Positions 1-64,000 of a stretch of 64,000 nucleotides of DNA are shown here, piece by piece. The stretch comes from Christiangramia sp. OXR-203 (GTDB taxonomy: Bacteria > Bacteroidota > Bacteroidia > Flavobacteriales > Flavobacteriaceae). Each line of letters opens with the position of its first letter. Positions within the stretch are counted from its first letter, which is position 1. The notes under the pieces are model-generated. The model searched no databases, was not told the DNA's origin, and saw only the letters and a list, made by a program, of their open reading frames with translations. The stretch spans positions 2,232,001-2,296,000 of the forward strand of contig NZ_CP139698.1 in NCBI RefSeq assembly GCF_034372165.1, written 5' to 3'. The position numbers and the translations under genes are program-made.

Positions 1-1
1 A

Positions 2-220
2 AGAGGTAAAGTGTACCAGGTCTGGTCACTAAAACTGGATCCTTTAACACCAACGAGTATAGGCCTTCTGGATACTTACGCAGTGGACGATAACAAAATA
101 TTCGAGCTTGACAATGCAAACCAGTCTGAAGCTTTTGGTATCACACTAGAGCCTGAAGGTGGTAGTGAATCACCAACCATGGAACAACTTTATGTACTTG
201 GTGCAGTATCTGCTCCTTAA
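2..220 (+). CDS. Anti-sigma factor (RskA-type), C-terminal fragment
   Basis: The frame is open from the left edge and stops at TAA 218-220, so the 5' part lies outside the window. The GTG at 11 sits inside the conserved stretch VYQVWSLKL and is not a real start. The 72 visible residues resemble the extracytoplasmic C-terminal domain of RskA-like anti-sigma factors, with YQVW near the front and FGITLEPEGGSESPT near the end. Such proteins hold an ECF sigma factor at the membrane; a cognate sigma gene would be expected just upstream. The family assignment is from motif recall only. Confidence 0.75.
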   Translation, partial: RGKVYQVWSLKLDPLTPTSIGLLDTYAVDDNKIFELDNANQSEAFGITLEPEGGSESPTMEQLYVLGAVSAP

Positions 221-250
221 AAATTAGGACAACCTTCTACAGATATTTAA

Positions 251-280
251 AACCCTGCATTAGAACGCAGGGTTTTGTTT
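251..280 (+). terminator. Rho-independent terminator of the anti-sigma gene
   Basis: The arms CCCTGC (253-258) and GCAGGG (267-272) pair, extended by AA/TT, and are followed by a T-rich run. It lies 30 bp after the stop of the anti-sigma gene. Confidence 0.75.
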
Positions 281-315
281 TCTGAGATCAAAAAATATAT
301 ATTATATAAATTAAT

Positions 316-341
316 AAGCCCCACGCAAATGCGTGGGGCTT
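316..341. terminator. Strong hairpin between convergent genes
   Basis: An 11-bp perfect stem, AAGCCCCACGC and its complement, closes a 4-base AAAT loop. It lies between the anti-sigma gene on the plus strand and the minus-strand LytTR gene, so it may terminate either one, though neither side has a clean T-run. I see no gene in the rest of 221-526. Confidence 0.55.
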
Positions 342-526
342 ACTTTGTAAACGTTAGAAGGATTTTCGAGGGTCCTCACTCCTAACATCTAACCAACCAA
401 AAAAATCAAAAACTCAAATCGACATAATTCGACCAAAAATTATTCAAACAAACCGAGTTTATATATCAAGATATACGGAAGCTTCTTCCTTGCGGTTTTA
501 AAATAATCAACTTTAACATTTTAACA

Positions 527-1282
527 TCAATTGTTTAGCCATGATTTAAAGTCTTTTACCCGCTCACGGCTTACAATGATCTGGAATTCAGTAAAGTTTT
601 CGATCTTCACTTCCAGTCTTGAATTGGAATAGGTTAGTATATCTTTGATTGCCTTAATGTTCAGGATACATTTTCGATTCACCCGGTAGAATTTTTGAGG
701 GTCTAACTCATCCTCCAGTTGTTCCAGCGGAATATCAATCGGATAATTTCTTCCGGAATAACAATGCATATAAGTTGCTTTATTTTCAGAATAAAGGCAG
801 GCGATTTCGCTGGCTTCAACCAATTTTAAATGCTGGCCAACTTGGGCTGTGAACCGGGATTTATAAGTTTTTTGGGATGACTGACCAGTCAACATGCTTC
901 TAATTTCCTGCAGGTCCAGCCCTTCATTCTTCCTCGTGCTTTCAAATTTTGTGATCGCGGCTTCCAGTTCCTCGTCATCTATAGGCTTCAGCAGGTAATC
1001 GATACTATTTAATTTGAAGGCTTTCAAAGCATATTCATCGTAGGCAGTCGTGAAGATAATGGCACTCTTAGGAGAAACCTGTTCAAAGATCTCAAAGGAG
1101 AGTCCGTCGCTCAACTGTATGTCCAGAAATATTAGCTCCGGATCTGGATTATGCTGGAACCATTTAATAGCATCGCTCACTGAATGTAGCATTACTTCCG
1201 TGGTCAATCCAAGATCAGTAAGCATTCTATGTAAGCGTCTTGCGGCAGGTTTTTCGTCTTCAATAATTACTACTTTCGTCAC
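527..1282 (-). CDS. LytTR-family response regulator
   Basis: This 251-residue protein has an N-terminal receiver domain (about 1-120) with the acidic pocket IIEDE, phosphoacceptor D54 in LIFLDIQL and the conserved lysine K99 in LLKP. A LytTR DNA-binding domain follows (about 145-250). It would be phosphorylated by the LytS-like sensor kinase encoded two genes upstream on the same strand and then bind direct-repeat promoter sites. The order kinase, 2TM protein, regulator with gaps of 0-10 bp indicates one operon read leftward. The target genes cannot be told from the sequence. Confidence 0.92.
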   Translation of the reverse strand: MTKVVIIEDEKPAARRLHRMLTDLGLTTEVMLHSVSDAIKWFQHNPDPELIFLDIQLSDGLSFEIFEQVSPKSAIIFTTAYDEYALKAFKLNSIDYLLKPIDDEELEAAITKFESTRKNEGLDLQEIRSMLTGQSSQKTYKSRFTAQVGQHLKLVEASEIACLYSENKATYMHCYSGRNYPIDIPLEQLEDELDPQKFYRVNRKCILNIKAIKDILTYSNSRLEVKIENFTEFQIIVSRERVKDFKSWLNN

Positions 1283-1291
1283 AGTTCTGGT

Positions 1292-1606
1292 TTATTTCCA
1301 AAGTTGCTTTTTGTCCTTTTCCATGATCTCTTTGATCTTGCGCTCTTCCCATGATTTTCTGAAGATGAAATTTGGCCCGAATACGCTCGCCCAATGTGCG
1401 AATAAACCTATCCCCCAAAAGAACAGTGTAGAATAGTTCTGCCACCTGGTAAGACCCTCTTCAAAGCCTGTCTGGCGTGTACTTACCACGAAAATGGCTA
1501 TATTAACGAATATATACACGATAAGGTGAACGTAAAACCCTTTGATATCTTTGATTCTTTTCTGCGCCTGCTTGTAACGCATATCTTTTCTATAATCGAT
1601 TTCCAT
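1292..1606 (-). CDS. 2TM domain membrane protein
   Basis: A 104-residue protein with two hydrophobic segments (about 26-43 and 60-75), a charged N-terminus and a C-terminal WEERKIKEIMEKD motif typical of the 2TM domain family. Its ATG overlaps the stop of the upstream kinase by one base, so the two are translationally coupled. The C-terminal end of the kinase carries a related 2TM domain with the motif WEERKIRELMEKD, so the two domains are probably paralogues that may associate in the membrane. The molecular function of 2TM domains is not established. Confidence 0.85.
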   Translation of the reverse strand: MEIDYRKDMRYKQAQKRIKDIKGFYVHLIVYIFVNIAIFVVSTRQTGFEEGLTRWQNYSTLFFWGIGLFAHWASVFGPNFIFRKSWEERKIKEIMEKDKKQLWK

Positions 1607-2931
1607 TAGTTCCAGCTTTTATTTTGTTGTTGATCCTTTTCCATTAATTCTCTGATTTTACGCTCTTCCCATTCAGATCCATATCCAAATACTGAAAAAC
1701 CGTGAATGGTCAATCCAATACCCCATCCAAATAACGGAAACCAGAACCATTGAAAACCCCAGTAGGTATAGTAATTTATAAATATTAGAAAAGGGATAAC
1801 TACGCAGTAAGATATAAGGTTTCCATAAAATTCCTTAATCTCCTTTACTCTCTGTTTTGCTTTGAAATAAGCATTTTGCTCGTTAATAGTGGTCGATTCC
1901 ATAATTGATATTTGTTTAGTTAGTATTGGGAGTTTCACCTTGAAGTGATCCTCATTTTGTTCGATTAATACTTTACGTTCGGTCACCACATCGTAGCGGT
2001 TCACGATATTCTGAAGCCCTACGCCTTTACGATCACCCAGAACTTCTTTTTTCTGAAAGTTGTTCTGTACAACCAGGTAACCATTTTCCTCAATGATTTT
2101 AATATGCAAAGGTCTGCTGTCGCTTACCACGTTATGTTTGATGGTATTTTCTAGCAATAGTTGTAATGATAAAGGAACTACTTTTGCTTCTTCTGAAGAT
2201 AATTGCTCTGGCAGTTCAAAGAAGATACTGTCTTCAAAACGCATTTCGAGTAATTTCATATAGGTCTTTGCAAATTTCAGTTCTTCTGAAAGTGGTACAA
2301 GATCTTTATCTTTCTGTTCCAGCACATAACGGTAGACTTTCGAAAGTGAGGTAGTAAAACGTTGTGCCTGGTAAGGATTTTCATCTATTAGGGAAGCAAG
2401 AACATTCAAACTATTAAAGAGAAAATGTGGATCTAATTGATTCTTTAGTGCATCAAATTTAGCTGAAGCAGTTCCTGCAATGATCTTTTGCTCCTTAACT
2501 CTCTTCTCCTGAAGTGCTTTATAAAAATAGATGAGGTGAAAAATCAGGGTAACGATCGTGGTAAATAGTAGCGGAAAGAAATAAAAGCTAAGACTTTCAT
2601 TCTCCAGGAATTCAGGTAATGGCTGTTTTCCGAAAACAGTTTTATCAATAAGTCTGCATAGAAAATATCCCAGCAAGGTCAATATGATCGAACCGGAAGA
2701 AGCTATAAAAGCTCTTTTGAGTCCGGCATCTTTCCAGCCTACCTTTTTATTAAAGTAATAGAAGTAAAGTACGTTTATAGAGGTAAGGACAAATGAATAG
2801 AAGAAATACATGGCCAGGTTTTCCCAGTCTGTAAGTGCTCTAAAGCTAAATCCATTAAAAGTAGCATCCAGTAGAGCTATGACTAAGCTCACAATAACAC
2901 TGATCTTTAATATTTTTAATAGGTTCTTCAT
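1606..2931 (-). CDS. LytS-like sensor histidine kinase with C-terminal 2TM domain
   Basis: A 441-residue protein. About four transmembrane segments lie in residues 8-140, followed by a His_kinase domain with DPHFLFNSLN (phosphoacceptor H169). A short ATPase follows, with the N-box LLLENTIKHN near 260 and the G-box GVGLQNIVNRYD. Unusually, residues from about 345 form a second membrane domain of the 2TM family ending in WEERKIRELMEKD, so kinase and 2TM modules are fused. It heads the operon with the 2TM protein and the LytTR regulator. The signal sensed is unknown. Confidence 0.9.
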   Translation of the reverse strand: MKNLLKILKISVIVSLVIALLDATFNGFSFRALTDWENLAMYFFYSFVLTSINVLYFYYFNKKVGWKDAGLKRAFIASSGSIILTLLGYFLCRLIDKTVFGKQPLPEFLENESLSFYFFPLLFTTIVTLIFHLIYFYKALQEKRVKEQKIIAGTASAKFDALKNQLDPHFLFNSLNVLASLIDENPYQAQRFTTSLSKVYRYVLEQKDKDLVPLSEELKFAKTYMKLLEMRFEDSIFFELPEQLSSEEAKVVPLSLQLLLENTIKHNVVSDSRPLHIKIIEENGYLVVQNNFQKKEVLGDRKGVGLQNIVNRYDVVTERKVLIEQNEDHFKVKLPILTKQISIMESTTINEQNAYFKAKQRVKEIKEFYGNLISYCVVIPFLIFINYYTYWGFQWFWFPLFGWGIGLTIHGFSVFGYGSEWEERKIRELMEKDQQQNKSWN

Positions 2932-3105
2932 TTGTGTAATTCTATATCAAAGATGTACTCTTTCTCCCTTTTACTGAAAGTTTTATTACTGAACTGTCAA
3001 TTCTGCTGGCTGAACTGTTAGAAGCATATCCATTGTATTCTGTAAATTAGAAAATCTTTAACATAAAAATGAATAACTTAGAAACAAATCATAAAATTCA
3101 AACGC

Positions 3106-3540
3106 ATGACAATTTTTGAAGCATTAAGACAGGAGCACGAAATCCAGCGTGACCTGATCGACAAGCTTATAAAAACCGAAGGAAAAACTGAAGAAAGAAA
3201 AAAGATCTTTGAGGATCTAAAACATGAATTAAAAATTCATGAGGATGCTGAAGAGCGCCATTTCTATATTCCGCTAATGGAAAAAGATATGACCCAGGAA
3301 AAGGCAAGACATAGTGTTGCTGAGCATCACGAAATGGATGAACTGGTGAAACAACTGGAAGATACCGAAATGGACGCTTCTAACTGGTTGAAGATCGCCA
3401 AAGATCTCGAACATCAATTGATCCATCATCTTGATGAAGAAGAGCAGGAAGTATTTCAATTAGCAGGTAAAGTACTAACCGATAATCAAAAAACTTCATT
3501 GGCTTCAGATTATAATAAAGAAATTAAAGAAAGAAGATAA
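3106..3540 (+). CDS. Hemerythrin HHE domain protein
   Basis: A 144-residue all-helical protein. The spaced His/Glu motifs are QEHEIQRDLID near 9, KIHEDAEERHFYIPL near 43, AEHHEMDEL near 72 and LIHHLDEEEQEVF near 106. These are the expected ligands of a non-heme di-iron site. Family members bind oxygen or nitric oxide or protect iron-sulfur proteins; the exact role here is not resolved. It is a single gene with its own terminator, divergent from the kinase operon. ATG at 3106 is the first start in frame. Confidence 0.88.
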   Translation: MTIFEALRQEHEIQRDLIDKLIKTEGKTEERKKIFEDLKHELKIHEDAEERHFYIPLMEKDMTQEKARHSVAEHHEMDELVKQLEDTEMDASNWLKIAKDLEHQLIHHLDEEEQEVFQLAGKVLTDNQKTSLASDYNKEIKERR

Positions 3541-3545
3541 ATTAT

Positions 3546-3573
3546 AAAGGCCGTCATATGACGGCCTTTTTTA
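3546..3573 (+). terminator. Terminator of the hemerythrin gene
   Basis: The perfect palindrome AAGGCCGTCATATGACGGCC is followed by TTTTTT, directly after the hemerythrin stop. The same hairpin faces the convergent NADH dehydrogenase gene, whose stop is at 3571. Confidence 0.85.
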
Positions 3574-4878
3574 TGCTTTGTCCTTATCCATAGACATTCG
3601 TTCTTCATGACCTTTAAAAGGTCTTATGATCAATCGCGCAGCCTTGTCAAAATTCACGTAATTGTATAACCAGTTAAAGAAAGTAACAGCACGGTTACGG
3701 AAGCCTACCAAAAACCACAGGTGCACGAACATCCATACGAACCAGGCAAAGAAGCCTGAAAACTTCCATTTATGCAGGTCTACTACTGCCCTGTTTCGAC
3801 CTACAGTAGCCATGGTTCCTTTATCAAAATAATCGAAAGCTTCCAGAGGCTCACCTTTGATCAATCTTTTTATATTTTTAGCTAGATGTTTCCCTTGCTG
3901 TATCGCAGGCTGAGCCACCATAGGATGGCCTCTAGGGAAGTCCTCGGTAGCCATTAATGCAATATCACCAATAGCGAATATATTCTCATAACCGTTTATC
4001 TGGTTAAAGGCATTTACCTCGTAACGGTTCGCTTTTTCGACCATGGCCGAAGCATTCAATCCTTCTACGGGTGCTCCGGTAACTCCAGCAGACCAGATAA
4101 AAGTTTCGGTTTTTAGAGCCAGTTCAGTATTAGTTTTCACCAGGTGACCATCGTAGTTTTCGACCATCGTATTCAAGTGTACTTTCACACCGAGTTCTTC
4201 CAGCATTGCCTGAGCCTTTTCAGAAGCATGTTCACTCATAGGAGGTAATACCCGTCCCATTCCTTCCAGAAGATGAATGTTCATTTCGTTAGGATCCAGA
4301 TCAGGATAATCTTTAGGTACTATATGATTTCGAAGTTCTGCAATCGCACCGCTAAGCTCTACACCTGTAGGTCCTGCTCCGGCAAGCACAAAATTCAGTA
4401 ATGATTTACGTTTTTCAGGATCATCTGTGATGGTAGCCTGCTCCAGATTTTCAAGAATAAGACTACGGATATTCAGGGCTTGCGGAACAGTTTTCATCCA
4501 CATTCCATGTTCTTCAATACTATCATTTCCGAAGAAATTTGTTTTTGAACCCGTCGCGATGACCAGATAATCGTAGATAATATCACCAATACTGGTATGA
4601 ACGGTATTTTTTTCCGCAGAAATTGATTTTACCTCCGTAAGTCTGAAAAAACAGCGATCACTGGAACGAGTAATTTTTCTCAATGGATATGCGATCGAAT
4701 CTGGTTCCAGTCCCGAAGTGGAAACCTGGTATAGTAATGGCTGAAAAGTGTGGTAATTATGGCGATCCAGCAAGACCATTTGCACATCCTGCTTCATTAA
4801 ATTTCTTGCCAGTGCCAGCCCGGCGAAGCCACCACCAACTACTACAACTCTTGGTAAATCAGACTTTGGAATAATCAT
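3571..4878 (-). CDS. Type II NADH:quinone oxidoreductase (NDH-2 family)
   Basis: A 435-residue FAD flavoprotein that transfers electrons from NADH to the quinone pool without pumping protons. The N-terminal FAD dinucleotide-binding motif is VVVVGGGFAGLALA (about 10-23). The second, NAD-binding motif is LAGAGPTGVELSG (about 165-177), and the C-terminal FAD contact is IFAIGDIA (about 301-308). The C-terminus has aromatic hydrophobic stretches (about 372-400) consistent with membrane attachment. It stands alone between convergent and divergent neighbours. A -7-like box (CAAATTTA on the plus strand, 4896-4903) lies 18 bp before the start. Confidence 0.9.
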   Translation of the reverse strand: MIIPKSDLPRVVVVGGGFAGLALARNLMKQDVQMVLLDRHNYHTFQPLLYQVSTSGLEPDSIAYPLRKITRSSDRCFFRLTEVKSISAEKNTVHTSIGDIIYDYLVIATGSKTNFFGNDSIEEHGMWMKTVPQALNIRSLILENLEQATITDDPEKRKSLLNFVLAGAGPTGVELSGAIAELRNHIVPKDYPDLDPNEMNIHLLEGMGRVLPPMSEHASEKAQAMLEELGVKVHLNTMVENYDGHLVKTNTELALKTETFIWSAGVTGAPVEGLNASAMVEKANRYEVNAFNQINGYENIFAIGDIALMATEDFPRGHPMVAQPAIQQGKHLAKNIKRLIKGEPLEAFDYFDKGTMATVGRNRAVVDLHKWKFSGFFAWFVWMFVHLWFLVGFRNRAVTFFNWLYNYVNFDKAARLIIRPFKGHEERMSMDKDKA

Positions 4879-4895
4879 TTTCGGTTGGTTTTATT

Positions 4896-4903
4896 CAAAT
4901 TTA
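4896..4903 (-). promoter_or_regulatory. Candidate -7 box of the NDH-2 gene
   Basis: Read on the minus strand this is TAAATTTG, a full match to the Bacteroidota -7 consensus TAnnTTTG, placed 18 bp upstream of the start codon. I do not see a convincing -33 TTG element at the usual distance. Confidence 0.5.
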
Positions 4904-5003
4904 AGATTCTTAAAAGCAAAGTAAGATGGATTAACTATAAATTAAAGATTTTTGTAACGCTACAGGCTTTTTATCTACCTATTAGTGCTAACCAAGAAGA
5001 TTC

Positions 5004-5498
5004 GTGAACAAAGACCTAGAACATCAGTTTGTAACAAACCTGGAGCAAAACCAGAACATTGCACACAAAATCTGCCGTATCTATACCAATGATCAGGAAT
5101 CACATAATGATCTTTTTCAGGAAATTACGATACAGTTATGGAAAGCTTACCCAAAGTTCCGGGGAGATTCAAAGTTTAGTACCTGGATGTACAGGGTCGC
5201 TTTGAATACGGCCATCACGCTTTACCGAAAAAAGAAGAAAAGTATACGAACCCAGGATTATGATAGTGTTCACTTTAAAATAAAAACGGAAGCTTATGAT
5301 GATACTGCAGAACAACATTTGAAACTAATGTATGATGCGATCAAACAATTGAACGATATCGACAAGGCACTGGTCTTTCTTTATCTTGAAGATAAAAATT
5401 ATGCCGAGATCTCTGAAACTCTTGGGATCACAGAAGTTAATGCACGTGTAAAAATGAATAGAGTGAAAACGAAATTACAAAACATTATAAATCCTTAA
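5004..5498 (+). CDS. ECF-type RNA polymerase sigma factor
   Basis: A 164-residue sigma-70 family protein. Region 2 covers roughly 25-90, with DLFQEITIQLWKAYPKF and FSTWMYRVALNTAI. Region 4 is a helix-turn-helix near 130-160 with YAEISETLGITEVNARVKMNR. GTG at 5004 is the only sensible start because the frame is closed just upstream. The next gene starts 9 bp after its stop and encodes a small membrane protein. Such pairs are common in Flavobacteria, where the partner may act as an anti-sigma factor, but that is inference here. Confidence 0.9.
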   Translation: MNKDLEHQFVTNLEQNQNIAHKICRIYTNDQESHNDLFQEITIQLWKAYPKFRGDSKFSTWMYRVALNTAITLYRKKKKSIRTQDYDSVHFKIKTEAYDDTAEQHLKLMYDAIKQLNDIDKALVFLYLEDKNYAEISETLGITEVNARVKMNRVKTKLQNIINP

Positions 5499-5507
5499 TA
5501 GCGCCGT

Positions 5508-6143
5508 ATGGATAATTTAGATCTATTAAAAAAGGATTGGAAGAAGCAGGAGAAATCTATTCCCCAGCTTTCTTACGACGAACTATATAAACTTATCTGG
5601 AAGCGCTCTTCTTCTATCGTGAAGTGGATATTTTTTATAAGTATTATCGAGTTTGGACTAGGAGCAGTATTAAATATTTTCATCGCTGATGATGAATACT
5701 GGGCAAAAATGGAAGAATATAATCTTACACTATTTCTTATCATCACTTATGTGGTCTCATACCTTGTCACCTTCTATTTCATTTACAAGTTTTATAAAAA
5801 CTACAAAGCTATCAATGCTACAGATAACGCTGCAGTATTGATGAAAACCATTTTAAAAGTTAGAAAAACAGTAAAATATTACATAGGATTTATACTGATA
5901 TCAAGTGGCTTTGTCTTTATATTTTCTTTGATTTTTATATTGAGAAACCATGTTTTAACTGCGGAGACAGTAACTTCTGATATGTCGTTTGACTGGAAGC
6001 AATGGCTATTATTTATAGGAGGAACATTACTTGCTCTGGCGGTAATCTTGGGTGTTATCTGGTTGATCTATACGATGGTATATGGAATCCTGCTGCGAAG
6101 ATTGCACCGAAATTATAAGGAATTAAAAAAGTTAGAAATGTAA
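5508..6143 (+). CDS. Membrane protein paired with the ECF sigma factor
   Basis: A 211-residue protein with a soluble N-terminus of about 35 residues (MDNLDLLKKDWKKQEK) and four predicted membrane segments, near 39-60, 73-93, 125-145 and 165-190. I do not recognise a named domain. The nine-base spacing to the sigma gene and shared terminator show co-transcription. The topology, a cytosolic head followed by membrane helices, would fit a regulator that tethers the sigma factor. No zinc-binding HxxxCxxC anti-sigma motif is present. Confidence 0.75.
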   Translation: MDNLDLLKKDWKKQEKSIPQLSYDELYKLIWKRSSSIVKWIFFISIIEFGLGAVLNIFIADDEYWAKMEEYNLTLFLIITYVVSYLVTFYFIYKFYKNYKAINATDNAAVLMKTILKVRKTVKYYIGFILISSGFVFIFSLIFILRNHVLTAETVTSDMSFDWKQWLLFIGGTLLALAVILGVIWLIYTMVYGILLRRLHRNYKELKKLEM

Positions 6144-6149
6144 AAGTGA

Positions 6150-6178
6150 AGGCCGGAAGTGATTCCGGCTTTTTTTAT
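6150..6178 (+). terminator. Terminator of the sigma factor operon
   Basis: The stem GCCGGAA with TTCCGGC is closed by a short GTGA loop and followed by a run of seven T. It sits between the convergent membrane protein gene and acyltransferase gene. Confidence 0.85.
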
Positions 6179-6981
6179 CAATATCCGAAACGTCTTTGTT
6201 CGTTCAGGTCTTCCATCGCCTGTATTTCTTCAGAAGGAATTACTTTCAGAAATGAAGGATGTTGCTCAATAGCATATTCCAGTTTCTTTACAATATCTTC
6301 AATACTATCATTCTCGTAATCAAATTCAAGAGGTTTCTTGATCTGGAAGGTTTGAAGTATACCACGCTTTTTGATTCTGAGACCTTTTTTATCAAATGAT
6401 CTTCGGAAGCCATCGATCACAATTGGAATCACGATAGGTTTGTGATTTTTAATGATATGAGCCGTTCCCTTTCGGATAGGTTTAAAAGGTTTCGTAGTTC
6501 CCTGCGGAAACGTGATCACCCATCCATCATCAAGTGCCTTACCAATGTTTTGAGTATCGTTGGGATTGACATCTCTTTTGACCTCCTGCCCTTTTGCTCT
6601 CCATGTTCGTTCCACAGTTATCGCTCCGGCATAAGCCATAATTCTAGCGAGAAGTCCCGCCCGCATGGTTTCCTTTGCAGCAACATAATATATATTCATT
6701 TTAGGCTGCCAGATATACCCTACATTCTTAATGCTATCTACCCGCCCGCTTAAACTAGCGTTGAAAACATGGAACATAGCGGTAACATCAGCGAAATATG
6801 TTTGATGGTTGGAAACAAAAAGCACATTGGTATCTGGCAGGTTCTTAATGATCTCAGAGCCTTCTATCTGTAATTCATTATATCCACGATAGCGCCTGTG
6901 AGTTAAAACACCGAATATGCGAATAAGCCACTTCTTTAAGAACTGATAATGTCCAAACGGATTTTTCTTAAACAACCCCAT
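6178..6981 (-). CDS. PlsC-like lysophospholipid acyltransferase family protein
   Basis: A 267-residue protein expected to transfer an acyl chain to a lysophospholipid or related acceptor at the inner membrane. The catalytic HX4D motif appears as NHQTYFAD (about residues 58-65), and the acceptor-binding block appears as FPQGTTKPF, replacing the usual EGTR with QGTT. The chain length fits the family. The gene is monocistronic on the minus strand, with a -7-like box CAAATATA (plus strand 7032-7039) about 50 bp upstream. The exact acceptor cannot be told. Confidence 0.85.
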   Translation of the reverse strand: MGLFKKNPFGHYQFLKKWLIRIFGVLTHRRYRGYNELQIEGSEIIKNLPDTNVLFVSNHQTYFADVTAMFHVFNASLSGRVDSIKNVGYIWQPKMNIYYVAAKETMRAGLLARIMAYAGAITVERTWRAKGQEVKRDVNPNDTQNIGKALDDGWVITFPQGTTKPFKPIRKGTAHIIKNHKPIVIPIVIDGFRRSFDKKGLRIKKRGILQTFQIKKPLEFDYENDSIEDIVKKLEYAIEQHPSFLKVIPSEEIQAMEDLNEQRRFGY

Positions 6982-7054
6982 GCTACTTATTTTATCTATT
7001 GAAATTTTTAGATTTCCTTAACAAAACCGGGCAAATATAGTAATATCTCTCAAA

Positions 7055-7693
7055 TTAAATTCTAAGCAGCATTTCCCGAACTTCAGCGAGCATCATTCCA
7101 GTAGCTCCCCACACAACTTTATTGTTCAGTTTATAAGCTGGCACTTCAATTTCAGTGGCATAAGAAGTACTCAGCGTTTCGTTTCTTAGATTATTATCAT
7201 CCAGAAATTCACTCAGAAGTACCTCCATAATTTCTTCTACTTCAGATTCCTGCGGAATAAGTTCTGGAGTATGATCCAGCAGGCCTATAAATGGATAAAC
7301 CCAGAAATTGGACGGCGGAATATATAACCTGGACAATTTTGCGATGACTTCTACTGAATCTTGTGGAATTCCCACTTCTTCTTCAGTTTCTCTTAAAGCG
7401 GTATGTTCCATATCTCTATCTTCAGGTTCTACCCGACCACCTGGAAATCCTACCTGATTGGAGTGCACTCCTTTATAGGTTTTTCTAAGGATTAATACCA
7501 TTCGTGTTTTTTGCTGCATGTCTGGATAGAATAATGCCATTACTCCAGCTTCCTGAGGTTTTAGCTGCTCCATATCCAGCTCCTCCAATTCCTTAATTCG
7601 CATCATTGGAGCCAGTTTTCGGTGTGCCTCCTCTCCCGGCAACGGCATTTTTTTTAACTTTGAAATCCTGTTTTTAAAATCTTTGAATTCCAT
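7055..7693 (-). CDS. NUDIX hydrolase, CoA pyrophosphatase-like
   Basis: A 212-residue protein carrying a complete Nudix box at residues 86-109, starting GGRVEPEDRD and ending RETEEEVGI, which holds the metal-binding glutamates. The upstream context VGFPGGR resembles the CoA/acyl-CoA pyrophosphatase group (NudL/YeaB type), which cleaves CoA to 4'-phosphopantetheine and 3',5'-ADP; substrate choice is inferred. Its ATG lies in the palindrome CATG at 7691-7694, which also holds the start of the divergent cyclophilin gene. Confidence 0.85.
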   Translation of the reverse strand: MEFKDFKNRISKLKKMPLPGEEAHRKLAPMMRIKELEELDMEQLKPQEAGVMALFYPDMQQKTRMVLILRKTYKGVHSNQVGFPGGRVEPEDRDMEHTALRETEEEVGIPQDSVEVIAKLSRLYIPPSNFWVYPFIGLLDHTPELIPQESEVEEIMEVLLSEFLDDNNLRNETLSTSYATEIEVPAYKLNNKVVWGATGMMLAEVREMLLRI

Positions 7694-8465
7694 GTTTAGA
7701 AAGTCTCTTTTACTAACAATTTTTTCAGTTCTCTTTTTCGCAAGTTGTGAAGATAAGCAAAGTTCCTCAGAAAAGTCGGCTAAACCTACTGCAGCAGAGC
7801 TTGAACTTCAAAGAAAGAAAGACTCTACACAGCAGGCCAGAGATAGTATTTTGAAGGTTCGAAAAGCAGAGATTCAACGCGCAAATATTAAAACTGAATT
7901 CGAGAAGAATGACATGTATCCCATCGCACAAGAAGAATTGATGCCTACTTTACGCAAATATGGTAATGAGCATCCTGAAACCAGGATAAGAATCAAAACA
8001 AATTTCGGGAATATCGATGTTCAGTTATACCGGGATACTCCGCTGCACCGGGCAAACTTTATTATGCTTGCAAAAAATGACTATTTTGATAATACATTTT
8101 TCCATAGGGTTGCACCGGGTTTCGTGATACAGGGTGGCAATGCAGACAACCAGATCACTGCAGATAATCGAGGTGACGTGGGAAGTTATTTGATCCCGAG
8201 CGAGTACGAAGCAGGACATCAACATAGCTACGGAGCCTTTTCAGCTGCAAAATATGCCGAGCAGAACGTTAGTAAAGCCTCTTCCCCATTTGAATTTTTT
8301 ATCGTTATGAATAAAAATGGAACTCCGCATCTAGACAATGATCATACGGTTTTTGGTCGTGTAATAAGTGGAATGGATGTAGCTGAAAAGATTTCCCAGG
8401 TTGAAACCGGAGAATCTGAATGGCCTATTAATAATATAGAAATGGATATTGAAGTTCTGGAATAA
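7692..8465 (+). CDS. Peptidyl-prolyl cis-trans isomerase, cyclophilin-type lipoprotein
   Basis: The protein begins with a lipoprotein signal (MFRKSLLLTIFSVLFFASC), then a charged linker to about 90 and a cyclophilin domain to the end. The domain core FFHRVAPGFVIQGGN contains the catalytic arginine region, and THFGRV-like PHLDNDHTVFGRV is also present. It would assist folding of proteins outside the inner membrane. I chose ATG 7692 rather than TTG 7683 because it directly begins the signal peptide. The start shares bases with the divergent NUDIX start. The stop abuts the convergent RDD gene with no gap. Confidence 0.88.
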   Translation: MFRKSLLLTIFSVLFFASCEDKQSSSEKSAKPTAAELELQRKKDSTQQARDSILKVRKAEIQRANIKTEFEKNDMYPIAQEELMPTLRKYGNEHPETRIRIKTNFGNIDVQLYRDTPLHRANFIMLAKNDYFDNTFFHRVAPGFVIQGGNADNQITADNRGDVGSYLIPSEYEAGHQHSYGAFSAAKYAEQNVSKASSPFEFFIVMNKNGTPHLDNDHTVFGRVISGMDVAEKISQVETGESEWPINNIEMDIEVLE

Positions 8466-9179
8466 CTATTGGCTAGTGTAGTAATTATAGTCGGTTACCA
8501 CTCTATCCAAAAATTCCATAGGTCTTTCTTCAAATCTTACATCCAGCAATTCAGCAACCTTTTCACTTAGGTTCAGGATGATATGGTGATGTCCTTCAGC
8601 TTTAGCATTCTGGTACAAATTCTTAATCTCCTGCACATCTTTATCTGAAAGCACGGTAACCTGAGGATATTTAGGTGTATAATCTTCAGAAAAACTGGCA
8701 CCCAGTGTATGCTCAATTCCAAATTTCTTTTTTTCAGTAATAACCGTTGTACCCGCCGCGAGATCTCCCAGTCGCTGCCCCTTACCAGTAAATAATATAG
8801 TTACAACCGCAACAGCACCGCTACTTGCCGAAATATCTATTAATCGAAGTAACCAACGGGTTAGATAATTAGAAAATGTAGGACGACTACCATCCTTACG
8901 TACCACGCGGATATCAAGAATTGCCTTTCCTGGCGTCTGCCCGTTCCAGAAAGTTTCCCATAACAAATAGTATAACATAGTAGGTAGCCCAAGAACAGTA
9001 TAATACATCCATTGGTCTCCTGCACCATTGGTCGCTCCTGCGATGATTAGACCAGAAAGGATCATATAGATCACGATAATGGCGAGATCTATAAAAAAAG
9101 CAAGGATCCTCTCACCCACTCCCGCAATATTGTGCTGAATATTGATATTTTGGGCAGTTTCGATTTGAAAATTATCCAT
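8466..9179 (-). CDS. RDD family membrane protein
   Basis: A 237-residue protein. The RDD domain spans about 18-150: the N-terminal GVGERILAFFIDLAII gives the Arg-Asp pair, and KAILDIRVVRKDG plus RWLLRLID follow. There are about four membrane segments and a soluble tail. It is divergent from the SpoIIM-MoxR-DUF58 operon, a neighbourhood conserved across Bacteroidota, so it probably belongs to the same envelope-associated complex. Specific RDD function is not established. Confidence 0.85.
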   Translation of the reverse strand: MDNFQIETAQNINIQHNIAGVGERILAFFIDLAIIVIYMILSGLIIAGATNGAGDQWMYYTVLGLPTMLYYLLWETFWNGQTPGKAILDIRVVRKDGSRPTFSNYLTRWLLRLIDISASSGAVAVVTILFTGKGQRLGDLAAGTTVITEKKKFGIEHTLGASFSEDYTPKYPQVTVLSDKDVQEIKNLYQNAKAEGHHHIILNLSEKVAELLDVRFEERPMEFLDRVVTDYNYYTSQ

Positions 9180-9213
9180 TAAATATGTTACTTTGGTTCA
9201 ATTAAATCTAAGA

Positions 9214-10176
9214 ATGCGCGAGGCAGCTTTTGTAAGGCAAAATAAAGATAAATGGGTCAAGTATGAAAGTCTGCTTCAGAAATATAAATCGCTGGATCCA
9301 GATCAACTGTCCAATCTTTACGTGGAGCTTAGCGACGACCTAAGTTATGCTTCTACCTTTTATCCGGGTTCCAATACTGTACAGTACTTAAACGGACTAG
9401 CAACTACTGCCCACCAGAATATCTACAAGACAAAAAAAGAATCTAAAAGCAGGTTCATCACGTTTTTTACTAAAGAATTCCCGAAGGAATTTCATAAGCA
9501 CCAAAAGCAACTGTTATGGAGTTTTCTAATATTTGCAGGTTTTAGCCTGGTTGGAGCTTATAGTGCGGCTACAGATGGTTCGTTTTTAAGATCTATTCTA
9601 GGCGATGCTTATGTGAACATGACGCTTGAAAATATTGCGAACAAAGACCCGATGGCTGTATATAAACAGGCTTCAGAAACAAATATGTTCCTGGGTATCA
9701 CCATCAACAATATTCGCGTAGCCTTAACAGCATTTTCATTAGGAGTGCTCGCCGGGATCGGGACTGTTTTTGTGATGATGCAAAACGGAGTTATGCTCGG
9801 TAGTTTTCAATATTTCTTTTATGAACAGGGTTTGCTCTGGGAATCTGCCAGAACGATCTGGATCCATGGAACCATAGAAATTTCGGTTATTATTGTAGCT
9901 GGCTGCGCAGGCCTGGTGGTTGGAAAAAGTATCCTTTTCCCGGGAACTTACAGCCGGCTGAAATCTTTTACCATGGGAATTAAGGACGGACTCAAAATTG
10001 TAATTAGTACAGTTCCGTTTTTTATTATAGCCGGATTCCTCGAAGGATTTGTGACAAGGATCACTCAAATGCCAGACTGGCTTGCAATCTTGATAATTAG
10101 CCTATCATTACTACTAATCTTATTCTATTACGTTATATACCCAATCCTATTATCTAACAAAACCAAAAATGCATAA
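9214..10176 (+). CDS. Stage II sporulation protein M (SpoIIM/DUF95) family membrane protein
   Basis: An integral membrane protein with a soluble N-terminal helix bundle (to about 105) and five or so membrane segments, including the GVLAGIGTVFVMMQNGVMLG region and HGTIEISVIIVAG. I prefer ATG 9214 (MREAAFVRQNK) over the upstream TTG 9193, since the added residues are not conserved-looking. It heads the operon with the DUF4129, DUF4350, MoxR and DUF58 genes. The name does not mean sporulation here; the Bacteroidota role is unknown. Confidence 0.85.
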   Translation: MREAAFVRQNKDKWVKYESLLQKYKSLDPDQLSNLYVELSDDLSYASTFYPGSNTVQYLNGLATTAHQNIYKTKKESKSRFITFFTKEFPKEFHKHQKQLLWSFLIFAGFSLVGAYSAATDGSFLRSILGDAYVNMTLENIANKDPMAVYKQASETNMFLGITINNIRVALTAFSLGVLAGIGTVFVMMQNGVMLGSFQYFFYEQGLLWESARTIWIHGTIEISVIIVAGCAGLVVGKSILFPGTYSRLKSFTMGIKDGLKIVISTVPFFIIAGFLEGFVTRITQMPDWLAILIISLSLLLILFYYVIYPILLSNKTKNA

Positions 10177-11029
10177 CGATCACATTGTTTTTAAACAACA
10201 GCGAGAACTTGGGGAGATCCTGAGTGTGACTTTCAAATTTATTAGAGAGAATTATAAAACCGGGCTGCGATTATTCTTTAAACTCGTTGGGCCCTCATTC
10301 ATTCTACTGGTTGCCGCAATTACTTTTTACACCTACACTACGCTTGGGAGTAGTTTATTTACTAATGGAAACCTGGATGCTTCCAACGTGATCATTGCGC
10401 TAGCACTGCTTATGATCGCCTACCTAGCATATTTCACCTCTATGACCGGGACTATGAATCATATGATCCTGTCGTATATAAATAACGACGGACACATAAA
10501 AGATGAGGAGGTCAAAAATGGTTTGAAACAGGACTTCGGAAAGATCCTGCTGTTGTCTATACTTACTGGTATTATAACATTCGCCGCGTTCATGTTCTTT
10601 GTGATCCCGGGGATTTATGTGTTTGTTCCTTTATCACTGGTTACTGCGATCCTGGTCTTCCGTAGAAATGGAGTAACCGATAGTATTTCTGAAAGTTTTC
10701 AGCTGGTTAAAGACAATTGGTGGATGACCTTCGCCACGCTTCTTTGTATATACCTGGTGATCTATGTTATCGGACTTATCTTCCAGCTCCCTGCACTTAT
10801 TTATATATTCATTCGCGCTTTTACAGTAGCCTCAGAATCATCTGCAGCAGAACCTCAGGATATGTTTGGAACTGGATATATAATAATTAACGCGATCTCT
10901 TCCGCAATACAATATATCATTTACAGTATGACCGTAATTGGGGTTGCCTTTGTCTACTTTCATCTAAACGAAAAGAAAAATTTCACCGGTACCTACGAAA
11001 CAATTCAAAACCTGGGAAACAACCGATAG
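10169..11029 (+). CDS. Multi-pass membrane protein of the MoxR-DUF58 operon
   Basis: A 286-residue protein with six or so membrane segments (near 40-62, 76-95, 130-165, 180-210, 230-265), preceded by a short cytosolic N-terminus. It resembles the glycerophosphoryl diester phosphodiesterase membrane-domain type of proteins found at this operon position, but I cannot assign an enzymatic role. Its ATG overlaps the SpoIIM gene by 8 bp, so it is translationally coupled. Confidence 0.75.
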   Translation: MHNDHIVFKQQRELGEILSVTFKFIRENYKTGLRLFFKLVGPSFILLVAAITFYTYTTLGSSLFTNGNLDASNVIIALALLMIAYLAYFTSMTGTMNHMILSYINNDGHIKDEEVKNGLKQDFGKILLLSILTGIITFAAFMFFVIPGIYVFVPLSLVTAILVFRRNGVTDSISESFQLVKDNWWMTFATLLCIYLVIYVIGLIFQLPALIYIFIRAFTVASESSAAEPQDMFGTGYIIINAISSAIQYIIYSMTVIGVAFVYFHLNEKKNFTGTYETIQNLGNNR

Positions 11030-11030
11030 T

Positions 11031-11789
11031 TTGAAGTTATATCTGCTGTATTTTTTAATGCTTCTGAGTCTTACTCAGGAGATACACGCTCAAGAGGATT
11101 CAATTTCCAAGAGAGATATTCAGGTGGAAATGTCTGAAGATCTTTTTCCGGTTGAATTTGATACTGCTGAAATTGAAGAGTACAAAAAGCAGGATGCCTA
11201 TAATTATATTGAGAGTACAGAGGAAGATAGCTGGTGGGTTCGTTTTAAAAAATGGCTGAACCTCAAGTATAATCAATTTATAAACTGGCTTTTCGGAAGT
11301 TATGATGCAAACGGAATCCTGGCATTTTTTATTAGGATCTTCCCGTACGTGATTATTTTTGCCGTTCTGGCTTTGATCGTCTGGTTATTCACCCGACTTA
11401 ATCCAGGCGCTAAGATCCTTGCAGAGCCCGGAAAAAGTAAAGTGATCCTTAGCGAGGAAGAGGAACTGGTAAAAAATGAAGATCTAGGCAGTCTCATTAG
11501 TAAAGCAGTTTCAGAAGAAAATTACAGGTTTGCAGTGCGTTATCAATACCTGCGGAGTTTAAAATTGCTGGATGAAAATGATCTTATTCAGTATGAATTT
11601 CAGAAGACTAATAAAGAATATTTACAGGAGATCCAAGAGAAACGATTACAACAGCTGTTTGCAGAGGTCACCAAGTTCTATGAGTTTATCTGGTATGGTA
11701 ACTTCAAGGTTTCATCCGCAGATTATAAAATAGCCGCAAATGGATTTAGCAAGATCGAAAATGAATTAAAACCGGTCAATAATGCATAG
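11031..11789 (+). CDS. DUF4129 domain-containing membrane protein
   Basis: The 252-residue protein has an N-terminal signal peptide (to about HAQ, residue 21), one membrane helix near 99-121 and a C-terminal DUF4129 domain with NYRFAVRYQYLRSLKLL and FYEFIWYGNFKVS. The start is TTG 11031, one base after the previous stop; no ATG fits because the signal peptide begins there. Position in the MoxR-DUF58 operon is typical. No function is established for the family. Confidence 0.82.
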   Translation: MKLYLLYFLMLLSLTQEIHAQEDSISKRDIQVEMSEDLFPVEFDTAEIEEYKKQDAYNYIESTEEDSWWVRFKKWLNLKYNQFINWLFGSYDANGILAFFIRIFPYVIIFAVLALIVWLFTRLNPGAKILAEPGKSKVILSEEEELVKNEDLGSLISKAVSEENYRFAVRYQYLRSLKLLDENDLIQYEFQKTNKEYLQEIQEKRLQQLFAEVTKFYEFIWYGNFKVSSADYKIAANGFSKIENELKPVNNA

Positions 11790-12987
11790 GACCTACAAGT
11801 TTGCGATCGCAATTTTCGTACTAGTGGTCATTGTACTTACCTGGCTGGAAACATCTGTCAAAGAAGAGATCAACTGGAATCCAAGTTATACACATTCCGA
11901 TGAAATTCCGCTTGGCTCGAAGGTTTTTTATGAAAGCTGGAAACGAACTTCGGGAGATAGTCTGGAATTGCTCAAGATTCCGCCATATGAATTTTTAAAT
12001 TCTGAAGAGGCCAAAGGCACTTATTTCTTTTTTAATAAAGGTGTTGGGTTTGATGATGATGAGCTGGATCATTTGCTGAACTGGATTGCTGAAGGAAATA
12101 CTGTATTTATTTCAGCACATAATTATAGTCAGAATCTGAAGGATACTTTAAATATCGAAACAGGTTCTGAAATTGATGTAGATGGTTTTACTGAAGCTCA
12201 GGACCTGAACTTTTACAATCCGAATATTAAACAGAAAGATGATGCCGTATTCGATAAGCAGGTAACGAAATCTTTTTTTACTGAAATTGACACCTTAAAT
12301 CATACAGCACTAGGATTTACGCGCAAAGACAAACTGTTGCCTAAGGTCAATTTTATAAGAGCAGAATTTGGAGAAGGAGCGATTTTGCTACATACAGCAC
12401 CGCAGGTTTTTAGTAATTACTTCATGCTGAAGGAGGATAATTATAAATATACCGGCAATCTTCTGGCGTATCTACCTGCTGGTAAAGTTTACTGGGATGC
12501 GTATTATAAATCTGGAAAATCTTTCTACAGTTCCTCGCTTTATATTTTACTCAATAACAGATCCCTGAAATGGGCCTATTATGCCGTGCTTTTATGCATC
12601 GTCCTGTATATCATTTTTGAAGGCAAAAGAAAGCAACGAGCAATTCCGGTCATAGATCCACCAAAGAACCGGTCTTATGAGTATACAGGAATCGTCTCGA
12701 GTTTATACCTCGAACAAAATCGATTTCAGGAACTGGGAAATAAAAAGATCGCTTTATTTCTCGAATTTATCCGACGTGAATATCGGCTGCAAACTTCAAA
12801 AATAGATGCTGAATTTAAACAGGATCTGGCTGCTAAAAGCTCAAATTCACTGGAAGCTACCAACGAACTTTTTAAGAAAATAGAATCATTTCAAAAGAAT
12901 AAGAACAGCTCAAAACAAGAGTTTCTGGAGCTAAGTACTTATATTAATCATTACAAATTTACCGATGGAAAATCAGGAGCAACATAA
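11782..12987 (+). CDS. DUF4350 domain-containing protein
   Basis: A 401-residue protein with an N-terminal membrane anchor (about 5-21), an extracytoplasmic domain resembling the DUF4350 (GATase-like) fold with GNTVFISAHNY and GEGAILLHTAPQVFSNY, a second membrane helix near 265-280 and a C-terminal cytosolic tail. It overlaps the DUF4129 gene by 8 bp and the MoxR gene by 23 bp, which shows tight coupling. Function unknown. Confidence 0.82.
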   Translation: MHRTYKFAIAIFVLVVIVLTWLETSVKEEINWNPSYTHSDEIPLGSKVFYESWKRTSGDSLELLKIPPYEFLNSEEAKGTYFFFNKGVGFDDDELDHLLNWIAEGNTVFISAHNYSQNLKDTLNIETGSEIDVDGFTEAQDLNFYNPNIKQKDDAVFDKQVTKSFFTEIDTLNHTALGFTRKDKLLPKVNFIRAEFGEGAILLHTAPQVFSNYFMLKEDNYKYTGNLLAYLPAGKVYWDAYYKSGKSFYSSSLYILLNNRSLKWAYYAVLLCIVLYIIFEGKRKQRAIPVIDPPKNRSYEYTGIVSSLYLEQNRFQELGNKKIALFLEFIRREYRLQTSKIDAEFKQDLAAKSSNSLEATNELFKKIESFQKNKNSSKQEFLELSTYINHYKFTDGKSGAT

Positions 12988-13969
12988 ACCACAGGACAAA
13001 TTAAAATTTGAGAACAGGATTCCACTGGAAGGCCTGAAATCTTCTGTGGATAAGCTAAAATCACAGTTAGGAAAAGTGATCGTAGGCCAGGAGAATTTCG
13101 TAGAACTTTTGATCGTAGGCCTACTTGCAAACGGACATGTTCTTATAGAAGGTGTTCCAGGAGTGGCCAAGACGGTGACCGCAAAGTTATTTGCTAAAAG
13201 TCTCAAAACCGACTTCAGTAGAATTCAATTTACACCAGATCTTATGCCCAGTGACGTTTTGGGAACTTCGATCTTCAATGCAAAAACTTCGGAATTTGAA
13301 TTTAAGAAAGGTCCTATTTTTTCGAATGTAGTGCTTATCGATGAAATCAACAGAGCTCCGGCAAAAACACAGTCAGCTTTATTCGAAGTGATGGAAGAAA
13401 GGCAGGTTACGATTGATGGGAACCTTTATCCTATGCAACCACCTTTTATGGTGCTGGCCACGCAGAACCCCATAGAACAGGAAGGAACCTATGCCCTACC
13501 GGAAGCGCAACTGGATAGATTTTTATTCAAGATCAAGGTAGATTACCCAAAACTGGAAGAAGAGATCGAAATTTTAAAAGGTCACCATCTTAGAAAAGGC
13601 AATTTGCCGGAAGCTGAAATTTCACCGGTTCTCGATCCAAATGAGATCGCTAAATTACGCTCCCAGATCCATGAGATCGTACTAGAGGATAAATTGATGA
13701 ATTATATCGCAGAACTTGTTATGAAAACGAGAAATCATTCTCATCTATATCTTGGCGCAAGTCCTAGAGCTTCCATAGCGATCATGAATGCTTCTAAAGC
13801 ATACGCTGCCATCCATGGTAGAGACTTTGTAATTCCGGAAGATATTAAGAATGTACTGAAACCTGTATTAAGTCACAGGCTTATACTTTCTCCAGATAGA
13901 GAAATGGAAGGAATGAAAGCGGATGACGTCGTGGATATGATCACTCAATCTGTAGAAATTCCCCGATAG
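12965..13969 (+). CDS. MoxR-family AAA+ ATPase
   Basis: A 334-residue AAA+ chaperone-like ATPase. Walker A is GVPGVAKT (about 60-67), Walker B is VVLIDEINRAP (about 121-131), sensor 1 is LATQNPIEQEGTY, and a C-terminal lid domain follows. MoxR ATPases act with VWA- or DUF58-type partners to remodel or load metal into target proteins; the DUF58 partner gene follows directly with overlapping stop and start codons. Confidence 0.93.
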   Translation: MENQEQHKPQDKLKFENRIPLEGLKSSVDKLKSQLGKVIVGQENFVELLIVGLLANGHVLIEGVPGVAKTVTAKLFAKSLKTDFSRIQFTPDLMPSDVLGTSIFNAKTSEFEFKKGPIFSNVVLIDEINRAPAKTQSALFEVMEERQVTIDGNLYPMQPPFMVLATQNPIEQEGTYALPEAQLDRFLFKIKVDYPKLEEEIEILKGHHLRKGNLPEAEISPVLDPNEIAKLRSQIHEIVLEDKLMNYIAELVMKTRNHSHLYLGASPRASIAIMNASKAYAAIHGRDFVIPEDIKNVLKPVLSHRLILSPDREMEGMKADDVVDMITQSVEIPR

Positions 13970-15303
13970 TGCTGAAGTTTCTGAAAAGTCTATATTTTAA
14001 AGAACTGTTCTTCTATTGCCTGATAGGGATCGCGGTCTTATTCCTGATCTCGTTCTGGGTGGACTGGCTCTACAGCATTACCTGGATCATCAGCATGATA
14101 CTGGCAATAGCAACTTTGCTGGATATAATCGCGTTATATTCTGGAAAAGCAGTGTTAGCAGAACGCATACTGCCAGAGAAATTTTCCAATTCAGATCCTA
14201 ATCAAGTAATTCTTAAACTTCGGAATAACTACAGGTTTCCAGTTACAGCTGAAGTGATCGATGAAGTACCTCTACAATTTCAGAAAAGAGATTTTTTAAA
14301 AAGTAAAAAGCTCGGCTCCCGTTCCGAAGAAAAATTAGAATATCAATTAATTCCGCTCGAACGTGGAGAATACATCTTCGGTAACCTGAATATTTATATT
14401 TCCAGCAAGCTTGGGCTTGTAAGAAGAAGGTATGTTACTGGAAAAAAGCAATCTGTAAAAGTCTATCCATCTTTCGTACAGATGAAAAAACTGGATTTTC
14501 TCGCCTTGGATCAAAAGATCAATTTGCAGGGAATGAAACGTATTAGGCGGATTGGACATACGATGGAATTCGAACAGATCAAAGAATATGTTCGTGGCGA
14601 TGATGTACGAACCATCAACTGGAAGGCGACAGCAAAACAAAATGCCTTGATGGTTAATCAATTCCAGGATGAGCGTTCCCAACCGGTTTATAGTATCATT
14701 GATACCGGAAGGGTCATGAAGATGCCTTTTGAGGGCCTATCCTTACTGGATTATGCGATTAATAGTTCTCTGGCATTTTCGAATATTGCACTGCGCAAAA
14801 AAGACAAGGTTGGCTTGCTGAGTTTTAGTAATAAAGTTCATGGTATTCTGAAAGCCAGCTCAAGACTTAGCCAGCTGCAACAGATCATGGAGTCTTTATA
14901 TCGTGTAGACACAGGCTACCTAGACAGTGATTTTAGCATGCTTTACGCGCGAGTTCAAAAAAGTATTACCCATCGTAGCCTTATTATGTTATATACTAAT
15001 TTCGAACATATGAGTGCGCTGCAAAGGCAGCTACCTTATTTAAAAGCGATCAGTAAAAAGCATTTACTGGTAGTCATATTCTTCGAAAACACTGAAATTA
15101 CCGGACTTACCGAACAATCCGCAGAAAAGGATATTTCTACGATGGCGCACCAGACGATTGCTGAGTCTTTTCAACATGACAAGATCATAATGGTCAAAGA
15201 GCTGGAAAAATTTGGCATCCAGACCATACTTACTCCTCCAAAGGGTCTAAGTATTAATACGATCAACAAATACCTAGAAGTAAAAGCTCGCGGACTCATA
15301 TAA
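13969..15303 (+). CDS. DUF58 domain-containing protein
   Basis: A 444-residue protein with two N-terminal membrane helices (about 12-65), a beta-rich section, and the conserved DUF58 motif YVRGDDVRTINWKATAK near 205-222, followed by a VWA-like region (IDTGR near 240). Start GTG 13969 shares its first base with the MoxR stop (TAGTG), so translation is coupled. It is the expected MoxR partner and the last gene of the operon. Confidence 0.9.
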   Translation: MLKFLKSLYFKELFFYCLIGIAVLFLISFWVDWLYSITWIISMILAIATLLDIIALYSGKAVLAERILPEKFSNSDPNQVILKLRNNYRFPVTAEVIDEVPLQFQKRDFLKSKKLGSRSEEKLEYQLIPLERGEYIFGNLNIYISSKLGLVRRRYVTGKKQSVKVYPSFVQMKKLDFLALDQKINLQGMKRIRRIGHTMEFEQIKEYVRGDDVRTINWKATAKQNALMVNQFQDERSQPVYSIIDTGRVMKMPFEGLSLLDYAINSSLAFSNIALRKKDKVGLLSFSNKVHGILKASSRLSQLQQIMESLYRVDTGYLDSDFSMLYARVQKSITHRSLIMLYTNFEHMSALQRQLPYLKAISKKHLLVVIFFENTEITGLTEQSAEKDISTMAHQTIAESFQHDKIIMVKELEKFGIQTILTPPKGLSINTINKYLEVKARGLI

Positions 15304-15397
15304 ACAATTCAGCCTCAAAATTCGACAGTTCAGATATAATTACTTATAAACAAGGAGGTTATGATCTACATTTGAAATGTAATTAAAACCAATCCTT

Positions 15398-15811
15398 ATG
15401 AAAACTGTATTATTATTACTCGCATTATTTATTGGAAGTCTATTGAATGCTCAGACTGCAACCACTCACGAACTTGAAGTTACAATCCCTAATGTCACTA
15501 ACGACAACGGCGAAGTGCTATTCGCACTTTACAAGGAGGAAAACTTTATGAGAGAACCTACATTTTCTCAAAAATCTGATATTATAGACGGTAAAGCAAC
15601 GGTAAAATTTGAAGATCTGCCAGAAGGAGATTATGCTCTGGTTGTAATGCATGACGAAAATAGCAATGGTAGAATGGATTTTGAAACTAATGGCATGCCG
15701 AAGGAAAGTTATGCTACGAGCGGAGAGAGCAAATTTATGGGACCGCCAATGTGGAGTGATACTAAATTCAAGCTTGATGATTCCACAAAAGAAATAAGTC
15801 TGAGGTTTTGA
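15398..15811 (+). CDS. DUF2141 domain-containing secreted protein
   Basis: A 137-residue protein with a signal peptide (about 1-18, ending LNAQ) and a beta-sandwich DUF2141 domain with GEVLFALYKEENFM, GDYALVVMHDENSNGRMD and PKESYATSG. It is exported; function unknown. A candidate -7 box, TACATTTG (15367-15374), lies 23 bp before the ATG, and a hairpin terminator follows, so it forms its own unit. Confidence 0.88.
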   Translation: MKTVLLLLALFIGSLLNAQTATTHELEVTIPNVTNDNGEVLFALYKEENFMREPTFSQKSDIIDGKATVKFEDLPEGDYALVVMHDENSNGRMDFETNGMPKESYATSGESKFMGPPMWSDTKFKLDDSTKEISLRF

Positions 15812-15830
15812 GGTCTTAGAGAAATGTATC

Positions 15831-15857
15831 AAAACCCGCCGATTGGTGGGTTTTTTG
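15831..15857 (+). terminator. Terminator of the DUF2141 gene
   Basis: The arms AAAACCCGCC and GGTGGGTTTT pair around a short GATT loop and are followed by more T. Confidence 0.8.
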
Positions 15858-15903
15858 TATAGATAAAACAAAGTTAAAGACTATATGGAATAGGAAATTC
15901 TTA

Positions 15904-15911
15904 TACCTTTG
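15904..15911 (+). promoter_or_regulatory. Candidate -7 box of oxyR
   Basis: TACCTTTG matches the Bacteroidota -7 consensus TAnnTTTG and lies 18 bp before the oxyR ATG. No clear -33 TTG was found at the usual distance. Confidence 0.5.
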
Positions 15912-15929
15912 TAGTTCAAATCTATTCAT

Positions 15930-16889
15930 ATGACTATTACCCAGTTGCATTATGTTTTAGCTGTTGCTGAACATAAGAATTTTACCAAAGCCGCTCAAAA
16001 AGTTTTCGTAACCCAGCCAACGCTGAGTATGCAAATTCAAAAGCTGGAAGAAGAACTGGACATTACTATATTTGACCGTACCAAAAAGCCGATCCAGCTG
16101 ACAGAAGTTGGGCAGAAGATCGTTCAACAGGCTCGTAACATTGTTAACGAAAGCGATAGGATCAAGGATATCGTAGATCAGCAAAAAGGATTTATTGGTG
16201 GAATATTCAGATTAGGAGTGATTCCTACCATCATGCCAACGTTGTTACCTATGTTCATAGGTAATTTTATGAAGAAGTTTCCGAAGGTAAAGTTGAAGAT
16301 AGAAGAGCTGCATACGGAAGCGATCCTCGAAAAACTAAAGGAAGGACACCTGGATGCGGCCATCGCAGCTACTCCGCTTCAAATTGACGGAATCAAGGAG
16401 AATGTGCTTTATTACGAGCCCTTTGTTCCCTATATTCCGAAGGAAATGGACATGCATACCAATGAGAAGATCGATATAGATAGCCTTGATATCAATAAGA
16501 TCCTACTACTAGAAGATGGTCATTGTTTCAAGGATGGTATCATCAATCTTTGCAAGGCAAACCGGGAATATGATGGTGACCAGTTACAACTGGAAAGCGG
16601 TAGTTTCGAAACACTTATTAAACTGGCCAATGAAGGTCTCGGGATGACGCTACTTCCCTACCTGCACACCTTAGAACTCAAGGAATCTGAAAAAAAGAAC
16701 TTAAAGATGTTCAACGATCCCGTTCCTGCCCGGGAAGTGAGTTTGATCTATAACCGTAGTGAATTAAAAATGCAGATCATAGAAGCTTTACGCAGCACGA
16801 TCGCCAGTGTCGTAAAAGGTGCAATAACCTACCAAAATGTGAAGATCATAAGTCCTTTGAATCACAAAAAGGATTTTCAGAAGAACTAA
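15930..16889 (+). CDS. oxyR: Hydrogen peroxide-inducible regulator OxyR (LysR family)
   Basis: A 319-residue LysR-type regulator with an N-terminal winged helix (about 1-60, HKNFTKAAQKVFVTQPTLSMQ) and a substrate-binding-like domain. The segment LLLEDGHCFKDGIINLC places cysteines at residues 199 and 208, exactly the redox pair of E. coli OxyR (known family knowledge), so peroxide sensing by disulfide formation is very likely. Targets usually include catalase and Dps-type genes, none of which is adjacent. It has its own -7 box and terminator. Confidence 0.92.
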   Translation: MTITQLHYVLAVAEHKNFTKAAQKVFVTQPTLSMQIQKLEEELDITIFDRTKKPIQLTEVGQKIVQQARNIVNESDRIKDIVDQQKGFIGGIFRLGVIPTIMPTLLPMFIGNFMKKFPKVKLKIEELHTEAILEKLKEGHLDAAIAATPLQIDGIKENVLYYEPFVPYIPKEMDMHTNEKIDIDSLDINKILLLEDGHCFKDGIINLCKANREYDGDQLQLESGSFETLIKLANEGLGMTLLPYLHTLELKESEKKNLKMFNDPVPAREVSLIYNRSELKMQIIEALRSTIASVVKGAITYQNVKIISPLNHKKDFQKN

Positions 16890-16893
16890 AAAA

Positions 16894-16915
16894 AGCGGCT
16901 AAAAGCCGCTTTTTA
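16894..16915 (+). terminator. Terminator of oxyR
   Basis: AGCGGCT pairs with AGCCGCT across an AAA loop and is followed by TTTTTATTT. It also faces the convergent small gene that ends at 16917. Confidence 0.85.
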
Positions 16916-16916
16916 T

Positions 16917-17114
16917 TTAAGTGTTCAAATAAATTAAACATTGATTTAATTCAGGGTTCTGTTTGGTTAGTGGGAGAATCCAGAGTCGTAACTCTTCGAT
17001 CTCATGTGGAAGCAATCTATCGATCGCTTTCTTAACTTCTCTACAGAACAAGCTTGGATCAAAACTAACTTTATCAAGTATCGTCTTGGTGTATTCAAAC
17101 ATCGCTCTCGCCAT
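16917..17114 (-). CDS. Small conserved-looking cytosolic protein (65 residues)
   Basis: The product MARAMFEYTKTILDKVSF... is a compact helical protein with FDPSLFCREVKKAIDRLLP and PHEIEELRLWI segments. It has no membrane helix or signal. I recall near-identical short proteins in other Flavobacteriaceae, which supports a real gene, but no function is known to me. It is alone on the minus strand, its stop adjacent to the oxyR terminator. Confidence 0.7.
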   Translation of the reverse strand: MARAMFEYTKTILDKVSFDPSLFCREVKKAIDRLLPHEIEELRLWILPLTKQNPELNQCLIYLNT

Positions 17115-17247
17115 ATTTTGAAGTATTTAAGTTTAGGATTAGGTTAAAATTAAATGTAGAGATGTACTATAGGCATTTAGATTTTTGGTTAGAACAATAT
17201 AGTTATATTAAGAACAATATTTAAGTATTTGTTAATTTTTTAACAAA

Positions 17248-18048
17248 TTAAAACCTGTTATCGCCACTTAAAACATCACCAATTCCTCCAAGTAAACTAC
17301 CTTCTCCTTTATCTTTACCACCCATTTGCGGCGCTGCCTGCAATACGCGATTCGCCAGCCTGCTAAAAGGTAATGACTGGATATAAACCGTACCCGGACC
17401 TGTAAGGGAAGCAAAGAATAAACCTTCACCTCCAAAGATGGTATTTTTAATTCCACCTACAAATTCTATATCATAATCTATGGTTTGGGTAAAACCTATG
17501 ATGCATCCTGTATCGATCTTAAGTTTTTCACCTGGACCTAACTCTTTTCTGGCCATTGTTCCGCCAGAATGAACAAATGCCATCCCATCGCCTTCAATTT
17601 TCTGCATGATAAAACCTTCACCTCCAAAAAATCCGCGGCCAAGCTTTTTACTGAATTCTATACCAATGGCCACGCCCTTTGCAGCACATAGAAAGGCATC
17701 TTTCTGACAAATGAATTTTCCATTGAATTGGGTTAGATCTATAGGAATGATCTTACCTGGATAAGGTGAGGCAAAACTTATACGCTTTTTTCCCTGGATC
17801 TCATTGGAGAAGATCGTCATGAACAGACTTTCCCCTGTAAGCAATCTCTTTCCGGCACCAAGGACCTTTCCAAGGAAACCTTCATTTTGCTTTGATCCGT
17901 CGCCAAAGATGGTATCCATTCGAATGCCATCGTCCATCATCATAAAGTTTCCAGCCTCGGCAATGACCGCTTCCTGTGGATCGAGTTCAAGCTCCACATA
18001 TTGCATTTCTTCTCCAAATATCTGGTAATCTATTTCATGTGCATTCAT
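17248..18048 (-). CDS. TIGR00266/AIM24 family protein
   Basis: A 266-residue beta-rich, glycine-rich protein of the AIM24 fold, with [37 protein letters not shown] and [13 protein letters not shown] segments. No signal peptide or membrane helix. Family members are widespread; molecular function is not settled. It is followed at 60 bp on the upstream side by a separate thioesterase-like gene on the same strand. Confidence 0.88.
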
Positions 18049-18108
18049 ACTGATTATATTTTGATTGATGTTTGTTCTATATGATGAGTAGGGATTTTCA
18101 GAGGAGTG

Positions 18109-18570
18109 TTACTTTCTTTGTTTAAGTTTAACAGTCCATTCAAATTCAAAGACCGAAACTTCAACCCCTTCCTCGTTAAGTCCAATAGCTTTCATCCACA
18201 TAGTTTGTCCTTCTCCGGTAGCAATCGTTCGATCGATAGCCTCCTTAACTTTCTGTCCATCATGACAGGTGAATCTTATTTTACCAGTGGCCTTCTTCGA
18301 GAATACTGATTTGTTCTGCGCCACCAGCATGGAGATCTTTTTACCAGATTCCTGGATTTTCCCTATAACCAGAGCTCCCGTACTAAGCTCTGCAGCCATG
18401 GCCTGAACAGCAAAATACATGGAATTAAAGGGATTTTGATTGATCCAACGATGGGTAACACCAACGGCGCATTCGGTTTCATCTATATGTTTAACTCTAA
18501 CCCCACACAACCAGGCACTTGGAAGTTTTAGCATTAGAAAAGAATTCAACTTAGAGGGATTTAGCTTCAT
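18109..18570 (-). CDS. DUF4442 hotdog-fold thioesterase-like protein
   Basis: A 153-residue single hotdog domain with NPFNSMYFAVQAMAAELSTG, which corresponds to the central helix of PaaI-like thioesterases. DUF4442 members are assumed to hydrolyse acyl-CoA or acyl-ACP thioesters, but the substrate is unknown. It is probably co-transcribed with the downstream AIM24-like gene. Confidence 0.82.
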   Translation of the reverse strand: MKLNPSKLNSFLMLKLPSAWLCGVRVKHIDETECAVGVTHRWINQNPFNSMYFAVQAMAAELSTGALVIGKIQESGKKISMLVAQNKSVFSKKATGKIRFTCHDGQKVKEAIDRTIATGEGQTMWMKAIGLNEEGVEVSVFEFEWTVKLKQRK

Positions 18571-18659
18571 GAGCGTAGTTTATTATCAAATTTTTATAAA
18601 AATATGAAATAAGAACGAGACCGTAATTCTTAAATATTTGTTAACTTTTAGTACTTTGC

Positions 18660-18692
18660 TTTGCATAATACCTTCTTTTAGACATATATTTG
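18660..18692 (+). promoter_or_regulatory. Bacteroidota-type promoter of the DUF4870-PadR-PspC operon
   Basis: A -33 element TTTG (18660-18663) and a -7 element TATATTTG (18685-18692) are separated by 21 bp, within the range described for Flavobacterium promoters. It lies 44 bp upstream of the first small gene of the operon and is the best complete match to that consensus I found here. Confidence 0.7.
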
Positions 18693-18735
18693 CATAAGAA
18701 CCTAATAGGTATAAAATCATCAAAATCAAAACATC

Positions 18736-18861
18736 ATGAAAAGATCAATCAAAAAACAATCAGTCACCAGCGTTTTACCAGGAACATTAGCAGATAGAAT
18801 CAAGATCTATGTTACCGTCTTCGCCATCTACGTGTACGTTTTCAGCACGATCATTTTTTAA
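18736..18861 (+). CDS. Small single-span membrane protein (41 residues)
   Basis: ATG 18736 opens a 41-codon frame encoding MKRSIKKQSVTSVLPG followed by DRIKIYVTVFAIYVYVFSTIIF, one hydrophobic helix at the C-terminus. It lies directly behind the consensus promoter and 17 bp before the DUF4870 gene, so it is the first gene of that operon. No known function; its positive N-terminus and short helix resemble regulatory membrane miniproteins. Confidence 0.6.
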   Translation: MKRSIKKQSVTSVLPGTLADRIKIYVTVFAIYVYVFSTIIF

Positions 18862-18878
18862 TAATTAAATCTCTAAGC

Positions 18879-19415
18879 ATGCAGGATACTAACGCTCATA
18901 AAAATCGTACTCTAACTACCGTACTTCATCTATCGGTATTTACGAAGTATTTCATACCACTGGGTAATTTTATATTCCCGATGCTACTCTGGTTAAGTCA
19001 GAAAGAAGATGCATTTGTAGATCGTCATGGGAGAAATGCTTTAAATTTCCAAATCAGCACTTTTCTATATACGGTACTACTGGTAGCAATTGGAGGTGCC
19101 ACTTTCCTATATTTTGCACTAAAATTCAATCTAGTAGAACCTTTAATGACTAACGACTCTTTTGAAGTCAACCAGTTTTCAGAAGCATTACCCTTTATCA
19201 TCATCATGGGTATTCTGGGAATATTATTACTTGGACTATTTGTTCTGGAAATCTTTGCAGTCATCTCTGCAAGTCTTTCAGCAAACGAAGGAAAAGATTA
19301 CAGTTACCCTCTAACCATCAATTTTTTAAGTTCGGACAAACCGGATGAAACAAATCATCAAAATCATCAATCAAAAAATGAACAGTTTAATGACACCCAA
19401 AAACAAACACTATGA
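18879..19415 (+). CDS. DUF4870 domain-containing membrane protein
   Basis: A 178-residue protein with about three membrane segments (near 22-40, 58-85, 105-135). The conserved FVDRHGRNALNFQIS block is the DUF4870 (Tic20-like) signature. The C-terminus is polar and ends in the overlap with the padR gene. It is commonly found next to PadR and PspC genes in Flavobacteria, in an envelope-stress-like operon. Confidence 0.85.
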   Translation: MQDTNAHKNRTLTTVLHLSVFTKYFIPLGNFIFPMLLWLSQKEDAFVDRHGRNALNFQISTFLYTVLLVAIGGATFLYFALKFNLVEPLMTNDSFEVNQFSEALPFIIIMGILGILLLGLFVLEIFAVISASLSANEGKDYSYPLTINFLSSDKPDETNHQNHQSKNEQFNDTQKQTL

Positions 19416-19756
19416 AGATTGAAAATACCAAAGCCCAGATGCGTAAGGGTGTATTGGAATATTGCATTCTCTCGGTTCTAAGAGACGAAGATGCCTATGT
19501 GGCTGAAATTCTGGACACATTGAAAGACGCAAAACTGCTGGTAGTTGAGGGTACGATCTATCCTTTATTAACCAGGTTGAAAAATGCGGGACTTCTCAAT
19601 TATCGTTGGGAAGAATCTACAAGCGGGCCGCCCCGTAAATATTACGGACTTACCGAAACAGGAAAAATATTTCTCAGGGAATTAACGGGTACCTGGGATG
19701 AATTACAAACTGCCGTTAACATCGTAACCACTCAAAAAAAGAACAATCATGAATAA
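19412..19756 (+). CDS. PadR family transcriptional regulator
   Basis: A 114-residue winged-helix protein, the size of minimal PadR regulators. It has MRKGVLEYCILSVLR at the start of helix 1, the recognition region LLVVEGTIYPLLTRLKNAGLL near 41-61 and the wing ESTSGPPRKYYGLTETGK. It overlaps the DUF4870 gene by 4 bp and the PspC gene by 8 bp, and likely autoregulates the operon from the promoter at 18660. Confidence 0.9.
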   Translation: MKIENTKAQMRKGVLEYCILSVLRDEDAYVAEILDTLKDAKLLVVEGTIYPLLTRLKNAGLLNYRWEESTSGPPRKYYGLTETGKIFLRELTGTWDELQTAVNIVTTQKKNNHE

Positions 19757-21521
19757 GACAGTTAACATAAATCTTGCCGGCGTTTTCTTTCACATAGATG
19801 AGGATGCCTATGCCAGACTTCAACGATATTTGGAGACTATCAGGCATTCGTTTTCAAATACGCAGGGTCGTGATGAGATCATCTCAGATATCGAAGCTCG
19901 TATTGCTGAATTATTCAATGATAAAGTCAAGAATGACAGGCAGGTTATTAGCATTAAAGAAGTAGAAGAAGTCATCACGATCATGGGGCAACCTGAAGAT
20001 TATATGGTCGATGAGGAGATCTTCGAAGATGAACCAACAACCACGCACAGGTCTGCAAGAACTCGTGGAAAACAATTATACCGTGATACTGAAAATGGAT
20101 TTGTAGGTGGTGTGTCTTCAGGACTTGGTCATTACCTGGCGATCGATGCGATCTGGGTAAGATTGCTTTGGGTATTGCTTACGATCTTTTCCAGTGGTGG
20201 TTTTCTATTAATATACATTGCCTTCTGGATCTTTGTTCCTGAAGCAAAAACCACGGCAGATAAACTTGCCATGCGCGGTGAAGAAGTAACAGTTAGTAAC
20301 ATCGAAAAGAAGATTCGTGAGGGTTTTCATGATGTTTCAGACAGTATAAAAAATGTTGACTATGATAAGTTCGGGAAAAAGGCATCTGCTGGAGCAAGTT
20401 CTGCAGCAACCACGCTAGGGAATATTATCAAGTTCTGTCTGAAACTATTTGTGAAATTCATTGGGATCATCCTAATCCTTTTCGCCGGTTCCACCCTTAT
20501 TGCGCTATTTGTTGGGTTATTTGCAGTTGGCACATTTGGGATCGTTGATGCACCGTGGACTGAATATATCGATGTAGTGAATAGTGGCGCTCCTATATGG
20601 CTTACTTCACTGCTTATATTTTTCGCAGTAGGAATCCCTTTCTTCTTCCTGTTCGTTCTTGGATTGAAGATACTGGTAAGGAACCTAAGATCTGTGGGTA
20701 GAATTGCCCTGCTAACATTACTTGGAGTCTGGTTAATTTCGATCATTGGACTTTCAGTAATTGGTATTAGCCAGGCGACCAATCGTGCTTTTGATGGTGA
20801 GGTTGCAACAACAGAAACTTTGAAGGTAACTTCAGCAGATACTATCTACCTGCGTATGAAGCATAATCCTGAAATGAGTAGCAGAACCAGAAGATCATCA
20901 GACTTCAGAATTGTATATGAAGAAGACACTAAAATGATCGTTGGAAATGATATCAGGCTTATCGTTAGATCTACCAGAGATTCCGTAGGAAAAATGGAGA
21001 TATTGAAGTCGGCTGAAGGTAAAAATTATAATGAAGCCAGAAATCGGGCCAAGGCGATACGTTACGGTCGCAGCCTGGTAGGAAATGAACTTTTGCTGGA
21101 TAGTTATTTTATTACAGAAGCAAAGTCTGGTTACAGAGATCAGGAAGTACAGATCACGTTATATCTTCCTGAAGGCACCACTCTTTATGCTGATGATAAT
21201 ACTTCTACGTTTCACCGAAATACCGATTCTTACGAAGACATTCTGCATAATGGCGAAGAAGAGCATTTCCTGAAGATCATCGACGGCGGCACCAGTTGTG
21301 AGGATTGTCCTGTGGAAGATGTTTGGGACGATGATAATACAGACTGGAATGACGAAGATACCTGGGAAGATGATCATGACACTTCAGATGACTTTAATGC
21401 AAGGGTGGACGTAAACAGTGAAGAAGTTAATATTAGACTGAATGATAACGGCGTAGAGATCCAGGATAAGGATGGTGACCGTGTAAGAATAGACAGTAAC
21501 GGAGTACAAATACAGAACTAG
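19749..21521 (+). CDS. PspC domain-containing envelope protein
   Basis: A 590-residue protein. The N-terminal region (1-95) has the INLAGVFFHIDEDAYARL and GRDEIISDIEARIAELF pattern seen before PspC domains. The PspC domain (about 112-172) holds FVGGVSSGLGHYLAID and a membrane span. Three further spans lie near 220-345. An extracytoplasmic beta-rich C-terminus then ends in an acidic tail rich in Asp. PspC domains sense envelope stress in enterobacteria; here it is likely repressed by the preceding PadR. Function inferred. Confidence 0.88.
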   Translation: MNKTVNINLAGVFFHIDEDAYARLQRYLETIRHSFSNTQGRDEIISDIEARIAELFNDKVKNDRQVISIKEVEEVITIMGQPEDYMVDEEIFEDEPTTTHRSARTRGKQLYRDTENGFVGGVSSGLGHYLAIDAIWVRLLWVLLTIFSSGGFLLIYIAFWIFVPEAKTTADKLAMRGEEVTVSNIEKKIREGFHDVSDSIKNVDYDKFGKKASAGASSAATTLGNIIKFCLKLFVKFIGIILILFAGSTLIALFVGLFAVGTFGIVDAPWTEYIDVVNSGAPIWLTSLLIFFAVGIPFFFLFVLGLKILVRNLRSVGRIALLTLLGVWLISIIGLSVIGISQATNRAFDGEVATTETLKVTSADTIYLRMKHNPEMSSRTRRSSDFRIVYEEDTKMIVGNDIRLIVRSTRDSVGKMEILKSAEGKNYNEARNRAKAIRYGRSLVGNELLLDSYFITEAKSGYRDQEVQITLYLPEGTTLYADDNTSTFHRNTDSYEDILHNGEEEHFLKIIDGGTSCEDCPVEDVWDDDNTDWNDEDTWEDDHDTSDDFNARVDVNSEEVNIRLNDNGVEIQDKDGDRVRIDSNGVQIQN

Positions 21522-21522
21522 T

Positions 21523-21678
21523 ATGAGCTCACTAATCAACCTCGTCATCAGCTTTTTTGTAGGATTGGTATTATATATTCAGCCTATAAACAAAGAAACT
21601 GTGGATATTGAAGAACCACTAAACAGTACTGAAATATTTCAGAAGCTGGAAAATTATCAGAAGATTCTGGATAGTTGA
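21523..21678 (+). CDS. Small membrane-anchored protein (51 residues)
   Basis: ATG 21523 follows the PspC stop by one base and encodes MSSLINLVISFFVGLVLYIQP, a hydrophobic helix, then an acidic tail NKETVDIEEPLNSTEIFQK. A terminator follows its stop by 7 bp, which supports it as the last gene of the PadR-PspC operon. Function unknown. Confidence 0.6.
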   Translation: MSSLINLVISFFVGLVLYIQPINKETVDIEEPLNSTEIFQKLENYQKILDS

Positions 21679-21684
21679 AAATTT

Positions 21685-21713
21685 AAAGCCTCCCTTGTGG
21701 AGGCTTTTTTTTC
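21685..21713 (+). terminator. Terminator of the PspC operon
   Basis: AAAGCCTCC pairs with GGAGGCTTT over a CTTGT loop and is followed by T-rich sequence. Confidence 0.88.
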
Positions 21714-21890
21714 TTCTGAAAACTCTTCCGCTAAGAAATATCTGAGCTCTATAATATGTGCAGTTCGACCCGCTTTGAACCGTGATTTTTGACAATGGAT
21801 TACGAGCTTTGTAATAATTAGTCCTATCTTTTGCAAAAAAGTATCTGGACGGTTAAACTGAAAGATCGAATAAGAAAACATAAAAATATC

Positions 21891-22733
21891 ATGCTAAAGA
21901 AACTTCCACTATTACTACTAATCATTTTATGTAGTTGTAAAGCCCAGGACAAGGTAAAAGGTAGCCGAAACGTAAAAACCGAACAATATGATCTTGAAAA
22001 ATTTCATTCAATCCAGATCAAAGGAGAATTTGAAGTCGGAATTCTAAAGGGAAGAAGATCCATGATCGAAATAGAAGCCGATGATAATATTCATGATCTC
22101 ATAATGACTGAAGTTCTTGATGGTACCCTTTATATTAAACCCATTAAGAAACTTTCCCGTACCAAGAAACAGGAATTGAGAATTACATTTTCCGATACCT
22201 TAAAAAGCATACTTATAGGAGGTGACGTGGAACTAGAATCTCTACAGGACCTTTATGTAAATGATTTCAAGCTTGAAACCGGGAAAGACGCCAAAGCTTT
22301 TCTAACACTTACGGCCAGTAAATTCAATTTTATCCACAAGGATGATGCAGAAGCTGAACTCAATGTCATCGCTAAGGAAATTGTTTGTCAGTTAAATCAG
22401 TCTTCAAAGGTTGAGGCACTATTGAATGCTCCTGATGTTGAGATCGATATTTATGAAAAAGCCTCTGCCAGAATAGACGGCGAAACCCAAATTTTCAACT
22501 TAAGAGCAGACCAGTCTTCCAAATTCGATGGCGAGAATTTTAGCAGTCTTAAAGCTGAAGTGCTGGCACAGGGAAATTCATCATCCAGGGTAAACGTGAG
22601 TGATACCTTGAATTTGATTGCTTCAGGGAAAAGTGAGGTCGAAGTATATAATACACCGGTGATCAAACTCTTAAAGTTTTCAGATGAAGCTAGTTTGTCC
22701 AAAAAAGAATTCAGCAAAGGTCTATTTAAATAA
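21891..22733 (+). CDS. Head GIN domain (DUF2807) lipoprotein
   Basis: A 280-residue secreted lipoprotein: the signal MLKKLPLLLLIILCSC has a lipobox cysteine, and the rest is a right-handed beta-helix-like DUF2807 head-GIN repeat domain (GEFEVGILKG, GGDVELESLQDLYVND, QSSKVEALLNAP, QSSKFDGENFSS). I chose ATG 21891 instead of the upstream in-frame start near 21831 because it begins the signal peptide. Such proteins commonly sit beside PspC genes in Bacteroidota; role unknown. Confidence 0.85.
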   Translation: MLKKLPLLLLIILCSCKAQDKVKGSRNVKTEQYDLEKFHSIQIKGEFEVGILKGRRSMIEIEADDNIHDLIMTEVLDGTLYIKPIKKLSRTKKQELRITFSDTLKSILIGGDVELESLQDLYVNDFKLETGKDAKAFLTLTASKFNFIHKDDAEAELNVIAKEIVCQLNQSSKVEALLNAPDVEIDIYEKASARIDGETQIFNLRADQSSKFDGENFSSLKAEVLAQGNSSSRVNVSDTLNLIASGKSEVEVYNTPVIKLLKFSDEASLSKKEFSKGLFK

Positions 22734-22778
22734 ATGCTAAATTTTGATCCTCAATTCATTCTGAATAAATGGATTGAA

Positions 22779-22786
22779 TACATTTG
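22779..22786 (+). promoter_or_regulatory. Candidate -7 box of the acidic lipoprotein gene
   Basis: TACATTTG matches TAnnTTTG and lies 24 bp before the ATG at 22811. Confidence 0.5.
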
Positions 22787-22810
22787 CAGCCAAAATAAAC
22801 TAATAGAAAA

Positions 22811-23113
22811 ATGAAAATTATCACTAAAAATATTGTTTTTGTATTGCTATTATCTTTGGCGTTAGTGTCTTGCAGAGATGAGCAGAAGACAGAAGAAGAA
22901 AAATCTGAAGTTGAAAGAATGATGGAGGATCCTGATAATAAAGTTGAAGTTAAAGATGGCGGAGACAAGATCAAGATCGAAACTCCCGAAGGAGATGAGA
23001 TCAAGATCAAAAAGGATGATGGCGAGTATAAGAAGAAAGTTGACAGAGCCGATGGTTCAGAAACCAAGATCAAGGTGGACGATGGAGAAGTAAAGGTGAA
23101 GACCGACAATTAA
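22811..23113 (+). CDS. Small highly charged lipoprotein
   Basis: A 100-residue protein with a lipoprotein signal (MKIITKNIVFVLLLSLALVSC), followed by an Asp/Glu/Lys-rich repetitive region. The repeats alternate as KIKIETPEGDEIKIKKDDGE and KIKVDDGEVKVK, suggesting short beta-hairpin repeats on the cell surface. No known domain. It has its own -7 box and a strong terminator. Confidence 0.75.
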   Translation: MKIITKNIVFVLLLSLALVSCRDEQKTEEEKSEVERMMEDPDNKVEVKDGGDKIKIETPEGDEIKIKKDDGEYKKKVDRADGSETKIKVDDGEVKVKTDN

Positions 23114-23130
23114 TATCTTAAGTTAGTATC

Positions 23131-23160
23131 AAAAAAAGTCCCGCAATTGCGGGACTTTTT
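23131..23160. terminator. Bidirectional terminator between lipoprotein gene and trxB
   Basis: AAAAAAAGTCCCGC and GCGGGACTTTTT pair over AATT. A- and T-runs on both sides allow use by both convergent genes. Confidence 0.88.
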
Positions 23161-23179
23161 CTTATATAAACTACCTGAG

Positions 23180-24172
23180 TTAAACTGTTTCAGGTCTAGT
23201 TTGTGGCTTTTGAATATCTTCTTCAGTTTCGATCTCAGCAAGATATCTTTCTGCATCCAATGCTGCCATACAACCTGTTCCAGCTGCGGTGATCGCCTGT
23301 CTGTAAACCTTATCCTGAACATCACCAGAAGCGAAAACACCTGGGATATTAGTTCTGGTAGTCTTACTCTCGGTTATCACGTAACCGGTTTCATCCATAT
23401 CTAACCAACCTTTGAAAATATCGGTATTTGGTTTATGTCCAATAGCAACAAAGAATCCAGTAATGTCAATTTCTTCCTTCTCTCCAGTTTGATTATTCAC
23501 CATTCTAAGTCCTTCTACTACCTGCTCTCCAAGAATCTCATCAACTTCTGTATTGTAACGAAGATCAATGTTCTTGGTAGTTTCCACACGGTGCTGCATT
23601 GCTTTAGAAGCTTTCATATAGTCCTTACGAACCAGCATGGTCACTTTATTACAGATATTCGATAAGTAAGTAGCTTCTTCTGCAGCGGTATCACCTCCAC
23701 CTACGATAGCTACATCCTGGCCTTTATAGAAGAACCCGTCACATACTGCACATGCAGATACTCCTCCACCTCTTAATTTTTGTTCACTAGGCAAACCTAA
23801 ATACTTGGCAGTTGCCCCGGTAGATATGATCACACTTTCAGCCTCGATCCAGGTCTTGTTGTCTACAAGAGCTCTGTGGATCCCTCCTACTTCTTTTGAA
23901 AAATCAACTTCAGTGATCATTCCAATTCTCACCTTCGTTCCAAAACGCTCAGCCTGCTGTTGCAGATCCATCATCATTTTTGGACCATCGATACCTTCAG
24001 GATAACCTGGAAAATTATCAACTTCCGTAGTGGTAGTTAACTGTCCGCCTGGTTCCATCCCGGTATACATAACTGGTTTCATATCTGCCCTTGCGGCATA
24101 GATCGCTGCTGTATAACCCGCAGGACCTGAACCTATGATCAGGCATTTTATTCTTTCGATAGTATCACTCAT
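23180..24172 (-). CDS. trxB: Thioredoxin-disulfide reductase
   Basis: A 330-residue FAD enzyme that uses NADPH to reduce thioredoxin. The FAD motif is IIGSGPAGYTAAIYAARA (about 12-29), the active-site disulfide is CAVC at 141-144, the NADPH motif is IVGGGDTAAEEA, and the C-terminal FAD motif is VFASGDVQDKVYRQA. A -7-like box (CAAAATTA on the plus strand, 24223-24230) lies about 50 bp upstream. Monocistronic. Confidence 0.95.
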   Translation of the reverse strand: MSDTIERIKCLIIGSGPAGYTAAIYAARADMKPVMYTGMEPGGQLTTTTEVDNFPGYPEGIDGPKMMMDLQQQAERFGTKVRIGMITEVDFSKEVGGIHRALVDNKTWIEAESVIISTGATAKYLGLPSEQKLRGGGVSACAVCDGFFYKGQDVAIVGGGDTAAEEATYLSNICNKVTMLVRKDYMKASKAMQHRVETTKNIDLRYNTEVDEILGEQVVEGLRMVNNQTGEKEEIDITGFFVAIGHKPNTDIFKGWLDMDETGYVITESKTTRTNIPGVFASGDVQDKVYRQAITAAGTGCMAALDAERYLAEIETEEDIQKPQTRPETV

Positions 24173-24222
24173 GTCTTTTGGTTTTCTATGTTATAAAAGT
24201 AGGTAGTTTGTACTAAAACTTA

Positions 24223-24230
24223 CAAAATTA
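24223..24230 (-). promoter_or_regulatory. Candidate -7 box of trxB
   Basis: On the minus strand this reads TAATTTTG, a full match to TAnnTTTG. It lies 51 bp before the trxB start. No clear -33 TTG seen. Confidence 0.45.
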
Positions 24231-24327
24231 GCTATTAAGTTATCCTTATTAAATTCAGAAGCTAAAATAAGCACGAAACTATCACACAATCAGGCAAATT
24301 TAAAAGATAAAACTACCTTTGCCAAGT

Positions 24328-24966
24328 ATGGAAATAAGTTTGTTTAGCATCCTGGATATCCTTGGTACCATCGCATTCGCGATTTCCGGTGCTTTATCTG
24401 CCATGAACCGTAGACTTGATCTCTTCGGAATCTTTATTATTGCCTTCGTTACAGCGATTGGCGGTGGAACTGTGCGGGATATTCTCATTGGTGATACACC
24501 AGTTACCTGGATGGAAAACATTATGTACATATACCTCATTGGTATTGTAACCATACTGGCGATCGTCTTTAGAAATAAGCTGGATTATTTGAAGAAATCA
24601 CTTTTCCTGTTTGATACTATAGGACTGGGTGTTTTTACCATTACCGGTGTTGAAACCGGAATACAAAACGACCTCGACCCCATAATATCTGTAGCCCTTG
24701 GTGCTATGACCGGAACTTTTGGTGGTGTCATTCGTGATATTCTTTGTAATGAGATCCCGGTGATCTTTAGAAAAGAGATCTACGCAACCGCCTGCCTCAT
24801 TGGAGCACTTGCTTATGTAACGCTATATGACCTGGGAATGAATGCGGATTTTATTTACCTCGCGACAGCGCTTACAGTAATTAGCATAAGACTTGTTGTT
24901 GTAAAATATAAGATCACACTTCCCTCCTTCTACCCTACTTCTCCCGGAAGTTCCAGAATAAGATAA
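24328..24966 (+). CDS. Trimeric intracellular cation channel (TRIC/UPF0126) family protein
   Basis: A 212-residue membrane protein with two related three-helix halves. Each half carries the GGG/GGV-xxRDIL signature: AIGGGTVRDILIGDTP (about 46-61) and TFGGVIRDILCNEIP (about 130-144). This is typical of bacterial YadS/YicG-type TRIC channels, which conduct potassium or other cations. ATG 24328 is preferred over TTG 24319. A -7 box, TACCTTTG (24314-24321), ends only 6 bp before the ATG, so the transcript may be leaderless or nearly so. Confidence 0.88.
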   Translation: MEISLFSILDILGTIAFAISGALSAMNRRLDLFGIFIIAFVTAIGGGTVRDILIGDTPVTWMENIMYIYLIGIVTILAIVFRNKLDYLKKSLFLFDTIGLGVFTITGVETGIQNDLDPIISVALGAMTGTFGGVIRDILCNEIPVIFRKEIYATACLIGALAYVTLYDLGMNADFIYLATALTVISIRLVVVKYKITLPSFYPTSPGSSRIR

Positions 24967-25027
24967 AATACCTCATACATCTCTGGTTATCAATAGTTTC
25001 AGTATATTTATAGTATACTTTTGATGA

Positions 25028-25720
25028 ATGACCAGGCAAGCGAAGATAATTATCGTTGAAAATAATATTCCCATGGCTGCAAAGTTATCTTTACGGCTTA
25101 ACAAACTGGGCTATCAAATTACAGGGATATTCTCAAGAGCAAAAGATGCACTTAATTTTATAGAACAGGATGCTCCAGATCTTATTTTGATGGAAGATCA
25201 TCTTAAAGGTCAGCTGAATGGGTTTGAATCCAATAAGTCAAAAGGAGATCATTCAGTCTTATATTTCAACGGAAGCAAAACAAAGTCTCTTCAGAAGTTA
25301 ATTTTCAATAAACTGAAAGATCAGAAACAATTATTCAAAGAGGAGATTTCAGAATCGCTTGACCGATTAAGAAAAAAGCCAGCGAAAACAGACTGTCAAC
25401 TTATTCTGAAAGACCGCATCTTTGTTCGCTGCCAGGATACCATGGTAAGAATTTCGCTTGATGATATTCACTACATCGAAGCAGACCGTAATTATTGCAA
25501 GGTATATTCCAGGAACAAGAAATTCCTTCTGGTTTGTTCCCTGAAGGAGGTCAACGACAAAATTACTGATAAACGATTTCTAAGGATTCATAGATCCTAT
25601 ATTGCCAATCTTACTCATATCGATGAAATTGGAAGCAATCATGTCGTACTTGCTTCTCATATACTTCCTCTAAGTAAAAATATGAGACTAGAGCTATTTC
25701 AACATTTACAGGTCATATAG
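25028..25720 (+). CDS. LytTR DNA-binding regulator with degenerate receiver
   Basis: A 230-residue protein. The C-terminal LytTR domain (about 128-228) is intact, with IHYIEADRNYCKVYS and FLRIHRSYIANL. The N-terminal receiver is atypical: the acidic pocket reads VENN, the phosphoacceptor position in LILMEDHLKG carries E56 instead of Asp, and the second half of the receiver with the conserved lysine is missing. It may act without phosphorylation. No kinase gene is adjacent. Confidence 0.82.
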   Translation: MTRQAKIIIVENNIPMAAKLSLRLNKLGYQITGIFSRAKDALNFIEQDAPDLILMEDHLKGQLNGFESNKSKGDHSVLYFNGSKTKSLQKLIFNKLKDQKQLFKEEISESLDRLRKKPAKTDCQLILKDRIFVRCQDTMVRISLDDIHYIEADRNYCKVYSRNKKFLLVCSLKEVNDKITDKRFLRIHRSYIANLTHIDEIGSNHVVLASHILPLSKNMRLELFQHLQVI

Positions 25721-25875
25721 CGTTGTAGCCTCACCCTCCTTATCTTCAAATTTTTTCTCTTCGGAAACTTTTTAGCTACGCCCGGACATTTTTAGCCTGG
25801 TTACGTCCAAAACCTACTCATATACAATGGATTACTTGCTAAATTCAAGGTTATTAACCATAAAAACCAGACCAA

Positions 25876-26643
25876 ATGAAATTACTACGATCCTTTTCGA
25901 TTCTTCTGACTCTTGCGCTATGTTCTACAAGTTTATTGACCGCGCAAAGTGATAATTATCAAATGTATGTTGTTCACGAAGATCGCGTTAAAGACGGTAT
26001 GATGGACAAGCATATTGAAGCCGACAAAGCCTTGCTGAAAGCTGCGAAAAAGCATAATATGGAGGGAATGGAATGGCTGGCATTTCAGGCAGATGATAAT
26101 CGCGTAATGTACCTCACGGAAATTGACAATTTCGCTGAACTGGATAAGAATCCATTCAAGGACCTGCAGGAAAAAATGGGCGAGGAAGCTTTTGAAAAGC
26201 TATTTGAACCTTTTGCTGAAACTTTTACCAAACACGGAGATTATATCCTAAATCTTGATAAAGAGCATTCCTATATGCCTGAAGGTATGGATCAAAGTAT
26301 GGAAGGCATGAACTACAGAGAACTCATATTTTATCATATTCCTCCAGGAAAAATGGATAAAGCTGTGGAGATGGCCAAAGCTGCCAAGAAACTTTACGAA
26401 GATAAAGGTTCAAAAGCTTACTACCGACTATATAGAAGTGGCTTCGGAACTATGGATTCCTATTTTATGGTAGCAATATCCGGGAAAGATGCTGCTTCCT
26501 TAGAAAAATTGAGAAAAGAGAATGGAGAGTTACTTGGTGAAGAAGGTGAAAAACTATCTTCTGAAATTGAGAAAGTTTTCTCTAAACGTGAAGTTGTCAC
26601 AGGACATGTAAAGCCTGAGATCTCTTACCAGTCTGAAAATTAA
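25876..26643 (+). CDS. Secreted protein with a possible two-fold ABM-like architecture
   Basis: A 255-residue protein with a signal peptide (1-23, ending TAQ). Two halves share an alternating beta/alpha pattern with YVVHEDRVKDGMMDKHIE and IFYHIPPGKMDKAVEMAK, reminiscent of a dimeric alpha-beta barrel duplicated in one chain. I do not recognise a named family. It is followed 4 bp later by a SnoaL/NTF2-like lipoprotein gene, so both are probably co-transcribed. Confidence 0.75.
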   Translation: MKLLRSFSILLTLALCSTSLLTAQSDNYQMYVVHEDRVKDGMMDKHIEADKALLKAAKKHNMEGMEWLAFQADDNRVMYLTEIDNFAELDKNPFKDLQEKMGEEAFEKLFEPFAETFTKHGDYILNLDKEHSYMPEGMDQSMEGMNYRELIFYHIPPGKMDKAVEMAKAAKKLYEDKGSKAYYRLYRSGFGTMDSYFMVAISGKDAASLEKLRKENGELLGEEGEKLSSEIEKVFSKREVVTGHVKPEISYQSEN

Positions 26644-26647
26644 GAAT

Positions 26648-27172
26648 ATGAAAAATCTATTAATGTTATTCTCATGCATCTTTCTATTTATTTCCTGTGA
26701 TAAGAATAATAAGGAGGAAGAAAAGATCCGGTATACGCAGGATTCAGAACAGATCAATACTTTTAAATCTGTTTTAAAGAATTATGAAAATGGAGAATGG
26801 GAGGAATATCAATCTCATTTCGCAGACAGCGTTGAACTATTTTATAATAGTCGGGAACCAATGGATGTATCTGCCGCGATAGCTATGCATAAGCAAAATA
26901 ATTCGGCACTTTCTTCCTATGATTTCGTGGATTCTGAAAATGAATTTGAAATGGTAGTGACAGATGCCGGTGAAACCTGGGTTAATTTCTGGGGAGAATG
27001 GGAAGGTACGATCGCAGAAAACGATTCAATGATCGTAATCCCGGTGCATATAACCGCCAGATTTGAGGACGGTAAGATTGTAAAGGAATATCTCTATTTC
27101 AATAATGCCGGAATGAACGACGCTCTTAGAATGCTGGAAGAATCCCGAAGAATGGAGGATTCCATCGAGTAG
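26648..27172 (+). CDS. NTF2/SnoaL-like lipoprotein
   Basis: A 174-residue lipoprotein (signal MKNLLMLFSCIFLFISC) with a cone-shaped NTF2/SnoaL-like domain. It opens with the helix TFKSVLKNYENGEWEEYQSHFAD and continues with beta strands such as ETWVNFWGEWEG and IPVHITARFEDGKIVKEYLYF. Such domains bind small ligands, and many lack catalysis. The gene follows the secreted protein at 4 bp. Confidence 0.78.
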   Translation: MKNLLMLFSCIFLFISCDKNNKEEEKIRYTQDSEQINTFKSVLKNYENGEWEEYQSHFADSVELFYNSREPMDVSAAIAMHKQNNSALSSYDFVDSENEFEMVVTDAGETWVNFWGEWEGTIAENDSMIVIPVHITARFEDGKIVKEYLYFNNAGMNDALRMLEESRRMEDSIE

Positions 27173-27266
27173 CAATTTACAGAAAAGAACTGTAAAAGTT
27201 TCAAGGTAATACTTCAGCAAAAGCTGCTGATATTGTATATATAAATCATTAATATCAATTAATACA

Positions 27267-27959
27267 ATGAATATAAGATCTTATAAATATCCAGGAATCC
27301 CGGTTTTCACCTTACTCTTCCTGTTTTCAGTAATCGCAGTAAACGCACAGGATGCGATAAAGATTGATCCTGACCATTACAAGGTAGAACTGGAGAATGA
27401 TCAGGTTAGAGTCCTTCGAATTAACTACAATGCCGGGGAATCCTCAAAAATGCATACGCATCCTGAGGGAGTAGCCGTGTTTCTTACCGAGCATACTGCA
27501 AGTATGAAAACCGGAGACGGAAAGACGCTTAAAATGCAGGGAAATAGCGGAGATGTTTTATGGGTGGACAAGACGAAACACGAACCCATGAACATTGGTG
27601 ATAACTCGTTTGAAGTAATTCAGATAGAACTAAAGAACAATACCAAAGCAGCTGGTAAAAAAAGTCTGCACTTATTCAAGCTTCCAGATGATGTTAGCGA
27701 AAAGCAAGTAAGTGATTTCCTTAAAGAAATGAATCATGCAATTAGTGAAGAAGGATATCCGGAAGCCGGTTATCATTTGTACAAAATCGCAGATAATGGT
27801 GATTACAGCTATTTTATGGAAGGTGTCTGGCCAGATTCGGCTACCTACGATAAGATCCATAATTCTGAAAAGTGGAAAACTGTTGCTGAAAAAGGTAAAG
27901 AAATGATAGATAAAATAAGGACCCAGGAATTATATATGAAGGCTGAAAAAGTGAATTAG
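27267..27959 (+). CDS. Secreted cupin-domain protein
   Basis: A 230-residue protein with a signal peptide (to about VNAQ, 27) and a cupin domain (about 35-115). The metal-ligand-like motif is SKMHTHPEGVAVFLTE and the second cupin motif is GDVLWVDKTKHEPMN. The C-terminal 100 residues resemble the repeated unit of the secreted protein two genes upstream (DNGDYSYFMEGVWPD), which suggests a related role of this gene trio. Function unknown. Confidence 0.75.
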   Translation: MNIRSYKYPGIPVFTLLFLFSVIAVNAQDAIKIDPDHYKVELENDQVRVLRINYNAGESSKMHTHPEGVAVFLTEHTASMKTGDGKTLKMQGNSGDVLWVDKTKHEPMNIGDNSFEVIQIELKNNTKAAGKKSLHLFKLPDDVSEKQVSDFLKEMNHAISEEGYPEAGYHLYKIADNGDYSYFMEGVWPDSATYDKIHNSEKWKTVAEKGKEMIDKIRTQELYMKAEKVN

Positions 27960-27995
27960 CCAGAGCTTATTTCTAGAGTTCAGATTTAATTAAAA

Positions 27996-28028
27996 AAGCT
28001 TGCTGAGATTTAAAATTTCAGCAAGCTT
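27996..28028. terminator. Bidirectional hairpin between cupin gene and YeeE genes
   Basis: AAGCTTGCTGA and TCAGCAAGCTT form a perfect 11-bp stem, flanked by an A-run on the left and T-rich sequence on the right, between convergent genes. Confidence 0.75.
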
Positions 28029-28049
28029 ATTAATGTTATAGACTATTGA

Positions 28050-28463
28050 CTAATGCGGAAGTTTATCACGTAAAAGTCCGTAAACAAAAGTTCCAAGCAT
28101 TGCTGCCAGGAAAACTACGATCACGGCTACATAACCTGCTCCAATGAGCGTGTAAATTGGTCCCGGGCAGGCTCCAGCAAGCGCCCATCCCAATCCAAAA
28201 ATAATTCCGCCATACATATATCTACTAAAGCTTTTCTCCTTTGGCTGAAAAGTGATTGGTTCACCCTGAACATCCTTCATTCCTTTTTTCTTGATCAGTA
28301 AAGTTCCAAGAACGCCTATAACCAAAGCTGAACCAATGATCCCATACATATGAAATGATTCGAACCTGAACATCTCGTAGATCCTGAACCAGGAAGCTGC
28401 TTCAGATTTAAACATCACGATACCGAACATGATTCCTATTACTAAATATCCTATTACTCTCAT
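28050..28463 (-). CDS. YeeE/YedE-type sulfur transporter, second half (DUF6691-like)
   Basis: A 137-residue membrane protein with four helices. The motif GLGWALAGACPGPIYTLIG corresponds to the conserved cysteine loop of YeeE/YedE (PmpB-like) proteins. It follows the companion half at 3 bp on the same strand, so together they likely form a thiosulfate or sulfane-sulfur import channel. The pair is preceded by a palindromic operator shared with other sulfur genes in this window. Confidence 0.85.
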   Translation of the reverse strand: MRVIGYLVIGIMFGIVMFKSEAASWFRIYEMFRFESFHMYGIIGSALVIGVLGTLLIKKKGMKDVQGEPITFQPKEKSFSRYMYGGIIFGLGWALAGACPGPIYTLIGAGYVAVIVVFLAAMLGTFVYGLLRDKLPH

Positions 28464-28466
28464 CTC

Positions 28467-29024
28467 TTAAAAAATTAAAGGGAACAACACATGGATCATA
28501 AATAATCCACCTATAAAAAATCCAACAACAGCGATCAACGAAGGCAGCTGTAAATTACTCAGCCCTGAAATTGCATGTCCAGAAGTACATCCACCAGCCC
28601 ATCTAGCACCAAAACCTATCAAAAATCCGCCAATTATCAGGATACTAAGCGCTTTCAAGTCTGTTAAAGCATCAATACCATATAACTCATCTGGAAGATA
28701 TGCCTCACCTGCACTGGAAAAACCCAGTTCATTAAGGTTTGCGACCGTGTCTGGATGAATGGTAACTGCAGGATCTACCGTTAAAAAATTCATGGCAATA
28801 AAACCACCAATGGCAGCTCCAACAATCACCACAAGATTCCACTTTTGAGCTCTCCAGTTAAAATCAAAGAAGCCGGCAGATTTATCTGCTCCACACATAG
28901 TACATAAAGTTCGAAGGTTTGAAGACATTCCAAACTGCTTCCCCATAAAGATGAGGAGGAACATAATGAGTGCGATAAGCGGTCCAGCCACATACCAGGG
29001 CCAGCCCTGAAAAATTAGATCCAT
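28467..29024 (-). CDS. YeeE/YedE-type sulfur transporter, first half
   Basis: A 185-residue membrane protein. The motif GFGARWAGGCTSGHAISGLS is the conserved cysteine loop of YeeE/YedE (PmpA-like) proteins, and a second Cys pair lies in LRTLCTMCGADKSAGFF. It is the first gene of a two-gene operon with the other half. Transport of a sulfur compound is known for family members in general; specificity here is inferred. A GTAAC-palindrome sits 50 bp upstream. Confidence 0.87.
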   Translation of the reverse strand: MDLIFQGWPWYVAGPLIALIMFLLIFMGKQFGMSSNLRTLCTMCGADKSAGFFDFNWRAQKWNLVVIVGAAIGGFIAMNFLTVDPAVTIHPDTVANLNELGFSSAGEAYLPDELYGIDALTDLKALSILIIGGFLIGFGARWAGGCTSGHAISGLSNLQLPSLIAVVGFFIGGLFMIHVLFPLIF

Positions 29025-29043
29025 AATTGTTTTTTATTGATTG

Positions 29044-29087
29044 CAAAGATGCGAGAAGTGCACCGATATTAAAGTAACAATGGTTAC
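29044..29087 (-). promoter_or_regulatory. YeeE operon promoter with Crp/Fnr-type operator
   Basis: Reading the plus strand, a near-consensus -7 box (CAAAGATG, 29044-29051; consensus CAAAnnTA) is followed by the palindrome GTAACAATGGTTAC at 29074-29087. The palindrome begins exactly 30 bp from the box, the same distance as at the sterol desaturase and TauE promoters. That places its centre near -42, a class II activator position. Confidence 0.6.
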
Positions 29088-29088
29088 A

Positions 29089-30000
29089 CTATTTATCATC
29101 ACAAAAGTCTGCCAGGTTTTGTAGTGTTTTTTCAGAAAGCCTTACAAGAGTTTGTGAAGACCAGCCTGCACTTTTATCGTGGGCGATCACATTCTCTCGT
29201 TTCTTTATTTCTTCGGAAAGCTCTTTCCCTCCATCACCATCGAAGATCCCAAAATTGGAATCCTGCGCTATCCAGTTACTGAAGCTATCAATTTCAAAAG
29301 GAAGACCCAGGCTGGTATTGATAACAATTTTAGAATTTCCAAACTTCTGAAAATATTCCGAAGTCATTACCTGAGTATTTTTTGGTAAATGGAAGCTTAG
29401 AACATCACATGTTTCTGCTAATTCCGGTAATTCAAGATAAGTCAAACCTTTCTCCTCGTAATCCTCTTTCCTGGAATTACTATGATAATAAAGGTCTGCT
29501 CCAAACGGCTTTAAGCAATCTGCCAGCAGCTTTCCGGTAGTCCCCAGACCCACAATTCCAATTTTAAGATCGGTGAGCTCCCTGGGCATGTCTTTCCATT
29601 GTTTACCAGAATAGCCATTTAGTAACTGAATCAATTCAGAAATGATGAATTCAGCTACTCCGGGATCTCCATAATCGCGAATACCGCGTACTTCGATCCC
29701 TTGATCCCGGGCGAACTTTACCGCCACATTGGCCGCTTCATCATCATAAAGACTACAAGCCATTCCTATATATTTTAAGCTCGAACAGGATTCTATAATG
29801 CTTTCAGTGATCTGGGTATGCCAGGACACGATTATTGCTTCTGCATCACCAATCCTTTCTATAATTGTTTGCTCATCTTCCGGATAATCATCATACACCT
29901 CTACCTGGTCTTCAGAATATTCCTTCAGTTTACTTATGGACTCATCGTTCATCTTCGTATAGTCCACTAAAACGATCTTATTGAATTTCATAATCTTCAA
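29089..30000 (-). CDS. D-2-hydroxyacid dehydrogenase family protein, atypical active site
   Basis: About 300 residues with the NAD-binding motif IGIVGLGTTGKLLAD near 148-162, typical of the D-isomer 2-hydroxyacid dehydrogenases. The usual catalytic arginine motif (NxxRG) reads INTSLGLPFE, and the usual PHIAG histidine motif reads AHDKSAGWS, so the standard Arg and His positions are changed. The enzyme may use a different substrate or be non-oxidative. A second in-frame Met (MKFNKIVLVD) three codons in could be the true start. Confidence 0.78.
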   Translation of the reverse strand: MKIMKFNKIVLVDYTKMNDESISKLKEYSEDQVEVYDDYPEDEQTIIERIGDAEAIIVSWHTQITESIIESCSSLKYIGMACSLYDDEAANVAVKFARDQGIEVRGIRDYGDPGVAEFIISELIQLLNGYSGKQWKDMPRELTDLKIGIVGLGTTGKLLADCLKPFGADLYYHSNSRKEDYEEKGLTYLELPELAETCDVLSFHLPKNTQVMTSEYFQKFGNSKIVINTSLGLPFEIDSFSNWIAQDSNFGIFDGDGGKELSEEIKKRENVIAHDKSAGWSSQTLVRLSEKTLQNLADFCDDK

Positions 30001-30015
30001 TTTTCAGTAAAAAAT

Positions 30016-30041
30016 AAATGCTGAATTTTCATTCAGCATTT
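30016..30041 (-). terminator. Terminator of the acyl-CoA carboxylase operon
   Basis: AAATGCTGAAT pairs with ATTCAGCATTT, and on the minus strand it is followed by ATTTTTT. It lies between the carboxyltransferase stop and the hydroxyacid dehydrogenase start. Confidence 0.8.
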
Positions 30042-30060
30042 CTAAGTAATTTGACATTCC

Positions 30061-31602
30061 CTATAACGGAATATTGCCATGTTTTCTATCCGGTCTTAGA
30101 ACCGCTTTGTTTTCAAGTGCACTAAATGCACGTATCAACTTTCTTCTGGTATCTTTTGGCATGATCACCTCATCAATAAAGCCACGTTGTGCAGCTTCAA
30201 AAGGTGTGGCAAATTTTTCAGCATATTCAGCTTCCTTTTCTGCCAGTTTCTTTTCCGGATCCTCTGCCTGTGATATCTCTTTTCTAAATATAATTTCCGA
30301 AGCTCCCTTTGCTCCCATTACTGCAATTTCCGCAGTTGGCCACGCAAAGTTAAGATCGGCTCCAATATGCTTGGAATTCATTACATCGTAAGCACCTCCA
30401 TACGCCTTCCTGGTGATCACCGTTACTTTTGGTACGGTCGCCTCACTAAGTGCATATAATAATTTTGCACCATGCAGGATGATCCCGTTCCATTCCTGAT
30501 CTGTTCCCGGAAGGAAACCTGGTACGTCAACCAGCACCAGTAGCGGAATGTTAAAGCAATCACAGAACCTGGTAAATCTCGCTGCTTTTTTTGAAGCGTC
30601 CACATCCAGAACTCCCGCAAGACTCATAGGCTGGTTTGCAATAATCCCCACACTTCGTCCTCCAATTCTTGAAAAACCAACAATAATATTCTCGGCGTAA
30701 TCTTTATGAATTTCGAAAAAAGAATCTGTGTCTATGATACCATGAATTACTTCATGCATGTCATAAGGCTTATTGGAACTATCAGGAACAATACTTTCCA
30801 GTATTTCCCTGTGTTCATCACCTAATTTAAATTCCAGCTTTTCCGGTGCAGTTTTATTATTCTGCGGCATATAACTTATCAATTGCTTGATGTTTTCAAG
30901 ACAGATAATATCGTTTGCAGCAGTCACATGCGTAACACCGGATTTTGTAGAATGCGTGCTGGCTCCTCCAAGTTCTTCGGAAGTCACCTCTTCATTAGTT
31001 ACCGTTTTCACTACGTTTGGACCGGTAACGAACATATAGGAAGTATCCTCCACCATCAGGGTGAAGTCGGTCATAGCGGGCGAATAAACAGCGCCACCGG
31101 CACAAGGTCCCATGATAGCAGAAATTTGAGGAACTACGCCTGAAGCTTTTACGTTCCTGTGAAAGATATCTGCATAACCACCAAGAGATTTAACTCCTTC
31201 CTGGATTCTTGCTCCTCCGGAATCGTTTAGTCCAATAAGCGGTGCTCCAACTTTTACAGCCATGTCCATGATCTTACAGATCTTCTCGGCATGAGTTTCA
31301 GAAAGTGAACCCCCAAAAACCGTGAAATCCTGAGCAAATACATACACAAGCCTTCCGTTAATAGTTCCGTAACCTGTAACAACCCCATCACCATAGAATT
31401 TCTGCTTTTCCATTCCGAAGTCGGTCGTACGGTGGGTCACCAGGATACCGATTTCCTCAAAGGAATTTTCATCCAGAAGATAATCTACCCGTTCTCTGGC
31501 GGTCAGCTTCTTTTTTTCGTGTTGCTTGGCTATTCTTTGTTCACCTCCACCCATGTGGGCTTCAGCAATTTTTTCTTTTAATTTTTCTAGATTCTGACTC
31601 AT
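30061..31602 (-). CDS. Acyl-CoA carboxylase, carboxyltransferase subunit
   Basis: A 513-residue carboxyltransferase of the propionyl/acetyl-CoA carboxylase beta family. The two-lobed crotonase-like fold shows [27 protein letters not shown], the oxyanion region [12 protein letters not shown], and in the second lobe [20 protein letters not shown] and [15 protein letters not shown]. It moves the carboxyl group from biotin to an acyl-CoA. It ends the three-gene operon with biotin carboxylase and biotin carrier, which makes a complete enzyme; propionyl-CoA is the likely substrate. Confidence 0.93.
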
Positions 31603-31627
31603 TCGTATGATTCTGAATTATATAGAA

Positions 31628-33070
31628 TTAGTTTGAAGGCAGCCTTAGCTGTTCCTTGTCATTTAAATATTGTTTCAGCGCCAGTAATGCTGCCAGTCTG
31701 GCTTCCTGTTCTGTTTCCTCTTTCAGTGCTTCCGGAGAATAATATTTCTTAACGAAATGGGTGTCAAAATCACCACTTCTAAAAGCATCATGCTGGAAAA
31801 CGAATTTTCCGAAGGCAAGTGTCGTTGAAACACCTTCCACGATATAATTATCGATCGCTTTGATCATTACCTCTATGGCTTCTTCCCGGGTTTTACCGTA
31901 GGTTACCAGTTTTGCAAGCATAGGATCGTAATAGATCGGCACTTCCATTCCTTCTTCAAAACCATTGTCCATTCTGATTCCTTCTCCCTGCGGAATCTGA
32001 TATTTCTCAAGGGTTCCCGTACTTGGCATAAAATCTTCTAAAGGATCTTCAGCATAAACGCGGAGTTCCATGGCGTGTCCTTTGATCTTTAAGTCATCCT
32101 GGCTAAAAGCTATTGCTTCACCGCGAGCGATCCTGATTTGCTGTTCAACAAGATCCACCCCTGTTATATATTCGGTCACAGGATGTTCTACCTGCAATCT
32201 TGTATTCATTTCGAGGAAGTAAAAATTCCTGTTTTCATCGAACAAAAATTCTACAGTTCCAGCACCCACATAATCACAGGCCTTGGCCACTTTTACAGCT
32301 GCCTCACCCATTTTTGCACGCAAGTCATCATCAAGAACCACAGAAGGTGCTTCTTCAACAACCTTCTGGTGTCTACGCTGCACGCTACATTCTCTTTCGA
32401 AAAGGTGTAAATAATTACCGTGAGTATCTGATAATACCTGTATCTCAATATGTCTTGGAGAAGAAACGTATTTCTCGATAAAAACCGAACCATCGCCAAA
32501 AGCCGATTCAGCTTCGCTAATCGCTCTCTTCATCTGGTCTTCCAGGTTTTCTTCTTTCTCGACAACACGCATTCCTTTACCACCGCCACCAGCAGAGGCT
32601 TTGATTAGAATTGGAAAGCCAATGTCTCTTCCAATTGCCTTTGCTTTTTCAGTATCGGTGATCGCTTCGTCAATCCCGGGAACCATAGGAATATCGTAGG
32701 CTTTTACCGCATCTTTCGCAGCAAGCTTACTTCCCATTACCTTGATCGCCTTACTACCAGGACCAATCCAGGTGATACCATTGTCTTCCACTGCTTCTGC
32801 AAAACCTGCATTCTCACTAAGGAAACCGTAACCTGGGTGAATCCCGTCAACGCCAAGTTGTTTGGCAACTTCAATGATCTTATCTCCTTTAAGGTAAGAT
32901 TCGCTGGATGCCGCAGGTCCAATGCAAACCGCTTCATCTGCAAACCGAACATGAGGTGCATTTCTATCTGCTTCAGAATAAACTGCAACCGTATCTATAC
33001 CCATACGTTTTACAGTTTTCATTACTCTAAGCGCGATCTCGCCTCTATTTGCTACTAATATTTTCTTCAT
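31628..33070 (-). CDS. Biotin carboxylase subunit of acyl-CoA carboxylase
   Basis: A 480-residue ATP-grasp enzyme that carboxylates biotin using bicarbonate and ATP. N-terminal MKKILVANRGEIALRVMKT, HPGYGFLSENAGFAEA near 78-93, the glycine-rich KASAGGGGKGMRVV loop, ERECSVQRRHQKVVEEAP and EMNTRLQVEHPVTE are all present. It is about 30 residues longer than E. coli AccC, as in PCC-type enzymes. It lies between the carrier and carboxyltransferase genes. Confidence 0.94.
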   Translation of the reverse strand: MKKILVANRGEIALRVMKTVKRMGIDTVAVYSEADRNAPHVRFADEAVCIGPAASSESYLKGDKIIEVAKQLGVDGIHPGYGFLSENAGFAEAVEDNGITWIGPGSKAIKVMGSKLAAKDAVKAYDIPMVPGIDEAITDTEKAKAIGRDIGFPILIKASAGGGGKGMRVVEKEENLEDQMKRAISEAESAFGDGSVFIEKYVSSPRHIEIQVLSDTHGNYLHLFERECSVQRRHQKVVEEAPSVVLDDDLRAKMGEAAVKVAKACDYVGAGTVEFLFDENRNFYFLEMNTRLQVEHPVTEYITGVDLVEQQIRIARGEAIAFSQDDLKIKGHAMELRVYAEDPLEDFMPSTGTLEKYQIPQGEGIRMDNGFEEGMEVPIYYDPMLAKLVTYGKTREEAIEVMIKAIDNYIVEGVSTTLAFGKFVFQHDAFRSGDFDTHFVKKYYSPEALKEETEQEARLAALLALKQYLNDKEQLRLPSN

Positions 33071-33101
33071 ATTTCTAATCCTGAAATTTTGAATATTATC
33101 A

Positions 33102-33587
33102 TTATTCCATTTCGATCAATAACTGATTCTTTTCAACAGTATCTGCCTTGCTTACGCTAACAGATTTTACCACACCATCCCTGGGTGCCGTAAGTGTATT
33201 TTCCATCTTCATGGCCTCAAGAACCAGCAGGTAATCACCTTCTTTGACCTCATCGCCTTCTTTTACATTTACTTCCAGAATAAGTCCCGGCATAGGTGCC
33301 TTGATATCATTTACTTGCTGAGAGCTACCTAATGAAAGTCCCATCTCCTCTATCAACTGGTCCAGATCGTTATTGATCCTTACCGAATAAATATTGGAAT
33401 TGATCTTAATGTCATATTTTCTGTGAAGGAAATCTGGTTTAAAGACTTCTGCGGAAAAGGAACGATTATCTTTTAAGATATGATAATGTGCTTCTGAAGT
33501 TTTCTGGGTATCCAGTGCAGCGATCTCTTCCTGGCTGAACTCGAACTCAAAATCTTCATTTACTTTAACCTTGTATTTTTTATCCAT
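33102..33587 (-). CDS. Biotin carboxyl carrier subunit
   Basis: A 161-residue protein with an N-terminal beta-rich region and a C-terminal biotinyl domain (about 95-161). The biotin attachment site is EAMKMEN, with K127 as biotinylated lysine, and KAPMPGLILEVNVKEGDEV starts the domain. It is the first gene of the carboxylase operon on the minus strand. Confidence 0.93.
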   Translation of the reverse strand: MDKKYKVKVNEDFEFEFSQEEIAALDTQKTSEAHYHILKDNRSFSAEVFKPDFLHRKYDIKINSNIYSVRINNDLDQLIEEMGLSLGSSQQVNDIKAPMPGLILEVNVKEGDEVKEGDYLLVLEAMKMENTLTAPRDGVVKSVSVSKADTVEKNQLLIEME

Positions 33588-33755
33588 AAATACGTTTATG
33601 TATTGATTTTAACCGTAGGAGCGTAAATATAGAAAAATTACAAAGCAATTTCTATTGCTGAAATATCAAAAAAAGGTCAAAATTCTTAAACTTCTATCTA
33701 AAGGTTTCTCGATTTGAAGCCGATCATTAAAAATTTCACAGCTTTCCATAAAAAA

Positions 33756-33775
33756 AGCCCGGGAATTTCCCGGGC
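33756..33775 (-). terminator. Terminator of the persulfide dioxygenase operon
   Basis: AGCCCGGGAA and TTCCCGGGCT form a perfect stem; on the minus strand a run of six T follows. It lies just after the MBL-rhodanese gene stop. The remaining 33588-33755 shows no gene. Confidence 0.85.
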
Positions 33776-33798
33776 TCTAATTTTGAATTTAGTTACTA

Positions 33799-35139
33799 TT
33801 ATTTAAATTCCTTGATATCGTCACTAAGGTCATACACCCTGGTGGCTTCAAAGATATTTTCAAGAATGCTGCTTCCTGCGGCAGATCTATAACCTCCGGC
33901 GCAGTGAACTACTACTGGTTTGTGAGATGGGATCTCTGTTACCTCATCACGAAGTTCGTTCAATGGAACGGCGATAGCGTGTTCAAAGAACTTACCTTCA
34001 TTCACTTCACTGGTATTCCTAATATCCACGATCGTGTAGTTATTCTGGTTGTTTTTGAAATCTTCGAGGTCAAATTCTCTGCTTTCCACTGGAAGATCTT
34101 CTCCAAGCGTATAAACGCCTTTGATCTGTTTTTCATACCCAATCTTTGCAGCTCTTTCCAGTACTTCCTCAAGTTGGTCTACAGATTCTATAACCAGGTA
34201 GAATGCTTCTTCCGGTTTAACGATCGCACCTAACCAGGTTTCGAACTTATCCTTTTCTGATCGGCACATGATATTGATACTGTTAGAAAGATGACCGTTC
34301 TTAAAGGTTTCTTCGTCCCTGGTATCTACTACCAGCATATCTTCATCTTCTTTCTCAGTTACATAAAGACGTACTTCATTAGCCCATTTGGTACGTTGTA
34401 CATTCTCGGGTCCGGTTTTGTTCGCATCTACATCGAAACCAAAATAACTAGGAATAAAGGGCTGATCCTTTAGTATTTCTTCAATAAATTCTTCTTCTGT
34501 CTGTTCTTTAAATGCCCAGTTGCCCTGTCTTTCATTTCCAAGTGTACTTGAAGAATCATCGCTCATATTTTTTCCGCAGAGAGAACCTGCACCGTGAGCA
34601 GGATACACCAACGCATCATCTGGAAGATCTGTGAATTTATTCTTGATCGTATGATACATATCACTAGCAAGTTCCTTACGTTTAGCAGTCATATTTCCAG
34701 CCTTTTCCCGAAGATCTGGTCTACCTACATTTCCAATGAACAAGGTATCCCCGGTAAAAAGAGCAGTGTCTTTATCATCTTTTGCCACTACCGTAATACT
34801 ATCTGGGGAGTGCCCTGGCGTATTAATCGCACTAAAGGTGATCTTTCCCATTTCAAAACTGTCGCCATCATCAAATCCCTGGTGGGGATAATCTGCTCCT
34901 ACCATCTCACTGGTATATATAGTCGCTCCCGTTTCCTGGTGAATTTGCATATGTCCGCTAATAAAATCGGCATGGGGATGTGTTTCAAAAATTGCCACGA
35001 TCTTGGCATTTCTAGATTCAGCATAAGAATAATACTGCATTGGGTTTCTGGATGGATCTACCAGTGCCATTTTTCCTTCACTTACGATCGCGTAAGAGTA
35101 ATGTGCCAGTGGTTCGTCTTTAAATTGCTTTATATCCAT
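33799..35139 (-). CDS. Persulfide dioxygenase-rhodanese fusion (MBL fold)
   Basis: A 446-residue protein. Residues 1-240 are a metallo-beta-lactamase domain with THPHADFISGH (H54, H56, D58, H63), typical of ETHE1-like persulfide dioxygenases that oxidise glutathione persulfide to sulfite. Two rhodanese domains follow. The first lacks the active cysteine loop, while the second has the active-site cysteine in VVHCAGGYRSAAG. It shares an operon with the upstream sterol desaturase-like gene (30 bp gap) and probably belongs to a sulfide-detoxification regulon with YeeE/YedE and TauE. Confidence 0.9.
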   Translation of the reverse strand: MDIKQFKDEPLAHYSYAIVSEGKMALVDPSRNPMQYYSYAESRNAKIVAIFETHPHADFISGHMQIHQETGATIYTSEMVGADYPHQGFDDGDSFEMGKITFSAINTPGHSPDSITVVAKDDKDTALFTGDTLFIGNVGRPDLREKAGNMTAKRKELASDMYHTIKNKFTDLPDDALVYPAHGAGSLCGKNMSDDSSSTLGNERQGNWAFKEQTEEEFIEEILKDQPFIPSYFGFDVDANKTGPENVQRTKWANEVRLYVTEKEDEDMLVVDTRDEETFKNGHLSNSINIMCRSEKDKFETWLGAIVKPEEAFYLVIESVDQLEEVLERAAKIGYEKQIKGVYTLGEDLPVESREFDLEDFKNNQNNYTIVDIRNTSEVNEGKFFEHAIAVPLNELRDEVTEIPSHKPVVVHCAGGYRSAAGSSILENIFEATRVYDLSDDIKEFK

Positions 35140-35169
35140 AATATGATCTTTATTTATTGTTCTTAAATT

Positions 35170-36048
35170 TTATTTTCTTCTGAAGGGATAAAGGGTCTGA
35201 CTTTTAAAAGTCTCCGGAAAATTCTCATCCCCATGAAATCCCAATTCTATTTGTTTTCCATTCTTCGGAATATAGGCGGTACCAAAAATATAATCCCAAA
35301 TACTAAGACTTAATCCGAAATTCATTCCGAAGGGTCTGTCCTCTGGCAATTCTTTACTATGATGCCAGATATGCATTTTTGGACTATTAAAAATGTATCC
35401 CAGCGGCCCATAGCTCCAGCCTAAGTTAGCATGATTTAAATGGCCTACGAGCACCGCGAACATATGTACCACGAAAAATTCCTGAATCCCAAAACCAATC
35501 ATGGCCAGCGGAATATATTGTACTGTTTTATAGATGATGGTTTCCATAAAATGAAACCGGAACTGTGCCGCAAAACCCATTTGCTTTACACTGTGATGTA
35601 CCTTGTGAAATTCCCATAACCATGTTCTCCGATGTAATTGCCTGTGCACGTTCCACTGAATAAAATCGGCGATCAAGAACATAATAAGTAATTGCATCCA
35701 GGCGGGTAGCTGATCTATTTGAAATGCAACAATATTACTGATCCCGAAAAGTCCCAGAAAATCATTGAAGATCTCCACAGCTACATTACTAAGCGCATTA
35801 TACCCAAAAAGAGAAAACAGGAAGAAATTGAATACTATATAAAAAGAATCCAGCCAGAATCCCTTACGTATTGGTTTCTGCTCTTTTCTCCATGGGATCA
35901 ATACCTCTAACGTCCAAACCAACAGGGACAAACCTATAAGCCAGTAAAAATAACTGGTCCAGGTAGGACTGGTGATCTCGTTCCAAAGGTAATTTGCATA
36001 CCCGGAAAAAGAATTTCGAATGATCTCAAGATATTTCTCCACTTTCAT
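35170..36048 (-). CDS. Sterol desaturase/fatty acid hydroxylase family membrane protein
   Basis: A 292-residue membrane protein with about five helices. The histidine clusters that bind the di-iron centre are visible as HRQLHRRTWLWEFHKVHH near 134-151, HLNHAN and HIWHH near 224-228. The family hydroxylates or desaturates lipids using oxygen; the substrate here is unknown. It is the first gene of an operon with persulfide dioxygenase, under a promoter with the shared GTAAC palindrome. Confidence 0.88.
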   Translation of the reverse strand: MKVEKYLEIIRNSFSGYANYLWNEITSPTWTSYFYWLIGLSLLVWTLEVLIPWRKEQKPIRKGFWLDSFYIVFNFFLFSLFGYNALSNVAVEIFNDFLGLFGISNIVAFQIDQLPAWMQLLIMFLIADFIQWNVHRQLHRRTWLWEFHKVHHSVKQMGFAAQFRFHFMETIIYKTVQYIPLAMIGFGIQEFFVVHMFAVLVGHLNHANLGWSYGPLGYIFNSPKMHIWHHSKELPEDRPFGMNFGLSLSIWDYIFGTAYIPKNGKQIELGFHGDENFPETFKSQTLYPFRRK

Positions 36049-36055
36049 TGCTTTA

Positions 36056-36099
36056 CAAAAATAGAAATATCTTATGGGTTAGGAAGTAACATTGGTTAC
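36056..36099 (-). promoter_or_regulatory. Sterol desaturase/persulfide dioxygenase promoter with operator
   Basis: On the plus strand a -7 box in reverse (CAAAAATA, 36056-36063, a full match to CAAAnnTA) is followed by the palindrome GTAACATTGGTTAC at 36086-36099. It starts exactly 30 bp after the box, as at two other sulfur genes. The palindrome fits a Crp/Fnr dimer site. Confidence 0.65.
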
Positions 36100-36210
36100 A
36101 GTTCTTTTTTGAGAACCTTAACGAACGAAAACCTTGTATGTTAGAGTGCGTTAAACATCCCTTTAAGGCTATAGGTTTTCCCTAATTTTATACTGCTAAA
36201 AAAATGAATT

Positions 36211-37209
36211 ATGAGTAGAGAAGTTTTAAAACAGAAGTTTGGACTAGGTGGTGTAGCCATTGGAAACGGTTTCAAAGTACTTAGCGATAAAGAAGCAGAA
36301 CAAACCCTTGAAGGTGCATGGAATGCAGGTGTACGTTATTACGACACCTCTCCCTGGTATGGATTGGGATTAAGTGAAAGAAGGTTTGGACATTTTCTGC
36401 ATAACAAAAAACGTGAGGATTATATCCTAACGACCAAAGCAGGTAGATTACTAAAGGCTAATGGCAATAAGCCGGAAACAATGTGGAACGAACCTGCTCC
36501 ATTCGATTATGAATATGACTATTCGGCGGAAGCTGTGAGAAGATCTGTAGAAGATAGTTTACAAAGACTGGGAGTTGAAAGCATAGATTATGTATTTATC
36601 CATGATCTTTCACCAGATCATAACGATGAATATAAAGATGGTACAACCTGGCTGGATCATTTTGAAGTAGCTAGAACTGGTGCGATGCCGGAACTTACCA
36701 GAATGCGTGAAGAAGGAATTATCAAAGGTTGGGGCCTTGGAGTAAATACCATAGAACCTATTGTAAAGACCCTGGAAGAGACAGATGCAGACCCTGATCT
36801 GTTCCTTTCTGCTATTCAATACTCCATGATCGATCATAAAAAATCACTGGATGAGTTATTTCCGGTGATCGAAAAACACGATGTGGGACTTATTTCCGCA
36901 GCACCATTTAGTGCTGGTCTTTTATCAGGACAGAAGCGCTATAACTATGGTGGAGAAATGCCAGATGATAAAGTAAAGCAGTTAAACGGAATGAAAGAGG
37001 TTGCAAAGAAATATGACGTGGATCTAAGTAAGGCTTCCATACAATTCTCCTACGCAACTAAAGTAGTAAATACGGTGCTGGCAGGTGCCAGTAAGCCGGA
37101 ACAGGTAGAAGAAAACATGAAAGCATTTGATGCGAAGATCCCATCAGGTTTCTGGCAGGAACTTAAAGAAAGGAACCTCATCGATAATAGATGCGAAACT
37201 CCAGAATAG
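36211..37209 (+). CDS. Aldo/keto reductase
   Basis: A 332-residue TIM-barrel oxidoreductase of the aldo/keto reductase superfamily, closest in pattern to D-threo-aldose (L-fucose) dehydrogenases. The catalytic Asp-Tyr pair lies in RYYDTSPWYGLGLSERR near 42-58, and VFIHDLSPDH contains the family's active-site histidine. NAD(P) binding residues lie in the C-terminal region TVLAGASKPEQVEEN. Monocistronic with its own terminator. Confidence 0.9.
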   Translation: MSREVLKQKFGLGGVAIGNGFKVLSDKEAEQTLEGAWNAGVRYYDTSPWYGLGLSERRFGHFLHNKKREDYILTTKAGRLLKANGNKPETMWNEPAPFDYEYDYSAEAVRRSVEDSLQRLGVESIDYVFIHDLSPDHNDEYKDGTTWLDHFEVARTGAMPELTRMREEGIIKGWGLGVNTIEPIVKTLEETDADPDLFLSAIQYSMIDHKKSLDELFPVIEKHDVGLISAAPFSAGLLSGQKRYNYGGEMPDDKVKQLNGMKEVAKKYDVDLSKASIQFSYATKVVNTVLAGASKPEQVEENMKAFDAKIPSGFWQELKERNLIDNRCETPE

Positions 37210-37216
37210 TTACTCA

Positions 37217-37238
37217 CCCCGGTCTACGCCGGGGTTTT
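37217..37238 (+). terminator. Terminator of the aldo/keto reductase gene
   Basis: ACCCCGG pairs with CCGGGGT over TCTACG and is followed by TTTTT. Confidence 0.88.
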
Positions 37239-37649
37239 TTATTTTAGTTCCAGCCTTAAGTAATAATTCCTACCAAAGCTGAGGAAGAATATTAAATAAC
37301 CCAGTAATACCATTAAGATTACTCCAAGAACGAGGCTGTTATAATCATATTTTAAATACAGAAAAAAATATAGCAAAGCGATAAGGATCGCAGAGGGCAT
37401 AAAGTATTTTGACATCACAAAGCCTGAAACCTGAACATGAATAGTATCATCCTTCCCTAATGTTAAAGCAAGCGGCTGACTCCCACACCAGTCTATTTTC
37501 GCTTCCAGACTATATACACCAGGTGGAACCGCATACTTCTTTATTTCATGATCGCCTATATCACCAATCTTTCGTCCATTAAGATATAGCTCAAAACTTC
37601 TCATTTTATTTGCCCACTCTGAATCACGTTGTATGTATATAACTGGCAT
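37239..37649 (-). CDS. Membrane protein with N-terminal carbohydrate-binding-like segment, unknown function
   Basis: A 136-residue protein. The first 75 residues contain a beta-rich segment, FELYLNGRKIGDIGD and PPGVYSLEAKIDWCGSQP, resembling DUF2846-like domains. Two membrane helices follow (about 81-125). A perfect TGTAAC...GTTACA palindrome lies 22 bp upstream, so this gene may belong to the same regulon as the sulfur genes. An internal Met16 could be an alternative start. Confidence 0.65.
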   Translation of the reverse strand: MPVIYIQRDSEWANKMRSFELYLNGRKIGDIGDHEIKKYAVPPGVYSLEAKIDWCGSQPLALTLGKDDTIHVQVSGFVMSKYFMPSAILIALLYFFLYLKYDYNSLVLGVILMVLLGYLIFFLSFGRNYYLRLELK

Positions 37650-37670
37650 TAAATCGATTAGTTTAGGTTT

Positions 37671-37686
37671 TGTAACAAATGTTACA
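37671..37686. promoter_or_regulatory. Perfect Crp/Fnr-type palindrome
   Basis: TGTAACAAATGTTACA is a perfect 16-bp inverted repeat with the same half-site and spacing as three operators before sulfur genes in this window. It lies 22 bp before the start of the small membrane gene at 37649. Unlike the others, no -7 box is found 30 bp away, so the controlled promoter is unclear. Confidence 0.6.
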
Positions 37687-37747
37687 TTCGGTACTTGAGA
37701 TTTCTTCTACATTGCAAGCGGTTAGATTTTACAGGTTTTTAAAATCG

Positions 37748-37783
37748 AACGCCGTATCACCCTACAGATGCGGCGTTTTTTTA
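37748..37783. terminator. Hairpin downstream of the nitroreductase gene
   Basis: AACGCCG (37748-37754) pairs with CGGCGTT (37771-37777) over a 16-base loop, with a run of seven T on the plus strand. The nearest gene to end here is the minus-strand nitroreductase gene, so direction of use is uncertain. Confidence 0.45.
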
Positions 37784-38482
37784 TTCGTAAAACTCTGTGA
37801 TCTGTGATAGCGTTTTTCGCTCAATATCCGGTACCAGCGCATTTTTCGCAGCATAACCTACCGGCAATAATAAAAAAGGTCTTTCATTCTTTGGTCGCTT
37901 GAGAATGTTTAAGAGAAAGTTCATAGGACTCGGAGTGTGCGTCAAAGTGACAAGTCCGGCATTATGAATCGCAGAAATTAGCATTCCGCAAGCAATCCCA
38001 ACCGACTCATTTACATAGTAATTTGTTAGTTTCTCTTCCTCTAATCCAATTTCATAAGCTTCCTTAAAAACTACTATGATCCAGGGGGCGATCTCCAGAA
38101 ACTCCTTATTGGTATCGGTTCCAAGAGGCGCCAGATCCTTCAGCCATTGTTCGCTCATTCTGCTACTATAATTTGCCTGCTCTTCCTCTTCTGCAGCGAT
38201 TCTAATTTTCCGTTTGATTTCTTCGGAAGAGATTGCGCAAAATTTCCAGGGCTGCTTATGTGCACCTGAAGGAGCCGTTCCAGCAGAAAGAATCAATTGC
38301 TCAATAACTTCTTTCGCTACCGGTCGATCTGAAAAATGCCTGACAGATCTACGCTCAGAAAGTTCTGAATAAAACTTCCTGGCTCTTAACAGCATTTCGG
38401 CCTCGGTAAACTCTTCGGAATAAAAGGGAATGTGCGGGAATCCGTTTACCTCAACTATTTTCCTTTCTAATTTTCCTTCCAT
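37781..38482 (-). CDS. Nitroreductase family FMN oxidoreductase
   Basis: A 233-residue FMN-binding protein. SERRSVRHFSDRPV near 39-52 is the FMN phosphate contact, and GTAPSGAHKQPWKF near 68-81 is typical of the iodotyrosine deiodinase/BluB-like branch. The substrate is not clear. It is 7 bp downstream of an aldehyde dehydrogenase gene and probably co-transcribed with it. Confidence 0.87.
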   Translation of the reverse strand: MEGKLERKIVEVNGFPHIPFYSEEFTEAEMLLRARKFYSELSERRSVRHFSDRPVAKEVIEQLILSAGTAPSGAHKQPWKFCAISSEEIKRKIRIAAEEEEQANYSSRMSEQWLKDLAPLGTDTNKEFLEIAPWIIVVFKEAYEIGLEEEKLTNYYVNESVGIACGMLISAIHNAGLVTLTHTPSPMNFLLNILKRPKNERPFLLLPVGYAAKNALVPDIERKTLSQITEFYE

Positions 38483-38489
38483 AAAAACT

Positions 38490-39896
38490 TTAAACTTTGC
38501 TAATATCTCCCATTACGCCTATTAATTTCTTTTTAATCTCGGTATAAGGTGGATGCAGAATATCTGTTGCAGCGAACTTCTTCTGCTGCATGACCGCCCG
38601 CTTTTTCGAGAAGGTTTTAAATCCGTCAAAACCATGATAGTGGCCCATTCCGCTTGCTCCCACTCCCCCAAAAGGTAGTCTGTGTTGTGCCAGATGATAA
38701 ATAGTATCATTAATGGTCACTCCCCCTGAAAGCGTAAATTTTAAAAGATGATCTATACGATCCTGGTTATCATCAAAATAATAAAGCGCCAGAGGTTTCG
38801 CATTTGCGTTTACATACTCGATTGCCTGCTCCACGGAATCAAGGTTTAAAACGGGCAATAGCGGACCAAAGATCTCTTCCTGCATGATCTCCATATCACT
38901 GCTAACGTCAAAGACCAATTTTGGAGTCATCATACCTTCAGGTAACTCATTGGTTTCGCATAATTCGATAATTTCTGCACCTTTTTGTTTAGCGTCTTCC
39001 AGTAAAGAGGTCAAACGTTTAAAATGTTTATCGCTAATGATATAGGAATACTGTTTGTTATTCGCGACATCTGGATAAAACTTTTCTACTACCTGTTTGC
39101 TGTATTCTATAAGCTTATCGTTTAAATCTGCAGGCATGACCAGGTAATCTGGTGCGACACAGGTTTGCCCCGCATTAAAAAGTTTACCAGCCAGGATCCT
39201 CTTTGCAGCCAGTTCCAGATCGTAAGATTCGTGAATGATCGCTGGAGATTTACCACCAAGTTCCAGAGTGACCGGTGTAAGATTAGGTGCAGCTGCTGCC
39301 ATGATCAATTTTCCCACGCGGGTGGAACCGGTAAAGAATAGATGATCAAATGGGAGTGAAGAAAAATCTTTGGCAAGCTCTGCATCGCCAGTAACACAGT
39401 GAATATAAGAAGAGTCAAATGTCTTGTTGATCAAATCTTTGATCACTTCCGCCGATGCCGGAGCAATTTCCGAAGGTTTGATGATCGCATGATTTCCCGC
39501 AGCTATGGCGTCCACCAATGGACTTAGGGTTAACAGGATCTGGTAATTCCACGCACCCATGATGCCAACTGCACCTAAAGGCTGGAATCGATAGAATGCC
39601 GTAGATGGTAATAGAAACCATGAACTGCGAACCGATTTCCGTTTTATCCAGTTTTTAAGATGGCGTCTGGCATGTTTGATCTCATCATGTAGCGGAAAAA
39701 GTTCCAGGATGGTGGTTTCTTCAGCACTACGATGTCCAAAATCCTGAGAAACGGCTTCTATCAATCGTTCCTGGTTTTTTTCTACCATTTCTGAAAGACT
39801 AGCCAGAGCCTCCATTCTCTGTTCGTATTCCGGAGGTGATTTTGTAAATGCCTTTTGCTGAATTTTTAGTAGATCTGATAGTTCTTGTGAAGTCAT
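38490..39896 (-). CDS. Aldehyde dehydrogenase (class 3-like)
   Basis: A 468-residue NAD(P)-dependent aldehyde dehydrogenase, about the length of class 3/coniferyl aldehyde dehydrogenases. It has GAWNYQILLTLSPLVDA near 113-129, the glycine motif FFTGSTRVGK near 187-196, the general base glutamate in LELGGKSPAI, and the catalytic cysteine in FNAGQTCVAPDYL. The C-terminal tail extends into hydrophobic sequence. Likely oxidises long-chain or aromatic aldehydes. Confidence 0.9.
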   Translation of the reverse strand: MTSQELSDLLKIQQKAFTKSPPEYEQRMEALASLSEMVEKNQERLIEAVSQDFGHRSAEETTILELFPLHDEIKHARRHLKNWIKRKSVRSSWFLLPSTAFYRFQPLGAVGIMGAWNYQILLTLSPLVDAIAAGNHAIIKPSEIAPASAEVIKDLINKTFDSSYIHCVTGDAELAKDFSSLPFDHLFFTGSTRVGKLIMAAAAPNLTPVTLELGGKSPAIIHESYDLELAAKRILAGKLFNAGQTCVAPDYLVMPADLNDKLIEYSKQVVEKFYPDVANNKQYSYIISDKHFKRLTSLLEDAKQKGAEIIELCETNELPEGMMTPKLVFDVSSDMEIMQEEIFGPLLPVLNLDSVEQAIEYVNANAKPLALYYFDDNQDRIDHLLKFTLSGGVTINDTIYHLAQHRLPFGGVGASGMGHYHGFDGFKTFSKKRAVMQQKKFAATDILHPPYTEIKKKLIGVMGDISKV

Positions 39897-39968
39897 AGAG
39901 TAGCCTTTAAAATTGAAGGAACATTCTAAATTTAAAGTTTTCTATGAATATGCGACTGAGTTCGCTCT

Positions 39969-40586
39969 TTATTTTCTTCTGAAGAGCCCTGTAGAAAAAT
40001 TCTGTTTTGCTCCCCACGGAGTTGTATGATCCCGATTCTCGAGCCTCACCGTCTCAAAATCTGATTCTAATAGTTCCTCCAGAGCTGAAGTTGCATATTT
40101 CCTGATGGTGATTCCACTGCATTTATCGGGTCCGTTTTCAGAAAAAACTGATAGTAGACAATATGCGCCTTTCTTTAAAGAATTCTTTAATACTGTTAAG
40201 TAATCCTCAACCGGCTTATCCTCGGTAAGAAAGTGCAGGGCCGCACGATCATGCCAAAGTTCGAAGGATGTATCTGGTTTAAAGTTAGTTATATCAGACT
40301 CTATCCAGTTAATTTTTTCAGCCTTCTCTCCCAACCTGTTCTGCGAATCCTGCAGTGCTTTTGCTGAAATATCCAAAACATGAATATTCTTATATCCCAG
40401 TTCCAGTAGATGATCTGCGAGAAAGCTATTTCCTCCACCAATATCAATGATATTCGCTTGAGGAGAAAGACCAAGAGACCTGATGATCTCAAGGCTGTGT
40501 TCCGGCTTTGGCTGGTACCAGCTGGTTTCTTCAAACTGCCTGGTATTATAAATCTTTTCCCAGTGTTCTTTTAAATCCATTTTCAA
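39969..40586 (-). CDS. Class I SAM-dependent methyltransferase
   Basis: A 205-residue protein with an N-terminal HWEKIYNTRQFEETSWYQP, typical of a thiol/tellurite-type methyltransferase group, and the SAM-binding motif NIIDIGGGNSFLADHLLELG near 40-59. The D-acid LDISAKAL and the motif WHDRAALHFL also fit. Substrate unknown. Its start overlaps the preceding DUF2231 gene by 4 bp (ATGA), so the two are coupled. Confidence 0.87.
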   Translation of the reverse strand: MKMDLKEHWEKIYNTRQFEETSWYQPKPEHSLEIIRSLGLSPQANIIDIGGGNSFLADHLLELGYKNIHVLDISAKALQDSQNRLGEKAEKINWIESDITNFKPDTSFELWHDRAALHFLTEDKPVEDYLTVLKNSLKKGAYCLLSVFSENGPDKCSGITIRKYATSALEELLESDFETVRLENRDHTTPWGAKQNFSTGLFRRK

Positions 40587-41071
40587 TTAAATTCTGCACA
40601 ATTTTCAGAAGGAATATTCACGCCTGCGGCTTGCTGGTAAACCAGGCTTGCACCTAAATGACCTACATAAGCAAGACAAACAGCACCCGCCACTAGAAGC
40701 AGAACGACCACAAGATTAGTCAGTTTATTCCTGAAGTTTTCGAAGTAATAAAATACTATCTCCAATAAAAGCCCAATACTAAATAACCAGGCGGTCGTGT
40801 AGGCAAAGTTCTCATGATCTTTTAAAATGGTTGGATCACATAATTTACGGGAAACGACCCCATCTGCCAGATCACCGGTATAAATAGAAATCCAGATCCC
40901 AATAACTCCCAGGATGAGTAAAAGTCGGCCACCAAAATGCCAGGTTTCTCTTCCAGACCATAGACTCATGATCTTAAAAAGGGTTGCCAGTAATAGTAAA
41001 ACTATTGGAAAATGAACGGACAGAGGATGAAAAACCTCTGTCCGCCAAAATTCTGGAATTTGAGTTTCCAT
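40583..41071 (-). CDS. DUF2231-like integral membrane protein
   Basis: A 162-residue protein with four membrane helices (near 16-34, 46-62, 90-110 and 118-140). LSVHFPIVLLLLATLFKIM near the start resembles the DUF2231 pattern, which may bind heme through conserved histidines. It is coupled by overlapping codons to both the small lipoprotein gene before it and the methyltransferase gene after it. Confidence 0.75.
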   Translation of the reverse strand: METQIPEFWRTEVFHPLSVHFPIVLLLLATLFKIMSLWSGRETWHFGGRLLLILGVIGIWISIYTGDLADGVVSRKLCDPTILKDHENFAYTTAWLFSIGLLLEIVFYYFENFRNKLTNLVVVLLLVAGAVCLAYVGHLGASLVYQQAAGVNIPSENCAEFN

Positions 41072-41385
41072 TATTCCATGATTTTTACTGAAATAGGATC
41101 CAGTCTTTTTCCGTTCTTTTCTACTTCTACTTCTACTTTCTGTCCTTCTTCAAGTTCAGAAAATTCTACATCGCTTCCATTTCTGGTCAGGCTTGTAGTT
41201 TCAGTAAAATATAGCTCCAAAGTCTTGTCATCATCTGTAGTAACATAGATCTCTGTTTTGTCTGCTTCTACTTCTTTTACTGTTCCCTGGTAAGTTCCAG
41301 ATTCCACAGCATCTGTACTTTCACCACAAGCAACGAACAATAAGATCGCGCTCATAAACATACCTTTCAAAATTGTTGATTTCAT
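41071..41385 (-). CDS. Small lipoprotein of unknown function
   Basis: A 104-residue protein with a lipoprotein signal (MKSTILKGMFMSAILLFVAC) and a small beta-barrel-like domain: YQGTVKEVEADKTEIYVT, KTLELYFTETTSLTRNG, and LEEGQKVEVEVEKNGKR. This resembles an OB-like or DUF5666-like fold. First gene of a three-gene unit with the DUF2231 and methyltransferase genes. Confidence 0.75.
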   Translation of the reverse strand: MKSTILKGMFMSAILLFVACGESTDAVESGTYQGTVKEVEADKTEIYVTTDDDKTLELYFTETTSLTRNGSDVEFSELEEGQKVEVEVEKNGKRLDPISVKIME

Positions 41386-41462
41386 AGTCTTAAATTTAAA
41401 TTAGATTGTAGAGGCTGAAATTAATGAAATTCTATTAGCCCATAAATAGAGTTCCCGATTAT

Positions 41463-42506
41463 TTAATCTTCAGCAGTATGTTTTCCTGATCTGGACGGAA
41501 TCCTGATCATATTGAAAGATTTCATCAAATGAAATAATCCCGGCAATATGATCCCTCCTCCAATGATCAATGAAATTCCCAGCACGTGCATTACAGATTC
41601 CGGAGCAGTGCTTTCGAGCATATTCACTTCCGAAGTACTGGTAATAATAAGGCGCGGAAAATGAGTATACACAGCAGCAAATATGACCAGTAAGATCTGT
41701 AATCCTGCGTAAATCCTGGTCTGTACACGTTTTTGTTTCCAGATAGCAAACCATAGAGGAATCAGTAATAATGCTGAGAGTACGATCGCTATTAGAGATA
41801 TACTATTCTGAAGAAATTCTTTAATAAAAGCCATATCATACCAGTACCCATAGAAAAGCACTGCACCACCCACCAATACTAACACAACGGTGAAAATTGC
41901 CGATTTCCGACTATACATTTTCCTGATATCTCCTTCAGTTTCTCCAATTAATAATGTTGAAGCCAGGAATGTACAAAGTGCAGCATAGAATAATCCTGTT
42001 AGAACAGTAAAGGTATTTAGCCACGGATACATAAAAATTTCAGCAAACGTAGTATTAGAGTAATCATCTGTAACTACAATCTTACCGCTTAACAATGCAC
42101 CAAATGACATTCCGAGGAAAATTGGAGTAATAAGGCTTGATATCCTGAACATGCGATTATACCAAACCTGTGTTCCATCGATCACCGCATCATAATGCCT
42201 GAAAATAAATGCAACTCCCCGCATGGTAATTCCTAATAACACCAGTGTAAGTGGAATATGAAGATAGATGATGATGATATTGAAATAAGCCGGAAAAGCG
42301 ATCCATAGAATAACAATCAGGATAATAAGCCAGATATGATTGGCTTCCCAGACCGGTCCCATGACTTTATAGACCGTAAGTTTATTCAATTCCCTGTTCT
42401 CCCGGGATGAAAAAAGCTCTACGATGCCAGCCCCAAAGTCGGCACCACCCAAAAGAACATATAGAAATAGAGAGAAAAACGTAAAAAATAGCACTACGTA
42501 TAACAT
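41463..42506 (-). CDS. cydB: Cytochrome bd ubiquinol oxidase subunit II
   Basis: A 347-residue membrane protein with eight or nine helices. N-terminal GGADFGAGIVELF and GPVWEANHIWLI are signatures of CydB. It partners CydA to reduce oxygen to water at high affinity without proton pumping. The gene starts 2 bp after the CydA stop, so the operon is cydAB, with no separate cydX seen. Confidence 0.94.
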   Translation of the reverse strand: MLYVVLFFTFFSLFLYVLLGGADFGAGIVELFSSRENRELNKLTVYKVMGPVWEANHIWLIILIVILWIAFPAYFNIIIIYLHIPLTLVLLGITMRGVAFIFRHYDAVIDGTQVWYNRMFRISSLITPIFLGMSFGALLSGKIVVTDDYSNTTFAEIFMYPWLNTFTVLTGLFYAALCTFLASTLLIGETEGDIRKMYSRKSAIFTVVLVLVGGAVLFYGYWYDMAFIKEFLQNSISLIAIVLSALLLIPLWFAIWKQKRVQTRIYAGLQILLVIFAAVYTHFPRLIITSTSEVNMLESTAPESVMHVLGISLIIGGGIILPGLFHLMKSFNMIRIPSRSGKHTAED

Positions 42507-42508
42507 AC

Positions 42509-43810
42509 CTACCCGATTGAGTTATTAAGAACCTTGATCTGCCTGTGCATTAGCCAGGTTACCATCGCTGCAAGGATGGCGTAAACAGTAACGTATAGGT
42601 AAAAGCTGAATTCTAAACCAGGCATTGGGGTTACAGCTTCAGAAGTTCGCATGATATTGTACACGATCCAGGGTTGTCTTCCTACCTCGGTAACTACCCA
42701 ACCTGCTTCCACGGCTACAAATCCTAAAGGAGTTAGTATCGCGAACAGCCACCAGTATTTCTTATTATCCAGCCAGCTTTTCTTCTTTAAACTGATAAAA
42801 TAGATCAAAGCCGCCAGCATTAGTAAACTACCAATTCCCACCATGGTCTGGAAAGCGTAATGTACAACAGGAACCGGTGGGAGATCTTCTTCAGGAAAAT
42901 CATTCAGTCCTTTTACCTCAGCATCAAAATCTCCAAAGGCCAGGAAGGATAATGCTTTTGGTATTTCTAACATATTACTCACAGTTTTATTTTCCGCATC
43001 CACAATTCCGCCGATATAAAGTGGAGCTCCTTTTTGGGTTTCATAATGCGCTTCCATCGCGGCAAGTTTTACCGGCTGTCTTTGTGCGACATCCTTGGCA
43101 GATAGATCACCACTTATAGGTTGTAAAAGCGCTGCGACCGCACCAAATACAATGGCAATTTTAAAAGCAGCCTTGTGCAGATCTGGGCGTTTGTTACGTA
43201 ATATTTGTATGGCGTGAAGACCGGCAACGGCAAAGCCAGTAGCAGCGAAAGCAGCCAGGGTCATATGCAGAGCCTGGGTGAACCATGCGTCATTAAGAAA
43301 AGCCTTTACCGGATCTATATTCACATAAGCGCCATTTACCACATCAAAACCAGTTGGTGAATTCATCCAGGCATTGGCAGATACTACGAGAATCCCTGAG
43401 ATCACTCCTGAAATTCCCACGATGATCCCAGTGATCCAGTGAAAAGTTTCCGGAAGTTTTTTCCAGCCATACAGGTAAAAACCAAGCGCGATCGCTTCTA
43501 CAAAGAAGGCCGCACCTTCCAGGGAAAATGGCATTCCTATTACAGGACCGGCATGTTTCATAAATTCTGGCCAGAGCATTCCCAGCTCAAAGGACAGTGC
43601 GGTTCCCGAAACTGCACCGGTGACAAAAAAAATGGCAACTCCGCGTTGCCAGGCTTTAGTAAGTTTTAAATAAATAGGTTTGCGGGTATTTAGCCACTTT
43701 TTATGAGAAACGACCATAAAAAAGGGCATGACCATACCAATACATGCAAAAATAATATGAAATCCGAGGGTAAAAGCCATTTGGAGTCTGGCGTAATCGA
43801 GGTTTTCCAT
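42509..43810 (-). CDS. cydA: Cytochrome bd ubiquinol oxidase subunit I
   Basis: A 433-residue heme- and quinone-binding subunit. Residues MENLDYARLQMAFTLGFH match the N-terminus of CydA, with H18 corresponding to the high-spin heme ligand. The GRQPWIVYNIMRTSEAVT block of the C-terminal half is present, and the periplasmic Q-loop is short compared with E. coli. I place the start at 43810, since the frame extended to 43948 adds 46 residues with no family counterpart. It precedes cydB. Confidence 0.93.
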   Translation of the reverse strand: MENLDYARLQMAFTLGFHIIFACIGMVMPFFMVVSHKKWLNTRKPIYLKLTKAWQRGVAIFFVTGAVSGTALSFELGMLWPEFMKHAGPVIGMPFSLEGAAFFVEAIALGFYLYGWKKLPETFHWITGIIVGISGVISGILVVSANAWMNSPTGFDVVNGAYVNIDPVKAFLNDAWFTQALHMTLAAFAATGFAVAGLHAIQILRNKRPDLHKAAFKIAIVFGAVAALLQPISGDLSAKDVAQRQPVKLAAMEAHYETQKGAPLYIGGIVDAENKTVSNMLEIPKALSFLAFGDFDAEVKGLNDFPEEDLPPVPVVHYAFQTMVGIGSLLMLAALIYFISLKKKSWLDNKKYWWLFAILTPLGFVAVEAGWVVTEVGRQPWIVYNIMRTSEAVTPMPGLEFSFYLYVTVYAILAAMVTWLMHRQIKVLNNSIG

Positions 43811-44006
43811 GACGGAATGATTTGGATGATATTCCGACCTCAAAAAGTAGGTTGGAACACCTGTTCTTTCGGTTTGTAAATTTAATGATTTTAATAGGCC
43901 TGATCCCTTCAGCAACACTTTAATTTCTGAATTTAACGCATGTTGCATGAAGTCTTAAGAAGGATCAAAAACTTAATAATTTTACGAATTAAAACTTCAG
44001 AAGAGA

Positions 44007-44807
44007 TTATAGTAGTTCGCTTAGAATAATATAGATACCCATCACCAAAACGAACCAGCCAAAGCCTTTTTTCAACTTCTTCCCATCTATGAATTTGTTC
44101 AGATAAACTCCCAGCCAGATTCCTGCAATGGAGAGCCCGGTAAATATAAGTAGAAACGGCCAGTCAATTTCAAGGTTTTGAACATCCCCAATAAAACCGA
44201 TCAAACTTTTAAACGCGATAATGAGTAAGGAAGTGGCCACAGCTTTTTTCATGGGAAGCTTAGCCAGTAAAACCAATGCCGGGATGATAAGGAAACCACC
44301 ACCAGCTCCAACGATTCCGGTTAACAGTCCCACCACGATCCCTTCTAAAATAATCAAAGGATAGTTATACTGCACTGCTTGTTCTTCACCAGTATCCTCA
44401 GTACGTTTTTGAGTGATCATCGAAATTGAGGCAACCACCATGATAATAGCGAAAAACAACATGATCCCGATATTCTTGGTAATCGTGAGTCCGCCAATAC
44501 TAAAGATCTCCTCTGGAATTGCCGGGACGAGGTACATCCTGGTTAGATATACGGCAATAAATGCGGGAATTGCAAAAACGATTGCGGTCCTGAAATCTAT
44601 CAATTTCTTCGGAAGGTTTCTAATCGCGCCTACTAAAGCTGAAGTTCCCACCACAAAAAGAGAATAAGCAGTCGCGGTCACAGGATTTATTGCCATGAGG
44701 TAAACCAGCACCGGCACCGTAAGTATGGAACCTCCGCCACCTATGAGTCCAAGCACTACTCCAATAAGTAAAGCTCCAAAATAACCGAGAATTTCAAGAA
44801 TATCCAT
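44007..44807 (-). CDS. TauE/SafE family sulfite exporter
   Basis: A 266-residue membrane protein with about eight helices in two repeats. The repeat signatures are GVVLGLIGGGGSILTVPVLVYL (first) and GLLTGIVGAGGGFLIIPALV (second), the hallmarks of TauE/SafE. It likely exports sulfite or a related sulfur anion made by the persulfide dioxygenase, which fits the shared operator upstream. It is followed on the upstream side by the Crp/Fnr regulator gene. Confidence 0.9.
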   Translation of the reverse strand: MDILEILGYFGALLIGVVLGLIGGGGSILTVPVLVYLMAINPVTATAYSLFVVGTSALVGAIRNLPKKLIDFRTAIVFAIPAFIAVYLTRMYLVPAIPEEIFSIGGLTITKNIGIMLFFAIIMVVASISMITQKRTEDTGEEQAVQYNYPLIILEGIVVGLLTGIVGAGGGFLIIPALVLLAKLPMKKAVATSLLIIAFKSLIGFIGDVQNLEIDWPFLLIFTGLSIAGIWLGVYLNKFIDGKKLKKGFGWFVLVMGIYIILSELL

Positions 44808-44825
44808 AGTAATTTAATTTCGGAG

Positions 44826-44869
44826 CAAATGTATTGGGTTCATAGAGTACGTGCAGTAACAAGTGTTAC
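44826..44869 (-). promoter_or_regulatory. TauE/SafE promoter with Crp/Fnr-type operator
   Basis: On the plus strand, CAAATGTA (44826-44833; full match to CAAAnnTA, the reverse of the -7 box) is followed exactly 30 bp from its start by GTAACAAGTGTTAC (44856-44869). The layout is identical to two other sulfur-gene promoters. The regulator gene is only 7 bp further away. Confidence 0.65.
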
Positions 44870-44876
44870 AGAAGGA

Positions 44877-45509
44877 TTATAGATCGATGACCTTGATCTG
44901 GTTTCTCTGTAATTTGATCTTGCCATCCAGTTCTAGCTTCTTTAATAACCTGGAAACCACCACCCTGGACGTATGAAGGTCGTATGCAATCTGTTGATGG
45001 GTACTTTGCACATTCTCATCTCCATTGATCTTAGCCTTGTCCCGCAGGTATTTCATAATACGCTGATCCATATTAAGGAATGCGATCGTGTCTATAGTAT
45101 CCAGCATTTCAGAAAGACGGGAGTGATAGCTTTCAAAAACAAAATTTCTCCAGCTTTTAAATCTCGCGGTCCATTCTTCCATTTTGGCAATAGGCACCAT
45201 AATCATGGTAGTATCGGTTTCGGCTACCGCACGAATCTCAGATTTGGTCTGGCCCATACAACAATTAAGAGTCATGGCACAGGTATCTCCTCTTTCTATA
45301 AAGTAAAGCAGCAATTCATCACCGTCACCGTCTTCGCGTAAAATTTTTATAGCGCCATTTAGCAACAACGGCATCCCGGTAACATAATCGCCAAACTCAA
45401 TAATGCGCTCCCCTGCATCGATCTTACGAATAGATCCACATTCGGCGATCTCTTCGAGCAATTCTTTTTCAAATAGAAAGCCGTAGGCCTCCTGTAATTC
45501 GGTCATCAT
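44877..45509 (-). CDS. Crp/Fnr family transcriptional regulator
   Basis: A 210-residue regulator with an N-terminal cyclic-nucleotide-type beta-roll (about 20-120) and a C-terminal winged helix. The recognition region is THQQIAYDLHTSRVVVSRLLKK. It has cysteines C24, C77, C83 and C84; the C83-C84 pair with C77 in GDTCAMTLNCC could sense redox or sulfane sulfur, but there is no N-terminal FNR-type iron-sulfur cluster motif. It is the likely binder of the GTAACnnnnGTTAC sites nearby (inference). Confidence 0.88.
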   Translation of the reverse strand: MMTELQEAYGFLFEKELLEEIAECGSIRKIDAGERIIEFGDYVTGMPLLLNGAIKILREDGDGDELLLYFIERGDTCAMTLNCCMGQTKSEIRAVAETDTTMIMVPIAKMEEWTARFKSWRNFVFESYHSRLSEMLDTIDTIAFLNMDQRIMKYLRDKAKINGDENVQSTHQQIAYDLHTSRVVVSRLLKKLELDGKIKLQRNQIKVIDL

Positions 45510-45755
45510 GGGTTAGGATTTTTACCCTTTAAAATTAGCAAGATTATCGAGAACAATTCCCAGCGATTTGGTAGGATACTTCGGAAGTATCACGGAAATC
45601 AAAAATTACTGATACTACAGAAGTAAGTTTTATAAAAATTTTAAAGTTATAGGGCCTTCCGAAGAATTCATTTAACGAAGTCTTATTAAGCTTCGGCTCT
45701 CTTAAGACGTACCTTAGTGTTCAAGAAAAATTGCTAAACAAAAAAGATAAAAATT

Positions 45756-47138
45756 ATGTCGAAGGATTCAAAAATGACCACTATTAACCCAGCAACCGGA
45801 AAGGAAATCCAATCTTATGATACGATGACCAATGATGAAATGAACAAGGCGATCGAGTCCTGTCATGAAGCATTCCTGGAATGGAAAATGAAGCCTGCTG
45901 AAGAGCGCGCAAAAATTATTGTTAATATTGGAAAAGAACTTGACAAGAATAAAGACAAACTTGCCAAATTAATGACAGAGGAAATGGGGAAACTGGAAAA
46001 GCAGGGATACCAGGAAATTGAACTCTGTTCAGCTATTTGTGATTATACCGCTGAAAACGGACCAAAAAGTTTACAGGATGAAGAAAGAGAATTACCAGAA
46101 GGTGGAAAAGGTTTTATCACCTACTCTCCTATGGGCGTGATCTACGGAATCCAACCATGGAATTTCCCAACTTACCAGGTAGTGCGTTATTCTATCGCTA
46201 ATCTTATGGCCGGAAACGGAGTATTGCTGAAGCATGCTGAAAACGTAACCGGAACAGGAATTTTACTGGAGCAAATTTATAAGGACGCAGGATTACCCGA
46301 GAACTTATTTAAGACTCTGGTAATTTCTCATGACCAGAGTGATGAGGTAATCGAAAACGAACGAGTTCGCGGTGTAACTCTTACAGGAAGCCCTGGCGCC
46401 GGAAGGATTATTGGTGAAAAAGCAGGGAAAGCGCTTAAGAAAACGGTATTAGAACTGGGAAGTAACGATGCTTATATCGTACTTGATGATGCAGATCTTG
46501 ATCTTGCTGTAAAAACCTGTGTACAGGGACGTCTCTATAATAATGGTGAAACCTGTGTTGCTGCGAAAAGATTTATCGTAGTAGATGCGGTTTATGACAA
46601 ATTTAGAGATGCTTTTGTAGAGCAGATGAAGAATATGAAGGCAGGAGATCCTACAAGCGAAGATAGCGATCTGGGACCAATGGCCAGAAAAGATCTACGT
46701 GAAGAACTTCATGAGCAGGTAGAAGAGAGTGTGAAAAAAGGCGCAAAGATCCTTTGTGGAGGGAAAATTCCAGAAGGCGACGGATTCTATTATCCAGCTA
46801 CTGTGCTTGAAAATCTTGAGCCGGGACAACCAGCTTATGATGATGAGCTTTTTGGACCTGTAGCTTCTTTAATCAAAGCGAAAGATACTGATGATGCGAT
46901 GAGAATTGCGAATGACAGTAGATTTGGTCTTGGTGGAGGAATTTTCTCTAAAGACGAAGCTAAGGCTAAGGAATTAGCTCAAAAGCACTTTGATACCGGA
47001 ATGGTATTTATCAATTCCTTTGGACTTGCCAAGCCTAACATGCCATTTGGTGGTGTGAAGGATTCAGGTTATGGTAGAGAACATGGTGGATTTGGATTGC
47101 ATGAATTTGTAAATGCAAAATCTGTAATGATGGCGTAA
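45756..47138 (+). CDS. NAD(P)-dependent succinate-semialdehyde dehydrogenase-like aldehyde dehydrogenase
   Basis: A 460-residue aldehyde dehydrogenase. GIQPWNFPTYQVVRYSIANL near 128-147 and the glycine motif TLTGSPGAGR are present. The glutamate region is VLELGSNDAYIVLDDADL, and the active cysteine lies in NNGETCVAAKR. The pattern fits the GabD/Sad-like group, which oxidises succinate semialdehyde to succinate. Monocistronic with its own terminator. The 246-bp region before it (45510-45755) shows no other gene. Confidence 0.9.
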   Translation: MSKDSKMTTINPATGKEIQSYDTMTNDEMNKAIESCHEAFLEWKMKPAEERAKIIVNIGKELDKNKDKLAKLMTEEMGKLEKQGYQEIELCSAICDYTAENGPKSLQDEERELPEGGKGFITYSPMGVIYGIQPWNFPTYQVVRYSIANLMAGNGVLLKHAENVTGTGILLEQIYKDAGLPENLFKTLVISHDQSDEVIENERVRGVTLTGSPGAGRIIGEKAGKALKKTVLELGSNDAYIVLDDADLDLAVKTCVQGRLYNNGETCVAAKRFIVVDAVYDKFRDAFVEQMKNMKAGDPTSEDSDLGPMARKDLREELHEQVEESVKKGAKILCGGKIPEGDGFYYPATVLENLEPGQPAYDDELFGPVASLIKAKDTDDAMRIANDSRFGLGGGIFSKDEAKAKELAQKHFDTGMVFINSFGLAKPNMPFGGVKDSGYGREHGGFGLHEFVNAKSVMMA

Positions 47139-47164
47139 GTCATTATTCATTTCTATATATACAA

Positions 47165-47186
47165 GGGAGCTACGGCTCCCTTTTTT
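47165..47186 (+). terminator. Terminator before the integron region
   Basis: GGGAGC pairs with GCTCCC over TACG and is followed by TTTTTT. It separates the aldehyde dehydrogenase transcript from the recombinase gene. Confidence 0.88.
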
Positions 47187-47277
47187 ATGGACAAATTTTA
47201 AATAAACCTCTTAACCAGCGCTTTCTGTTTTTAAACGTTTTCACGACCAACGCGACCTTATGAATCGGATTTTCATT

Positions 47278-47285
47278 TATGTTTG
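47278..47285 (+). promoter_or_regulatory. Candidate -7 box of the recombinase gene
   Basis: TATGTTTG matches TAnnTTTG and lies 17 bp before the recombinase ATG at 47303. A clear -33 element was not found, so the promoter may be weak or need an activator. Confidence 0.45.
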
Positions 47286-47302
47286 AAGGTTAATTAAATT
47301 TT

Positions 47303-48460
47303 ATGAAGCAATTGAATTTGTTTCTATTCAGACATAAAAATGCTGAACAGATAGGTATAGACTTTAGATTTGACATGGAACTAAAGGCTCATTTAAAAAA
47401 GCTCAATGAAGTGAGGTGGAGTCGAACCCATTCCTGCTTCTATATTCCAGCGGGTAAACAATACCTGGAGAGCCTTAACTCCCACTTCAAATCTATAGAG
47501 GTAGAAATTAATACTGCTCTACTCGACTTTTCCAGAATTCCAGATATCGCCATTGTAGAAACTGTTGAAGTAAGACAGGCCATGCGAAAGTTCGTGCGAT
47601 ATTTAAAAGGTTTGAGACATAGCCCAAGTACGATCAAAACCTATTCTTCATTTGTGCACTCATTTCTGAAATTTCATCATGAAAAAGAGAATTACACGCA
47701 TAGGGATGTCGCCAGGTTTATAGAATCTGAAGTTGCTCTGAAACGCTATTCTATAAGTACGCACCGGCAATGTATTAGCGCTTTAAAGCATTATTTTGAA
47801 TTTAATGAAAATGCTTTATTTGATCTTAACGCGTTGAAGCGTCCCAAGAAAAGCAGTTATCTACCTACGGTTCTAAGCAAGGAAGAGTTAATCGATCTAT
47901 TGCGACTTACCCGAAATTTGAAACATCGTAGTATTCTCGCGCTTATATATTCTTCTGGCTTACGAATTGGTGAGCTGATCAATCTTGAGTTGCGGGATCT
48001 TGATATTGATAGAAGGCAAATTCTGGTTAGACAGGCAAAAGGTAGGAAAGACCGTTATGTGATGATGGCAGAAAGTTTTCTTCCATTATTACTGAATTAT
48101 TTACAAACTTATGAACCTAAGCGTTACTTCGCTGAAGGTAACGGCGGAAAATACTCCAGTTCCGCGATTCGCGGATTCCTGAAGGATTCCTGCGAAAGAG
48201 CAAAGATTAGAAAAAGGGTGACTCCGCATACGCTAAGACACAGTTTCGCCACGCATATGCTGGAGAACGGAACAGATCTAAGATATATCCAAGAACTGCT
48301 AGGCCACGCTAAACCGGAAACTACGATGATCTATACGCATGTAACCAAAAAAGACCTCCTGAAAATTGAGAGTCCGCTTGATTCCACTATCAAAAAGCTA
48401 TTGGAGAAGGGAGATAAAGAACAGTCGGATCTGCGTTTATCCCGAAACATACTCGGATAA
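47303..48460 (+). CDS. Tyrosine recombinase of the cassette array (IntI-like role, Xer-like size)
   Basis: A 385-residue tyrosine recombinase. An extra N-terminal domain of about 85 residues (VRWSRTHSCFYIPAGKQYL), seen in Bacteroidota integrases, precedes a SAM-like core-binding domain (about 95-172). The catalytic domain has R221 (SSGLRIGEL), a lysine near 246, H309 and R312 (TPHTLRHSFATH), H335 (ELLGHA) and Y344 (MIYTHV). R221 to H309 is 88 residues, close to XerD (96) and far from IntI1 (131), so the IntI-specific insertion is absent. Yet STHRQCISAL and the tail ESPLD recall IntI. It likely recombines the attC sites downstream, but this is inferred. Confidence 0.88.
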   Translation: MKQLNLFLFRHKNAEQIGIDFRFDMELKAHLKKLNEVRWSRTHSCFYIPAGKQYLESLNSHFKSIEVEINTALLDFSRIPDIAIVETVEVRQAMRKFVRYLKGLRHSPSTIKTYSSFVHSFLKFHHEKENYTHRDVARFIESEVALKRYSISTHRQCISALKHYFEFNENALFDLNALKRPKKSSYLPTVLSKEELIDLLRLTRNLKHRSILALIYSSGLRIGELINLELRDLDIDRRQILVRQAKGRKDRYVMMAESFLPLLLNYLQTYEPKRYFAEGNGGKYSSSAIRGFLKDSCERAKIRKRVTPHTLRHSFATHMLENGTDLRYIQELLGHAKPETTMIYTHVTKKDLLKIESPLDSTIKKLLEKGDKEQSDLRLSRNILG

Positions 48461-48465
48461 ATATG

Positions 48466-48473
48466 TATATTTG
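48466..48473 (+). promoter_or_regulatory. Candidate cassette promoter Pc (-7 box)
   Basis: TATATTTG is a perfect Bacteroidota -7 box. It lies 5 bp after the recombinase stop, 15 bp before the first core GTT, and points into the array. No good -33 TTG is seen at 19-23 bp, so strength is uncertain. Confidence 0.5.
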
Positions 48474-48480
48474 GGTGGAT

Positions 48481-48497
48481 ATAACGAGTTATATACA
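48481..48497 (+). other. Candidate attI site
   Basis: The first cassette joins the chromosome at GTT 48488-48490, 28 bp after the recombinase stop. The junction ATATAACGAGTTATAT forms an inverted repeat around GA, a simple core-type site with no long hairpin, as expected for attI. The right half (GTTATATAC) recurs at the identical cassette copy at 54571, which fixes the cassette boundary. The left limit of attI cannot be set from one sequence. Confidence 0.6.
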
Positions 48498-49192
48498 ATG
48501 GCTCCAAAACCACCTGAGTTCAATAACTTAACGTAACAAATCATAACTTACAATTTCCAAAGCTAGATTAAAGTGTAACGTTTCTATAAATAATTAACTA
48601 ATAGCTTAAAATAAGATTTAGAATAAATTCATAGGATACTAAAAATCCAATCACAAACATTAAACTAAAATTATCATGGCTAGAATATTGAAATCAAAAA
48701 AAACTCATCTACTTATTTTTCTATTCACATTCGTAATTGCATTCATAATATTAAGCACTATATTTTCAGATTGGGAACATTTCAAAGCGGGACTTTTTGG
48801 ATACTAAACTATTCTTAATAAATGTGATATACTCCCAAGCTTAATGTTGTAATAGTTAGTTGGAAAAATCCACTTCTTAAATGACAAGTAAAAATGGAGA
48901 TCCTATAAGCACTCAAGTATTATAATTGAGTTTTAAATAAAGATTTCTGTGGTTAATTATTGGTTTGATAAGAAGAATAGGACTATATCAACTTCTGATT
49001 AATATAGCCGGAACACGTTTAAAACTTAAAAGAGGTCCAATTTATAACTGTAACTGTCGCCACAGTATATAACAACGGTTAATCGCCAATAGACGGCAGC
49101 GTTAGAAAGAAAATAATTAAATTGACCAACAAACCAATACTAAGCCGACAACTCCGCGTCCCTTATTCCGCCAACTGGCGATAACCGAGACC
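48488..49192 (+). repeat. Duplicated cassette, copy 1 (cassette 1)
   Basis: This 705-bp cassette is repeated at 54571-55275. I found no difference between the copies by reading them side by side. It holds one 43-codon gene and its attC. The 257 bp between that gene and the attC (48808-49064) contain no frame I can support. Being next to attI, copy 1 may be the most recent insertion. Confidence 0.85.
48676..48807 (+). CDS. Small membrane protein, cassette 1 (43 residues)
   Basis: ATG 48676 encodes MARILKSKKTHLLIFLFTF, continuing through one hydrophobic helix (about 11-31) and ending in SDWEHFKAGLFGY. Short proteins with a DWEHFKAGL-like ending are, as I recall, common in Flavobacteria, which supports a real gene. 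Function unknown. An identical copy lies at 54759-54890. Confidence 0.65.
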   Translation: MARILKSKKTHLLIFLFTFVIAFIILSTIFSDWEHFKAGLFGY

Positions 49193-49199
49193 GTTGCCC
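49065..49199 (+). other. attC-like site 1 (family A)
   Basis: The left box GTATATAAC (49065-49073) is the inverse of the cassette 1 start GTTATATAC. The right core is GTTGCCC at 49193-49199. Arms CGGTTAATCGCC and GGCGATAACCG pair with one bulged A. The loop carries CCGACAACTCCGCGTC. Confidence 0.88.
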
Positions 49200-49206
49200 A
49201 CAATAT

Positions 49207-50094
49207 ATGACAAGAAAGCTACTTATAATTATTGGACTCATCAGCTTCCAATTTTCAATTGCTCAAATTCAAGGAACAATTATTAACTCTGATACTAATC
49301 AGTCCATTTCATTTGCAAGTATTTGGATTGAGAATACAAATATTGGAACCACATCTGATAAAAATGGAGTATATCAGCTAGACAAGACTGATAACTCAAA
49401 TATTGTTGTCTTTTCAGCTATAGGGTATCAAACCCAACGTATTGAATTTGATTTATTAAAAGATAGCATACGATTAAAATCAATATCAGAACCATATCCT
49501 AAACTTGAGAATATAAATAGTTCTAGAAAGAAAAAAAGAACAACTAGTATTGGTAAATACGACAAAGCGAAAACTAAGAGATTTTTTGGGGCAGGTAATT
49601 TACCTGGGATAACAGCGCGATTTTTTGAGTATAATAATTCATATTCCAAAACACCGTTTTTAAACGAAATTTCTATCCTAACCAGTAGTGATATTTCTAG
49701 AGCTAAATTTCTAATTAAATTATATAAAAAGGACAGCGTTGGTAATCCAGGAGATTACATATATCATAAAAATATTATCGGCGTATCACGACGTGGTAAA
49801 AGATCCACGAAAATAAATCTTTCGGATTTGAATATAAAATTTCCAGAAAAAGGTCTTTTTGTCGGAATAGAGTGGTTAATTATAGAAGATAACAAATTTG
49901 AATATTCGTATATATCACCGGGCAAAAAGGGAGAATTAACAGATATATCATATGAGCCAGCATTCGGAATGATTTCGAGTTCGACATTAAATAATTCGTG
50001 GAGCTTCTTTCAAGGACATTGGACTAGAATCCCTAAAGATCCAAGAAACCACGAGTTTAAACTTTTAGCATTAGAATTAGAGTTATCAGACTAA
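49207..50094 (+). CDS. Secreted protein with carboxypeptidase-like regulatory domain, cassette 2
   Basis: A 295-residue protein with a signal peptide (to FSIAQ, residue 20) and an N-terminal carboxypeptidase-D regulatory-like beta sandwich (GTIINSDTNQSISFASIWIE, GVYQLDKT, VFSAIGYQTQRIEF). The rest, including KRFFGAGNLPGITARFFEY, is unassigned. Such domains often tether outer-membrane proteins in Bacteroidota. The start lies 14 bp after the attC core, and the stop 7 bp before the next attC. Function unknown. Confidence 0.78.
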   Translation: MTRKLLIIIGLISFQFSIAQIQGTIINSDTNQSISFASIWIENTNIGTTSDKNGVYQLDKTDNSNIVVFSAIGYQTQRIEFDLLKDSIRLKSISEPYPKLENINSSRKKKRTTSIGKYDKAKTKRFFGAGNLPGITARFFEYNNSYSKTPFLNEISILTSSDISRAKFLIKLYKKDSVGNPGDYIYHKNIIGVSRRGKRSTKINLSDLNIKFPEKGLFVGIEWLIIEDNKFEYSYISPGKKGELTDISYEPAFGMISSSTLNNSWSFFQGHWTRIPKDPRNHEFKLLALELELSD

Positions 50095-50100
50095 TATACC

Positions 50101-50235
50101 GTGGGCAACATCGGTTGATCGCCAATAAGCGGCACCGTTAATAAGATAATAATTAACTTGACCAACAATCCAATACTAAGCCGACAAATCCGCGTCCCTT
50201 ACTCCGCCAACTGGCGATAACCGAAACCGTTGGCA
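50101..50235 (+). other. attC-like site 2 (family A)
   Basis: The left box GTGGGCAAC (50101-50109) is the exact inverse of the cassette 2 start GTTGCCCAC. The right core is GTTGGCA (50229-50235). Arms CGGTTGATCGCC and GGCGATAACCG pair, with a bulged G where site 1 has A. Confidence 0.88.
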
Positions 50236-50259
50236 ATAATACTTAAACAGCGAATTGAA

Positions 50260-50936
50260 ATGCAAAATAGATTTTACCAATTATCTAAAAAGGAAAAAAG
50301 GAACTTCTATCTAAATCTGACTATCGTTATTTTAGTGATTCTCATTCCCGTTTTTGCACTCTCTTTTTATTTCAAAATCTATTTTCTAGCACCTTTAATT
50401 TTCTGGATCCTACTTTCAATTACAGCTCCATTTTTCGATATACCATCAATGAATAAAAATGGAAATTTGAAATACGAATCATCGCTGTTAATTTCAGAAA
50501 AAGAAAAAATAACCAAATAAAAATACACGGAGGATCCCTATTTGACTATTACTTTGTCTTAAATAATCAAGATAAGGGAAGTAAAAGAAGAAATATTATT
50601 CTCTTAGAATATTTAAATGGTATCCTCGAAATAATTGAATCAAACAAAGAAAAGCCAGATTTAAAAATTACAGGAACTACATATATTTTGAACCAGAGAA
50701 CAGCGAATAAAATTGGTTTCAAAGTTCAAGAAATGGATACAATTCAATTAATTATCCTACTTCTAAATTATCCAAACCTGATTTTCACAAAATCTTTCTC
50801 TCATAAAAAATTATCCTTTCCAGACTTGAAGAATATTAAAACATATAAATCTAGTATTAAAGAATTGGATGAGAATAAACAGAAAATTACTCAAATTAGA
50901 AATACAATAAAAAGTACTATTGCCAACATCGGTTAA
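50260..50936 (+). pseudogene. Frameshifted membrane-protein gene, cassette 3
   Basis: ATG 50260 encodes MQNRFYQLSKKEKRNFYLNL with two membrane helices (about 21-65) and stops at 50520. A second frame, open from before 50512, continues with IKIHGGSLFDYYFVLNNQD through ESNKEKPDLKITGTTYILN to a stop at 50936 inside the attC. The junction is the A-run around 50504-50509. The two parts read as one protein of about 225 residues, so this is either a frameshift mutation, a sequencing error in the homopolymer, or a -1 slippage site. No family recognised. Confidence 0.6.
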
Positions 50937-51053
50937 TCGCAAATAACGGGTATTGCCGAAAAAGTGTAATTTTAGAAACCAAGAGAGAAAATAATTAATC
51001 CGACAAGTCCGCGTCCCTACTCCCGCAACTTGCGATAACCGTAACCGTTAGCT
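50918..51053 (+). other. attC-like site 3 (family B)
   Basis: The left box TATTGCCAAC (50918-50927) is the exact inverse of the cassette 3 start GTTGGCAATA. The right core is GTTAGCT (51047-51053). Arms CGGTTAATCGCAA and TTGCGATAACCG pair with a bulged A: the family A CC/GG pairs are replaced by AA/TT pairs. Confidence 0.87.
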
Positions 51054-51077
51054 CCAATATTTTATCAAGAAAATAGT

Positions 51078-51106
51078 TCCCAATTTGGGATTTTAATTTA
51101 TCTTTG
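51078..51106 (+). promoter_or_regulatory. Promoter and operator of the higBA cassette
   Basis: A -7 box TATCTTTG (51099-51106) lies 18 bp before the higB start. Just upstream is the palindrome TCCCAATTTGGGA (51078-51090), placed where a repressor such as HigA could block the -33 region. This cassette therefore seems to carry its own promoter, unlike the others. Confidence 0.55.
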
Positions 51107-51123
51107 TTATAAAATAATTTAAT

Positions 51124-51417
51124 GTGAGAATTATTGCAAAACGAACCTTACGTGATTTTTGGATAAAACACGCCGATAGTGAACAGCAATTAAAAGCCTG
51201 GTATCGAGAAACAGAAAAAACAGAATGGGAAAATATAAATGATTTAAAAAAAGACTATCCCAGCGCAAGTATTTTACAAGACAATAGAATCGTTTTCAAT
51301 ATAAAAGGAAACAACTATCGATTAATTGTAAAATTTAACTTTGAATATCAAGTTTGCTACATAAGATTTATTGGAACTCACGCGGAATATGATAAAATAG
51401 ACGCTAATAATATTTAG
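51124..51417 (+). CDS. higB: HigB-family mRNA interferase toxin, cassette 4
   Basis: A 97-residue RelE/HigB-like toxin. RTLRDFWIKHADSEQQLKAW at the start and the C-terminal YIRFIGTHAEYDKID are typical of the HigB family, which cleaves mRNA on the ribosome. The start is GTG 51124. The antitoxin gene follows 4 bp after the stop. Toxin-antitoxin cassettes are known to stabilise large integron arrays. Confidence 0.9.
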   Translation: MRIIAKRTLRDFWIKHADSEQQLKAWYRETEKTEWENINDLKKDYPSASILQDNRIVFNIKGNNYRLIVKFNFEYQVCYIRFIGTHAEYDKIDANNI

Positions 51418-51421
51418 AAAA

Positions 51422-51778
51422 ATGAATATAAAACCAATTAGAAACGAAGAAGATTATCAAAATGCTCTTCAAAGACTTGATGAAATTTTTGATGCAAAAA
51501 GAGGTACAGAAGAAGGTGACGAACTAGAAATACTAGTTATTCTCGTTGATAATTATGAGAATGAACATTTTCCAATCGGTATGCCTGATCCAATAGAAGC
51601 TATAAAATTCAGAATGGAACAAATGGGAATGAAACAAAAAGACCTGGCAGAGGTTTTCGGTTTCAAAAGCAGAGTAAGTGAAATTTTGAACAAGAAAAGA
51701 AAACTGACTTTGGAAATGGTAAGAAAGTTAAATACTACTCTTCATATTCCAACAGAGGTTTTGATCCAAGATTATTAA
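51422..51778 (+). CDS. higA: HigA-family antitoxin, cassette 4
   Basis: A 118-residue antitoxin. An N-terminal helical toxin-binding part (RNEEDYQNALQRLDEIFDAK) is followed by a Xre-type helix-turn-helix (MKQKDLAEVFGFKSRVSEIL, about 76-95). It should neutralise HigB and repress the promoter at 51078-51106. It lies 15 bp before the attC, and both genes fit a single cassette. Confidence 0.92.
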   Translation: MNIKPIRNEEDYQNALQRLDEIFDAKRGTEEGDELEILVILVDNYENEHFPIGMPDPIEAIKFRMEQMGMKQKDLAEVFGFKSRVSEILNKKRKLTLEMVRKLNTTLHIPTEVLIQDY

Positions 51779-51793
51779 TCGGAACACAAATAC

Positions 51794-51929
51794 TGGAGCT
51801 AACAACGGTTCACCGCAAATAAGCGGCAGCGTTAGAAAGAAAATAATTAACTTGACCAACAAACCAATACTAAGCCGACAAATCCGCCTCCCCTATTCCG
51901 CCAACTTGCGGTAACCGAAACCGTTGGCA
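51794..51929 (+). other. attC-like site 4 (family A)
   Basis: The left box TGGAGCTAAC (51794-51803) is the exact inverse of the cassette 4 start GTTAGCTCCA. The right core is GTTGGCA (51923-51929). Arms CGGTTCACCGC and GCGGTAACCG pair with a bulged C, showing a compensating change (ACC/GGT in place of ATC/GAT). Confidence 0.88.
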
Positions 51930-51948
51930 GCAATATTTCAAGAAAACA

Positions 51949-52548
51949 GTGAATAAGAAAAGTTTAGGAAAGAAGAATAAAGAGCTTCTAAAAATTGCAG
52001 AAAATATAATGAAGGCTGGAAATTCTTCTGTTCAGAAAAAAGACTTTTATATCCTCTCAATTATTAATAGAACGATTTCTTTGAATAAGGCATTTATTCT
52101 TTTAGTAGAGAATAAAAATTCGCTTTCTGCAGTTTCTATCTTAAGAATGCAACTCGATAATTTATTGAGATTAAATGCGATCAATATTGTAGATAATATT
52201 GATGATTTTTTAAAACATTTTTATGACGGGAAACCGATAAACACATTCAAGATAAAAAAGCAAAGATTTACGGATAAATTCTTAGCAACAGAATTGGATA
52301 AAAAGGTTCCCCAAACTTTAGATTTATATAATTACTTATGTGATTATATTCATTTTAGTGATAAACATTTTGATGCAACAAAAACGTTTTCAAAAAATGA
52401 AAAAGCTCTATTTAGAATAGTAATTGGTGAGTCCGATATTTTTAATAAAGGTCAAATCACCACTTTCTACGAGAATATAATCTATATATCTAATTCTATA
52501 GAAATGATTGGGCAAGAATGGATAAATTCAAAAGAAAATTTGAACTAG
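51949..52548 (+). CDS. Helical protein of unknown function, cassette 5
   Basis: A 199-residue, mostly helical protein starting at GTG 51949, 26 bp after the core site. NKNSLSAVSILRMQLDNLLRLN and YLCDYIHFSDKHFD resemble the DUF5677/HEPN-like pattern of paired helices with a conserved Arg and His, but I cannot confirm this. No signal or membrane segment. If HEPN-like it could be an RNase effector. Confidence 0.6.
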   Translation: MNKKSLGKKNKELLKIAENIMKAGNSSVQKKDFYILSIINRTISLNKAFILLVENKNSLSAVSILRMQLDNLLRLNAINIVDNIDDFLKHFYDGKPINTFKIKKQRFTDKFLATELDKKVPQTLDLYNYLCDYIHFSDKHFDATKTFSKNEKALFRIVIGESDIFNKGQITTFYENIIYISNSIEMIGQEWINSKENLN

Positions 52549-52555
52549 AAATACG

Positions 52556-52693
52556 GCTGCCAACAACGTATATCGCAAATGGCGGGTTTCATAGAAAAGT
52601 ACTAAATTAGTTTTGATAACAAACAAAAGCGTTAAGCCGACAAATCCGCATCCATAAATCCGCGCCACTTGTCGATATACGAGACCGTTGTGC
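52556..52693 (+). other. attC-like site 5 (family C)
   Basis: The left box GCTGCCAAC (52556-52564) is the inverse of the cassette 5 start GTTGGCAGC. The right core is GTTGTGC (52687-52693). Arms CGTATATCG and CGATATACG pair fully although the bases differ from family A, a clear covariation. Confidence 0.87.
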
Positions 52694-52830
52694 CAAATTA
52701 ATAAGAAAAATAATCTTTCAATTTATGTTCGGAATTTTAAAAATCCGAATTATTTTACAGAGCATTTTTCTACTTATTTTAAAAAGATTAAAAATTATAA
52801 ACTATATATTCAACTTTAAATATTCCAAAA

Positions 52831-53399
52831 TGAGAAAATTATTACTCCTTTTATTGCTTGTTAATTATTCAGTTTTCGCTCAATTAAAAATTAAAGATGA
52901 TAAAACTGTATTTTATGAAGAAGTCATTGAAACAGATAAAACTACAAAAGAAGTTCACGACGCCGTAGAAGAATTTTTGGCTACTAATTCTGGCAATTCT
53001 AACTACACTATTAAAATTAATAACGAAGACCAAATCTTATCAAAAGGTCAAATTAGTGTAATTGGGCCAAACAAATTAGAAATTGTGCTAAACACAGAGT
53101 TCAAAGATGGCAGATATAGAATCCTAATGGATCCAATTTCGTGGAATGGTAAAAGTCCATTAACAGAATCAATGAATTTTGATAAAGAGAAAGCTAAAGA
53201 AGATATGAAACAAATGTATATTGATAAAGGAATGGAAAAAACTTACGAAAAAAAGGATAAGAAAGGAGAAATTGATGCTGATATACAAGAGTTCGTCAAG
53301 ATGCAAACTATGCTATATGATAAATCTAAAGAAAAGATTATAAATTTCGCCAATTCCTTGAAAAAATATGTATCCAATAAGGAAAATTCAGAATGGTAA
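52831..53399 (+). CDS. Secreted DUF4468-like protein, cassette 6
   Basis: About 189 residues with a signal peptide (MRKLLLLLLLVNYSVFAQ). The following FYEEVIETDKTTKEVHDAVEEFLATN and later RILMDPISWNG suggest the DUF4468 (TBP-like) fold common in secreted Bacteroidota proteins. The ATG at 52831 is preferred to an upstream in-frame start at 52725, which would add a non-signal tract. Function unknown. Confidence 0.65.
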
Positions 53400-53462
53400 A
53401 AATCGGATTTAAGAAGAATAAATATTCTTAAATTAGATGAAACTCAATATCCATAAATTAAC

Positions 53463-53598
53463 TTGGCACAACATCGGTTCATCGCAAATAGCGGGTATTG
53501 TGCTGAAAATTGTTATTTTAGAGACCATTATAAAAACCACTAAGCCGACAAATCCGCATCCTTACTCCCGCAACTTGCGATAACCGTAACCGTTAGGC
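53463..53598 (+). other. attC-like site 6 (family B)
   Basis: The left box TTGGCACAAC (53463-53472) is the exact inverse of the cassette 6 start GTTGTGCCAA. The right core is GTTAGGC (53592-53598). Arms CGGTTCATCGCAA and TTGCGATAACCG pair with a bulged C. Confidence 0.87.
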
Positions 53599-53613
53599 AA
53601 AATAAAATCAATC

Positions 53614-54429
53614 ATGGAAGAAACTCCTAAATCAGAAAATCATAAAAAAATGAAATGTGGTATTATAATGCCGATAGCTTCTCATTCTGATTATCCAACC
53701 GATCATTGGACCGACGTTTTAGATATACTTATTGAAGCTATAGAAGAGACGGACTTCGAGCCTAGATTGGTAAGTGATGATGTAGCCGTTGGACTAATTC
53801 ATGATAGAATAGTAACAAATATTTACAATGATGAAATTATTGTTTGTGATGTTAGCTCTAAAAACCCGAATGTGATGTTTGAATTGGGATTAAGATTAGC
53901 TTTTGATAAGCCGACTATTATAATTAAAGATGAACTTACTGGTTATTCTTTTGATACTGGAGTTATTGAGCATATAAATTATCCATCTTCACTGCGGTTC
54001 AATGAAATCGTTAAATTTAAAATAGAACTAAAAAAGAGGATTAATGCTACTTATAAAAAATCTCAAGAAGAAAGTGACTATTCTCCATTTCTAAAAAGCT
54101 TCGGAAAAAAAATTGTGCCGGCATCAATTCAGCAAACCGAGATTCCAGAAGGAAAATTTATTTTAGAGCAAATTAATTTAATGAGAAACGATTTGCGATC
54201 TCTGAAAAATAAAGATTCTGCAGTAAAATCTTTTAATAATAATACAAAAAATGAGAGAATGGTTTTGGAGTACTATATAAAAGATCAAATTGCAAAAGGT
54301 AAAATACCGAATGAAAGAGATGCTATAACCTTGAGAAATGCTTTGTTGCATCAAGGTGTAGACTTAGAAGTAGATTTCATAAAGGATTATCTCAGAAATA
54401 TTGATCATTTCTTACCAAAAAAACTATAG
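53614..54429 (+). CDS. TIR/deoxyribosyltransferase-like protein, cassette 7
   Basis: A 271-residue protein. The N-terminal 150 residues form a Rossmann-like domain with CGIIMPIAS (15-23), VGLIHDRIVTNIYNDEIIVCDVS (59-81) and NPNVMFELGLRLAFDKP (84-100), where E90 aligns with the catalytic glutamate of nucleoside deoxyribosyltransferase/TIR-like NAD-cleaving domains. The C-terminal part is helical. Such proteins are frequent in antiphage systems; a defence role is an inference. Confidence 0.7.
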   Translation: MEETPKSENHKKMKCGIIMPIASHSDYPTDHWTDVLDILIEAIEETDFEPRLVSDDVAVGLIHDRIVTNIYNDEIIVCDVSSKNPNVMFELGLRLAFDKPTIIIKDELTGYSFDTGVIEHINYPSSLRFNEIVKFKIELKKRINATYKKSQEESDYSPFLKSFGKKIVPASIQQTEIPEGKFILEQINLMRNDLRSLKNKDSAVKSFNNNTKNERMVLEYYIKDQIAKGKIPNERDAITLRNALLHQGVDLEVDFIKDYLRNIDHFLPKKL

Positions 54430-54442
54430 AAGATTTTACTTA

Positions 54443-54577
54443 GCCTAACAACGGTTACCGCAAATGGCGGGTTTTACAAAAAAGAACTAAATTAGTTTCC
54501 ATAACAAACCAAACCGTAAACCGACAAATCCGCATCCATAATTCCGCGCCACTTGTCGTTAACCGGGACCGTTATAT
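54443..54577 (+). other. attC-like site 7 (family C)
   Basis: The left box GCCTAAC (54443-54449) is the inverse of the cassette 7 start GTTAGGC. The right core is GTTATAT (54571-54577). Arms CGGTTA and TAACCG pair, and the loop holds CCGACAAATCCGCATC. Confidence 0.85.
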
Positions 54578-55275
54578 ACAATGGCTCCAAAACCACCTGA
54601 GTTCAATAACTTAACGTAACAAATCATAACTTACAATTTCCAAAGCTAGATTAAAGTGTAACGTTTCTATAAATAATTAACTAATAGCTTAAAATAAGAT
54701 TTAGAATAAATTCATAGGATACTAAAAATCCAATCACAAACATTAAACTAAAATTATCATGGCTAGAATATTGAAATCAAAAAAAACTCATCTACTTATT
54801 TTTCTATTCACATTCGTAATTGCATTCATAATATTAAGCACTATATTTTCAGATTGGGAACATTTCAAAGCGGGACTTTTTGGATACTAAACTATTCTTA
54901 ATAAATGTGATATACTCCCAAGCTTAATGTTGTAATAGTTAGTTGGAAAAATCCACTTCTTAAATGACAAGTAAAAATGGAGATCCTATAAGCACTCAAG
55001 TATTATAATTGAGTTTTAAATAAAGATTTCTGTGGTTAATTATTGGTTTGATAAGAAGAATAGGACTATATCAACTTCTGATTAATATAGCCGGAACACG
55101 TTTAAAACTTAAAAGAGGTCCAATTTATAACTGTAACTGTCGCCACAGTATATAACAACGGTTAATCGCCAATAGACGGCAGCGTTAGAAAGAAAATAAT
55201 TAAATTGACCAACAAACCAATACTAAGCCGACAACTCCGCGTCCCTTATTCCGCCAACTGGCGATAACCGAGACC
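54571..55275 (+). repeat. Duplicated cassette, copy 2 (cassette 8)
   Basis: 705 bp with no visible difference from 48488-49192, including gene and attC, embedded between different neighbours. The 257 bp from 54891 to 55147 hold no supported gene. The identity implies a recent copying event through the recombination system. Confidence 0.85.
54759..54890 (+). CDS. Small membrane protein, cassette 8 (second copy)
   Basis: Identical to the 43-residue protein at 48676-48807: MARILKSKKTHLLIFLFTF, then one membrane helix and an ending of SDWEHFKAGLFGY. Function unknown. Confidence 0.65.
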   Translation: MARILKSKKTHLLIFLFTFVIAFIILSTIFSDWEHFKAGLFGY

Positions 55276-55282
55276 GTTGTAA
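55148..55282 (+). other. attC-like site 8 (family A)
   Basis: Same sequence as site 1 up to the core. The left box is GTATATAAC (55148-55156) and the right core is GTTGTAA (55276-55282). Confidence 0.88.
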
Positions 55283-55738
55283 AGCAGTATTTAGAATGTG
55301 AAAACAAAAAAAAGAAGGCGAATCTGAATAAAAAAAACCAATCTCCCGCAACTGTTGCGCTGACCTTTTTAAGATTTTAGTAAAAACAAAAACCACTCAA
55401 ACGCAAGGTTTATGGGAAAAGTTTACAAGGTTGAAAAATGGATAAATTGAATGCTCTTAAAATCAGTTTGCGGATTCTTACACTAACTTGAAAAAGAGAA
55501 AAAAAAAATTCAGGTTGTTATTCTGACTTTTACTCAAGAATGAAAAATGGATAAATTGAATGCCTTTAGATCTATAAAACCGATTTTTACTCAGCCGTAA
55601 AAAAAATGCATAAACGATTAAGAAGAAAAGAATTCAAACGGACTCTTACTCAAACGTGAAAAATTGATTTGAAATTTAGAAAAGAAGAAAAACAAAAAAG
55701 CAGACAACAGAACAACATATTCCGAAGTAAATACCGCA
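55276..55738 (+). ncRNA. Non-coding cassette 9 with degenerate tandem repeats
   Basis: The cassette holds no frame longer than about 20 codons on the plus strand. It has a degenerate repeat with a period of 52-59 bp. The core is roughly CGGATTYTTACTCAA followed by TGAAAAA, at about 55471, 55523, 55580 and 55639, with a diverged earlier copy near 55421. The segment GAAAAATGGATAAATTGAATG occurs at about 55432 and 55541. It may encode a repetitive RNA or be a decayed cassette; expression is unknown. Confidence 0.35.
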
Positions 55739-55872
55739 TTACAACATCGTTTAACAGCAAATAGCGGGCATTGTGGTGAAAAGTGCTATTTTAGACATCA
55801 AGTGAAAACCAACTAAGCCGACAAGAACGCGTCCTTACTCCACGCCACTTGCGTTAAACAAGACCGTTATGT
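55739..55872 (+). other. attC-like site 9 (family D)
   Basis: The left box TTACAAC (55739-55745) is the inverse of the cassette 9 start GTTGTAA. The right core is GTTATGT (55866-55872). Arms GTTTAACAGC and GCGTTAAAC pair with a bulged A. Confidence 0.86.
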
Positions 55873-55891
55873 GTAAGCTTTAAACAAACCT

Positions 55892-57043
55892 ATGATTAAA
55901 AAAATATCTCTTATCGTTTTAATTTCATGTATTTCATGGACTTACGCTCAAGAAATTAAATTTAAAACATCTGAAAAAGGAATAAATATCGGCCATATCG
56001 ATACAATTTATTCTAAGATTTTAAATGAGGAAAGAGAAATTCTCATTTACCTCCCAGAAAGTATAAAATATGATGACTATAAAAGAGAAAAATATCCTGT
56101 AATATATCTTCTAGATGGTAGATATAATTTTCTTCAATTGGTAGCTTTGGAAAGACAGTATGCCGAAAAAAATGACACTAAAATTCTGCCAGAAATGATA
56201 ATTGTTGGTATTTCAAATGAAAACCAAAATAAAAGACAATTAGATTATTCCCCAACTATTTCAGGAAATCCTGAAAGCTACGGCAGAGGCGATCAATTTT
56301 TAGGTTTTATAAATGAGGAATTATTTAAGTACATAGAAAATCGATATCCAGCATCAGATCAAAATAGAACTATTATCGGACATTCTTTTGGAGGAGTTGC
56401 GGTATTGAATGCACTATCAAGACATTCAGATTTGTTTGAAAATTATTTGTTGATTGATGCAAGTTTTTGGTTTGAGAATGAACTATTTCTAAATGATTCA
56501 GAGTATGGTCTAAAGAATAAAAATCTGACTAATAAAAACCTGTTCATAGGTATTGCCAATACTTCTCAATATGGTAGCACTCTTGAAACGATTCAGAAAG
56601 ACACCCTTAGTGTGAATAAGTATGTTCGTCATTCCTTAGAATTAAAAGATCAATTGAATACATCTTCCACTGGACCAAATTTAAAATGGAAATATTATGA
56701 AAATGATAGCCATGGAAGCACTGTTTTTCCAGCACAATTAGATGCCTTAAGATTTTTTTACTCTTGGTTTGAATTTAAAGAAGAAAGAAAATATCAAGGG
56801 AAATACGAACTTCCAACAAGCGAAGAAGAATCATTTTCTCGATTGACTGAAAAACATTTTAAAATGGTTTCAGATGAATTAGGTTATAATTTCTATCCAA
56901 CTGTTCCTTGGCTAATCAATAATTCTGACATGCTTTTAAATTATCATAAACTTCCTAATCAGGCGAAAGAATTACTTTATCTATCAAAAAAATATTATCC
57001 GAAAAACGAACAAATTGAAAAAAAATTACAACAAATAAACTAG
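55892..57043 (+). CDS. Secreted esterase-like alpha/beta hydrolase, cassette 10
   Basis: A 383-residue protein with a signal peptide (1-20, ending TYAQ). It belongs to the esterase D-like alpha/beta hydrolases: REILIYLPESIKYDD and YPVIYLLDGR near 67-77, the nucleophile elbow GHSFGG (S165), and a C-terminal His in ENDSHGSTVFPAQ. Family members hydrolyse siderophore or acyl esters; substrate here unknown. Start 26 bp after the attC core. Confidence 0.85.
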   Translation: MIKKISLIVLISCISWTYAQEIKFKTSEKGINIGHIDTIYSKILNEEREILIYLPESIKYDDYKREKYPVIYLLDGRYNFLQLVALERQYAEKNDTKILPEMIIVGISNENQNKRQLDYSPTISGNPESYGRGDQFLGFINEELFKYIENRYPASDQNRTIIGHSFGGVAVLNALSRHSDLFENYLLIDASFWFENELFLNDSEYGLKNKNLTNKNLFIGIANTSQYGSTLETIQKDTLSVNKYVRHSLELKDQLNTSSTGPNLKWKYYENDSHGSTVFPAQLDALRFFYSWFEFKEERKYQGKYELPTSEEESFSRLTEKHFKMVSDELGYNFYPTVPWLINNSDMLLNYHKLPNQAKELLYLSKKYYPKNEQIEKKLQQIN

Positions 57044-57055
57044 TTTTGGGTAAAA

Positions 57056-57195
57056 GCCTACACATAACATCGGTTAAGCGCAAATAGCGGGCAGTCCGGT
57101 GAAAAGTGTTATTTTAGTGACCAATTAACAAACAACAAAACCGACAAGTTCGCGTCCCAACCCCACGCCACTTGCCTTAACCAAGACCGTTGTGC
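57056..57195 (+). other. attC-like site 10 (family D)
   Basis: The left box GCCTACACATAAC (57056-57068) matches the inverse of the cassette 10 start GTTATGTGTAAGC at 12 of 13 bases. The right core is GTTGTGC (57189-57195). Arms GGTTAAG and CTTAACC pair. Confidence 0.86.
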
Positions 57196-57214
57196 TTAAT
57201 ACAAAAGAAAATTA

Positions 57215-58015
57215 ATGTCGGAAGAAAGAATCTTTACTCAAAAAGAAATTTATGAAATCAGACAAATTGCATCTGAACTAAATTTTCCAATGAAATTAAC
57301 AATTGACAAAGGATTTAGGGAAATTGGTTTTGATTATTTTGAATCCACTTACTTTAATTCAATTTTAAAAAAAAATGATAAAGGATATCAGATGAATTTC
57401 GTTTCATCTCAAGGAAAAAATTCTTTTTATGAAAATAAAGACTGGTTTCAATTTAAAAACATGATATTAAAATGGGTTGAGGCTTTAAAAAGAGAAAACC
57501 CCTTTTATTTAAACAAAAGAGAAAATATTGATAAACTCAGTCCTAGATTTTACAAATTACTTCAAGAAACAATAATGATAAACAATCTCGGATTTGATGA
57601 GAGTTCTGGAATGTTAATGAGAAAAAATTTAGAAATTATAGTTAAAGATTATCTGCTAGTTGTTCTTCCTGAAAAATTTGCTGTATCAATTAATAAAAAA
57701 ACTATTGGTAGAATTGTACATGATTTCTATGAAATAAATGAAATGGAATTGATTCCAAAAAAATCTGAAAAATTGGAATGTATTCAAAAAGAACTAATCG
57801 AATTGAAATCTTTTTTTAAAATAATTAGCAACACTTTTAAAATTGGTAATGATTTCGCACATTATGAAAGAAAACTCAAAAATTTTACATCAAACAATAT
57901 GTTAGAAAATTTGAATAAAATCGTAGAGTATGTTAGTCATCATTTGGAAGAAAGAGAAATTAAGAACAAAAGGATTAAATTAAACAATGACTTTGAGTCT
58001 GATACATTAATCTAA
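57215..58015 (+). CDS. DUF4145-like protein of unknown function, cassette 11
   Basis: A 266-residue soluble protein. SPRFYKLLQETIMINNLGF and GMLMRKNLEIIVKDYLL, followed by GNDFAHYERK near 218, resemble DUF4145 proteins, which have a helical domain with a conserved G-N-x-x-A-H motif related to HEPN folds. DUF4145 is common near restriction or defence genes. Start 26 bp after the core. Assignment tentative. Confidence 0.6.
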   Translation: MSEERIFTQKEIYEIRQIASELNFPMKLTIDKGFREIGFDYFESTYFNSILKKNDKGYQMNFVSSQGKNSFYENKDWFQFKNMILKWVEALKRENPFYLNKRENIDKLSPRFYKLLQETIMINNLGFDESSGMLMRKNLEIIVKDYLLVVLPEKFAVSINKKTIGRIVHDFYEINEMELIPKKSEKLECIQKELIELKSFFKIISNTFKIGNDFAHYERKLKNFTSNNMLENLNKIVEYVSHHLEEREIKNKRIKLNNDFESDTLI

Positions 58016-58024
58016 CAATTGTAC

Positions 58025-58161
58025 TAAGCACAACATCGTATAACAGCAAATAGCGGGCATTGTGCTGAAAAGTGTTATTTTAGTGACCAAGTAAAAAACA
58101 ACAAAACCGACAAGAACGCGTCCCTACTCCACGCCACTTGCGTTATACAAGACCGTTATAT
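58025..58161 (+). other. attC-like site 11 (family D)
   Basis: The left box TAAGCACAAC (58025-58034) is the exact inverse of the cassette 11 start GTTGTGCTTA. The right core is GTTATAT (58155-58161). Arms GTATAACAGC and GCGTTATAC pair with a bulged A. Confidence 0.86.
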
Positions 58162-58250
58162 GGCATTTTTACAGACAGTTTGTCACTATAAATTTAATGG
58201 TAAGAAAATTGTAACTTGCTGACCAGTTCATTGATATAAAGATATTGGAT

Positions 58251-58366
58251 TTAGACTTTAGGTTCACTCATAAATCTATCGTCAGGATTGCCCTAGAACA
58301 TCTATGGAGAATATTTGTCCGAACTATTTTCATCGGGCTGTATTTCACATTAAGTTGTTCTGTGTC
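58251..58366 (+). repeat. 116-bp direct repeat, copy 1, in the leader of the RT cassette
   Basis: This sequence recurs at 58623-58738 with a single A-to-T difference near its 22nd base. The repeats flank a 256-bp spacer. The frame running through the copy (DFRFTHKSIVRIALEHLW) is cut by a stop in the second copy, so it is unlikely to be a gene. Confidence 0.8.
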
Positions 58367-58622
58367 GATTCCGTTTGATGCCGTTGTGTATGACAGCACA
58401 ATGCCTTTGGAAACAATGGTATCAAGCTCTTTTCAGAGTAGGAAGGACGGGGCGCCAGCATTTTCTGCAAAAAATGCAAAAAAGTTGCAAAAGTCAGAAA
58501 AAACCTTAAATTTGAATGAAATGGGTACAAACAGAAACTTCAATTTAGGCTGCAGTGCTAAATCCACTTCCGCCGTCCAAAACGCCGATGAGATTTCACT
58601 TGATTTTCAAATCAAGATTGCG
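58367..58622 (+). other. Structured non-coding spacer between the two leader repeats
   Basis: It holds a hairpin CTTGATTTTCAAATCAAG (58599-58616; 8-bp stem) and TATGACAGCAC near 58387, whose inverse GTGCTGTCATA lies just after repeat 2 at about 58750-58760. The inverted pair could fold the region between them into one structured RNA before the reverse transcriptase. No gene is supported here. Confidence 0.45.
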
Positions 58623-58738
58623 TTAGACTTTAGGTTCACTCATTAATCTATCGTCAGGATTGCCCTAGAACATCTATGGAGAATATTTGTCCGAACTATT
58701 TTCATCGGGCTGTATTTCACATTAAGTTGTTCTGTGTC
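58623..58738 (+). repeat. 116-bp direct repeat, copy 2, before the reverse transcriptase
   Basis: Second copy of the repeat at 58251-58366, differing at one base, ending 65 bp before the reverse transcriptase ATG. Confidence 0.8.
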
Positions 58739-58803
58739 TACATTGTAAGGTGCTGTCATACGGACATAATGTCTTCCATAAGGCCTTTGCAACACAAGAA
58801 TTA

Positions 58804-60075
58804 ATGGCAAAAACATTACTAGAAAAAATTTCCTCCCAAGAGAATTTACTAAATGCTTGGGGAAAACTTAACAAGACTAATAAATCTTCACACGGATTAG
58901 ATAAAATTTCCATTGAAGAATTTGGGGATAATATTGATGATAAAATACTATCAATATCCAACAAACTTCAGTCCGGCACTTATCAATTTTCCCAAAACAG
59001 AGCAGTTTTAATTCCAAAAGATAATGGAAAGTTTAGACCACTTCAAGTTCCAAATATTTCAGACCGATTGGTTCTAAAAGCTATTGCCATTGAGCTGGAA
59101 GATCAATTTAAATCAGTAATTAAAAAAAGTGATGGAGTAAGTTTTGCTTATCAAAAGAAGTTAGGAGTTAAAGATGCTATTGATAAGATTAAAGAATTAT
59201 ATGACAAAGGTAACCATTTTGTATTGGAAGCTGATTTAGTGAACTTTTTCGGTACCGTAGACAAAGACGAACTCTTAAATAAGCAAATATTCCCCAAACT
59301 TAAAGATGACAGTTTAAACAATCTCATTACATCTGCTTTAAACCAAAAAATTGGTGGTTTAGATAAAATTAAAACGAAGGATAGGAAATATTTTAAAGGT
59401 TTAAACAATGGAATACCTCAAGGTAATCCATTATCTCCGTTATTATCCAACATTTACCTCTCCCCGTTTGATATTTTTCTTAAGAGTAATAATTATAACC
59501 TGGTCCGCTATGCAGATGATTTTGTAATTCTATGCGAGAGCGAAGAATTATGTAGAAAGGCTTACGAAGACAGTAAAAAAATGCTAAATAAGTTGAATTT
59601 GGAAATCCACCCTTTAGAAGAAAAAGGGAAAACAAACATTATCAATATTAACAAAGAACCTTTCGATTTTCTTTCAATCACCTTCAATGGAAGTAAATTT
59701 TACCCATCAGAAAAAAACGTTTCTAGATTTAAAAGTAAAATAAGAGATATTTGTAATGGAACTGTAGACTACAATGTTCTAACTCTACTCAAGAAAATTT
59801 CGAATGTTTATGAAGGATGGATATCTGCCTTCTACTATACAGAAATTGAGAGGTATTCAGAAGAAATAGACTACTATATTAATCGACAATTATTCTTAGT
59901 TTTAAGTAAGTATGACTGGAAATTTACTCCAAAAACTAAAGGGAAATTACCAAGAGAATACAAACAAAAGGGTGAAAGCGCAGATTGCCTTTCAAAAAAA
60001 CAAAGATCAAAATCTGGTATTCCTCTTTGCGAAGAACTTCTTAAAATTAAACGGAGTAGTAAAAACGCCACATAA
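58804..60075 (+). CDS. Stand-alone reverse transcriptase, cassette 12
   Basis: A 423-residue reverse transcriptase of group II intron-like type. Finger motif RAVLIPKDNGKFRPLQVP (67-84), catalytic D144 in LEADLVNFF, IPQGNPLSP (204-212) and YADD (236-239, D238-D239). A thumb-like helical region follows from about 290 and the tail is basic. There is no HNH or maturase endonuclease end, and no retron-type NAxxH motif. I prefer ATG 58804 over GTG 58750. Its stop TAA lies inside the left box of attC 12. Confidence 0.85.
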   Translation: MAKTLLEKISSQENLLNAWGKLNKTNKSSHGLDKISIEEFGDNIDDKILSISNKLQSGTYQFSQNRAVLIPKDNGKFRPLQVPNISDRLVLKAIAIELEDQFKSVIKKSDGVSFAYQKKLGVKDAIDKIKELYDKGNHFVLEADLVNFFGTVDKDELLNKQIFPKLKDDSLNNLITSALNQKIGGLDKIKTKDRKYFKGLNNGIPQGNPLSPLLSNIYLSPFDIFLKSNNYNLVRYADDFVILCESEELCRKAYEDSKKMLNKLNLEIHPLEEKGKTNIININKEPFDFLSITFNGSKFYPSEKNVSRFKSKIRDICNGTVDYNVLTLLKKISNVYEGWISAFYYTEIERYSEEIDYYINRQLFLVLSKYDWKFTPKTKGKLPREYKQKGESADCLSKKQRSKSGIPLCEELLKIKRSSKNAT

Positions 60076-60202
60076 CAACGGTTCATCGCCAATAAGCGGC
60101 ACCGTTAGAATGAAAATAATTAACTTGACCAACAAACCAATACTAAACCGACAAATCCGCGTCACCTACTCCGCCAACTGGCGATAACCGAGACCGTTAG
60201 CA
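60067..60202 (+). other. attC-like site 12 (family A)
   Basis: The left box GCCACATAAC (60067-60076) matches the inverse of the cassette 12 start GTTATATGGC at 9 of 10 bases. The right core is GTTAGCA (60196-60202). Arms CGGTTCATCGCC and GGCGATAACCG pair with a bulged C. Confidence 0.87.
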
Positions 60203-60217
60203 AACATTTTTAAGCGA

Positions 60218-61282
60218 ATGAAGTACATCAAAATTATTCTGATTCCCATAATTTTTGCAATTGGTATAAGATTAATATTCGGAGCAGATATATTCGACGA
60301 TTTTATATCAGTAATGTCGTGGACATTTTTTATTACAACACCAGCTGGAATTGGTGCTTTAATGATCTATTTCAGTCCTGCTGAGAAAGTGGAATCTTTA
60401 AAATATAGAATTTTCTATCCTTGGATTCCAGTCTTTTTAGTATTAGCTATTACCATGGTATTAATGATAGAAGGTTGGGCTTGTTGGCTGATGATTCTTC
60501 CCTTATTCCTAATTTTTGCTTCAATAGGTGGACTTACTGCTGGATATTTCAAATTAAAAAATAGAAAATCAGAAAATTTAAACATATCTATATTAGTACT
60601 TTTGCCATTTTTAATTGGACCAATTGAGCACTCAATTAATACCAACAAACAAGTATTTAGAACATATACATCAATTGTTATCAATGGTGAGAAGGAAACT
60701 ATATGGAATAACGTAACTAACGTTAGAGCTATTTCAAATTCAGAAGACAATTCTCAGTTGACTAAAATATTAGGTTTTCCAAGACCTGTGGAAGCTACAT
60801 TAGACAAAAATGAAATTGGAGGATATCGAGAAGCTAAATTTGAAAAAGGACTAATATTTCATGAAACAGTAACCGAATATAAGTATCTGGAATTCATGAA
60901 ATTTAAAATAAAAGCAAACACTTATGAAATTCCTTCAACAACATTAGATCGACACATATTAATTGGTGGTCAATATTTCGACATGCTAGATGGAACTTAT
61001 GAATTAAAAAAAATAGATTCAGATAAATATAAATTGATCCTCTATTCAAATTTTTCTTTAAATACAACTTTTAACTTTTATGCAGGAATATGGGGGAAAT
61101 TTATAATGAAGGATATTCAAAATAATATTCTAGAAATCATTAAAGAAAGGAGTGAAAAAACGTTTGCTAACAACGGTTCATCGCCAATAAGCGGCAGCGT
61201 TAGAAAGAAAATAATTAACTTGACCAACAAACCAATATTAAGCCGACAATTCCGCGTCGCTTACTCCGCCAACTGGCGATAA
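60218..61282 (+). CDS. Membrane protein with C-terminal SRPBCC-like domain, cassette 13
   Basis: A 354-residue protein. The N-terminal 150 residues have four membrane helices, followed by a domain of about 165 residues that reads like an SRPBCC/START-type ligand-binding fold (INGEKETIWNNVTNVR, FHETVTEYKYLEFMKFKI, FYAGIWGKFIMKDIQNNI). It has no stop before the attC: the last 40 or so residues, from ANNGSSPISGSVRKKI to YSANWR, are encoded by the attC itself. Function unknown. Confidence 0.65.
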   Translation: MKYIKIILIPIIFAIGIRLIFGADIFDDFISVMSWTFFITTPAGIGALMIYFSPAEKVESLKYRIFYPWIPVFLVLAITMVLMIEGWACWLMILPLFLIFASIGGLTAGYFKLKNRKSENLNISILVLLPFLIGPIEHSINTNKQVFRTYTSIVINGEKETIWNNVTNVRAISNSEDNSQLTKILGFPRPVEATLDKNEIGGYREAKFEKGLIFHETVTEYKYLEFMKFKIKANTYEIPSTTLDRHILIGGQYFDMLDGTYELKKIDSDKYKLILYSNFSLNTTFNFYAGIWGKFIMKDIQNNILEIIKERSEKTFANNGSSPISGSVRKKIINLTNKPILSRQFRVAYSANWR

Positions 61283-61297
61283 CCGGGACCGTTGTAA
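61162..61297 (+). other. attC-like site 13 (family A)
   Basis: The left box GTTTGCTAAC (61162-61171) is the exact inverse of the cassette 13 start GTTAGCAAAC. The right core is GTTGTAA (61291-61297). Arms CGGTTCATCGCC and GGCGATAACCG pair with a bulged C. The site is fully open in the frame of the cassette 13 gene. Confidence 0.88.
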
Positions 61298-61332
61298 AAA
61301 ATTTTTAACCAAAAAAAATAACTTTAAAATCT

Positions 61333-62091
61333 ATGGCAAAATATTTAAGAACTTCAAGCATAACTGCCGAATTAGAAAATTTAATAAGAGATGCAAGAAA
61401 AGAATTATATATAATTAGCCCTTACCTTAAACTATCTGATCATATAAAAGAATTACTTAACGATAAAGAAAGAGAAAAAGTAGATGTCAGAATCATATTT
61501 GGAAAACAAGAACTTGCTCCAACAGAGATGAGTTACTTAGAAGATTTAAAATATGTTCGATTATACTTTTCTAAGAATCTTCACGCAAAATGCTACTTGA
61601 ATGAAAGTAAAATGATAATTGCCTCAATGAACTTATATGAATTCTCACAACAAAACAATAGAGAAATGGGAATTCTCATTGACATTGAAAATGAAGAGGA
61701 TAAGAATGTTTATGAAGATGCAGCAAAAGATATAGAATCAATTATTCATAATAGTGAAGACTTCTCATATGTAAAAGCTCCTCAAAAAGAATTTTTAAGA
61801 GATTCTAAAAAAACAAAAACAACAGAAAACTCTTTACCAAAAAATAAAAATTTTAAACAAAAAGATTATTCTAAATCAAATTACAAAACCACAAAAGAGT
61901 TATCTGAAATGACAGGAATTAGTAGCCGTAAAATTAATTCTTCCCTCAAGAAAAATGGATTTATGATAAAAAAGGATGATGATTGGTTTGCAACTACAAA
62001 AGGAGAGGAATTTGGTGGATTACAAAAAGAAGGTCAATATGGTAAATTCATAGTTTGGCCAGAAGAAATAATTGATAGTATTTTAAAATAA
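61333..62091 (+). CDS. Phospholipase D-like nuclease domain protein, cassette 14
   Basis: A 252-residue protein. The N-terminal 150 residues are a PLD-like domain with LYIISPYLK near 25-33, H84 and K86 in NLHAKCYLNESKMIIASMNL, and E111. A lysine-rich linker and a C-terminal winged-helix-like region (TTKELSEMTGISSRKINSSL) follow. Single HKD-like domains with a DNA-binding tail often act as nucleases in restriction or defence systems; this role is inferred. Confidence 0.78.
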   Translation: MAKYLRTSSITAELENLIRDARKELYIISPYLKLSDHIKELLNDKEREKVDVRIIFGKQELAPTEMSYLEDLKYVRLYFSKNLHAKCYLNESKMIIASMNLYEFSQQNNREMGILIDIENEEDKNVYEDAAKDIESIIHNSEDFSYVKAPQKEFLRDSKKTKTTENSLPKNKNFKQKDYSKSNYKTTKELSEMTGISSRKINSSLKKNGFMIKKDDDWFATTKGEEFGGLQKEGQYGKFIVWPEEIIDSILK

Positions 62092-62106
62092 TTTGAACAA
62101 AAAAAC

Positions 62107-62242
62107 TTTTTACAACAACGGTTCATCGCCAATAAGCGGTAGCATTAAAAAGAAAATAATTAACTTGACCAACAACAAAATACTAAGCCGACAAATCCGC
62201 GTCCCTTACTCCGCCAACTGGCGATAACCGAGACCGTTGTGC
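62107..62242 (+). other. attC-like site 14 (family A)
   Basis: The left box TTTTTACAAC (62107-62116) is the exact inverse of the cassette 14 start GTTGTAAAAA. The right core is GTTGTGC (62236-62242). Arms CGGTTCATCGCC and GGCGATAACCG pair with a bulged C. Confidence 0.88.
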
Positions 62243-62254
62243 CTAATGCATAAG

Positions 62255-62767
62255 ATGAGAAACCTAATTACAATAATTCTGATTTTAATTCCGACAATAA
62301 TTTTTAGTCAGAATAACGATCAATTTAATAATGAAGAACTTATTTGTCCACAAATATATTCTGCAACTGAATATTTGAAAAAGGACGAAACATTAAAAAC
62401 AAGAAAGATAAAATTTGATCAATTCATAAGAGATGGTTGGAATTATGATAGTTTCGCACCTGACTACATTTCTTATAAATTGGATATTCCTAAAGAAAAA
62501 GTTTTTTCAACTAATTCAGAAAGAGCAAATATTATCTACAGGAAAATTGAAAATTCAAATTTTAAAAAAGGAAAGATCTTTGAAATTGATTGCTTAAAAA
62601 AGAAAAGTAAACCAAATGCAATTATTTCTAAAATTGATTCTGAAACAATGTTGATTCAAGTCACTGAAAAACGACTTGGAAAAGAAGGCTCAAGTGGCAG
62701 ATTATATTTATTCATATTTGATAATTCAAACATTAAAAAAGTACTTTCAAAAGGATGGATAGAATAA
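62255..62767 (+). CDS. Secreted protein of unknown function, cassette 15
   Basis: About 170 residues with a signal peptide (MRNLITIILILIPTIIFSQ). The mature part has FDQFIRDGWNYDSFAPDYIS and a lysine-rich beta section ending GRLYLFIFDNSNIKKVLSKG. No family recognised. Met codons at 62246 and 62255 are both possible starts; 62255 begins the signal peptide and lies 19 bp after the core. Confidence 0.6.
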   Translation: MRNLITIILILIPTIIFSQNNDQFNNEELICPQIYSATEYLKKDETLKTRKIKFDQFIRDGWNYDSFAPDYISYKLDIPKEKVFSTNSERANIIYRKIENSNFKKGKIFEIDCLKKKSKPNAIISKIDSETMLIQVTEKRLGKEGSSGRLYLFIFDNSNIKKVLSKGWIE

Positions 62768-62773
62768 ATGCAC

Positions 62774-62909
62774 TAGGCACAACAACGGTTCATCGCCAAT
62801 AAGCGGCACCGTTAGAAAGAAAATAATTAACTTGACCAACAAACCAATACTAAGCCGACAATTCCGCGTCCCTTACTCCGCCAACTGGCGATAACCGAGA
62901 CCGTTGTAT
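62774..62909 (+). other. attC-like site 15 (family A)
   Basis: The left box TAGGCACAAC (62774-62783) is the exact inverse of the cassette 15 start GTTGTGCCTA. The right core is GTTGTAT (62903-62909). Arms CGGTTCATCGCC and GGCGATAACCG pair with a bulged C. Confidence 0.88.
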
Positions 62910-62934
62910 GCAATACCTCAAGAAATAGAATAAT

Positions 62935-63630
62935 ATGAAATGTACTAAAGGTCGAGTAAATCCTAATGCACATACAAAGCTCAAATTATTTGCAGATTCT
63001 GGAGGTTACTGTCAAAATCCTAATTGTAATGAAAATTTATTCTTAAGTATAGGTAAATCAGAAATTCATATCGCGGAAATGGCTCACATAATAAGTGATA
63101 GTGATACAGGTCCCAGATCTGATAAAGATTTATCAAAAGATAAAAGAAGTACTTTTTCCAATCTAATTCTTTTATGTCCAACTTGTCATACCAAAATTGA
63201 TAAGGCGGAAAAAGAATTTCCTGAAAAGATTATTATTCAATGGAAAAATAATCATAGTGAGAGGATAAAAAATCTATTTAAGATAAGAGAATATGATAAT
63301 AGATTCGAGACTAGAAAAAATGTAGTAAAAATCTTGAATGAAAATAAAACCATTTTTAAGACTTATGGACCTCTCACGGAAGAACGTTTTAATCCAGAAA
63401 GTAACGTCCCAAAAATATGGCTTTCAAAAATTAGACAAATAATTTTACCTAATAATCGGAAATTATTAGGCATTATCGATGGTAATTACTCTAAACTAAA
63501 AGAATTTGAAATTGAAACTGTAGAATTGTTTAGACAACATGTGTTAGATTTAGAAGATAGGCATATTAATAACGTAGAGATCAATGCTACTCAATTCCCT
63601 AAAGAACTCAATAATATATTTAAAGATTAA
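62935..63630 (+). CDS. HNH endonuclease, cassette 16
   Basis: A 231-residue protein. The N-terminal HNH nuclease has the zinc cysteines C26, C31 (YCQNPNC) and C81, C84 (LLCPTCHTKID), with H51 in EMAHIIS, N76 in SNLILL and H85 as catalytic or metal residues. Residues 115-231 form an unassigned helical C-terminal domain. A second gene starts 2 bp after its stop, so this looks like a two-gene cassette, possibly a restriction or antiphage module. Confidence 0.82.
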   Translation: MKCTKGRVNPNAHTKLKLFADSGGYCQNPNCNENLFLSIGKSEIHIAEMAHIISDSDTGPRSDKDLSKDKRSTFSNLILLCPTCHTKIDKAEKEFPEKIIIQWKNNHSERIKNLFKIREYDNRFETRKNVVKILNENKTIFKTYGPLTEERFNPESNVPKIWLSKIRQIILPNNRKLLGIIDGNYSKLKEFEIETVELFRQHVLDLEDRHINNVEINATQFPKELNNIFKD

Positions 63631-63632
63631 CT

Positions 63633-64000
63633 ATGGCTAGAAAATCCACCTTTGAATGGATAATAGAAAAAACTGAAAATTATGATGAAATTGATTCAGT
63701 TGATATTTTAGATCAGAACCTTTTACAAATTTCAAGAGATGACGGCGAGGTTATAATAGTAACAACAATATCTAATAAGAATATAAGCCTTGCCGATATA
63801 AAAAGTCTAATTGAAAAGAATGATGCAAACTTCATTTTACACACAAAAAAAGATCCGTTTATTTGCGGATCAGTGTATGTTTTTTTAGAAGGGAGAAGTA
63901 AGATTATTGGTAGTTTCGGTGATCTTTTTAGAGTACTCAAAGAATCTGATATATCTAATTACTTACATCCACAAACCAAATTTATTACAAGAGGATTAAA
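63633..64000 (+). CDS. Partner gene of the HNH endonuclease (cut by window edge)
   Basis: ATG 63633 opens a frame that runs beyond 64000: MARKSTFEWIIEKTENYDEI, then EVIIVTTISNKNISLADIK and VYVFLEGRSKIIGSFGDLF. Its start is 2 bp after the HNH stop, so both are co-translated. I do not recognise the family. The 122 visible residues are soluble and alpha/beta in pattern. Confidence 0.75.
   Translation, partial: MARKSTFEWIIEKTENYDEIDSVDILDQNLLQISRDDGEVIIVTTISNKNISLADIKSLIEKNDANFILHTKKDPFICGSVYVFLEGRSKIIGSFGDLFRVLKESDISNYLHPQTKFITRGL

Follow-up and report, generated by a model that had tools for sequence, protein, structure and literature searches.

Does the short stretch between a tyrosine recombinase gene and a long row of co-oriented cassettes serve as the site where cassettes enter and as the promoter from which they are transcribed, and is the system then an integron? 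The stretch lies in the window, the 64,000 nucleotides of DNA analysed here (G000:C1:2232001-2296000, where G000 labels the window's own genome), which is part of one contig of the 3.4-Mb genome of a marine bacterium most closely related to Christiangramia/Gramella (Flavobacteriaceae). Reading 5' to 3', the recombinase gene is followed by TATATTTG-N4-GATATAACGAG^TT and then by an array of at least 52 cassettes (Table 1). A first-pass annotation had described the recombinase as co-oriented with the array and had placed a cassette promoter, Pc, and an attI site between the two. The co-orientation is borne out: both lie on the same strand, and the longest ORF points in the array direction in 48 of the 52 cassettes. 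Our main reading, to which we give a probability of roughly 0.8, is that the cassette system is integron-like and that positions 48433-48488 are its attI recombination site, with Pc built in. All of our conclusions are drawn from comparative sequence analysis, using a family of loci picked by similarity to the window recombinase.

Table 1 Coordinates, in the window, of the recombinase gene, the attI-Pc module and the cassette array.
Feature	Position	Strand	Remark
Candidate -7 box TATGTTTG of the recombinase's own promoter	47278..47285	+	18 bp before ATG; TAnnTTTG consensus as in PMC9723704
Tyrosine recombinase gene	47303-48460	+	385 aa; stop TAA at 48458-48460
N-terminal domain codons (residues 1-87)	47303..47563	+	Possibly XPB-DRD/HARP-like; AlphaFold2 model
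attI upstream block 1, TTATCCCG	48437..48444	+	Overlaps recombinase codons Leu-Ser-Arg
attI upstream block 2, GGATAAA	48455..48461	+	Contains the recombinase stop codon; inverted copy of block 1
Likely Pc -7 box TATATTTG	48466..48473	+	Matches TAnnTTTG; 5 bp past the recombinase stop
Predicted Pc transcription start, G of GATATAAC	48478	+	11 nt before the crossover; placed by the -12..-5 spacing
attI core	48478..48488	+	L box GATATAAC, two variable bases, G of G^TT
Crossover G^TT	between 48488 and 48489	+	From the duplicated cassette; linked and orphan copies diverge here
First cassette, 705 bp	48489..49193	+	705/705 identical to cassette 8
First attC, AAC...GTT, 125 bp	49071..49195	+	
Second copy of cassette 1 (cassette 8)	54572..55276	+	Identical, inside the array
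15 attC sites in the window	49071..62905	+	Array continues past the window to about genome position 2,348,092
attC starts 1-8	49071, 50107, 50925, 51801, 52562, 53470, 54447, 55154	+	
attC starts 9-15	55743, 57066, 58032, 60074, 61169, 62114, 62781	+	

The crossover and the cassettes

The array contains the same 705-bp cassette twice, with 0 mismatches; identity begins exactly at G^TT and ends at the next CCG^TT, and the left flanks of the two copies are unrelated, CGAG at the first and GACCG at the second. Two close relatives (L009 and L010, with recombinases 96% and 92% identical) have their sequence in common with the window up to GATATAACGAG (..AACGAG) and then carry other first cassettes. 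Comparison of relatives with different first cassettes had been proposed as a check, and attI came through it: these relatives agree with the window as far as G^TT and differ in the first cassette. The core GTT occupies 48488-48490, inside ATATAACGAGTTATAT at 48479-48494, and follows the box after 14 bp, one fewer than the 15 first counted. The exact 13-mer GATATAACGAGTT has a single occurrence in the 3.4-Mb genome.

We then have the family to set beside the window. Among 80 related loci and the window, 68 carry GATATAACNNGTT behind the recombinase with at most 2 mismatches; 13 of the 80 have no such attI there within 2 mismatches, and one mis-registered locus (L078) was left out of the motif counts, leaving 67. 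The ATATAAC and GTT columns are conserved at 94-100% (65 loci), and the sequence beyond GTT is variable except for a cassette-start consensus, GTTRNNNNNAAT. The placement of attI between recombinase and array thus holds, on the duplicated cassette, the relatives and the 67 loci with the motif. The crossover at AACGAG^TT, the co-oriented attC cassettes and the family-wide conservation of the module are the part of our reading that the sequences themselves establish.

We count at least 52 attC sites in the array, each 124-128 bp long, with 15 of them inside the window; the cassettes measure 535-3517 bp. Searching the whole genome with a home-made attC model, whose E-values are rough, returned 58 same-strand hits at 2281071-2348092 (67 kb), 6 at a second place and 2 weak ones. 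When R'' (the 12 bases before AAC) is compared with R' of the same cassette (the 12 bases after GTT), 10 of the 12 positions are 88-100% complementary; the remaining two are complementary in 62% of cassettes at one and in 0% (0/52) at position -8. With neighbouring cassettes or random pairs, complementarity is 22-66%. Since position -8 is mismatched in all 52 cassettes, it appears to be kept unpaired.

Single folds of the rebuilt circular ends give long hairpins in which the bottom strand is more stable than the top in 52/52; 51/52 have an asymmetric unpaired R/L spacer, and in 41/52 one base, always at the same place, is extrahelical. RNAalifold found no consensus pairs in the linear attC sites, as expected given that R'' pairs with its own R' after circularisation, and an Rfam scan of the array recognised no family, hence no attC family or group II intron domain. 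Behind 72 other attI sites, a matching R'' (at least 10/11) lies within 4 kb in 37, compared with 6 of 1440 null trials; short-pattern matches that lack the upstream block fail this test. The predicted attC sites are textbook-like in their same-cassette complementarity, bottom-strand hairpins and extrahelical base.

The contents of the cassettes are varied. The first encodes merely a 43-aa one-TM peptide (MARILKSKKTHLLIFLFTFVIAFIILSTIFSDWEHFKAGLFGY, window 48676-48807). The cassette at 51048-51923 holds a HigB-like toxin (51124-51417) with an HTH antitoxin (51422-51778), and the one at 58156-60196 a reverse transcriptase (58750-60075; RVT_1, RT / UG17-like by PADLOC, GIIM just under its cut-off) together with a 116-bp direct repeat at 58251 and 58623 (99%); Rfam gave no group II intron RNA in this cassette. 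Defence-like cassettes at window 61333-62091 and 62935-63630 and at L097:17948-19345 encode a PLD-like nuclease, a CBASS-effector-like HNH endonuclease and a PtuA/AriA-like AAA ATPase. A further cassette, at L097:12297-13586, encodes an erythromycin-esterase-family protein (PF05139, 160 bits).

The attI module and its probable promoter

The first-pass annotation had squeezed attI and promoter into 28 bp. Because of its conservation and its integrase-free copies, we put the module at about 52-57 bp (roughly 48433-48488), starting within the recombinase gene. Two upstream blocks are arranged as TTATCC-N12-GGATAAA across the last codons and the stop of the recombinase; counted from the G of GATATAAC, the family pattern has TTATCC(C/G)G at -41 and a (G)GATAAA whose last base is at -17. 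TTATCC stands at the same offset in 47 of 67 loci, the ATAAA core of block 2 is conserved at 0.74-0.94 per column (65 loci), and both blocks are kept in integrase-free copies of the module. The Ser codon in block 1 is TCC in 53 of the 60 in-frame loci, compared with 118 of 1729 Ser codons (6.8%) in the same genes; the constraint therefore acts on DNA. By analogy with the direct repeats of attI1, the two blocks may be accessory recombinase-binding sites. We also considered TTATCC/GGATAA as a conserved RNA hairpin and rejected it, at least 5 of the 6 pairs being kept in just 29 of 67 loci.

Comparing, within one genome, the copy linked to the recombinase with the orphan copies, we find near-identity over the 56-72 nt that precede the crossover; beyond the module there is a sharp drop, to about 1-5 matches in every 10 nt. 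This boundary is clearest in the window's own genome and in G029, G318, G406, G415 and G393.

The perfect -7 box that the first-pass annotation saw 5 bp after the recombinase stop, facing the cassettes, is indeed there. Mapped starts of Flavobacterium psychrophilum show TAnnTTTG at -12 to -5 in sigma-A promoters, with TAnnTTGY in the same place in a second class (PMC9723704). Applying this spacing here, we predict the start at the G of GATATAAC, and the base at this position is G in 77% of 65 loci. TAnnTT is found at -12 in 47 of 67 loci (background 2.0% per position), with 6 more at -13; the full TAnnTTTG stands at the box offset in 22 of 67 (background 0.1%) and the TAnnTTGY variant in 7 of 67, counts from related sequences for which binomial p-values overstate independence. 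Positions 3-4 of the box, where the sigma-A consensus allows any base, show fair conservation (T 0.82, A 0.69). No -33 TTG element is conserved at -38..-30 across the family loci; the columns there read C-C-S-G-A-A. The -33 element is often weak in this phylum. Since the family keeps the -7 box at the spacing that sigma-A promoters of flavobacteria are known to have, TATATTTG is likely to mark Pc.

The module also occurs away from the recombinase. We searched with a 53-bp composite pattern, allowing up to 2 mismatches and using the reversed pattern as a control. Of 249 Flavobacteriaceae genomes, 59 contain it; 24 of these have at least two copies, and one (G346) has up to 17; the reversed control gave zero hits, and the pattern was found in none of the sampled genomes from other families of the order. 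In the window's own genome, 6 attC sites of matching orientation come after an integrase-free module at C1:1687415-1687467(-). Among 13 genomes examined, 10 have the recombinase with one module directly behind it and other modules without a recombinase, and we count these ten as support for service in trans. G390, G481 and G433 have several modules each, and we found no intact family recombinase in them: G390 and G481 have, of such recombinases, only two Xer-sized proteins each, and in G433 a C-terminal remnant (G433:C1:354331-354579(-)) lies directly before a module.

The second platform of the window's own genome (G000:C1:1672164-1687467 (-), loci L122 and L147) adjoins an amidase gene and TraE/TraF-looking genes, and is likely carried by a conjugative element. 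Elsewhere, orphan attI-Pc modules stand in tandem, seven within 15 kb at L145 (G346:C6:37000-56000) and three within 6 kb at L146 (G390:C4:371000-383000), each preceded by a common stretch of ~100 bp that in L146 includes a terminator-like AAACCACAGATTCTGTAACAGGAGTTTGTGGTTTTTTTT. In class 1 integrons there are Delta-attI-type cassettes, and sites derived from attI are able to recombine at a distance from the integrase (PMC12901181); by analogy, recombination of attI-type cassettes is a possible route for the spread of the module.

The recombinase

The recombinase scores 138 bits against PF00589, and its catalytic residues (R221, K246, H309, R312, H335 and Y344) fall in columns that are invariant across 35 relatives. 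It exceeds the cut-off of NCBIfam NF040815 (XerA-like; 228.3 bits, cut-off 220) and stays below that of the integron integrase family TIGR02249 (193.5 bits, cut-off 265). The TIGR02249 match is split into two separated stretches because the I2 additional domain is missing between them. Indeed, the I2 block of IntI (RKYPNA..WQWVFP..RHH) is absent from the recombinase and from 79 of 79 relatives measured. The spacing from the box-I Arg to HxLRH is 88-90 aa in all 79, compared with 131 in IntI1 and 96 in XerD; it is 131 in 10 of 12 Bacteroidota IntI that we collected, the other 2 not being measurable with the motif used. In VchIntIA the residues that hold the extrahelical bases are K209, Y210, W219, P232, H240 and H241 (PMC3053210), and these appear to fall in or beside the block that is missing here.

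A tree of 31 rows places the IntI in a clade of their own (100/100), apart from the clade (97/99) that unites 20 recombinases of the present family; the tree has few outgroups and long Xer branches, and leaves a relative on a Chryseobacterium plasmid unplaced. That relative (L098, Chryseobacterium sp. SNU WT5 plasmid, NZ_CP041688.1) is 41% identical, is annotated as an integron integrase and is co-oriented with a row of small genes; it is possibly a mobile version. The window's own genome holds no other relative of the recombinase at E<=1e-40, and no second, I2-bearing recombinase reaching E 1e-60. Across the phylum, 84 of 296 sampled genomes have a classical IntI above the cut-off; within the class Bacteroidia the figure is 1 of 295. 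In an AlphaFold2 model, the catalytic part is closest to XerA (5hxy, Z 21.1), followed by an archaeal Xer (20.4) and IntI4 (18.8). The enzyme is not an IntI: we looked for the I2 domain, a family score above the cut-off and a place in the IntI clade, and found none of the three, and for these reasons we do not file the system as an IntI integron.

Its closest relatives in the catalytic part, by sequence and structure, are the XerA/archaeal-type recombinases (NF040815; PDB 5hxy and 4a8e), a comparison confined to that part; the enzyme here differs in having an extra 87-aa N-terminal domain and a cassette array as partner. Residues 1-87 are confidently modelled by AlphaFold2 (pLDDT 91, pTM 0.80) as beta-beta-alpha-beta-beta-alpha-beta, a domain absent from IntI and Xer. 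A Pfam search of these residues found no family. The top PDB matches by Foldseek are the XPB N-terminal domain (probability 0.92-0.98) and the HARP domain of SMARCAL1 (4o66), with E of about 0.12-0.17 (about 0.12 for XPB); the Z-score is 6.4 against 2fwr and ranges over 3.7-6.4, below the safe level of the tool. A lambda/Tn916-type arm-binding domain is not among the structural matches, an absence that excludes nothing. The fold match of the N-terminal domain may reflect a common arrangement; the domain resembles, at the level of a modest match, the DNA-structure-binding folds of XPB (DRD) and SMARCAL1 (HARP), which are its best structural matches and are known from helicases, not recombinases. 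If this weak match is real, the domain could be a reader of DNA structure that replaces I2.

Alternative readings and the place of the system

The array might be static, in which case the attC-like sites would be no more than inert repeats in dispersed positions, and what follows the recombinase would be just the 3' end of that gene. The repeats, of 125-128 bp, are highly uniform, as this would have it, but inert repeats do not explain R'' and R' arms that are complementary within a cassette save for a strictly mismatched position, an identical cassette at two places, near-identical relatives with different first cassettes, or an attI conserved family-wide. Together, the complementarity, the cassette duplication, the differing first cassettes and the attI conservation indicate units that move, and we find a static array scarcely credible. 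The promoter invites a more serious objection: attI may be correctly placed and TATATTTG be part of the architecture that the recombinase binds, the array being transcribed by read-through from the recombinase gene or from promoters in the cassettes. The distance from TATATTTG to GATATAAC is fixed, no -33 TTG is conserved, the co-oriented recombinase makes read-through possible, and positions 3-4 are conserved though free for sigma-A; about 30% of loci are also without TAnnTT at exactly -12, and the box may work partly for the recombinase rather than for RNA polymerase. Against this, the TAnnTTTG consensus, its exact -12..-5 position and the purine at +1 all match a promoter, and the natural variants include TAnnTTGY (7 of 67), the other flavobacterial type described. 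Moreover, the box persists in modules that have no integrase gene, which read-through from the recombinase cannot reach, and in genomes from which the recombinase has disappeared. We therefore regard a box without promoter function as unlikely, and retain attI with Pc built in.

On a third reading, the system would be nothing more than a reverse-oriented integron with an integrase of the known IntI family, like those of the Spirochaetota, whose typical IntI is reverse-oriented (PMC9668308). The two are alike in gene order and orientation, with the recombinase transcribed towards the array and attI at its 3' side, and the attC/attI logic is that of integrons. The enzymes of the Spirochaetota are IntI (PMC9668308), however, and the one here belongs to another clade, separate from an IntI clade supported at 100/100. 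The I2 block missing in all 79 relatives (88-90 vs 131 aa) already contradicts this reading, as do the split TIGR02249 match at 193.5 bits with a cut-off of 265 and the presence of classical IntI in 1 of 295 Bacteroidia genomes; we consider it very improbable. The resemblance to reverse-oriented integrases pointed out in the first-pass annotation thus survives for position and orientation and falls for the kinship of the enzyme, which lacks I2 and stands in its own clade; because the enzyme is not an IntI, the likeness is only positional.

With attC complementarity, bottom-strand hairpins and an attI with variable first cassettes all present, and Pc probable, the system, as we read it, works like a chromosomal integron in its attC, attI and cassette logic. 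It resembles the sedentary chromosomal (super-)integrons of the Vibrio cholerae type in its large same-orientation array, cassettes of ~0.5-3.5 kb, long uniform attC sites with a bottom-strand hairpin and extrahelical base, attI beside the recombinase and presumed Pc. In contrast to that type, the recombinase here is without I2 and on the array strand, attI lies behind its 3' end, pairing of the R arms extends over about 15 nt and includes one invariant mismatch, the probable promoter is within the attI module, and integrase-free attI-Pc copies occur elsewhere in the genome. Delta-attI-type class 1 cassettes (PMC12901181) share with it attI-derived sites distant from the integrase; there, the sites end resistance cassettes, whereas here intact attI-Pc modules start separate, distant arrays.

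In the mechanism we propose, the adjacent tyrosine recombinase would insert circular cassettes at attI by way of the folded bottom strand of attC, with the TTATCC/GGATAAA pair acting as accessory binding sites much as the attI1 direct repeats do. Lacking I2, it would recognise the attC hairpin by other means, perhaps through its HARP/XPB-DRD-like N-terminal domain, and it would also serve the integrase-free modules elsewhere in the genome. Each new cassette would enter 11 nt downstream of the Pc start, and sigma-A RNA polymerase, starting at the G of GATATAAC, would transcribe the first cassettes. The broadest form of this proposal is a non-IntI integron lineage in the Flavobacteriaceae, with an I2-less XerA-type recombinase, HARP/DRD-like structure reading and many attI-Pc platforms of ~57 bp, some on conjugative elements and some outliving the recombinase; taken as a whole, we hold it to be evenly balanced between right and wrong.

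Our search of freely accessible journal papers found no description of such Flavobacteriaceae integrons. Integron surveys define the integron integrase by its I2 additional domain (e.g. PMC2426708, PMC8352920), and because they require it, systems like this one would be missed or filed as integrase-less arrays. I2 is considered to have co-evolved with the extrahelical bases of attC, and Escudero et al. (PMC4792948) speak of a "chicken-and-egg paradox" in their joint origin. The question of co-origin becomes directly testable in a living lineage whose attC sites form hairpins with extrahelical bases while its enzyme lacks I2. The dispersed attI-Pc modules, in turn, suggest that one recombinase can serve several expression platforms per genome, some of them on conjugative elements, and this would change models of how cassettes are captured and spread in a major marine bacterial family.
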